The notes under the pieces: model-generated
What the model was told of the DNA's origin: nothing
Seen by the model: only the letters and a program-made list of their open reading frames with translations
Database searches by the model: none
From: Bacteroidales bacterium
GTDB taxonomy: Bacteria; Bacteroidota; Bacteroidia; Bacteroidales; GCA-2748055
Assembly: GCA_029938715.1 (NCBI GenBank)
Contig: JAOZUK010000022.1
Location: 1-34,007 of the forward strand
DNA length: 34,007 bases
Reading direction: 5' to 3'
Part shown: piece after piece, positions 1-34,007 of the stretch
Layout of the letters: each line of letters starts with the position of its first letter
Position numbering within the stretch: the first letter of the stretch is position 1
Made by a program: the position numbers and the translations under genes

Positions 1-1434
1 TGTTTCTGCCACTGCAAAGAACATTCCCCTCTTCATCAGGGAATAGAGACGCTCACCGGGATGATCCCACAGCAGGTTATACATGCTTGCTTCACGGTCC
101 GATTTAATGTACCAGTCTCCTGTCATGTAAACACGGCCCTGATCGTCTGCTGCAAGTGCATTGATCATCCTGGCTGCCCTTCCATCCTGATCCACGATCT
201 TTCCATGGTCTGTGATCTGGTTGGGATCGTCTCCCTTTTTAAGTGAAATGCTTCTTAGATGCAGGTTTGAATTGTAGCCAACGATATCGGGATCTTCATC
301 CCTGGCCAGCTCGGGACTGATGGTCCGTTGCACTTCCAGGTCCTCATACTGCACGAAATAGAGCCTGTCGCCCCCTCTGGCGGTCTCATGAAAAGTGGAG
401 CCAATATTGGCGATGGGTTCAAAGGCCTCCCCGCTGGCAATATCCTTGGAGGGATCAAAGATCCATAGGCGCTCATCGCCACCTCCCCAGGCACCCATGG
501 CAAAGAGACAGCGCTCCCTACCGGGAAGTGCCTCCGTATAATTCCAGCAGCGGGTATTGTACATGTGCTTCCCGGTAACCGGTGTACCATCGATCAGTTT
601 GCCCTCTTTGGGAAGGACATCCTCATAGGTGATGATCTTTTCGGACTCAGGACTATAGCAATACAGATTTCCCCTGTCGTTTTCATACTGCCACTCCCTT
701 TTCCACAGAGTAAACCAGCAGTTCCCCTGATGGTCCACATAAAACCAGGGGGTTCCACCGGTTTCTCCAATGGTCACCTGGCCCAGGTCCTTAAACTCAC
801 CGGAAGCAATATCCACACGGAAGAGGTGTACGCCGCCTTCCTTGATCAGGTCCGGTTGGAAAGGACATACCATCACGTAAAGAACCTTGCGTTCCCGATC
901 CACCTGGATGGCAGAATAGATGGAATAGCGTGGCTTCACAATCCCAAAATCACGAAATTCTCCGGTGGCCATCTCATATCCCATTACATGTGCACCCGGA
1001 TAGATGTCGATTCCTTCGGGCCAGTAGTTGGAGAGGTGGGTGGCGAAATAGAGCCATCCATCCAGTTCCACAATGGGACTGTGAATCTTGCCCTGCTGGG
1101 ATCCGCTGAACTCCTCACCACAGACAATGGTCATATCCTCTGCGATCACACGGTGTTCTTTTTTTACCGGATCATATACATGGAAGCCTGCTCCGTGTCC
1201 GCTGGAGTGCGTGGAGGTAGCGAAGTAACAATTCCCGTCCGAGGCTACTCCAATGCCCTGCCACTGTCCATCCCACTCTTTGCAGATCTTATTCATGGAA
1301 AAGGAGCTGACCTGGCAGATCTTTCCTTCATGTTTCTCACCGGGTTTCTGGGCATTCACAGCAGGATGAATAGCAAAAAACAGTACCGCAAAAGACAGAG
1401 CGGAAACGATCATTTTAGTTCGGATGGATTTCAT
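1..1434 (-). CDS. Secreted beta-propeller-like protein, 3' end cut by window edge
   Basis: Reading the minus strand from the ATG at 1434-1432 gives 478 uninterrupted codons to the window edge, so the C-terminus is missing. The first ~29 residues are a classical signal peptide (MKSIRTK, then a hydrophobic stretch ending in AVNAQ), placing the protein in the periplasm or outside. The rest has blade-like repeats typical of beta-propellers: short strands such as GNCYFATS, GWLYFATH, KVLYVMV, GNCWFTLW and GRVYMTGDWY, spaced about 50-60 residues apart, with aromatic and Gly/Asp turns. No catalytic motif of a named family is visible, so this could be a lactonase-type (SMP-30-like) or binding propeller; no substrate is assigned. 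A long plus-strand open frame over it (565-1623) is only a shadow. It is divergent from the DUF1080 gene and has its own candidate promoter in the spacer. Confidence 0.8.
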   Translation of the reverse strand, partial: MKSIRTKMIVSALSFAVLFFAIHPAVNAQKPGEKHEGKICQVSSFSMNKICKEWDGQWQGIGVASDGNCYFATSTHSSGHGAGFHVYDPVKKEHRVIAEDMTIVCGEEFSGSQQGKIHSPIVELDGWLYFATHLSNYWPEGIDIYPGAHVMGYEMATGEFRDFGIVKPRYSIYSAIQVDRERKVLYVMVCPFQPDLIKEGGVHLFRVDIASGEFKDLGQVTIGETGGTPWFYVDHQGNCWFTLWKREWQYENDRGNLYCYSPESEKIITYEDVLPKEGKLIDGTPVTGKHMYNTRCWNYTEALPGRERCLFAMGAWGGGDERLWIFDPSKDIASGEAFEPIANIGSTFHETARGGDRLYFVQYEDLEVQRTISPELARDEDPDIVGYNSNLHLRSISLKKGDDPNQITDHGKIVDQDGRAARMINALAADDQGRVYMTGDWYIKSDREASMYNLLWDHPGERLYSLMKRGMFFAVAET

Positions 1435-1505
1435 GGTTTCTCTTTTTTTATGGTATGCTGCATCATAAGCATCCAGGGATGGGAGTGCATTTTTGTAGCT
1501 GTCTA

Positions 1506-1566
1506 TAAAGATAAGAGAGAGTTTTATCAATTCAAATTGGAACTCATATTTCTCCATTTATTTTTA
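1506..1566. promoter_or_regulatory. Candidate back-to-back Bacteroidota promoters
   Basis: The 175-bp spacer between the divergent genes holds two sets of elements like the Bacteroidota consensus TTTG-N19-21-TAnnTTTG. On the minus strand, TTTG (complement of 1533-1536) is 19 bases from TATCTTTA (complement of 1506-1513). On the plus strand, ATTG (1536-1539) is 19 bases from TATTTTTA (1559-1566). The two -33 elements abut at the CAAATTG sequence. Each -7 has one mismatch in its four fixed 3' bases, and the plus -33 has one mismatch. The rest of the spacer shows no RNA gene or open frame of note. Confidence 0.38.
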
Positions 1567-1609
1567 ACTTGCTATGTGCTCCTAATACTAATAGTTAAAT
1601 CCTCGAAAA

Positions 1610-2275
1610 ATGAAGAACATTAAATTAGTGGTGATAAGCCTGGTCATTTGTTTTGGAAACCTTGCCTGCTCAAATACAGGATCAAATTGGAACCCCTTGT
1701 TTGGCGAAGAATTTAGCCAGGCTAGCTATGAGGCAGGTAGCTGGGAGATTCAGGACAATGTGCTGATCGCTCTTGAAGATAGAGTCATATGGGCGCCTGG
1801 TGAACATGAAAACTTTGTACTTGAATTGGAGTTCAAGAATGAGATCGGTACAAATAGCGGAATCATTGTCTATTGTACAGATGAAGAGAACTGGATCCCC
1901 AATTCAGTAGAAATTCAAATTGCAGATGATTACTGCGAAAAGTGGGGGGAGGCTAGAAAAGATTATCAGTGTGGGGCAATTTTTGGTCACCTACCTGCCA
2001 GTGAGCAAAAAGTGGTCAACGAGCCCGGGGAATGGAATAAGTTGCAGCTTACCTGCAAAGGCCAGCAGATTGATGTTGTGCTAAATGGTCAAAAAGTGAC
2101 CAGCATGGATATGTCTGAATGGACATCCGGCACTACAAATCCGGATGGTAGCGAAATACCCAGTTGGCTACCAACACCATTTGCAGAATTACCTACAAAA
2201 GGAAGTATTGGCATTCAGGGAAAACATGGCGATTCATCCATCAGTTTCAGGAATGTCCGGATCAAAGCATTGTAA
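1610..2275 (+). CDS. DUF1080 (3-keto-disaccharide hydrolase-like) lipoprotein
   Basis: This 221-aa protein starts with a short lipoprotein signal (MKNIKLVVIS... NLAC|SNTG). The rest matches the DUF1080 / 3-keto-disaccharide hydrolase fold, a concanavalin-like beta-sandwich. The visible landmarks are the N-terminal strand GSWEIQDNVLIA, the core NFVLELEFKNEIGTNSGI, the SVEIQIADD strand with the EIQI hallmark, the EWNKLQLTCKGQQIDVVLNG strand, and the closing GSIGIQGKHGDSSISFRNVRI. Members hydrolyse 3-keto-glycosides or bind sugars. DUF1080 proteins are usually about 200-280 aa, so this is a single complete domain. It converges with the beta-helix gene, 29 bp away. Which sugar it acts on cannot be told from the sequence. 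Confidence 0.85.
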   Translation: MKNIKLVVISLVICFGNLACSNTGSNWNPLFGEEFSQASYEAGSWEIQDNVLIALEDRVIWAPGEHENFVLELEFKNEIGTNSGIIVYCTDEENWIPNSVEIQIADDYCEKWGEARKDYQCGAIFGHLPASEQKVVNEPGEWNKLQLTCKGQQIDVVLNGQKVTSMDMSEWTSGTTNPDGSEIPSWLPTPFAELPTKGSIGIQGKHGDSSISFRNVRIKAL

Positions 2276-2282
2276 CAACCGG

Positions 2283-2296
2283 ACAGGAAAGCCTGT
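2283..2296. terminator. Small hairpin between convergent genes, possible terminator
   Basis: A perfect 5-bp inverted repeat (ACAGG, loop AAAG, CCTGT) lies in the 29-bp gap between the convergent DUF1080 and beta-helix genes. There is no clear T-run on either side (A-rich sequence follows on the plus strand), so it is a weak bidirectional terminator candidate supported mainly by position. Confidence 0.3.
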
Positions 2297-2304
2297 TAGA
2301 AAAA

Positions 2305-3519
2305 TTAATTCAGGTTATGTTCGACGATGGAATTCTTCAGGTATGACTGATCAGTGGGTGCATCTGTAATCACATTTCCTGAAAAATTGACCCGTTCACT
2401 GGGCTTACCTCTCAGTTCAAGCGCTTTGGGACGAACCGATGAGATCAGGTTTCCCACCACGCATATATCTGAGGTGCCTTCAAAAACAAGACCTCCGGCA
2501 CTTAAATCTTCAATGCGTTTGGTTTCATGCTGTCCAATGTAGCTATCGGAAAAATTATTCCCTGATACAGTAATTCTCCCGCTTTCCGGACCGATTTCAA
2601 GTGCATCTTTTCCCATGATGGTAAAGGTGTTGGCACTTACGGTGCACCCATGAGCGTCCTTCAGGTCGACCCCGCCGGAGCCATTGTGTGCTATCACATT
2701 GGCACTAACTGTGGTTCCATAGCAATCCTTGCCGAGCACAACTGCTTTGCCAGCACACTCTTCGATCATATTTCCTGCCAGCACTGATCCATAGGTGTTT
2801 TCAATCACCACTCCATTTCCCAGATGATCATCAAGGTTATTCCCTGTCATGCACAGATTATATCCATCCGTGCAGCGTAACGCATCCTGGTTCTCCTCAA
2901 ACTGATTGGCAGAAACGATAATATCATGACAGCCAATCAGATTCACTCCTGTTCCTTTGTTATAAGTGAATAATGAATTGGCAATGCGCGGATCCTCATA
3001 ACAGTAATAGAGCTTGATCCCATCGCCACCATGGTAACTGACGGTTACACCCTGCATGAACAATTCATTAATCCTTCGGAATTCAATGCCGTCTCCGCTC
3101 TTTTCGTTTCCGGTGACACGAAAATTCAACAAACTGATCCGCCACAATTCCGATTCACGGCTCTCATCTTTATCCGGATGCTGTATAAGCATTGCCGGCA
3201 TCCCTTCTCTGTTCATGTTTTTTATATGTGTAGCACTCCCGGACCCTTCAATTTGCACATCCGGTTTATTGATGATCAGTGGCTCATAGATCTCAAATAC
3301 TCCGGGAGGAATTCGAACAACACCACCCTCCTCTGAAAGCGCATCTATCGCCTCTTGAAGACTCGAATAATCGCCTGCATCAATGCACTCTCTTGCACCG
3401 GGGAGCCGGAGGGTTTGATTCTGGGAGGAAATGGGTGTCTTGCCCTGTGAAAACAGGTAAACAACTGCAAGAATGACCAGTAAAGCAGCGGGGAATAACT
3501 TCACAACCGTTTTTTTCAT
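2305..3519 (-). CDS. Secreted right-handed parallel beta-helix protein
   Basis: This 404-aa protein has an N-terminal membrane-spanning or signal segment (KLFPAALLVILAVVYLFS, residues ~7-25). It is followed by the pectate-lyase-superfamily cap, where residues ~45-85 read DYSSLQEAIDAL, GGVVRIPPGVFEI and VQIEGSG. From about residue 130 to the end it is a ladder of ~22-24-residue rungs with N-x-(F/I) turns, for example NNLDDHLGNGVVIENT, NMIEECAGKAVVLG, NVIAHNGSGGVDLKDA, NTFTIMGKDALEIG and NNFSDSYI. That is the signature of right-handed parallel beta-helices found in polysaccharide lyases, epimerases and GH28-like enzymes. I see no diagnostic catalytic triad, so the activity is unassigned (lyase, epimerase or binding). 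It is the second gene after the small peptide 41 bp upstream. Confidence 0.82.
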   Translation of the reverse strand: MKKTVVKLFPAALLVILAVVYLFSQGKTPISSQNQTLRLPGARECIDAGDYSSLQEAIDALSEEGGVVRIPPGVFEIYEPLIINKPDVQIEGSGSATHIKNMNREGMPAMLIQHPDKDESRESELWRISLLNFRVTGNEKSGDGIEFRRINELFMQGVTVSYHGGDGIKLYYCYEDPRIANSLFTYNKGTGVNLIGCHDIIVSANQFEENQDALRCTDGYNLCMTGNNLDDHLGNGVVIENTYGSVLAGNMIEECAGKAVVLGKDCYGTTVSANVIAHNGSGGVDLKDAHGCTVSANTFTIMGKDALEIGPESGRITVSGNNFSDSYIGQHETKRIEDLSAGGLVFEGTSDICVVGNLISSVRPKALELRGKPSERVNFSGNVITDAPTDQSYLKNSIVEHNLN

Positions 3520-3560
3520 GATTTGATTTTTATGGATGATTAAAAGAATTTACATCAAAT

Positions 3561-3722
3561 TCAAAAGCCCTTTAAAGGGGTATTCACCGGATCGAGGTAA
3601 ATCGTGTCACCAGTTGTTGGGTGCAAATAATCACCCAGCTCCATTCCTTTTGTGTAGGTACCCATACCAAGAATGATGATAAAGAGGCCGATCAGTTTCT
3701 TTTGTAGGGTTATTTTTCTCAT
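3561..3722 (-). CDS. Small single-pass membrane peptide, hypothetical
   Basis: An open frame runs from 3803 on the minus strand. The ATG at 3722 is preferred because it gives a normal export-like N-terminus (MRKITLQKKLIGLFIIILGMG), while the upstream 27 codons have no such logic and reach into the divergent spacer. The product is 53 aa: a basic head, one hydrophobic segment (residues ~10-22), then a short polar tail ending in DTIYLDPVNTPLKGF. It lies 41 bp upstream of the beta-helix gene in the same direction, so it is probably the first gene of a two-gene unit. No family is recognised. Calling it real rests on its N-terminal pattern and position, and a chance open frame cannot be excluded. 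Confidence 0.5.
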   Translation of the reverse strand: MRKITLQKKLIGLFIIILGMGTYTKGMELGDYLHPTTGDTIYLDPVNTPLKGF

Positions 3723-3810
3723 CTTGGTGTTATTGTCGAAGTAGTTGCTGTTTTTAAGTAGGGCAGTTAAAGTTAAACAGAATCCCGGGTTTAAATAAAA
3801 CAATTACACG

Positions 3811-4983
3811 ATGAATTCACTTTCAAAATGGCTGTTTCGATTGGCGGGCACTACACTGTTTATGATGTATGCAGTTACTTCATTTTCGCAGGCACATAAG
3901 GTCAAAGACTTTGTGATCTACGAAGACACCTCTTTTTATGCTGCTTTCCCCTCAGTGATTAAGAGCGAAGACGGGGAGATCCTGGTGGCTTTTCGCAGGG
4001 CTCCGGACAGGACAGTATTTCAGGAGAAGAGTACCAACCATGTGGACCCCAACAGCTATCTGGTGCTTGTGCGGTCGAGGGATAATGGATTATCGTGGTC
4101 AAAAGAGCCGGAATTGATTTCAGCTCACCCCTTTGGGGGCTCACAGGATCCTTGTTTGCTTAAACTCAAAGATGGCACACTCTTGTGTACAAGCTATACC
4201 TGGGCATATATTCGGGGAGATGTGGAAGATCTTAGACAACCTGTATTTGAAGCTATTGAAGGAGTCGTTTTTCTGGGAGGCTATGTGATGCGTTCATCGG
4301 ATATGGGAAACTTCTGGGATGGACCCTTTACTCCGCCCAGCATCCCCCCTGAAGTCAAATATTCCGCCCTTGGAGAACCCCTGCCGGCATACAATCGAGG
4401 AGCCTTATGGGAAGGACACGATGGCCGCATATTCTGGGTGGTTGCCGCCAGTAGCGACCCCAATGACCTGAGCAGAACCTCCAATTATCTGTTGATTTCT
4501 GAAGATAAAGGGTTAAGCTGGCAATATTCATGCCCGGTAGCAGTGGACGATGAGGCTGCATTCAATGAAACTTCCGTGTATGAAACGCCCAAAGGAGATC
4601 TGGTGGCTTTTATCCGTTCAGCCCGTCTTGAGGACCAGGCCTGTATTGCCCGTTCAACTGATGGGGGAGACTCTTTTGGCCCCTGGCAAAAAATGGGATT
4701 CCAGGGGCATCCGCTACAAGCTTTGCGGTTACCCGATAACAGGGTATTCCTGGTGTATGGGTACCGGCATAAGCCCTATGGGATCAGAGCACGCATTTTA
4801 AATGCTGAATGCACCGATTATGGTACGGCAGAGGAGATCATTATCCGGGAAGACGGAGGTTCCACAGACATTGGTTATCCCTGGGCCGTCATGCTGGATG
4901 AGAACCGGGTGCTGGTTACCTACTATTTTAATATTGAAAACGGCACCAGACATATAGCCGGATCTGTCCTGGAAATTGATTGA
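3811..4983 (+). CDS. Secreted BNR/Asp-box sialidase-superfamily protein
   Basis: This 390-aa protein has a signal peptide (ending near TSFSQ) and is built as a six-bladed sialidase propeller. Four Asp-boxes of the S-x-D-x-G-x-x-(W/F) type are readable: SRDNGLSW, SSDMGNFW, SEDKGLSW and STDGGDSF. An Arg-rich segment near the N-terminus (LVAFRRAPDR) sits where the first arginine of the sialidase triad is expected, but it is not the classic FRIP form. Sialidases (GH33) release terminal sialic acids; the same fold also serves other exo-glycosidases and binding proteins, so specificity is open. It is the first gene of a plus-strand operon, followed after 34 bp by the GH99-like gene. It is divergent from the small peptide gene, 88 bp away. 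Confidence 0.83.
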   Translation: MNSLSKWLFRLAGTTLFMMYAVTSFSQAHKVKDFVIYEDTSFYAAFPSVIKSEDGEILVAFRRAPDRTVFQEKSTNHVDPNSYLVLVRSRDNGLSWSKEPELISAHPFGGSQDPCLLKLKDGTLLCTSYTWAYIRGDVEDLRQPVFEAIEGVVFLGGYVMRSSDMGNFWDGPFTPPSIPPEVKYSALGEPLPAYNRGALWEGHDGRIFWVVAASSDPNDLSRTSNYLLISEDKGLSWQYSCPVAVDDEAAFNETSVYETPKGDLVAFIRSARLEDQACIARSTDGGDSFGPWQKMGFQGHPLQALRLPDNRVFLVYGYRHKPYGIRARILNAECTDYGTAEEIIIREDGGSTDIGYPWAVMLDENRVLVTYYFNIENGTRHIAGSVLEID

Positions 4984-5017
4984 ATAGCCTCTCCTTAAAC
5001 CACTAAAGCAAAGTAAA

Positions 5018-6244
5018 ATGAAAAATCGAAAATTAGCCCATAGCCATTTTTTTCTTTCCATCTTTTCAATTTTCTTTTTGCCATATTCTTGTACTCCCAA
5101 AAAGAGTGAGAAACAATCAGTCGACAATTATAATGTTGCCGCCTATATCTGGCCATCCTGCCACCACGACAAACGTTTTGGCGATATGTTATGGCCGGAA
5201 GGGACGGGAGAATGGGAAATAATCAAAAAAGGAACTCCCAGGTTTGAGGGTCATTATCAACCCAAGGTGCCTTTATGGGGTTATGAAATGGATGATGATC
5301 CTGCAGTGATGGAAAGGTGGATTGATGCTGCTACCGATCATGGAGTCAATGTGTTTATTTTCGATTGGTATTGGTTTGACGGGGGGCCATTTCTGGAAAG
5401 CTCCCTGAACAACGGGTTTCTGAAAGCCAAGAACAATGAAAAAATGAAGTTTTACGTGATGTGGGCAAATCATACTGTAAAAAGGAACTATTGGAATGTA
5501 TATGCATATGGGGATGACACATCAGTGCTTTGGGAGGGTCCCACAGATATAGAGAACTTTAAAAAAGTTGTTCAAAGGACCATTGATCAATATTTCAAGA
5601 AACCCAACTATTTTAAAATTGATGATATGCCCGTGTTTTATATCTTTTCTCCGGATAACCTTGTGAAAGGTTTGGGTGGACTTGCAAATACAAGAGATGC
5701 TCTTGCATACTTCAGAGAAGAGACAAGGAAAGCAGGTTTTCCGGGAATGCATCTTCAATTCAGGGCCGGAGGTGGAATGACCCCAAGTTTGCTTGGTGGT
5801 GATTTAAGTGAAGGAAAAAGCGTCAATGAAATTATTGAATATTTAGGAGTAAACAGTGTGACAAAATATGGCTGGGGTCCTATGGAAGATTATGTAAAGC
5901 TGGGTGCTGAAACAATGAAAAAGAGAGAGATACTGGATGCAACTTTGGATGTTCCCTATTTTCCGAATGTTTCAATTGGTTGGGACGATACGCCCAGGTT
6001 TCCGCACAAAGGGAAAGAGGATATTACGCATTCTAATAAATCGCCGGAAAGTTTTGCTGCTTATCTTCAAAAAGCAAAAGAATATTGCGACGACCGGCCT
6101 GAACAACCTAAACTCATCACCATCTTTTCATGGAATGAATGGGTTGAAGGTAGCTATCTGCTACCGGACATGAAATATGGATTTAGCCATCTGGAAGCTG
6201 TAAAGAAGGTGATGAGTGGAGAATATGATAAATATCCCGAATGA
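5018..6244 (+). CDS. GH99-like / WbsX-type lipoprotein glycosidase
   Basis: This 408-aa protein has a hydrophobic leader ending in a probable lipobox (FFLPYSC|TPKK). The body matches the GH99-like domain (Glyco_tran_WbsX family). It opens with NVAAYIWPSCH and GHYQPKVPLWGY, has the core GVNVFIFDWYWFDGGPFL at residues ~110-127, and closes with the family's end motif FSWNEWVEGSYLLPD followed by HLEAVKKV. The Glu residues of NEWVEG are the conserved active-site candidates. True GH99 enzymes are endo-alpha-mannosidases or mannanases; the WbsX-like branch is poorly characterised and first seen in O-antigen clusters. Lipidation and operon context favour glycan hydrolysis at the cell surface or in the periplasm. 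Its stop overlaps the next start by 4 nt (ATGA). Sampled by eye, the gene looks more AT-rich than its neighbours. Confidence 0.82.
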   Translation: MKNRKLAHSHFFLSIFSIFFLPYSCTPKKSEKQSVDNYNVAAYIWPSCHHDKRFGDMLWPEGTGEWEIIKKGTPRFEGHYQPKVPLWGYEMDDDPAVMERWIDAATDHGVNVFIFDWYWFDGGPFLESSLNNGFLKAKNNEKMKFYVMWANHTVKRNYWNVYAYGDDTSVLWEGPTDIENFKKVVQRTIDQYFKKPNYFKIDDMPVFYIFSPDNLVKGLGGLANTRDALAYFREETRKAGFPGMHLQFRAGGGMTPSLLGGDLSEGKSVNEIIEYLGVNSVTKYGWGPMEDYVKLGAETMKKREILDATLDVPYFPNVSIGWDDTPRFPHKGKEDITHSNKSPESFAAYLQKAKEYCDDRPEQPKLITIFSWNEWVEGSYLLPDMKYGFSHLEAVKKVMSGEYDKYPE

Positions 6245-9200
6245 GAATCATCCTTGGTCTTGTTCTGTTTTTGTCAATCGCCTGTCAGGCCCACGCGAAA
6301 AAACATGTAAAAATTGCCACCATTGGGGCAGCCTCCCCACATCTGAATCTGGATCAGGAACCACAGGAACTTGTGGACCAGATGATTGAATTCTGGCGAA
6401 ATGAATTGAACCGGGTACTTCCCGACAAACCAGATCTGATTGTGTTGCCGGAAGCTTGCGATCGTCCCGCAGGAATGACTCAGGAAACCCAGTTCCGGTA
6501 TTTTAAAGTTCGTGGGAACCAGGTGATGCAATATTTCAGATCCGTGGCAAAAGAGAATCACTGTTATATTGCCTTTGGAATGAAGCGCCAGATAGAAGAC
6601 GGAAGTTGGAGAAATTCCTGCATCCTGCTGGACAGAGAAGGCAATACTACCGGCATATACAATAAGAATTTTCCTACCATCGGGGAGATGGAAGCCGGTA
6701 TTGTAGCCGGAAAAGAAGCCCCTCTCTTTCAGTGCGATTTTGGGAGCGTTGCCTGTGCCATCTGTTTTGATCTTAATTTTGACGAATTATGTCGACGGTA
6801 CGCCGGGCAGCATCCCGATATTATATTATTCCCTTCCATGTATCACGGAGGTCTGGTACAGAGCAACTGGGCCTACTCATGCAGGGCCTATTTTGTGGGA
6901 TCAATAGGTGTTGAAAGCCTTCCCTCTGAAATTCGCAATCCCCTGGGAAAAGTTATTGCCACATCCACCAATTACTTTCCTTATGCCGTAAGCACGATTA
7001 ATCTTGATTACTGTCTGGCACATCTCGATAATAACTGGACCAGATTAAGTGACATGAAGAGGAAATACGGTGAGGAGGTAATCATTTCAGATCCGGGGGA
7101 GATAGGCGCAGTATTATTAACCAGTGAGCATGAGACCATAAGCATTCATGAAATGGTTCAGGAATTTGGGATCACCCTGCTTGATGAATACCTGGATCAT
7201 TCGAGAGAGTACAGGAATAGGCCGGGTGACAGTGACATTATCATTGAAAATGCGGAAATGCGTCTGGTTGTTGGAGCGGACGGATCGGCCCGTAGCCTGA
7301 TACATAAAGCCAGTGGGCAGGAGTGCCTGATGAAGGGTATCACGACTCCGGTCTTTTCAATAACCCAGTACAGGCCGTACGATAATGAAATTCAGTTAGC
7401 TTATCCGGCCGAAATAAAAACATTTGCAGCAGATTCGGTTTACAGGGTAGGAGATGATCTTGTCATCAATTTCGAACTCATTGACTACGAAGCCACAGTA
7501 GGATTGAAAATAGCAGAGGATTACATCGGCTTTACATTGAAAAAACTGGAGTACCATATGGCTGATTTTGGCGTAAAACGTAAAACCCGAATTGATGAAT
7601 TCACCCTTCTGCAGCTGCCTGTGAAGGAGAGGTCTCATTTTGGGGAATGGCTCAATGTGACATGGGATGAAGATATCGCTGTAAATTTACTGGCAACAGA
7701 TCCTTATACCCGGATCGATGCAGAAGATATGCCCGGGTATAAACTCTTTCAGGCAGGTGGCATGGGCGAAGTGAAAGTAGAAGGAGTCGGTGCAGCACTT
7801 ATCACCACAGAGAAATCTAAACTTCTGGATCGCATTGATCGGGTGGAGCGAGACTTCGGTCTTCCCCTGGGTGTTGAAAGTCGAAGAAATAAGGAATACA
7901 AAAATTCCTATTATGAACTCAGGGATGTTACGCTGCAAAATATCGATGAACATATTGTTTTTGCCAGAGAGGGTGGATTCAGGCAAATGGTCATTTATTA
8001 CCCGGATTTTGCTGTTTCCATGGGTCATTTCCCCTGGCGGAGTGAATATCCCAATGGGATGGATGATCTGAAGGAGATCACCCGTAAAATAGAAGAGGCT
8101 GGAATGATCCCGGGATTTCATATCCATTACAATAAGGCCCAGAAGAATGATCCGTATGTGACTCCGGTTCCGGATCCGCGACTGAATCTGAGAGAGATTT
8201 TTACCCTTCGGAAAAATTTAGGGATTGGTGATGTTACCATTGAAATAGAGGAAAATCCAGCCGACATTACCCTGGAAGAGGGCCGGCGAATATTAAAAAT
8301 CGGCAGCGAATTGATTGCCTATAAGAGCTTCACCACCACTCCTCCATATCAATTTCTGAATTGTGAAAGAGGTGCACTAAATACAACACCGGTCACCCGT
8401 GAAATGGGCGATCTGATTGGATTGCTTGACGTGGATACCTGGCCCATATTTGTACGGTTTAATCAGCAAACAGATATTCAGGAAGAGGTGGCTGAGAGGC
8501 TTGCCGGAATCATTAAGGAGGCCGGGTTTAAGTTCCTTTATTACGATGGCGCAGAGGATGTGCCTCCACCTTACTGGTATCATGTATCGAAGGCACAACT
8601 TGCGGTGCATGATGCTTTGGAAAGTAAACCGCTTTTCGCAGAAGGTGCACTCAAGTCGCATTTTAGCTGGCATATTTTAACACGCGGTAACGCCTTTGAC
8701 ACATTCCCACCGGAGGTGATTAAGGAAGCAACAAGGAAACATCCCCTTTCCGAAATAGAACTTGTATCAAATGATTTTACCTCCATTGATTTCGGTTGGA
8801 TAGGATATGTGGCTCCAGGAGAGGAGACCATCGGCATGCAACCCGATATGCTGGAATATGTAAGCAGCAGGGCAGCAGCATGGAATTCGGTAATTTCACT
8901 GGTTGGAAACCTTGATCATCTTAAGAATCATCCCAGGACTGCCGATAACCTGGAAGTCATTCGCAGATGGGAGGAGGTACGAACCACAGACTTTCTATCC
9001 GAAGATCTGAAAGAAGATTTAAAGGATCCTTTCCAGGAGCATCTGTTGCTGATAAATGAGGAAGGAGCTTATGAGCTTCTCCCTTACAGTCAAATCTCAA
9101 ATACCGGGCACGGAAATAATGGTTTACGTGCTTTTATATTTGAACGCAATCATAAGAGCTGGGTCGTGTACTGGCATATGTCCGGTGAGGGCACTGTTGA

Positions 9201-9375
9201 ATTGCCTGTAAATTCCGAAAAGATAAGGTTGTTTGCAGAGCCGGGGAAAGAAATGCCGGTCACAGCAAACAATGAACATGTTACCTTACCTGTTGGAAAC
9301 CGTCGTTACCTTCAGTTCAACCTTACCCGGGAAGAAGTTATCGATCTGTTTGCCCAGGCAAGCATAAGTAAATAA
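6241..9375 (+). CDS. Nitrilase (C-N hydrolase) fused to a TIM-barrel glycosidase-like region
   Basis: This exported 1044-aa protein has a leader ending near CQAHA|KK. Residues ~22-300 form a carbon-nitrogen hydrolase domain with the complete triad: Glu71 in LPEACDRP, Lys142 in YNKNFPT and Cys175 in AICFDLNFDE. Residues ~335-1030 look like a glycosidase. There is a beta-rich lead (from LVVGADGSARSLI), then barrel strands such as GFRQMVIYYPDFAVSMGHFP and GMIPGFHIHYNKAQ. An inserted beta module carries IGSELIAYKS and FLNCERGALNTT, and the FKFLYYDGAED strand places Asp769 as a nucleophile candidate, resembling clan GH-D (GH27/36-like) barrels. A beta-sandwich tail ends the protein. The frame is uninterrupted, so the fusion looks genuine. 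The nitrilase half would cleave an amide or nitrile and the other half a glycosidic bond; substrates are unknown. It overlaps the preceding gene by 4 nt and is 7 bp from the next. Confidence 0.8.
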   Translation: MRIILGLVLFLSIACQAHAKKHVKIATIGAASPHLNLDQEPQELVDQMIEFWRNELNRVLPDKPDLIVLPEACDRPAGMTQETQFRYFKVRGNQVMQYFRSVAKENHCYIAFGMKRQIEDGSWRNSCILLDREGNTTGIYNKNFPTIGEMEAGIVAGKEAPLFQCDFGSVACAICFDLNFDELCRRYAGQHPDIILFPSMYHGGLVQSNWAYSCRAYFVGSIGVESLPSEIRNPLGKVIATSTNYFPYAVSTINLDYCLAHLDNNWTRLSDMKRKYGEEVIISDPGEIGAVLLTSEHETISIHEMVQEFGITLLDEYLDHSREYRNRPGDSDIIIENAEMRLVVGADGSARSLIHKASGQECLMKGITTPVFSITQYRPYDNEIQLAYPAEIKTFAADSVYRVGDDLVINFELIDYEATVGLKIAEDYIGFTLKKLEYHMADFGVKRKTRIDEFTLLQLPVKERSHFGEWLNVTWDEDIAVNLLATDPYTRIDAEDMPGYKLFQAGGMGEVKVEGVGAALITTEKSKLLDRIDRVERDFGLPLGVESRRNKEYKNSYYELRDVTLQNIDEHIVFAREGGFRQMVIYYPDFAVSMGHFPWRSEYPNGMDDLKEITRKIEEAGMIPGFHIHYNKAQKNDPYVTPVPDPRLNLREIFTLRKNLGIGDVTIEIEENPADITLEEGRRILKIGSELIAYKSFTTTPPYQFLNCERGALNTTPVTREMGDLIGLLDVDTWPIFVRFNQQTDIQEEVAERLAGIIKEAGFKFLYYDGAEDVPPPYWYHVSKAQLAVHDALESKPLFAEGALKSHFSWHILTRGNAFDTFPPEVIKEATRKHPLSEIELVSNDFTSIDFGWIGYVAPGEETIGMQPDMLEYVSSRAAAWNSVISLVGNLDHLKNHPRTADNLEVIRRWEEVRTTDFLSEDLKEDLKDPFQEHLLLINEEGAYELLPYSQISNTGHGNNGLRAFIFERNHKSWVVYWHMSGEGTVELPVNSEKIRLFAEPGKEMPVTANNEHVTLPVGNRRYLQFNLTREEVIDLFAQASISK

Positions 9376-9382
9376 ATGAAAG

Positions 9383-11548
9383 ATGAACAGACTATACCTT
9401 TCCCTTGCTTTTCTTTTTGCTGTGCTTATTTCGTCACACTCCCAGGATGATATCAATTTATTTGATTACTGGAAGTACTATTCGGACGCTGAAAACTCCC
9501 TCTATAAATATTTTTGTTCAACCGGACTTCAGCTACTGGAAGAGAGGGAAGCCGCTATTGATAAGCTGCAAACAAAAGAGGAGTGGTTGCAACGGCAATC
9601 GGATGTCCGTGATAAGCTGCTTGATATAATAGGCCCGTTTCCTGAAAAAACTCCCCTGAATGTCCGTGTTACCGGGACAATTCAAAAGGAGGGTTTTCAT
9701 GTGGAAAAGCTGATCTATGAGTCAATGCCCAACTACTTTGTTACAGCTGCACTCTTTATCCCAGACAATCTGAAGGACAAAGCACCTGCAATCTTAAATC
9801 CCATAGGGCATAGCACCATGAGCTTTCGAAGGGATGTTTATCAGCATTCCATTATCAACCTGGTAAAAAAGGGATTTATTGTGTTGGCCTACGATCCGAT
9901 TGGCCAGGGGGAACGGTTGCAATATATAGACAAAGCAACGGGTATGTCCAGGTTTGGATCCACTCAGGAGCATTCTTACCCGGGAGCACAATGTTTCATA
10001 TCAGGATATTCTCCGGCAAAATATTTTATCTGGGATGGGATCCGGGGCATAGATCTGTTGTTGTCAAGGAAAGAAGTTGATCCGGACAGAATAGGCATTA
10101 CAGGGATTTCAGGTGGCGGAACATCCTCAGCGTATATTGGGGCTATTGATGATCGGATTCTTGCTTCAGCCCCCGAGTGTTATATCACCAAATTCGAGTA
10201 TCTCTATAGAAGCAGAGGCCCCCAGGATGCAGAGCAAAATCTTTTTCATTTTATAAAAAACGGTCTGGATCACCCGGATTTCATAGAGATTAGGGCTCCT
10301 AAGCCGACCTTAATTATAAGCACAACCCGTGATTTCTTTAGTATACAGGGAGCCAGAGAATCGTTTCATGAAGCCGGTAAGGCTTATTCCGCGCTGGGAG
10401 CAAAAGGAAATATACAAATGAGTGAAGATGATAATGGGCATGGCTTTACAAAGAAAAACAGGGAGACCATGTACGCTTTCTTCCAACAACATCTTGATCA
10501 TCCCGGGGATGCAAGCGATCATGAGGTGGAAACCCTACCGCTTGATGAATTATGGGTCACGGAGTCAGGTCAGCTTGCTACCTCACTAAAAGGAGAGACC
10601 ATCTTCTCTTTAAACAAAAGGATTGTTGAGAAACAAGTGTCAGCGCTGGATTCTAAACGAATGAACATGGAGGAGCATCTGTCGGCGGTTCCCGATGCGC
10701 TTACCACGATCGCCGGTATCTCATTCCCGGAGAGATTTGGATCTGAAATTTTCTCAGGACGCTTTGAAAACAGCAGTTACAGTCTGGAGAAATATTTAAT
10801 AGAGGGGAGTGGGGACTATATGATCCCCCTGGCGCTGCTGATTCCTGCAAAAAACAGAGAAAATGAGACAATTCTATTATTGCATGAGGAGGGTAAGTCG
10901 TACGCTATGAACAGTGACTCACTTGCAAAACAGCTCGTAGCAAATGGTTATACAGTACTTTTGGGGGATCTCCCGGGAATCGGAGAATTAGGACCAGGAT
11001 ATCTGAAAGGCGATGCATATATTGAAAATATATCTTATAACCAGTGGTTTGCCGGTATACTTACAGGAAAATCCATTGTGGGATTGAGGGCAGAAGATAT
11101 CATCAGGATGACACATTTCCTGAAGAGTAAGTTCTCTGAATTCAACGCTATCTCTGTGGTTTCTGTAGGTGTACTGGGAAGTGAACTGCTTCATGCGGCT
11201 CTCCTCGACAGGTCGATTCATAAGGTTTGCCTGGTTCAGCCATTTCTTAGTTTTGCCGGGATTGCCCTGGAAGCGCAATATAAGCCAGCTTTTATATCCT
11301 CTACAGTTGCAGGAGCCATCGAAAGGTATGATCTGCCTGACCTGATGGCAGCACTGAGTCCCCGAAAAGTAATGATCCTCAATCCTCTTTCTGCCACCGG
11401 CGAACCTGCAGGGAAAGAGAATAAAGTGAGACACCTCACCTATCCTGGCATGGTGTTTAAGCACCGGGGGGTGGAGGAGAACTTCAGGGTTGCTGTGGTG
11501 GATGAAGGACAACCTGTGTATGAGCAAATCATAAAGTGGTTAAGATGA
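9383..11548 (+). CDS. Secreted double alpha/beta-hydrolase (acetyl-esterase-like), second copy degenerate
   Basis: This 721-aa protein has a signal peptide ending near ISSHSQ. The first half (~60-370) is an alpha/beta hydrolase of the acetyl-xylan-esterase/prolyl-oligopeptidase-like group. It has the strand GFIVLAYDPIGQGE, the nucleophile elbow GISGGG with Ser243, and a C-terminal His353 in DDNGHGF. The second half (~460-721) repeats the fold: ENETILLLHEEG, then GYTVLLGDLPGIGELG. At the elbow, however, it has SVGVLGSE in place of G-x-S-x-G, so that copy has apparently lost its nucleophile. The first half probably deacetylates a glycan; the second is inferred to be structural or a binding partner. 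It overlaps the SGNH gene start by 4 nt. Single-copy family members are commonly about half this length. Confidence 0.82.
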   Translation: MNRLYLSLAFLFAVLISSHSQDDINLFDYWKYYSDAENSLYKYFCSTGLQLLEEREAAIDKLQTKEEWLQRQSDVRDKLLDIIGPFPEKTPLNVRVTGTIQKEGFHVEKLIYESMPNYFVTAALFIPDNLKDKAPAILNPIGHSTMSFRRDVYQHSIINLVKKGFIVLAYDPIGQGERLQYIDKATGMSRFGSTQEHSYPGAQCFISGYSPAKYFIWDGIRGIDLLLSRKEVDPDRIGITGISGGGTSSAYIGAIDDRILASAPECYITKFEYLYRSRGPQDAEQNLFHFIKNGLDHPDFIEIRAPKPTLIISTTRDFFSIQGARESFHEAGKAYSALGAKGNIQMSEDDNGHGFTKKNRETMYAFFQQHLDHPGDASDHEVETLPLDELWVTESGQLATSLKGETIFSLNKRIVEKQVSALDSKRMNMEEHLSAVPDALTTIAGISFPERFGSEIFSGRFENSSYSLEKYLIEGSGDYMIPLALLIPAKNRENETILLLHEEGKSYAMNSDSLAKQLVANGYTVLLGDLPGIGELGPGYLKGDAYIENISYNQWFAGILTGKSIVGLRAEDIIRMTHFLKSKFSEFNAISVVSVGVLGSELLHAALLDRSIHKVCLVQPFLSFAGIALEAQYKPAFISSTVAGAIERYDLPDLMAALSPRKVMILNPLSATGEPAGKENKVRHLTYPGMVFKHRGVEENFRVAVVDEGQPVYEQIIKWLR

Positions 11549-12708
11549 ATAATATGACAATTTTTTTAAAGAATATTCGGATGCTTTTGATCATGCTGAT
11601 GATTCAAACAGCAGGATTTACTCAGGAGCCAACTTCACAAAAACTGGATCCAAACATGAGCTTGAAAAAGGCTGATGCTGATGGGATCGTCTGGTTTGAT
11701 CCCGGGGAAGAGCCCTTTGAACTTTCAGGGTTTGAATGGTTCAAAGAGGATAGCGTTTACAGGCGCCTGCCTCTCAATCCCGGTTGGGAGATACGTGAAG
11801 CGGTCGACCAGCTAGCCAATCATACAGCAGGCGGGCAGCTCAGGTTCAGGAGCAATAGCAAAAGGATCCTGGTAAAAGTGGAGCTTAGAGAACGGTCGGG
11901 AATGTACCATATGCCGGCCACAGGTCAGAGTGGATTTGATTTGTACATGCAGGATGGAGAGGTGCTAAGGTACATGAAAACCACACGTTTCCCTCACGAT
12001 ACCATTCGGTATCAGGTAGAGCTTTTCAATACGAACGATCCACAAACAACTGCTTTCACACTCAATTTTCCACTCTACAATGGAGTTAATTCGGTATTGA
12101 TCGGTCTGGAACAAGGATCGCTGGTAGAAGCACCTCCGCCATTTAAGCGTCCTGGTAAGATTGTGATTTACGGAACATCCATCACCCAGGGGGGATGTGT
12201 GGCAAGACCAGGAATGGTCTATTCAAATATTTTGAGCCGAAAACTGGATGTGCAGTTTGTAAACCTGGGGTTTTCCGGAAATGGAAGAGGAGAACCTGCC
12301 CTGGCTCATTTGATCAATGAAATACCGGGCACCCGTATGATCGTATTGGATTATGAAGCCAATGCCAGTAAAACCATTGTAAACACCCTGGGACCCTTTG
12401 TGGATATTCTGAGGGAGAAACATCCGGATCTGCCTATCCTGATTATCTCTAAGATACGCTATGCCAGAGAAATCATTGGCAGTCCGGCCCATAAAGTGCT
12501 GATGAATAACAGGGATTTTCAAAAAAACCTAGTGGATGAGAGAAAAACAGCAGGCGATACAAATATTTACTTTCTCGACGGTTCTTCAACTTTAGGAGAT
12601 GATTATGATGAATGCACCGTCGATGGGGTACACCCTACCGATCTGGGCTCCTTCAGGATAGCGGATGCACTGCGGCCTGTCATTGAAGGTATTTTGAACA
12701 AGAAGTAA
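11545..12708 (+). CDS. Secreted SGNH/GDSL-type esterase with N-terminal jelly-roll
   Basis: The ATG at 11545 is chosen over an upstream GTG at 11536 because it forms the standard ATGA overlap with the previous gene and starts a signal peptide (ending near TAGFTQ). The 387-aa product has an N-terminal beta-sandwich of the kind that precedes SGNH hydrolases (residues ~40-195, including GGQLRFRSNSKRILVKVEL). The SGNH domain follows: block I YGTSITQGG with Ser212, block II GFSGNGRGE with Gly and Asn, block III-like DYEANAS, and block V DGVHPTDLG with Asp360 and His363. All catalytic positions are present. The role is probably removal of acetyl or other acyl groups from sugars, alongside the esterase encoded just upstream. 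It ends the plus-strand operon and converges on the minus-strand operon 31 bp away. Confidence 0.88.
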   Translation: MNNMTIFLKNIRMLLIMLMIQTAGFTQEPTSQKLDPNMSLKKADADGIVWFDPGEEPFELSGFEWFKEDSVYRRLPLNPGWEIREAVDQLANHTAGGQLRFRSNSKRILVKVELRERSGMYHMPATGQSGFDLYMQDGEVLRYMKTTRFPHDTIRYQVELFNTNDPQTTAFTLNFPLYNGVNSVLIGLEQGSLVEAPPPFKRPGKIVIYGTSITQGGCVARPGMVYSNILSRKLDVQFVNLGFSGNGRGEPALAHLINEIPGTRMIVLDYEANASKTIVNTLGPFVDILREKHPDLPILIISKIRYAREIIGSPAHKVLMNNRDFQKNLVDERKTAGDTNIYFLDGSSTLGDDYDECTVDGVHPTDLGSFRIADALRPVIEGILNKK

Positions 12709-12709
12709 A

Positions 12710-12737
12710 ATCAGGAATACTTCCAGGACAACCTGAT
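12710..12737. terminator. Inverted repeat between two convergent operons
   Basis: ATCAGG at 12710-12715 and CCTGAT at 12732-12737 are exact inverted repeats separated by 16 bases, filling nearly all of the 31-bp gap between the convergent operon ends. There is no T-run and the loop is large, so termination is only a positional guess. Confidence 0.25.
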
Positions 12738-12739
12738 CA

Positions 12740-14047
12740 CTATTTCAGCCACTTGTCATACCAGTCAAATGCCTCCTGTTGCATTTGGGCATCCATCTTA
12801 TGGGGTCCGGGGTAAAAACTACTTTTGTAATGATCGCCGGCTCCTGCCTTGTTATATAACTCTTTTAGGATTTCGTCGGCCCGGGTCATTCCTTGCATGG
12901 TATAAAGATCATCTTCGGAATTGTTCAGGATCAGGGCCGGTAAAGGCACGCGCAATCCAAGGATTTCAGGAAAATCCAGGTACCGGGGTAACAACGGGGC
13001 GTACGTCATCCAGGTATGTGTATAGGATTTGTTCAGGAGAAAGTCATCCCAGGTGGACATAAACCCGGCACATACGGTGCACTTGACCCGAGGGTCAGTA
13101 CCACCCAGGTAAACGGTTCTCAATCCTCCGCCTGAAAGCCCTCCGCATCCAATACGGTCCGGGTCCACATCCTGCCTGTTGCTGAGAACATCCACAGCAC
13201 TTATATCTTCAGCTAAGAATACACCCGGCCAGGTAGTACCTCCACAGAATAATGATTTTGACAATATATGTTCATGTTCCCCAGCCCACCTGTTATATAT
13301 TTCAATATTTGCCGGATCATCAGGGTTCGCATCTGACTTTCCTTCCACATTGCAGGGGCCCCATTCAATTCCAGCCACATCCGAATACATGACCCTGCGA
13401 CTGCCAAAGGTGAATGCATCATGGACCAACACCACATACCCCCGCTTGGCAACCTCATTGGCCCAGGCCAGGCCCTCATAACTCTTTTCCTGATGGGCCA
13501 GTACAAAATCAGGTGTATGGTCAGAAACACGTGTGATCTTTCTGTTTCCCAGGTATTTATTACCACCATGGTCATGAAGCCCCAGTATTGCGGGCAAGGG
13601 GCCTTTTGCCCCTTGTGGTTTTAATAGGATAGCCTTGGTGGGCCGTCCATATGGCAATTGCCAACTCATCTCCTCAATATCCAGGCCGTCATAGTGATAC
13701 TTTTTATGAATTGAAACCTTCGGTACACCTCCGGTCTCAGGTGGGGCAAGCAGTTCCAACATCTTTCTTCCGGCAATTTCTCTCCACTCCTCCAGGTCGC
13801 TCCATTCATCCCTTCTGAATGATAAGGGAGCAGGGTCCTCAACCAGAGAGGCTGCCCAGGGGCCATAATGACCGATGATACTCCGTCGCTCTTCAGGCGC
13901 CATTGCCTGCTTCGGTTTATGAACCAGGTTAAAATATGAAGGTTCCGAAAACCCGGACAGTGAAGCGGGTAGGAAGGGAAGGGTTCCCATGGCAGCGGCT
14001 GATTTAATAAATCCCCTTCGTGAACTGGTTTTTCTCTTATCCATCAT
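12740..14047 (-). CDS. Tat-exported alpha/beta hydrolase (acetyl-esterase-like)
   Basis: This 435-aa protein begins with a Tat leader (KTSSRRGFIKSAAAMG), so it should fold before export. The body is an alpha/beta hydrolase of the dienelactone hydrolase/acetyl-xylan-esterase group. It shows AILGLHDHGGNKY (oxyanion region), GYVVLVHDAFTFGSRR, the elbow GLSGGG with Ser305, ILNNSEDDLYTMQGM as the acid strand, and His416 in GPHKMD. Two adjacent ATG codons (14047 and 14044) are possible starts. It is the last gene of the ten-gene minus-strand operon, 17 bp after the M55 peptidase gene. It is a single-domain relative of the double hydrolase at 9383-11548 across the convergent junction. Ester cleavage on a glycan is likely; the acyl group is unknown. 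Confidence 0.85.
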   Translation of the reverse strand: MMDKRKTSSRRGFIKSAAAMGTLPFLPASLSGFSEPSYFNLVHKPKQAMAPEERRSIIGHYGPWAASLVEDPAPLSFRRDEWSDLEEWREIAGRKMLELLAPPETGGVPKVSIHKKYHYDGLDIEEMSWQLPYGRPTKAILLKPQGAKGPLPAILGLHDHGGNKYLGNRKITRVSDHTPDFVLAHQEKSYEGLAWANEVAKRGYVVLVHDAFTFGSRRVMYSDVAGIEWGPCNVEGKSDANPDDPANIEIYNRWAGEHEHILSKSLFCGGTTWPGVFLAEDISAVDVLSNRQDVDPDRIGCGGLSGGGLRTVYLGGTDPRVKCTVCAGFMSTWDDFLLNKSYTHTWMTYAPLLPRYLDFPEILGLRVPLPALILNNSEDDLYTMQGMTRADEILKELYNKAGAGDHYKSSFYPGPHKMDAQMQQEAFDWYDKWLK

Positions 14048-14064
14048 CTATAGTTTATAATTCC

Positions 14065-14922
14065 CTAGAACTTGTAAATGGAGAGTGCGTCCTCAAAAAC
14101 CGCTTCCTTGGTAACTAGTAAGGGTTTTTCAGTATCGGATTTCAGATCGAGGTATTGCAGTTTTCCCTGAATGGGAGTATCAATCTTATAGGGTTTGCAT
14201 TGGGCCAATTGTTCCATGGCCCGTCTGGCTCCCTCGTACAGAGCCTGGCGTGTCTCCTCAAACGGATAGAGGAGGGCGGCTTCCCGGGCAATTCCTTCCT
14301 TTACCGCGACAGTTACACACTCCTTTCCAAAAAATTGTTCTGCCTCCCTGCAGGTAGCCTCATCACCTGTAACTAAGATGGTGGGGACATCATAAAAACC
14401 GGCAACTAAAGCGCATTGTGCCAGCTCTCCCGACTCCACACCATTGTACCAATATCTATTTTCACTTCTGGAAGACTGGGTATGGTGCAACACCCCGTCC
14501 TGTGTACCCATCATGGCATGAGCCCCAAACTGCACCATTCCTGCATAGGAATCATCCAACCCCCACATAACACTGGGTCTCGGTACTCCGGTAACATATT
14601 TTACCCCCGATTCCATCATATGGGGAATCACACATTGATTTCCATGTCCGTCAATGACCAGAATCTCTGTGGCACCTCCATCCTTCAATCCCCGGATTAC
14701 CGCAGAAAGATCATCCATAAAATATTCACATGCCTGAATGTTTAAAGGAGTATCTTTTTCCCGGGTCTGTTTAAATTTGAATACACCACTTACCCCTTCC
14801 AGATCAGTAATAATATAGATCTTTTTCTGTGCTGATAAAGTGTTTGCACCAATAATTCCCATCAGTAAAACCAACAGGATCAAGGTCCCAAAATAGTTGT
14901 AAATACGACCAGAAATTTTCAT
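14065..14922 (-). CDS. Exported M55-family D-aminopeptidase (DppA-like)
   Basis: The chosen start (14922) gives 285 aa with a clean signal peptide (MKISGRIYNY, a hydrophobic run, then NTLSAQ). An upstream ATG at 14964 overlaps the previous stop as TGATG and would add 14 hydrophobic residues; it remains a real alternative. M55 enzymes are zinc D-aminopeptidases, originally DppA of Bacillus. The metal-site motifs are present: D40-x-E42 in ITDLEGVSG, His93 in DGHG and His135 in GAHAMMGT. The C-terminal region keeps the VTGDEATCREA block. Family members are normally cytoplasmic and about 270 aa; this one is predicted to be exported. It lies directly after the gene for a GH3/beta-lactamase-fold protein, which suggests D-amino-acid-containing substrates such as peptidoglycan stems (inference). 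Confidence 0.85.
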   Translation of the reverse strand: MKISGRIYNYFGTLILLVLLMGIIGANTLSAQKKIYIITDLEGVSGVFKFKQTREKDTPLNIQACEYFMDDLSAVIRGLKDGGATEILVIDGHGNQCVIPHMMESGVKYVTGVPRPSVMWGLDDSYAGMVQFGAHAMMGTQDGVLHHTQSSRSENRYWYNGVESGELAQCALVAGFYDVPTILVTGDEATCREAEQFFGKECVTVAVKEGIAREAALLYPFEETRQALYEGARRAMEQLAQCKPYKIDTPIQGKLQYLDLKSDTEKPLLVTKEAVFEDALSIYKF

Positions 14923-14963
14923 AATTGCCAGAATAATGTTTATGTATAAAATAGTGAGGCTCA

Positions 14964-17471
14964 TCAAGGATCAATGATTGAATCGTAGATGCTCTGAAGG
15001 ATGGAGGTGCGGATATTCATCTCATATAACAATTGATTGTTGCGGGTGGGAAGGACCCGGTTGGAGAGGAACACATAGCTGATTTCATGTTCCGGATCCG
15101 CCCAGACAAAGGTTCCTGTAAATCCCGAGTGCCCGAAACTTGAAGGGGGTGCACCGGGACATGGATAATCCCCCGGCGAACCATCTTTTTCACCAAGCAG
15201 TGGTTTATCGAATCCCAGTCCCCTTCTACTTTCAAGTTCAGGAAACTGGTAGCTGGAATACTCTCTCAGGATCTTCGCCGGGATGATCTGTTCGCCTCCA
15301 TAATTCCCCATGCGCCTGTACATTTCGATGAGCTTTAGCAGGTCATTGGCAGAGGAAAAGAGCCCGGCATTCCCGGCATAAGTCCCCATCATGGCTGCTC
15401 CTTCATCATGTACGTAGCCATGAACCAGCTGCTTCCGGAACAGTGAATCATATTCTGTTGGAACGATCCTGGATGCAGAGAATGAGTTGCGTGGATGAAA
15501 AAGTAACTCCCAGGCTCCCAGCCGATGATAGATATGCTCCGAGAGAAATGTTTCATAGGGCTGTCCCGACAGCTCTTCTATGATTGTTGGAAACAGAAAG
15601 AATGAGAGTCCACTGTAGAGATACTTTTTTTCACCCAGCTCCGATTTCCGGATCTGCTTAAAGATTTTACCCTTGTAGGTATCCGACAGATAGAGACGAT
15701 CGGCTACCTTAAGGGTGTATTTCCCCCCTGCATCCGTGCGGATAAAACGCTGCTTATATTTCCCGTTTTTCTTCAGTGTATTTTCATAGTATGGAATCCA
15801 TGGAAAAAGCCCAGCCCGATGGGCCAGGATATCCTTCAGGGGCAGACTGGCTTTGTCGGACCGCTTCATGGCACTACAGTAGTCACCCAGCCGGTCCTGA
15901 TAAGAGAATTTCCCCATGCCCTCCAATAGCATCAAACCCGAAAGGGGTCCAGAGACTTTGGTTACGGATGCCAGGTCATAGAGGTCATGCTTTTCGACTT
16001 CAATCCTTCTATTGTAAGTATGGTGCCCGTACGCCTTGTGAAAGACCACGGTCCCTTTGCGGGCTACAATCACCTGGCATCCCGGGTAAGCACCTGCATC
16101 CAGACCCCGTTTTACAATGGAGTCGATGGCATGGTTCAGCCTGCTGGAGCAGAGCCCGGCATTTTCCGGGAGTCCATATTGAAGCCTGAGGCCACCGGAC
16201 GTAGTGATCCCGTACCCGACGGGGTAGTGGTCTCCAATGGACACCGGCAATCTGCCCCTTCCGCCAATGCCCCCGAAAATAAGTTGTGCAGACAAGCTTT
16301 CCGTCATAGGATTTTGCTCATAGGTAAGTATTAGACCCTCAGGTCCCGGCGTCGCTCCATTGGATGCAATGCTCTTGCATCGCTCCAGACTGGCAGGATC
16401 ACCAAACCAGACCACTATTAGACCTGTCTGCTGCCCAAGTGAGGAGAGAAAAGCTTCCGAGGTCTCAGTTAACTGGCCGGGGTATACCCCTGCAATAACC
16501 AGATCGTATGAAGCAAGCTGCTCAGCCAGTTCATCTTTGTTTTCGCTACCCGGCCAGAAATAGTTACTGGTCCGTGTATACAGGCCTGCCATCTTCTGAA
16601 AATCGGTCAGACTCTGTTGATTCACTGCCAGGCAGGCGATCTTCGTCTTTTCCAGTTCCTTCAGTGGCATGATCTGCTCCCGGTTGGACAGGACCGTGAG
16701 GGAATGTTCATACAGATCCCGAATGAAGGCAGATTGATCAGTCCCAGCGCCCTGTGCCATCTTCTTCATGCTGCTTCCCGTCTCCACATCCTGCTGTAAG
16801 ATCCAGTATTTGAAGGCCAGGACCTGCCTGGTCCGATGGTCAATGGTGTCAGCCTGGGTAAACGCTTCCATGCATTTGCCGATCCCGGAGAGACTATTTG
16901 CTTCGATCCTTGTTATGCAGTCTGTCAATCCGGGACCACTTTCCGGATCTATGACCTGGATATGATTATCTGTAAGGCCTGCCGCAATGGCATCATCCAT
17001 TCCCTTTGCAATTACCATGTGAACACCCTTTCTTCCAGTTTGTGCTGCCAGATCCACTCCAGCCAGGTAACGAAGCGAATCACTTGCAATGGCGGCCAGG
17101 GAGCCTATATCGGGATATTGTTCGCTCCATCTGCCCTCCAGAGCAATGGCCGATGGGACGGTGCTCAAAGATTGGAGGTAGTCTGCCAATTCATGCATCT
17201 GCTCATTGGGACTTGAGGTGAAGATCAGGCCTCCAATGCCATGATCCCTGATGACCCGGGCAGTTTCCATGGTCTCACGGAGTCCATCATCCGGACTTGT
17301 GACGACCCAGAGTAATTGGGCAATCTTCTCCTCCCTGGAAAGGGTGGAAAGTACAGAGTCCACCCAGGGGTGATCCATGTAAGTCATGTAGGGTAGCTGC
17401 TTGGCAATTGTCTGTCCCGAAGCCAGGGGATGGATCATGAAAATGATTCCAATGATGATTGATCTTTTCAT
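14964..17471 (-). CDS. Eroded GH3 domain fused to intact beta-lactamase-type serine hydrolase
   Basis: This 835-aa protein has a signal peptide ending near LASGQ. Residues ~30-430 resemble GH3: the opening LSREEKIAQLLWV and HGIGGLIFTSSPNEQMHELA, then the GH3-C-like part with TVLSNREQIMPLKELEKTKIACLAV and GRLPVSIGDHYPVGYG. The barrel is shortened, and I find neither the KHFPGHG-type block nor a nucleophile-Asp block, so it is probably glycosidase-dead. Residues ~445-835 form a class C beta-lactamase-like domain with Ser502-x-x-Lys505 (ASVTK), YSG as the YxN equivalent and GHSGFTG as the KTG equivalent, so it is probably active. Bacteroidota often carry GH3-beta-lactamase fusions near 950-1000 aa, so this one is short in its GH3 half. 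Its stop overlaps the next possible start (TGATG), and it is 12 bp from the preceding gene. Confidence 0.82.
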   Translation of the reverse strand: MKRSIIIGIIFMIHPLASGQTIAKQLPYMTYMDHPWVDSVLSTLSREEKIAQLLWVVTSPDDGLRETMETARVIRDHGIGGLIFTSSPNEQMHELADYLQSLSTVPSAIALEGRWSEQYPDIGSLAAIASDSLRYLAGVDLAAQTGRKGVHMVIAKGMDDAIAAGLTDNHIQVIDPESGPGLTDCITRIEANSLSGIGKCMEAFTQADTIDHRTRQVLAFKYWILQQDVETGSSMKKMAQGAGTDQSAFIRDLYEHSLTVLSNREQIMPLKELEKTKIACLAVNQQSLTDFQKMAGLYTRTSNYFWPGSENKDELAEQLASYDLVIAGVYPGQLTETSEAFLSSLGQQTGLIVVWFGDPASLERCKSIASNGATPGPEGLILTYEQNPMTESLSAQLIFGGIGGRGRLPVSIGDHYPVGYGITTSGGLRLQYGLPENAGLCSSRLNHAIDSIVKRGLDAGAYPGCQVIVARKGTVVFHKAYGHHTYNRRIEVEKHDLYDLASVTKVSGPLSGLMLLEGMGKFSYQDRLGDYCSAMKRSDKASLPLKDILAHRAGLFPWIPYYENTLKKNGKYKQRFIRTDAGGKYTLKVADRLYLSDTYKGKIFKQIRKSELGEKKYLYSGLSFFLFPTIIEELSGQPYETFLSEHIYHRLGAWELLFHPRNSFSASRIVPTEYDSLFRKQLVHGYVHDEGAAMMGTYAGNAGLFSSANDLLKLIEMYRRMGNYGGEQIIPAKILREYSSYQFPELESRRGLGFDKPLLGEKDGSPGDYPCPGAPPSSFGHSGFTGTFVWADPEHEISYVFLSNRVLPTRNNQLLYEMNIRTSILQSIYDSIIDP

Positions 17472-17483
17472 ATTTTGGATTGA

Positions 17484-20400
17484 TCAGTTATATTCTTCTA
17501 TAATTCCCCAATTCTCATTGGGCTCAGCTACCATTTCCAATTCAAGCCTGCCGCCTTTCAATAATTCACTTGCTGGAAATTTAAAGTCATTCAACACCTT
17601 GCCGTTTAGCTTAGCCGACTGCACATATTTATTCAAACGCGATGCATTTTTTGCTTCAATAACAAAGGTTTCACCTCGACCAAATTGTTTGCCTAAATCA
17701 ATCTCAACCTTTTCGAACAATGGGCTGCCAATTTCGTAAATCGGCTCAACCCGGCAACCTCCATCGGTTTGGAATAGTCCCATCGATGCCATGATAAACC
17801 ACGCACTCATTTGTCCCTGGTCTTCGTCGCCAAGGTACGCATTGGCAACTCCATAACCGTAATAGCGATCAATAACCGCCCGGCTCCATTTTTGTGTCAA
17901 CCATGGCTTTCCTACCCAGTTAAACAGGAAAGCAAAATGCATCGACTGCTGATTTCCCTGAATCACCGGGTAATTCCAGTACTGGTCATTCATTCCATTA
18001 AAACGGGTTTTATAGCTTTCGCCAAATCCCCAGTCCAAACGTTCAATAAAACGGTCTTTGCCAATGGCTTCGGCCAATGCCTGAATATCTTGTGGCACGA
18101 AATAGGTTAGTTGCCAGGCGTTTCCCTCTACATAATGTTTGTTTGCTCCCGATTTATACGGGTCGAAATCGGGCATCCACTCCCCATTTGAGTCCTTCAT
18201 CCGGGCATAACCTGTTTCCTTGTCGATTATATTTCTCCAGTAGTAGCCACGTTTCAGGAAGAATTCGTAATCTTTCTCTTTTCCCAACGCCTTGGCAAAC
18301 TGCGAAACCGTCCAGTCGTCGTAAGAATATTCTAGCGAATTTGAAAAACGGCCTTTGTCGTACGGAACATATCCATGTTTTAAATAGGTAAGCAAGTCAC
18401 GGTTTCCGGCATAACCACCACCAACCACACGTCCGGGAGTAGTTTGCATTTTTTTCACCGCTTCAAAAGCTTTTTCCACATCGTAATCGCGAATTCCCAT
18501 TTGGTAGGCACCTACAATCAATGGAATTTCGTGCTCGGCTACCATTACCGGAACATACTCCATTGCCGCCGGGCCTTTTGCCAGCCAACCATTTGCATCG
18601 TACATGGCCAGTTGTGATTTCACCCAACGGTTGCTCCATTCAGGCGTTACCAGGTTCCAGAATTGGTTAAGATTCCAGAAGGTATTCCAGAAGGCATCGC
18701 AACCCAGCGCCGGAGAAGCCGGATCTTCCAATTTACGGATTTTTTCATCGGCATCGCGCCACTCACCGTTTACATCACTAAAAGTATTGCGGCTGCACAA
18801 CGAACGATAGAAGTTATTATAGAAACGCATTTTTTCGCGCTTGTCGTTGGATGTGATTCTCACCCTTTGCATCAGCTCGTCCCAGGCGTTCACATTGTTC
18901 TGTCGAACAGCTTCAAAATCCCATCCAAAAGGTTTAGAGATTTCAGTTTCCAGGTTTTCACGGGCATTTTCAATGCTCACATAGGAGATTCCTGTGCACA
19001 ACTGCACCACGTTATTTTCCTTTGTATCGAACTCAATAATTGCTCCTGCATCTTTTACGTTCTTAATTTTCAGCATTTCGGTATCTTCCTGAACGCCATT
19101 TTCTGTCCACACACTAAAACCCGAAATGGCATGGTCGAATTCACCTACAAAATGCACAATGTATTCCTGCGAAATTCCACCGGCCCAGGTATTCGGGCAA
19201 ATCTGGTGGCTATAACCCTCAAGCGTTCTTTCGCCGGTTTTCCTGATATAAATCTCATGCAAATTGTAGGTATACTCTGAGGGAATCATCAAATCAAACA
19301 ATACCCGCGAACCTTCCCTGTCCTTCGGAAAGGTGTAACGTTGGAAACCACAGCGGGTGCTTGCTGTAATTTCTGCCTGAATATCGTAATCGCTTAGAAC
19401 AACTTTATAATATCCGATTGGTGCTTCCTCGGTAGATTTATCAATGCGCGAGCGATAACCGCTGTTCACATCTTTTTCGTCGCCAACCTGCGTTTGTAAG
19501 GGTCCGTTTGTGGGCATGGTTCCCAGGCCGGCAACGGTCCATTCATGAATGTGTGAGAAACAGCCAATTGATTCAAAGGTAGGTTCGTAGCCGGCCTGCC
19601 AGCTATCGTTCTGGTTGTCGGGGCTCATTTTTACCATGCTGAATGGCATCCATGGCCCCGGTGCAATCATCCAGCGCGAGTGGGCTGTACCAATTTTGGT
19701 GTCGACATATCCGGCAGGCGTAATTGGCGTTTTAGCCTCACGAACTACCTTGCCCCACTGAATTTTCTCTCCGTCAACAAAAACCTCGTATTTACTTTTC
19801 ACCGGAGATTCGACCTTAGGCATTGACGCTTCAAAGGTGTATCTTTTCGCTTCAACGAAAGCAGAAAAAATTTCTTTTCCGTCAAGCTTTACCAACAATT
19901 CCGGCTTTCCTGAAAGGTGTTCCACATCAAGCAATAAAGTTTGTGCTGAGCCGTTTTCAGTCTCAATTTCGTAATCGGCAGCTTCAACTCCACGGAGATA
20001 AACACTTTTGTTTTCAGCTAAACGCACATTGCCCGGGCCTTCCAGTTTTACTTGATCGAATTTCAGCCAGGAGCCCTCCAGAGTTGTCAGCTTGATTTCG
20101 TTTCCGCCTGCCCGTATCAATTCATTTTCAAGGGCTATCTCAATTAAATATTCTGATGAATCGGCGATTTCTCCGTCAATTGTGCTATTCTCGTTTATGA
20201 CAGGAATACGGTATTTCCATGATTTCCCGTTCACAGTTACTTTAAAAAGCGGCAAATTTTTTGAATTGCAATCCAGAATATCGACGCTTAGCATCCATTC
20301 TCCTTTTTTCGGAAGTTTATCAATTCCAAACAGGATGTTCAGTGTGCTCGAACGCCAACCCGAAGTTCCCCAGGTTCCTCCCCAGGTATCGCTGGTGCCG

Positions 20401-21860
20401 GGGATGATGTATGGCCAGTCGGTTTTGTCCTCCGAAGTGCCTATCAAGAAGTACTTATCTTCCCAACCAAAATCCATTTCAATAAAGCGGGAATAATCGT
20501 TTGGTGCCAGGGCAAATTCGGCGCCACTGTTGTTGTTTTCGCCTATTTGCCAGATGACTGTTTTTTCGGATGATTTATTTTCGTTTGCCCATTCGTAAAA
20601 CATCTCAATTGATTTAGCCAGAACTCCTGCCGAGCCTTTAAAATCGGCCGAACCAGCCGGAGTGCCGTCCATTTTATACCATTCGTAAAAACCATTGTTT
20701 GCTACAACACGCTCCATCATAGGCTTTGCCAGTTCATAGGCTTCTTCCACAAGACCATAGGCAATAAGCTGCTGAATCATCCGGCCTCCGAACCAGGTCC
20801 AGTCGCCTCCGTTTTGGTATTCGTAAGAAGAAGAAATATTCTTCCCCAATACTTCTTCAGGATAAGTGGGATAAAGTGTTAAACCAATGGAGGATGCACC
20901 GGACAATTCAACATTCTTTTTCATGTGGGAGAGCACAATGACGATTTCTTCGGGGTTTAGCACCCCAGCCTCTATAGCAACTGCAGTTCCTCCGTGATAA
21001 TGAATTTCGTTTTCATTAAACTCTTTCGGGAAGGGCGAACCATCGATGTAGACATGAGGAATAAATTTTCTGCTGCTGCCATCCCATAAATGTAACCTGA
21101 TATTTGAAAGAATATCAGTACGCAATATGTTCCAGCGTTCTTTCTCTTTGGTATCGTTTGTAAATCCTGCCATGCTTTCAAGGGCAATCGCTAACATGGC
21201 ATTATCGTAGGCATCGATGCTCCAATGTGTCAGGCTGTCCACATCTACTACTGCGCCACCTTCTACCTGAACGTCGCCCCAATCGAAGGTTGTAGCCCCG
21301 AATATCAGTCCGTATTTTTCTGAATATCTTTCGGATAAAAGGTATTTCACGGCCAGACTCAGCCTTTCATAAACTGCTTTTCCTGCAACTTTTTCTGTAA
21401 GAATACTTTGATCCTTAGTTTTGATGATGTATTTGCTAATGGCCTGAATCAAAGAAGTTTCCTGGTCGGTTTCAACGGTGTTCTTAAAGCCGATGTGTCC
21501 TGGTGCCGTTTCTGATTCGTAGGTATTCGGGTCGCTCCAGGTAAAAGCTTCGCGGGGGACGTAGCCATCGAGCAGTTCGCCGTTTTCCTGTTGAAAGTGA
21601 AAAAACATGACCAGGTTTTCCCGGATAACAGAATGGTCGTATTCTTCGCACGACAATTCGATAAAGGTATTTAAATCGCGTGCCCACACCATTTGATATC
21701 CCGAGCCGGCATAGAATCCTTTCTTCATCAGCTGGCGGGCCATGCTGTCCACTTTTTGTAAGTTTTCATCAGCCAGAATTTTGGATGCCAGTTCTCTTTT
21801 TGATTTATCATGACAGGCAACCATAAGTGCCAGTACAAGAAATAAACTTACTGTTCTCAT
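17484..21860 (-). CDS. Trimodular six-hairpin glycosidase / RG-lyase-like domain / GH92 alpha-mannosidase
   Basis: This 1458-aa protein has a lipoprotein-like leader (LALMVAC|HDK). Residues ~25-430 are an (alpha/alpha)6 barrel resembling GH63/GH15-type glycosidases: YQMVWARDLN, VETDQETSLIQA, TTFDWGDV and AYDNAMLAIALE. Residues ~433-700 look like the C-terminal carbohydrate-binding part of rhamnogalacturonan lyases (VIWQIGENNN, FLIGTSEDKTDWPYIIPG, WRSSTLNILF). Residues ~705-1440 are GH92: AGYVDTKIGTAH, GPWMPFSMVKMSPDN, MPTNGPLQTQVG, LGCDAFWNTFW, DEDQGQMSAW (catalytic Asp region) and YEIGSPLFEKVEIDL. GH92 enzymes are calcium-dependent exo-alpha-mannosidases, usually about 750 aa, so this one is doubled by its N-terminal half. 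The six-hairpin sugar specificity is unassigned. It lies 15 bp after the GH2 gene. Confidence 0.85.
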   Translation of the reverse strand: MRTVSLFLVLALMVACHDKSKRELASKILADENLQKVDSMARQLMKKGFYAGSGYQMVWARDLNTFIELSCEEYDHSVIRENLVMFFHFQQENGELLDGYVPREAFTWSDPNTYESETAPGHIGFKNTVETDQETSLIQAISKYIIKTKDQSILTEKVAGKAVYERLSLAVKYLLSERYSEKYGLIFGATTFDWGDVQVEGGAVVDVDSLTHWSIDAYDNAMLAIALESMAGFTNDTKEKERWNILRTDILSNIRLHLWDGSSRKFIPHVYIDGSPFPKEFNENEIHYHGGTAVAIEAGVLNPEEIVIVLSHMKKNVELSGASSIGLTLYPTYPEEVLGKNISSSYEYQNGGDWTWFGGRMIQQLIAYGLVEEAYELAKPMMERVVANNGFYEWYKMDGTPAGSADFKGSAGVLAKSIEMFYEWANENKSSEKTVIWQIGENNNSGAEFALAPNDYSRFIEMDFGWEDKYFLIGTSEDKTDWPYIIPGTSDTWGGTWGTSGWRSSTLNILFGIDKLPKKGEWMLSVDILDCNSKNLPLFKVTVNGKSWKYRIPVINENSTIDGEIADSSEYLIEIALENELIRAGGNEIKLTTLEGSWLKFDQVKLEGPGNVRLAENKSVYLRGVEAADYEIETENGSAQTLLLDVEHLSGKPELLVKLDGKEIFSAFVEAKRYTFEASMPKVESPVKSKYEVFVDGEKIQWGKVVREAKTPITPAGYVDTKIGTAHSRWMIAPGPWMPFSMVKMSPDNQNDSWQAGYEPTFESIGCFSHIHEWTVAGLGTMPTNGPLQTQVGDEKDVNSGYRSRIDKSTEEAPIGYYKVVLSDYDIQAEITASTRCGFQRYTFPKDREGSRVLFDLMIPSEYTYNLHEIYIRKTGERTLEGYSHQICPNTWAGGISQEYIVHFVGEFDHAISGFSVWTENGVQEDTEMLKIKNVKDAGAIIEFDTKENNVVQLCTGISYVSIENARENLETEISKPFGWDFEAVRQNNVNAWDELMQRVRITSNDKREKMRFYNNFYRSLCSRNTFSDVNGEWRDADEKIRKLEDPASPALGCDAFWNTFWNLNQFWNLVTPEWSNRWVKSQLAMYDANGWLAKGPAAMEYVPVMVAEHEIPLIVGAYQMGIRDYDVEKAFEAVKKMQTTPGRVVGGGYAGNRDLLTYLKHGYVPYDKGRFSNSLEYSYDDWTVSQFAKALGKEKDYEFFLKRGYYWRNIIDKETGYARMKDSNGEWMPDFDPYKSGANKHYVEGNAWQLTYFVPQDIQALAEAIGKDRFIERLDWGFGESYKTRFNGMNDQYWNYPVIQGNQQSMHFAFLFNWVGKPWLTQKWSRAVIDRYYGYGVANAYLGDEDQGQMSAWFIMASMGLFQTDGGCRVEPIYEIGSPLFEKVEIDLGKQFGRGETFVIEAKNASRLNKYVQSAKLNGKVLNDFKFPASELLKGGRLELEMVAEPNENWGIIEEYN

Positions 21861-21875
21861 TTTATGAAATATTGA

Positions 21876-24518
21876 TTATAATCCAACTGTAACTGGTCTA
21901 CCGTTCCATGGAGCTACTTCCAATTGCATCTCTGAAATCATTGTATCGCTTTGTAGGAGCGACAAATCGATTCCAATCTTCCGTTTCTCTCCAGGAAAAA
22001 GTGTGAAATAATTATCATCCATAAACACCGGAAGCACAAGCTCCCCACTCTTCTTATCGCTTATTTTCATTCGCAAGAAAAAGGCTGTTTCACGTCCGGT
22101 ATTCTCTATAGTTGCATTGATCAAACCATTTTCATTTTTCGTTACAGCCACCTCTAAATCAGCCGGGTTAAGCCTCTCAGGCTCCAGCCAGTCGGTTTCT
22201 TTGCTTGTCAGCCAATACAGATTTTCATCAAGCAGTTCACCTTTGCTGTTCTTAAGTCTTAGCCGGGCAAAATAAAAACCATTTGGCTTTTCATTTCCAA
22301 ATAATTTCCGGATTACTCTGTATGAATTAGCCCCTACACTTGCCTTCGAGCTGCTCTTTTCAATTGAGCTTCCATGGATATCGATTAACTCAGATTCAAT
22401 AAGCAAATCATTGGCATCGAAATAAGTCTGGTTCAGGACACAAATACTGGAATCATTGAGATTTAACTGGGTGTGCAAGGGTTTGGCTCCATGCCGAAAA
22501 CCATAAAAACACCCGTTCTGCTCTAAAAACACATCGTAAAATTGTCCCCGCAGGGATGTCCATGGATTCTGGTTCTTCCAGACCAGCATTCCCGTGTATT
22601 TATCCCACATTCCAGCATTGAAGCCCTCCTGTAAGGCGCGGTATTGTTCGTAATTCACCAGCTGGGCTTTTTTGCAGAAGTCTTCAATTCCAGAAATCTC
22701 GCCAAGCTGCTCAATATATTTTCCATATCCAATGTATTTGTGGTAACGCCAAACATGGTTTGCCCTGTCCCTCACAGGAGGCTGGAGATCTTTTTCGTCC
22801 ATCATCTTTCTCATGGTTTCCACATTCGGAAGTCCCACCGATCCCAGTTCCGGATTAAAGGGATACGACTGTGTGACAAAAAAGCGCTTTGGATCCTGGA
22901 TGCCATAGGGGCCGTCTCCATTACCTCCAATTGTATTTCTAAGAATACTGTCGGAGGTGGATTCATTTACATAATATCGTGTTCCATCATATTTAGGGAA
23001 GATTTCCTTTTCAAGCTTCTCATTGATATCGGGTGGGGGAGGGAATTCGTTCCCACCACACCACATGTATAAGCTTGGATGGTTACGCAGCATTTTAATC
23101 TGGTCAATGGCTGAGCTTATGAACAGGGAATGATCATCGGGATATTCCTGTCGACGAGCCTGGGACTCCTTTTTACGAGGATCCAGCCAGCGTCCGTTGC
23201 AATCGCCAGAAACCCAAAAATCCTGCCATACCAGAAGTCCGTATTTATCACAGGCCTCATAAAATTCAGGACGTTCGGGCATGGACCCGCCCCAGATACG
23301 AATCATGTTCATGTTCATTTCGGAATGCATGCGTACTTCCGCTTCATACCTTTCTGGAGTCAGACGAAGCAAGGCATCAGAAGCAATCCAGTTTCCGCCC
23401 TTGATAAAAATCTTCTGACCATTAATCAGGAATACCCTTCCGCCCACTTTTTCATCGAAATAATTAGAACTTTGCCGCAGGCCAAAATTGACCGATTCTG
23501 AGTCCGATATTAAATCATTCTGTTTGAAATTCAATTTCAGTTTGTACAGATTGGCTTCGCCGAGCTCCGCTTCGCTTCGGTTAGCTTCCCCCATGCCGTT
23601 TGGCCACCAGAGTTTTGGATTCTTGATTGCTATTTCAGCAAATTCAAGGGTAACACTTTCCCCGGCTTTTATGCTTGCAGGCAGCGACCAGGTATTTTCA
23701 CCAAGAGTGGCTACCAGGATACCTTCCTGGTTAAGCTCGGAGGCATTAAATAACTCCGCAGATACCGTTATAAATGCAGGATTTTGTTTTTTTTCGGGCA
23801 CTCGTTTACCCGGAACTCTAGGTTTAACAAAAGGATCACGGATATCAACAGGACCGGTAATTTCAAGAGATACCTGATCCCAGATACCTGTATTCCGGTC
23901 GCGGATCGGACAAATCCAATCCCATCCGGCGGTAAATTGCTGAGTAATCGATCGGGCAATGGTTCCGTCACCTCCCTGTCCTCCGTTCGCATTACCAACC
24001 GGATCCGGAGGTTCAACCAGCACGGCCAGATTATTTGTCCCGCTTTCTTCAAGCATTGGGGTAATCAGATATTTCTCTCTCAGAAACATGCCTTTATGCG
24101 TATCGGAATTAATCCGTTTACCATTCAAAAACATGTTCGCAGAATAATTTATTCCCCTGAATTTCAACCAAACCTGCTCTCCCTGTTTCAATTCTGGCAA
24201 TGAAAAACGATTCCGAAACCAAAAGGTATAATACTCTGCGCCTGTTTCATAAATATCCGGAATCAACTCGTTATTCAATCCAAAGAAAGGATCGGGAACC
24301 TTCTTATTGTGTAATAAAGTAGTTAAAACCGTTCCCGGAACACGGGCTTCCATCCAATCATAAAGTTCAAATTCGGGGGAAGAAACCAAGGTTCCGTCAA
24401 CCGGCACTTCTGAAGCCCGCTTAGCTTTCCATCCTTCATCCAAAAGAATTTCCTGTGATTGCGCGAAGGAAGCAATAGCCGTTATCAAAATAAGGATTGG
24501 AGTTAGTATTTTAGGCAT
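21876..24518 (-). CDS. GH2 protein, endo-beta-mannosidase/exo-glucosaminidase type
   Basis: This 880-aa protein has a signal peptide ending near IASFAQ. It follows GH2 order: sugar-binding jelly-roll (DWMEARVPGTVLTTLL, GINYSANMFLNGKRI), immunoglobulin-like domain, barrel (FIKGGNWIASDALL, MNMIRIWGGSMPERPEFYEACD), then tail sandwiches. Glu491 in CGGNEFPPPP is the acid/base candidate, and Glu557 in FNPELGSVGLPNVET is the nucleophile candidate. The latter block, and QLVNYEQYRALQEGFN with WKNQNPWTSLRGQFYD, resemble plant mannosylglycoprotein endo-beta-mannosidase (Man-beta-1,4-GlcNAc of N-glycans) more than ordinary beta-mannosidase. Exo-beta-glucosaminidase is the main alternative. A short GCTTC-repeat insertion interrupts the WWPNG-x-GE-x-NLY loop. 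The gene lies 65 bp from the upstream gene and 15 bp from the next. Confidence 0.87.
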   Translation of the reverse strand: MPKILTPILILITAIASFAQSQEILLDEGWKAKRASEVPVDGTLVSSPEFELYDWMEARVPGTVLTTLLHNKKVPDPFFGLNNELIPDIYETGAEYYTFWFRNRFSLPELKQGEQVWLKFRGINYSANMFLNGKRINSDTHKGMFLREKYLITPMLEESGTNNLAVLVEPPDPVGNANGGQGGDGTIARSITQQFTAGWDWICPIRDRNTGIWDQVSLEITGPVDIRDPFVKPRVPGKRVPEKKQNPAFITVSAELFNASELNQEGILVATLGENTWSLPASIKAGESVTLEFAEIAIKNPKLWWPNGMGEANRSEAELGEANLYKLKLNFKQNDLISDSESVNFGLRQSSNYFDEKVGGRVFLINGQKIFIKGGNWIASDALLRLTPERYEAEVRMHSEMNMNMIRIWGGSMPERPEFYEACDKYGLLVWQDFWVSGDCNGRWLDPRKKESQARRQEYPDDHSLFISSAIDQIKMLRNHPSLYMWCGGNEFPPPPDINEKLEKEIFPKYDGTRYYVNESTSDSILRNTIGGNGDGPYGIQDPKRFFVTQSYPFNPELGSVGLPNVETMRKMMDEKDLQPPVRDRANHVWRYHKYIGYGKYIEQLGEISGIEDFCKKAQLVNYEQYRALQEGFNAGMWDKYTGMLVWKNQNPWTSLRGQFYDVFLEQNGCFYGFRHGAKPLHTQLNLNDSSICVLNQTYFDANDLLIESELIDIHGSSIEKSSSKASVGANSYRVIRKLFGNEKPNGFYFARLRLKNSKGELLDENLYWLTSKETDWLEPERLNPADLEVAVTKNENGLINATIENTGRETAFFLRMKISDKKSGELVLPVFMDDNYFTLFPGEKRKIGIDLSLLQSDTMISEMQLEVAPWNGRPVTVGL
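23554..23588. repeat. GCTTC short repeat inside the GH2 gene
   Basis: The pentamer GCTTC occurs at 23554, 23569, 23574 and 23584, so all spacings are multiples of five. On the coding strand it yields GEANRSEAELGEANLY, in which GEAN appears twice around a short RSEAEL insert. GH2 relatives normally read WWPNG-x-G-x-x-NLY here without the insert. The frame is kept, and the insert lies in a surface loop. Confidence 0.6.
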
Positions 24519-24583
24519 AGATGAAGGTTTATGGTTTTTCTTTTATTTGGATAATCTTACCGGCTTCAAATAGAGATTCTGAC

Positions 24584-25588
24584 TTACCATTCATATACCC
24601 AGGTGTAAACTGTATATGTTGTCTGTGGAGGATCGTGGAATACCTTGTTTCCGATCTTTTCCCCACACCGGTTCGTAAGCCTTAATCCGTCCTGAAAGAA
24701 TATGGGATCATCCACATGAAAACGATAAGCCGAAAACTCCCGTTTCTCCTTATCAAAATGAGTTAGTCCGGCCAGTTTATTCGCATATCGCCCTGTGTTG
24801 AAATAATAGGTGCCCAAAAAGTAGTCTTCCAATCCGGAGGAAACAAACATAGGCTCTGTCCCCCCGTTTTCATAAGCCCTTATACAGGATTCCATAAAGC
24901 TGAGATCCTTCCAGTGATCTGTATCTCTTAAGCCCTTTGCCTCCATGCTTACCTGGTATAGCATACCGGCTCCTTGAACATCAGCCATTGTGAACTCTTC
25001 TAAAGGTTCAGCGGTATAGTTCTCCAGCTTATAAAGCTTCAGCTTAGCATCATCAGGTAATCTGATTCCATTGAATACGACAGGCAGATTTTCCGTGCCG
25101 CGGATGATCCACCAGAAAGTAGGCTCTCGTTCTGATACATCAGCGTTTGGGGACAGCTGTGCTGTGATCCGGACTTTCTTCGTGAATGGGATCTTGTAGG
25201 TATTGTATATGCCACTTGTTCGCCCCATATTTCCCATTAGTTCTGTTCCCCAGGGAGCATAGCTGTCTTTAAAACCTATTCCATGGCCCAGGAAGAGTTC
25301 CATATCTATGGAGGCTTGTTCTTCTCCATCAACGTAAACCCGAATACTCATATCTTCATGTCCGTTCAGGTCTCCACCAAACCACATGTGGGTCAGGCAC
25401 CCTTTACCTTCATAATTGAAAAGTTCGGTTTCCTGCTCTTTCTTCAAGATTTGAAGCTCTTTGCCCATGGTACCAAAAGTCTTTAAAGAGCTTATATCAG
25501 GATATTGAGCTATCTCCCTGTCCATGACTCTTTGATCACATGACATGGTAGCTAAAACTATAATGATCAATACAAAGGTGTTTTTCAT
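24584..25588 (-). CDS. DUF2961 (GH172-like) lipoprotein
   Basis: This 334-aa protein has a short leader ending in a probable lipobox (LATMSC|DQR). It matches DUF2961, now partly CAZy GH172 (alpha-fructofuranosidase and arabinofuranosidase activities have been shown for some members). The hallmark blocks are CLTHMWFGG, VYVDGEEQASIDMELFLGHG, YNTYKIPFTKKVRITAQ, FWWIIRGTENLP, SSGLEDYFLGTYYFNTGRYAN, AYRFHVDDPIFF and GLRLTNRCGE. The Glu of GLEDYF is in the block where GH172 catalytic acid residues lie. The protein is somewhat short for the family but seems complete, with a single domain. It lies 26 bp after the GH29 gene and 65 bp before GH2, so it is in the operon. An alpha-furanoside or related substituent on the target glycan is inferred. 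Confidence 0.84.
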   Translation of the reverse strand: MKNTFVLIIIVLATMSCDQRVMDREIAQYPDISSLKTFGTMGKELQILKKEQETELFNYEGKGCLTHMWFGGDLNGHEDMSIRVYVDGEEQASIDMELFLGHGIGFKDSYAPWGTELMGNMGRTSGIYNTYKIPFTKKVRITAQLSPNADVSEREPTFWWIIRGTENLPVVFNGIRLPDDAKLKLYKLENYTAEPLEEFTMADVQGAGMLYQVSMEAKGLRDTDHWKDLSFMESCIRAYENGGTEPMFVSSGLEDYFLGTYYFNTGRYANKLAGLTHFDKEKREFSAYRFHVDDPIFFQDGLRLTNRCGEKIGNKVFHDPPQTTYTVYTWVYEW

Positions 25589-25614
25589 CGCAATTTGATT
25601 TACATGCTAATTCA

Positions 25615-27066
25615 TTAAAGATTCGGGAACCTGTATAATTGAATTTCGGATAAAACAGGTGCTGCTCTGGAGTCCCTGATAGTGACCTTAATCTCATCTG
25701 TCTGAACCGTATCAAAAGTCAGGATTCTTTTGTAACCAATGGTTGTTGCCTCTCCAACGACTACAAACTCATCCGCTTTTCTGACTTCAACACAGAAGGA
25801 TTTTATCCGCTGCCCCATTTCGATGTACTCCTGAAGAAGAATAGCATTGACCTCCTGAATCTTATCAAGCTGGATGATGATCTCGGCCGTAGTCTGGTTT
25901 TCAGGCGCCGCCCAGTAGGTAAGGGGATTTCCATCAATTAGCTTTTTTTCCTTAAATCCAAAGCTGGATACATCGGTTTTTATCTTCTGATTGAAGGCTA
26001 AATTGGTTTTGAAAGCTTCGTCAAGAATCTGCTTGAATCCTTTGAGTGATTCAAGGTCATTCTCGTGCATGATTCCTCTGGTATCCGGAGGTAAACCGAG
26101 ATTGAATGATGCATTTCGACCCACAGTCTTCAAGTAATGATCAAACAGAACTTCGGCTGATTTTACAGATTGATTCTGATTTTCATGATAATACCATCCT
26201 GGCCTGATGGAGAAATCACATTCCGACGGCATCCAGAATTCCCCATCTTCATGGCCTTCGGTTGCTTCCCAGTATTTCGTAAATCCCGGGGCGGGCTTAC
26301 TATCATCATCCCGCCCTTTTGGGGTGTACATGCACCAGCTGGTTTCACCGGCAGATCCTTCCTCATTGCCTACCCATCTGACATCCCCCATGTCGGAGAA
26401 TATGACCGCATTGGGCTGCAGTTCCCTGACAATACTATAAATCGAATCCCAGCCGTAATAGCTAAAGCGATCAATATTTCTGATGGTATCGGCTCCGCCA
26501 TACCAGCCGTCACCGCCATTGGCCCCGTCGAACCAGACCTCAAAAAGTTCCCCGTATCCTGTAAGCAGTTCCCTGAGCTGTTCATAATATATCGGGATAT
26601 ATCCGTCTTGACCATACACAGCTGCATTACGATCCCAGGGGGAGAGATAAACACCGAATTTCATATGGGCCTTTTCACAGGCCAATTGAAATTCTTTAAC
26701 CATATCGCCCTGTCCATTCTTCCAGGGCGACCTTGAGATGTTATAATCGGTAGTCTTTGTTGGCCAGAGACAAAATCCTTCGTGATGCTTGCAGACCAGA
26801 ATGATTCCTTTCAAACCACCCTCTCTGGCTGAGTTAACAATTTGATCCGCAGAGAATTCTGTTGGGTTGAAGATGGCTGGACCGGTATCACCATATCCCC
26901 ATTCTTTGTCTTCGAAAGTTATCAGGTTAAAACAGACCAATCCATACATTTCAACCTCATGCCAGGCAAGTTGGCGAGTTGTTGGAACAGGGCCTGCAGG
27001 TTCGATGCTCTCTGAACATCCAAAGAATGTGGTGACCAGTAATACCAGGATCAGAAGGTGTTTCAT
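25615..27066 (-). CDS. GH29 alpha-L-fucosidase with C-terminal discoidin-like domain
   Basis: This 483-aa protein has a probable lipoprotein leader (VTTFFGC|SES). The catalytic barrel of GH29 is clear: the substrate-pocket block LVCKHHEGFCLWPTKTTDYN, the nucleophile Asp180 in EVWFDGANG, and Glu282 in MPSECDFSIRPGW as acid/base candidate. A readable acid/base in this position points to the GH29-B group (alpha-1,3/1,4-fucosidases), which attack branched fucose. The last ~120 residues form a jelly-roll of the F5/8 type C/CBM32-like class (KLIDGNPLTYWAA, TAEIIIQLDKIQEVNAILLQE, VTIRDSRAAPVLSEIQLY), normally for sugar binding. It overlaps the calcineurin-like gene by 4 nt upstream and leads the DUF2961 gene by 26 bp. 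Confidence 0.9.
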   Translation of the reverse strand: MKHLLILVLLVTTFFGCSESIEPAGPVPTTRQLAWHEVEMYGLVCFNLITFEDKEWGYGDTGPAIFNPTEFSADQIVNSAREGGLKGIILVCKHHEGFCLWPTKTTDYNISRSPWKNGQGDMVKEFQLACEKAHMKFGVYLSPWDRNAAVYGQDGYIPIYYEQLRELLTGYGELFEVWFDGANGGDGWYGGADTIRNIDRFSYYGWDSIYSIVRELQPNAVIFSDMGDVRWVGNEEGSAGETSWCMYTPKGRDDDSKPAPGFTKYWEATEGHEDGEFWMPSECDFSIRPGWYYHENQNQSVKSAEVLFDHYLKTVGRNASFNLGLPPDTRGIMHENDLESLKGFKQILDEAFKTNLAFNQKIKTDVSSFGFKEKKLIDGNPLTYWAAPENQTTAEIIIQLDKIQEVNAILLQEYIEMGQRIKSFCVEVRKADEFVVVGEATTIGYKRILTFDTVQTDEIKVTIRDSRAAPVLSEIQLYRFPNL

Positions 27067-28055
27067 GGATGTTTGAGTTTAATTTCTTTATCAGAGATAT
27101 ATGGTACGATCGGATAGCCAAATTCAGACATATCCACACCTAATTCCTTGGGAGAAGGACCAACAAAGGTGGTTTTCTTCCCATATATGTTCAATGTGTC
27201 TGGAGAGATTTCAGCAATAGCCCAGATAGGATCTTTATAGGGCACCGTATATTTTATCCATGGATGACTTTTATCTATTTCTTCACTGTAACGTATATGC
27301 TTGAATTTGTCGCCTAACCATTGATAGGACATGCTATTAATTTGTATATAGTGGATGCCATTTATATTATTATAGTAGTCCTGATGGTGGTGCCCCGAAA
27401 AAACAAACTGCACCTTTTGAAAACCAGCTTGCTCGTTGGCCCGCTCCAATACCAATCTGCTCTGGGTGGCATTATGTATACCTCCCAAATCATTGTCTAA
27501 ACCTTGATGACTAAAAATTATAGTTGGCAACTTTGTTTTCTCCAAATCGTTTTCTAACCAATTCAGTTGTTCTTTACCAATGAATCTTGCGTATCCAGAA
27601 GGACGATTGGGTGAAGGGTCATTATCATTTCCATCTAAGACAATGAAATGGTATCCATTGCTATCAAAAGAGTAATATCTGCCTTCAGCATTCCAATATT
27701 CTACAACCTGTTCACGTGTAAAACCGCCATCCATATCATGATTTCCTATCACATGGTGTTTTTTGCCCAGGAAGCTATTCCAAATGGACATAAACTCCAG
27801 ATTGTAATCATAGGGGCGACAGAAATCACCTAACTGAATAATAAAATCAAGTTCTTTCTCTGATGCATCTTCGATAAACGCTTTTAGCCTTGTGTCGGCA
27901 TCATGCATTATATCTTTATGTACATCTGCACAGATACCAAACTTCAATGATTTCTTTCTTCCTTTTGCCACTGCGTTCGCACTCAAACTCAGTGGAAGCA
28001 TCATGGTGGTGCACCCAACTGAAAGAAGCTTAATAAAAACTCTTCTATCTTTCAT
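27063..28055 (-). CDS. Tat-exported calcineurin-like metallophosphoesterase
   Basis: This 330-aa protein starts with a Tat-type leader (MKDRRVFIKLLSVG). All five metallophosphoesterase blocks are visible: D-x-H in CADVHKD, GD in IQLGDF, GNHD in VIGNHDMDGG, the H of IIFSHQG and the GH-x-H block FSGHHHQD. They form a dinuclear metal site for phosphomono- or diester hydrolysis. Export fits removal of phosphate or a phosphodiester-linked group from glycans, or nutrient phosphate scavenging. It overlaps its neighbours by 4 nt on both sides, so it is translationally coupled to an EEP-fold protein and a GH29 fucosidase. The stretch from here to 30223 is visibly more AT-rich than the distal operon genes. 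The substrate is unknown. Confidence 0.87.
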   Translation of the reverse strand: MKDRRVFIKLLSVGCTTMMLPLSLSANAVAKGRKKSLKFGICADVHKDIMHDADTRLKAFIEDASEKELDFIIQLGDFCRPYDYNLEFMSIWNSFLGKKHHVIGNHDMDGGFTREQVVEYWNAEGRYYSFDSNGYHFIVLDGNDNDPSPNRPSGYARFIGKEQLNWLENDLEKTKLPTIIFSHQGLDNDLGGIHNATQSRLVLERANEQAGFQKVQFVFSGHHHQDYYNNINGIHYIQINSMSYQWLGDKFKHIRYSEEIDKSHPWIKYTVPYKDPIWAIAEISPDTLNIYGKKTTFVGPSPKELGVDMSEFGYPIVPYISDKEIKLKHP

Positions 28056-28951
28056 TTTTGAATTATATTAAACTCTGCCATCATTGGATAGTGGTCTGAT
28101 AGCATATGCGTTTCTTCCTGGTTGAAAATTTCAACCTTCTTACATGTTTTTGCCAATGCAGGGCTGGCAAGGATATAATCAATCCGCTCCCTGTTCTGTA
28201 CAATTGTCTGGGATGTTTGGTTGAATTTCCCAATGAGAGCTGGTGTTGGAAATGTATAGGCTTCGTGCAGTTCAATTCTGCCTAAACAAAGGTCAACTGC
28301 CGGACAGGCCAGGAATTCAGAAATTACTGAGTAGTCAAACTCACCCATTCGAAGGTTGGAGTATTCTTTGTTTTTGTTTTGCAGGAGTTTATTTTTCAGA
28401 TCTGTGCTATTTTCTATCCAATAGGCATCAAAAGGGGAAAGAGAATTGAAGTCCCCAAGTATGATATACGAATCGTTTTTATTCTTCTTTATTCTTTCTG
28501 TTACAACTCTTGCTTCATCCAACCTGATATGGGAATCAGCAGGAGACAAATGAACAACAAAGAAATCAATACCATAAGATTCGCAATGCAATAACCCGTG
28601 CCAGAATGGATCTTCAATCCGTTCTTTTAAACTAATTGGCCTGTTTGAGGTAAGGGCGGTTGGATAGCCTTCGGTTTTTAATAATTGTACATACTGATGT
28701 CCCCATTTTAAAGCATCTTCTTTAAGCTTTTCTTCAGTATAGTTACACAATTCCTGCAATGCAAGTACATCTGGTTTTTGGCCTTTTATCCATTCAATAG
28801 TGTTTTCCTTACGAATAGAGTCTTTTCCCCAATCAAAACCATTCCAGATGTTGTAGGTCATGATTCTTAAGTTGGATTTAAGCGGGATTTGTGCAACCGC
28901 TAAATCCACAAACACAAGCACGATTAAAACCAGTAAGCTACTTCTCTTCAT
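28052..28951 (-). CDS. Secreted endonuclease/exonuclease/phosphatase-fold hydrolase
   Basis: This 299-aa protein has a signal peptide ending AVAQ. It carries the EEP superfamily order: RIMTYNIWNGFDWG, the catalytic Glu in VLALQELCNY, the His/Asp block FFVVHLSPADSHIR, GDFNSLSPFDAYW, the RIDYILASPAL strand, and the final DHYPM. The fold supports phosphodiester or phosphomonoester cleavage (nuclease, sphingomyelinase, inositol phosphatase). Being secreted and overlapping a calcineurin-like gene by 4 nt, it probably works on the same phosphate-bearing substrate; a nuclease role is an alternative. It is the second gene of the operon, 6 bp after the GH43-like gene. Confidence 0.85.
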   Translation of the reverse strand: MKRSSLLVLIVLVFVDLAVAQIPLKSNLRIMTYNIWNGFDWGKDSIRKENTIEWIKGQKPDVLALQELCNYTEEKLKEDALKWGHQYVQLLKTEGYPTALTSNRPISLKERIEDPFWHGLLHCESYGIDFFVVHLSPADSHIRLDEARVVTERIKKNKNDSYIILGDFNSLSPFDAYWIENSTDLKNKLLQNKNKEYSNLRMGEFDYSVISEFLACPAVDLCLGRIELHEAYTFPTPALIGKFNQTSQTIVQNRERIDYILASPALAKTCKKVEIFNQEETHMLSDHYPMMAEFNIIQK

Positions 28952-28957
28952 ATGTAT

Positions 28958-30178
28958 TTAATCAGTTTCCAATGGGATATGAACATTAAAAGAAACTCCG
29001 TCTGTTCTGCTGCCTATATCTACTATTGAGCAAGCTGCATACAACACCAATGGGGTTCCATCTTTATCCAGTAAGAGCTGGGGTCTTTCCAGCCGGTTAA
29101 CATGAATCGTGTCACTGGGACTAAGAACAACTTCCTTTTTCATAAAAAAGGGATTTTCAGGTTTGGTCCATGTAATACCATCCACAGACTCTAAGAGGGC
29201 AAGTCCGGGTTTGCCTTCTGTTATTCTCCCTGTGAAATCCTTGAGCAGGACATAGAATTTCTCATGCTTATTATGGTACCAGACATAAGGGTCTTCACCA
29301 CTGGCGATGGTGCCGTCATCATTTCGAATATCAAATACGAAATGATCTGTTGCCGTAAATGGCCCCGTCGGAGAGTCTGCTATTGCTACACCATGTACTC
29401 CTCTCCAAACGGGATCGTATAAGTTTCCTTTGAAGTATAACAGGTACTTTCCGTCGGAATGACGTTGAACCACTGAAGGGTTAACTACAACTATATTATC
29501 AGGTTTAGCCTTTGTCCCTTCAGGGGAGGGCATGAAAATGTTATCTGGTTTTACTCGTGTTCTTGGAGCCAGGAGAGGAGAATCAAATCTTTTATAATTT
29601 CCTTTTACCAGGTCATCAAAACTGTTAAACTCAATAACTCCAATACATTGATTTTGTTGAACTCTATTGCGTTTATTTACTAATTCTCCTATTGTCCCCT
29701 TTGGCTGAATGCCAGGATCTTTTCCTCCTCCATAATATAAGTAGTACCTATTGTTAAATCTTTTAATATGCGGATTATGGACCATTTGAGCATCCCATGC
29801 TGTTGTATCTCCCTCTAATCTTCTACCCTTCAAAACGATTTTCTGAAATTTGAAATCCCTGTCAGGATATTCAGAGATGGCATATGCAATTTTTGAATGC
29901 AGAACCCAGGAATCAGAGAAACGAGGGATCGTATCCCCACATTCCCAAGTGGAAAAGAGCATGTGATATTTATTATCATCACCTTTGATAACACTGGCAC
30001 CCCAAACAAATCTATCAGGATCGTGTAACACAGATGGGCCTGATAAAATGTTACCTGTTACTTTCGCATCTACTGGTAAAGCCTCGACTTTTAGAGCTTT
30101 TTGTCCATTGGTCACACAACCTGAAATAATAATTGCTATGAGAAAAATGAAAAAAGCAAGTGGGAAAGATATCTTCAT
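28958..30178 (-). CDS. GH43-like five-bladed propeller lipoprotein
   Basis: The ATG at 30178 (MKISFP) is preferred over 30223 because it begins a standard lipoprotein signal ending IIISGC|VTNG. The 406-aa product has propeller strands of the GH43/GH117-like clan: SVLHDPDRFVWGASVIKGDD, KYHMLFSTWE, DAQMVHNPHIKRFNNRYYLYYGG, NPSVVQRHSDGKYLLYFKG, GVAIADSPTGPF and EDPYVWYHNKHEKFYVLLKDF. Acidic residues in DPDRFVWGAS and EDPYVW are candidate active-site positions. Specificity cannot be assigned: anhydrogalactosidase, arabinofuranosidase and phosphorylase-like relatives share this pattern. It is the first gene of the ten-gene operon, divergent from the DUF362 gene with a 128-bp spacer, in which I see no convincing consensus promoter. 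Confidence 0.8.
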   Translation of the reverse strand: MKISFPLAFFIFLIAIIISGCVTNGQKALKVEALPVDAKVTGNILSGPSVLHDPDRFVWGASVIKGDDNKYHMLFSTWECGDTIPRFSDSWVLHSKIAYAISEYPDRDFKFQKIVLKGRRLEGDTTAWDAQMVHNPHIKRFNNRYYLYYGGGKDPGIQPKGTIGELVNKRNRVQQNQCIGVIEFNSFDDLVKGNYKRFDSPLLAPRTRVKPDNIFMPSPEGTKAKPDNIVVVNPSVVQRHSDGKYLLYFKGNLYDPVWRGVHGVAIADSPTGPFTATDHFVFDIRNDDGTIASGEDPYVWYHNKHEKFYVLLKDFTGRITEGKPGLALLESVDGITWTKPENPFFMKKEVVLSPSDTIHVNRLERPQLLLDKDGTPLVLYAACSIVDIGSRTDGVSFNVHIPLETD

Positions 30179-30306
30179 TATCCTAAAGTTAATAGTACAA
30201 TAATTAAAGTGAAAATAGCACATATCTTTCGGAAGTGCATTTTTTTTTAGTACATTTCATGGACTCCAATAAATACTTGTTTGAACTGCATAGACCTAAA
30301 TATTGC

Positions 30307-31860
30307 ATGAAACGCAGGAACTTCATAAAGTATGGAGTGAGCTCACTCCTGGTAGCACCGTTGATCCAGTACGGATGTGGCAGCGGGATTTATGAAGACC
30401 TTTATGCTTCACCCATTGTCAGTGTCAGGGATCAACTTGCCACACGCATGCAATTCAGACCTGGGCGTGTGATCAATTCTCTCGGAATCAGAGTAGATAA
30501 AGTAGAATCCTTTGACATCCAGAGTATGCGCATAGCCACCATGGTGGACACGGCAGTCATGAAATTAACCGGGCAGCCAAGTTTGGGTAAAGCGTGGGAA
30601 TCACTTTTTCCAGCCGGTCATCCCAACGCAGATACTAAAATCGGGATCAAACTTAATTTTTCCTACGGAGAGAAAAATAATGACATTGAAAATGACTGGG
30701 CGACAAATGTGTGTCCCTTTGGACCAAAATCTGCGGTCACCAACGCTATTGTCACCGGTCTTACTCAAATGATGGACGGAGCATTTCCTCCGGAGAATAT
30801 CACCTTGTTCGAAAGAATATACTCCCGGGGTAGCCGCCGGAATTTTCCTGTCATTCAGGGGTACCGGCCAGTGTTTCCAGACAGATCCAACCTCTACAAA
30901 GATTCCAGGCCAGGTGCCAGCAGGATCCATTGGATCAGCTCTTCAGGTCCATTAGAACTTCCGGAAGATGCACCGGGTTTTATCGCTGCTCCGGATTTTC
31001 CAAAGAAATACCGGGCTCCTCAGCGTATATTCTCCGGAGTATACCAGCATGATTTTCTGATCAATTACATCATCGCCAAAGACCACAGAGAGGCAGGGAT
31101 CACAGGAGCTATGAAAAACAACTACGGCTGCACGGACAATCCGAGGGGTACTCACGGTTTGTCCTGGACCGACAAGAATAGCTCTTTCGCGGGTACCCGC
31201 TTGTGCGGTCCTGTCTTTTATAAGAACATCAACCAACAGGCCCCTTTCATTCTAAATTTCCTTGACGCACTTGCAGGCATCTATCACGGCGGCCCCTTGT
31301 CAGGGAACATATTTCATGCGAATACCATAGCGGTCAGCAAAGATCCGGTGGCCCTGGATTCCTACGAGCTGGGCCTGATCAACCAGGCACGCGAAGCCAA
31401 TGGCATGCACTTGATCAGTACTGAAGACGGATGGACTCCCAGGGATCACCCCAACGCTTCCTATTTGAGGATCTCTTCTGAAAATCATGGACTGGGAAGC
31501 ATGTCCATGGACCATCTTGAACCTTTGGACCTTTCAGCTGCTTCTGACCCGGTGGAAATCCCTCAATTTGATAAATGCCAATCCAGGATAGGTGACATCA
31601 GAAAAGTAAACAAAGATTACCAGGTACAGTTGTTTCTTGACCAATCGGGAAGAAAACACTCCATTGAATCCCACATTGAAGATATGGAGGGAAATGTAAT
31701 CAAGACTTTACGTTCATCCAACACCGTATCCGATGTAACTGAGCTCCGGTGGGATCACACTGACGACAACAAACTTCAGGTGGAAGACGGTATTTATACC
31801 TGGTATGTAAAGGCAGATGATCTGCTGCACTCTGGTACAATTAATGATAAAGTAATCTGA
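30307..31860 (+). CDS. Tat-exported DUF362 protein with FlgD-like C-terminal domain
   Basis: The ATG at 30307 gives a Tat leader (MKRRNFIKYGVSSLLVAP); an upstream GTG at 30235 would only bury it. The 517-aa product contains a DUF362 domain (residues ~80-385): IGIKLNFSYG, INYIIAKDHREAG, TGAMKNNYGCTDNPRGTHG, FLDALAGIYHGGP and HANTIAVSKDPVALDSYE. DUF362 proteins often carry 4Fe-4S ferredoxin domains; none is visible here, though scattered Cys residues exist. The C-terminal ~90 residues read like the immunoglobulin-like fold of FlgD (IEDMEGNVIKTL, VEDGIYTWYVKA). The function of the family is uncertain. It heads a plus-strand operon, ending 1 bp before the amidohydrolase start, and diverges from the big minus-strand operon. 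Confidence 0.82.
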   Translation: MKRRNFIKYGVSSLLVAPLIQYGCGSGIYEDLYASPIVSVRDQLATRMQFRPGRVINSLGIRVDKVESFDIQSMRIATMVDTAVMKLTGQPSLGKAWESLFPAGHPNADTKIGIKLNFSYGEKNNDIENDWATNVCPFGPKSAVTNAIVTGLTQMMDGAFPPENITLFERIYSRGSRRNFPVIQGYRPVFPDRSNLYKDSRPGASRIHWISSSGPLELPEDAPGFIAAPDFPKKYRAPQRIFSGVYQHDFLINYIIAKDHREAGITGAMKNNYGCTDNPRGTHGLSWTDKNSSFAGTRLCGPVFYKNINQQAPFILNFLDALAGIYHGGPLSGNIFHANTIAVSKDPVALDSYELGLINQAREANGMHLISTEDGWTPRDHPNASYLRISSENHGLGSMSMDHLEPLDLSAASDPVEIPQFDKCQSRIGDIRKVNKDYQVQLFLDQSGRKHSIESHIEDMEGNVIKTLRSSNTVSDVTELRWDHTDDNKLQVEDGIYTWYVKADDLLHSGTINDKVI

Positions 31861-31861
31861 T

Positions 31862-33115
31862 ATGAAAACATCCATAATGAAAGTTTTGTGCGCTGTGACA
31901 TTAGTGGTTGCCTGTCACACTATCGGGGCACAGGAATACGACCTGCTGATTAAGAATGGGCACCTGATCGATGCTAAAAATGAACTGGACCAGGCCATGG
32001 ATGTGGCGGTTCTTGATGGGAAAGTAGCAGAAGTGTCTGTCCATATTCCCATTGAAAAAGCAAAGAAAGTTATCGATGCCACCGGTCTGTATGTAGTTCC
32101 GGGCTTGATCGATATTCATGTACATGTTTTCGCAGGCACACGGCCTGATGAATACATCAGCAACAGCTATACAAGTCTTCCGCCGGACGGATTCACCTTC
32201 CGATCCGGTGTGACTACCGTTGTGGATGCAGGAAGTGCAGGATGGAAGAATTTCAAGACCTTCCGGGAACAGACCATTGATCATTCAGATACACGGGTAC
32301 TGGCCTTTCTCAATATCGTAGGAAGTGGAATGAAAGGAGGTGCCATTGAGCAAAATTTGGGGGATATGGATCCCAAATTAACCGCTATTGTGGCCAGACA
32401 GAATGCTGATGTCATAGTAGGAATCAAGCTGGCGCATTACAGCGGACCTGAATGGGATCCTCTGGAACGAACTGTGGAGGCCGGAGAGTTGGTAAACATG
32501 CCTGTTATGATAGATTTTGGAGGGCATATCCCGGAATTGTCGATGGAAACCCTTCTGCTTGAAAAGCTGAGACCAGGAGATATTTACACCCACTGCTTTG
32601 CACATGTAAGGGGAAGGATCCCCGTGGTTGATGAGAACGGTATCGTCAGGCCCTGTGTGAAGGAGGCCCAGGACTTAGGGATTGTCTTTGATGTGGGACA
32701 CGGAGGAGGTAGCTTTGTATTTGAACAAGCCATGACTGCTATGGATCAGGGTTTTATGCCTAACAGCATCAGTACGGATCTGCATACCGGGAGCATGAAT
32801 GGCGGCATGAAAAACATGGTCAATATCATGTCCAAGCTCATGACTATGGGTATGTCTTTACAGGAGGCTATAGAGCGCTCCACCTGGAAGCCGGCAGTAT
32901 ATATACAGAGAGAGGAACTGGGGCATCTGAGCGTGGGTGCTGTGGCTGATATGGCTTTGCTGAACATGATAGAGGGGGACTTCGGATTTGCAGACACGAA
33001 AGGAGGGAAGATCCGTGGAGATAAAAAGCTGGAATGTGAATTGACCCTCAGGGAAGGAAAGGTGGTATGGGACCTGAATGGTATCTCCCTGCCGGAGTGG
33101 GAAAAAGTGGATTAG
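31862..33115 (+). CDS. Exported cog3964-type amidohydrolase
   Basis: This 417-aa protein has an export signal that could be a lipobox (VTLVVAC|HTIG) or an SPI site after TIGA. It is a metal-dependent amidohydrolase: DLLIKNGHLIDAKNELDQA, GKVAEVSVHIP, GLYVVPGLIDIHVHVFAG (metal HxH), a Lys in VGIKLAHYSG, TYTHCFAH-type His strand, GHGGGSFVF, and STDLHTGSM with the catalytic Asp. The arrangement fits cog3964 (deacetylase/dihydroorotase-like). Characterised members are, to my knowledge, reported to cleave acetyl esters or amides of small acids. In other bacteria these genes are cytoplasmic and sit next to SelA-like PLP genes; here RidA and the SelA-like gene follow 37 bp downstream. The signal peptide is the odd part. 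Confidence 0.84.
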   Translation: MKTSIMKVLCAVTLVVACHTIGAQEYDLLIKNGHLIDAKNELDQAMDVAVLDGKVAEVSVHIPIEKAKKVIDATGLYVVPGLIDIHVHVFAGTRPDEYISNSYTSLPPDGFTFRSGVTTVVDAGSAGWKNFKTFREQTIDHSDTRVLAFLNIVGSGMKGGAIEQNLGDMDPKLTAIVARQNADVIVGIKLAHYSGPEWDPLERTVEAGELVNMPVMIDFGGHIPELSMETLLLEKLRPGDIYTHCFAHVRGRIPVVDENGIVRPCVKEAQDLGIVFDVGHGGGSFVFEQAMTAMDQGFMPNSISTDLHTGSMNGGMKNMVNIMSKLMTMGMSLQEAIERSTWKPAVYIQREELGHLSVGAVADMALLNMIEGDFGFADTKGGKIRGDKKLECELTLREGKVVWDLNGISLPEWEKVD

Positions 33116-33152
33116 TTTTTGAAGTGCACACCAATATTTAAAATCTCGAAAT

Positions 33153-33629
33153 ATGAAAAAGAATGAACCAAACTCCAGAAGAAAAGCTTTAAAGGGAGTA
33201 CTGGCAGCCTCGGTTGTCGGATTGGGAGTATCACATGTAAATGCTGCAACTCCGAAAGAAAGTAAACCGAATAAAATCGCATCTAGCATCACCACACAAG
33301 ATGATGTTCCGCTCTTTTCCGGAGGTGTTGCCTATGGAAATTTACTATTCATTGCCGGTAAAGGAGCCCACTTCGATGGAGACATAGCTGCCCATACGGA
33401 TCACGTTCTCAAAGAGCTGGAGAAAGAGCTGGTGAAAAATGGCTCATCCATGGATAAGGTGCTGAAAGTGAATGTTTACCTTGCTGACCTCGCCGATTAT
33501 CATGCCATGAATAAGGTGTACAGGGGGCGCTTCGGTGAAAATCCACCTGTAAGAACCACTGTGGCTACTTATGGAGGTGTACCCGGTGATTCGCTGGTGG
33601 AAATCGATTGTATTGCAGCACTGGACTAA
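33153..33629 (+). CDS. Tat-exported RidA (YjgF/UK114) family protein
   Basis: This 158-aa protein has a Tat leader of ~32 residues (NSRRKALKGVLAASVVG, ending VNAA). A full RidA domain follows: FSGGVAYGNLLFIAGKGA, THVL-like region TDHVLKELEKELVKNGSSMDKVLKVNVYLADL, MNKVYRGRFGENPPVRTTVATYG, and the closing LVEIDCIAALD. The Arg of PPVRTTV is the catalytic arginine of RidA proteins that hydrolyse 2-aminoacrylate and similar imines. RidA proteins are typically ~125-130 aa and cytoplasmic; here ~30 extra residues are the export signal. Placed between an exported amidohydrolase and an exported PLP enzyme (1 bp gap to the next start), it probably hydrolyses the imine that the PLP enzyme makes outside the cytoplasm (inference). 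Confidence 0.88.
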   Translation: MKKNEPNSRRKALKGVLAASVVGLGVSHVNAATPKESKPNKIASSITTQDDVPLFSGGVAYGNLLFIAGKGAHFDGDIAAHTDHVLKELEKELVKNGSSMDKVLKVNVYLADLADYHAMNKVYRGRFGENPPVRTTVATYGGVPGDSLVEIDCIAALD

Positions 33630-33630
33630 G

Positions 33631-34007
33631 ATGGTTACCAGACGAGCATTACTTAGAAACCTGGCCAGTCTTCCCCTGGTGGGAGGCCTGTTTAGTACAG
33701 GACTGCTGGCCGGCAGTCCGGTTCCCATCCAAGGGATCCGGAGAGACTACTTCAAGGAACTGGGTGTCAGAACTTTCATCAACGCAGCCGGGACCTATAC
33801 TTTTATGACCGGGTCACTTATGCACCCTGAAGTGATCGATGCCTATAACTATGCCACCAATGAATACGTTCTGTTGGATGACCTCCAGGACAAGGTGGGG
33901 GAGAGAATAGCCAGGCTCCTGCAATGTGAGGCAGCCACCGTTACTTCCGGGGCCGCTTCAGCCATTACCCTGGGTACTGCAGCGGTACTCGCTGGGATGG
34001 ATCCGGA
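33631..34007 (+). CDS. Tat-exported SelA-like PLP-dependent enzyme, cut by the window edge
   Basis: The first 125 codons are present, open to the right edge. The N-terminus is a Tat leader (MVTRRALLRNLASLPLVGG, ending LLAGSP). The mature part matches selenocysteine-synthase-like/D-glucosaminate-6-phosphate ammonia-lyase-like PLP enzymes: YFKELGVRTFINAAGTYT, MHPEVIDAYNYATNEYV, LDDLQDKVGERIARLLQCEA and TVTSGAASAITLGTAAVLAG. These enzymes eliminate ammonia from amino-acid or amino-sugar-acid substrates. The active-site Lys lies beyond the window. It starts 1 bp after the RidA stop, so coupling is tight. True SelA proteins are cytoplasmic and lack such leaders, so a selenocysteine role is rejected. 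Confidence 0.83.
   Translation, partial: MVTRRALLRNLASLPLVGGLFSTGLLAGSPVPIQGIRRDYFKELGVRTFINAAGTYTFMTGSLMHPEVIDAYNYATNEYVLLDDLQDKVGERIARLLQCEAATVTSGAASAITLGTAAVLAGMDP

Follow-up and report, generated by a model that had tools for sequence, protein, structure and literature searches.

The question raised by this locus is why an amidohydrolase, a RidA protein and a SelA-like PLP enzyme, encoded side by side, should all begin with what look like export leaders. As a rule, PLP lyases of catabolism, keto-acid aldolases and RidA are regarded as cytoplasmic proteins. The window, meaning the whole stretch of Bacteroidales DNA that was analysed, is 34,007 nucleotides long; its contig extends past the window end and is 43,571 bp in all. 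The initial annotation had proposed, from this window, a periplasmic deacylation–deamination pathway with PLP loaded before Tat export. The relatives of these genes in other genomes bear both on that proposal and on the nature of the substrate.

Organization of the Locus

The unit and the gene that comes after it are laid out as follows.

30307..31860, + strand: DUF362 gene, first of the unit; start ATG at 30307, twin-arginine-type leader MKRRNFIKYG...
31862..33115, + strand: AHS, an amidohydrolase/deacetylase family metallohydrolase (NF006689); Sec leader at approximately residues 1–23
33153..33629, + strand: RidA (PF01042); twin-arginine leader SRRKALKG
33631..34007, onward to 34518 of the contig, + strand: SelA-like (DgaE-related) PLP enzyme (TIGR01437), N-terminal 125 residues; twin-arginine leader TRRALLRN
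34518-36236: FAD_oxidored gene, next after the SelA-like gene (Pfam E 8.2e-93); twin-arginine start VGRRRFIKQCG

The first four genes are separated by 1, 37 and 1 bp, and the positions and gaps originally given for them are exact. The leaders that had been read on AHS, RidA and the SelA-like protein were all found again on rechecking the sequence. So was the Tat leader claimed for the DUF362 protein upstream, and locus L009 has the same DUF362 gene, also with an RR leader. The DUF362 protein matches PF04015 (E 1.2e-14, with a query beginning two codons inside the gene).

A run of 100 Ns stands right after position 34007, beyond which the SelA-like frame reappears and stops at 34518. The two flanks of the gap correspond to residues 1–125 and 263–400 of the L009 orthologue, to which they are 89% and 87% identical. 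About 137 codons are inside the assembly gap, and because the codon of the PLP lysine is among them, that lysine is unreadable in the window's own copy. The initial annotation had regarded a downstream part without the PLP lysine as fatal to its proposal. The orthologues in L008, L009 and L015 retain the motif SGGKG; in the window's copy that part is hidden in the gap.

After the FAD_oxidored gene comes a CBM9 protein with a lipobox, judged by eye. The window also contains an M55 D-aminopeptidase gene and several glycan genes: a GH92, a GH2 with an exo-glucosaminidase-type Ig domain, a fucosidase and a DUF2961 gene, with a second GH92 beyond the window. Such a neighborhood is compatible with amino-sugar glycans but is not proof of them. 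Within the genus, AHS was found in 4 of 17 further genomes, which makes the distribution of the module patchy.

Leaders and Their Conservation

Searching with AHS as query yielded 62 named loci, most of them from Bacteroidota and four, by title, from Acidobacteria. Leaders were scored by a home-made rule, with the genes of at least 150 aa in the same loci as controls (n = 189). A Tat-like leader was assigned to 63/64 SelA-like proteins, the one miss being a gene fragment in L010, and to 32/32 RidA proteins, against 15/189 controls; these counts are not independent, as 14 loci are from Dyadobacter, some loci share one genome, and the window's SelA-like and RidA proteins were counted twice, as the window and as L070. 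Shuffled N-termini scored as Tat-like in 177/3200 trials for the SelA-like proteins and 17/1600 for RidA. Under a loose rule, Sec-like leaders were found on 76/80 AHS proteins, 22/22 of a second RidA, 6/6 RraA and 34/35 GSDH-cytochrome proteins. The Sec counts weigh little because the same rule passes 102/189 controls and 16/16 SBF membrane carriers.

The twin arginines are more telling than the scores when aligned. In 17 SelA-like proteins chosen from 66, with 46–89% identity to the first, the two leader arginines are invariant while adjoining residues vary. A second draw covered 392 genomes from the phylum, nine of which, counting the window's own, have a SelA-like gene. In the eight others, using a leader filter that itself requires RR, a twin-arginine leader was found at 14 of 17 SelA-like places (one a truncated frame), and the remaining three are longer paralogues starting KRR, KRR and SRK. 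One of these eight genomes (G225) encodes a protein at zero tree distance from that of L030. Three of the loci from this draw, L076, L081 and L084, were read for leaders only. In a tree of 77 SelA-like proteins, a single branch (100/99) separates all 70 rows with leaders from the other 7, which are leaderless; some branches are long, and two long reference paralogues were excluded.

Leaderless relatives start right at the catalytic domain. For the amidohydrolase, the residues ahead of the domain number 1 to 7 in eight leaderless proteins of other phyla, and their median is 25 in 79 AHS rows. The suggestion that the leaders come from mis-called starts, in which case close homologues should be without them, was rejected: they recur in the homologues at the rates given above, and the twin arginines do not vary. 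Gene sets of this kind with leaders, for which the initial annotation had proposed to look in other genomes, were found in the related loci and on a Granulicella plasmid. Export of the AHS–RidA–SelA-like trio is therefore very likely as judged from the sequences, since leaders are kept in close and distant relatives, near-complete genomes included, and leaderless relatives begin at the domain. The SelA-like protein and RidA each have a twin-arginine leader and the window's genome encodes TatC, so both are classed as predicted Tat substrates.

The Amidohydrolase

AHS reaches the NF006689 cut-off with 440 bits versus 371. Its leader, MKTSIMKVLCAVTLVVACHTIGA followed by QEYDLL, is of the Sec type. 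The original description of it as Sec or lipoprotein is borne out for Sec. A lipobox-like motif is present in 2/79 AHS rows (the window and L008), and the window protein could be processed either by signal peptidase I or as a lipoprotein. The dipeptide AQ occurs near the leader end in 72/79 rows, which is a stronger indication of probable export for AHS than the Sec-rule counts. These and the following residue counts cover 79 of 91 cluster members, namely those that are full-length and not open at the 5' end.

An AlphaFold2 model of AHS (mean pLDDT 84.9) has 8je0 as its best fold match, with 2ics, 8wzy and 2ogj nearby. The literature search found no paper for structure 8je0, and no mention of Atu3266 or Oant2987 in the literature searched. 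We take the motif HxH, Lys, His, His, Asp to be the metal site of such enzymes. The window protein keeps H86, H88, K189, H244 and D306 of this site, and D218 replaces the beta-5 histidine. Conservation in the rows is nearly complete, with HxH, His244 and Asp306 in 79/79 and Lys189 in 78/79, but the full canonical site is not present in AHS, as the beta-5 position is Asp in 77/79 and Glu in 2/79. The same position is His in 8/8 leaderless relatives. His192 is present in 79/79 AHS rows, and 1/8 leaderless proteins shows a His there in an insertion-rich alignment. Because of the beta-5 His-to-Asp change, the metal site of AHS is unproven.

The SelA-like Enzyme

The SelA-like protein matches TIGR01437 with E 9.7e-17 for the window fragment and 2.4e-57 for the L009 orthologue. 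That orthologue scores under both family cut-offs (194.5 versus 385.3 bits for TIGR01437 and 157.3 versus 600 for NF047797), and so by sequence the enzyme appears related to the DgaE family but below its cut-off. An AlphaFold2 model of the orthologue (mean pLDDT 83.8) has the DgaE structure 7lc0 as its best fold match, making DgaE the best match both by sequence and by fold. Cap15 (8t7j) is second, and SelA structures are also among the matches. Cap15 performs O2-dependent chemistry.

Residues were compared over a set of 69 leader-bearing Bacteroidota rows, made up of cluster members with at least 395 aa and an intact 5' end together with phylum-search loci; of 16 such loci tried, L076, L084, L086, L087 and L088 yielded no frame and L081 a wrong one, and these six do not contribute. 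The PLP lysine, which is 213 in the 7lc0 chain and printed as Lys-217 in PMC9529869, is kept in 69/69. According to PMC9529869, in DgaE His163 is the proton donor, Arg301, Arg332 and Arg346 are near the phosphate, Arg226 is near the carboxylate by docking, and an enamine, with a reported absorbance near 293 nm, is proposed to leave the H163A enzyme. The phosphate arginines 301, 332 and 346 are present in 0, 1 and 0 of the 69 rows. His163 is in its aligned column in 1/69, although this loop aligns poorly and some His occurs within it in 22/69. Position 226 is Lys in 51 rows and Arg in 17. All three phosphate arginines and His163 are present in 4/4 leaderless DgaE-annotated proteins. The losses also occur without an export leader: His163 and the three arginines are all missing from a leaderless archaeal protein of Haladaptatus, and His163 and two of the three from a leaderless paralogue in Sinorhizobium. 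Loss of the phosphate arginines and His163 would be fitting for an unphosphorylated substrate and for release of an enamine to RidA.

RidA

RidA matches PF01042 at 68.9 bits versus a cut-off of 27.3 (E 5e-19) and falls under the cut-off of the narrower TIGR00004 (61.1 versus 106.25). The Arg105-like residue, which we take to be the catalytic Arg, is present in 33/34 aligned rows and the Glu120-like residue in 34/34. By analogy with H163A DgaE, which is proposed to free an enamine (PMC9529869), we infer that RidA may act in product release in the exported set. The link between loss of the histidine and presence of RidA is not strict, as no RidA is nearby in 12 of 53 loci with AHS and the SelA-like gene, and a leaderless Rhizobium cluster has a RidA though its enzyme retains His163.

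Partner Genes in Related Loci

AHS and the SelA-like gene occur together in 53 of the 62 loci. Among those 53, RidA is present in 41, a GSDH-type dehydrogenase in 35, a lactonase in 18, an SBF transporter in 15 and RraA in 6; the identities come from Pfam on cluster representatives, except that the lactonase cluster (c14) was named by eye. In the eight-genome draw, where distances were taken from coordinates, the top dehydrogenase homologue of a genome is no more than 10 kb from a SelA-like gene in 7/8, the top lactonase homologue likewise in 7/8, and RraA in 4/8. A Sec-like leader was seen by eye on 12 RraA frames, including that of the window's own genome, where RraA is on another contig. 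A search for GSDH in the window's genome gave no match, nor was a close relative of the lactonase found there; the genome does have four matches to the SGL family, of which one is weak. The FAD_oxidored gene next to the unit is a candidate for the aldonate source in this organism.

A Proposed Extracytoplasmic Pathway

We read the module as an extracytoplasmic (periplasmic) pathway for an unphosphorylated 2-acetamido-aldonate, e.g., N-acetyl-D-glucosaminate, and on balance consider this probable. It is built on how the genes are arranged, on their leaders and families, on which residues are catalytic or lost and on the conservation seen, and from these we infer the substrate, the order of the steps, the role of RidA, the localization and the activity. 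In many relatives, a GSDH-type dehydrogenase with cytochrome c and a lactonase, both exported, would make the aldonate first. AHS would cross unfolded via Sec and take the acetate off the 2-acetamido-aldonate. The SelA-like enzyme, exported by Tat already folded with its PLP, would eliminate water from the resulting 2-amino-aldonate. The product may leave it as an enamine/imine, because nearly all the exported enzymes are without His163 in the aligned column. Tat-exported RidA would then convert the enamine/imine to ammonia and a 2-keto-3-deoxy sugar acid, which an exported RraA-type aldolase may cleave. Periplasmic deacylation–deamination with PLP loaded before Tat thus appears to be the best reading of the sequences, as originally proposed, and the range of substrates then named for testing, N-acyl amino acids and amino-sugar acids, can be narrowed. 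The narrowing to an unphosphorylated 2-acetamido sugar acid, in preference to any N-acyl amino acid, is suggested by the partners (dehydrogenase, lactonase and RraA) together with the lost phosphate-site residues.

The substrate is where another account comes closest. AHS might instead free a beta-hydroxy D-amino acid resembling D-serine or D-threonine from its N-acyl form, with the SelA-like enzyme and RidA taking it outside the cytoplasm to pyruvate or 2-oxobutanoate. The M55 D-aminopeptidase gene in the window would suit such a pathway, and the deaminase OngC, described in PMC9537276 (seen in part), acts on D-Ser and D-Thr as well. However, the recurring sugar dehydrogenases, lactonases and RraA would be superfluous for these substrates, and the closest solved relative uses D-glucosaminate-6-phosphate, so that we think an N-acyl-D-amino-acid pathway unlikely. 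It is a little less likely still that the SelA-like enzyme carries out some other periplasmic PLP reaction, such as O2 chemistry like that of Cap15, an aldol reaction or a racemization, with an unspecified ester or amide as the substrate of AHS. That Cap15 is the second-best fold match, that the SelA-like protein is under the family cut-off, and that the phosphate-site residues and His163 are lost would all allow for it, but DgaE is the best match by both measures, and partners such as RidA and RraA suit enamine and keto-acid chemistry.

One could also doubt the export itself, taking the leaders, which were after all judged by a simple rule, as annotation artefacts or as non-functional and the enzymes as cytoplasmic. 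The invariance of the twin arginines in the 17 aligned SelA-like proteins, the recurrence of leaders across the RidA and SelA-like set, and the leaderless relatives that begin at the domain make this very improbable. In the preferred reading, deacetylation and deamination of a 2-acetamido-aldonate outside the cytoplasm, the set could be part of something larger. The whole oxidative amino-sugar pathway might be extracytoplasmic in Bacteroidota and Acidobacteria, with dehydrogenase/oxidase, lactonase, His-to-Asp deacetylase, PLP lyase, RidA and RraA all exported, RidA replacing the histidine of the lyase, ammonia, acetate and keto acid/pyruvate released into the periplasm, and an SBF-type carrier importing the carbon. 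We regard this extension as possible and hold it tentatively.

Among the matches listed by the literature search, which had most subscription papers outside its scope, no title describing an exported version was found. If the reading is true, many Bacteroidota would deaminate, and perhaps cleave, sugar acids ahead of uptake, releasing ammonia and acetate outside, and RidA would be employed in a place that has no cytoplasmic target to protect. In the exported enzymes, a partner protein seems to have naturally taken the place of DgaE His163, which offers a test of why DgaE keeps that residue. A further point open to testing is the altered metal site of the amidohydrolases that carry leaders.

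Relationship to Known Systems

A close functional parallel is the Ong pathway of Pseudoalteromonas prydzensis, known to us from parts of PMC9537276 and PMC12017989. There, OngB and OngC yield KDG, acetate and ammonia, and growth on N-acetylglucosaminate was abolished by deleting any one of OngB, OngC and OngD, the last a RidA protein; in those parts of PMC9537276 the role of the essential OngD is left undefined. The same three roles, an amidohydrolase deacetylase, a PLP deaminase and a RidA, are proposed here, and the proposed route from N-acetylglucosaminate would likewise involve no prior phosphorylation. In contrast to the exported set with its leaders, OngB and OngC are predicted to be cytoplasmic (PMC9537276), in keeping with the initial annotation's view of the known counterparts, and a KDG kinase comes next. 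The families also differ: OngB is D-aminoacylase-like (PMC12017989) and OngC is of fold type III, whereas AHS is in NF006689 and the SelA-like enzyme is near 7lc0. So, as far as comparison with these descriptions of OngB and OngC goes, the exported set would follow the logic of Ong without belonging to it.

Among solved structures, DgaE is nearest to the SelA-like enzyme in sequence as well as in fold, with the PLP lysine kept in both, and an AHS–DgaE pair is found in 3 of 4 DgaE-annotated loci. That SelA-like lyases are paired with this family of amidohydrolases in other bacteria, part of the original proposal, is seen in Klebsiella pneumoniae, Clostridioides difficile and Bartonella, where leaderless clusters combine AHS, DgaE and a KDGP aldolase, in Klebsiella with a lactonase too. 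A stretch of L. paracasei has DgaE and a KDGP aldolase with PTS genes. DgaE differs in being leaderless, in its phosphorylated substrate, D-glucosaminate-6-phosphate, and in retaining His163 and the three arginines, and the four DgaE loci examined have no annotated RidA in plasmid gene tables that are incomplete.

A row of the exported type is found on plasmid pACIX902 of Granulicella tundricola, where RraA, SelA-like, RidA, a second PLP enzyme, AHS, a lactonase and a BBE-domain protein are in a row. Leaders are visible by eye on six of the seven, all but the BBE protein, with that of RraA the weakest, and this AHS has both Asp218 and His192. It differs from the window in its host, an Acidobacteria member, and in the additional second PLP enzyme and BBE-domain protein, the latter a possible sugar oxidase.

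Metal Site of the Amidohydrolase

The leader-bearing amidohydrolases share an altered metal site. In 79 of 79 aligned rows (the window protein, 31862-33115, and 78 relatives), the beta-5 metal-ligand histidine is replaced by Asp or Glu, and His192 is a new invariant residue. Amidohydrolase paralogues from this cluster adjoin in runs of three or four in records from Daejeonella, Pedobacter and other Sphingobacteriales (loci L054, L058, L061, L065 and L067).

The SelA-like Gene and Its Surroundings

Just beyond the window end, the gene of the SelA-like PLP enzyme runs into a 100-N assembly gap (34008-34107 of contig G000:C510), which represents about 137 absent codons. In a relative, the gene is broken into two overlapping frames (L010:2508-3694), through either an assembly error or a frameshift. 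The next gene and a stretch within the window are as follows:

Contig 34518-36236 (L070:1519-3237), FAD_oxidored gene whose product starts with a twin-arginine leader
Minus strand of the window, 12740-30223, genes for glycan degradation (GH92, GH2, fucosidase, DUF2961)

The FAD_oxidored gene is likewise present in orthologue loci L008 and L009, and its product is a candidate for the oxidase of the window's genus. In the glycan-degradation stretch, the GH2 bears an exo-glucosaminidase-type Ig domain, and an M55 D-aminopeptidase gene adjoins one for a beta-lactamase-family protein.

Relatives of the SelA-like Protein

L086, L087, L088 and L093:7701-9299 contain SelA-like paralogues of greater length, one size being 532 residues and the other frames spanning 560 to 575; their starts bear KRR, SRR or SRK. 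Leaderless relatives are encoded on a Rhizobium plasmid:

L096:5347-7188, RidA and SelA-like pair without leaders, in an ABC-transporter cluster

Of the residues named in DgaE, this SelA-like protein retains His163 and, at the phosphate site, two of three arginines.
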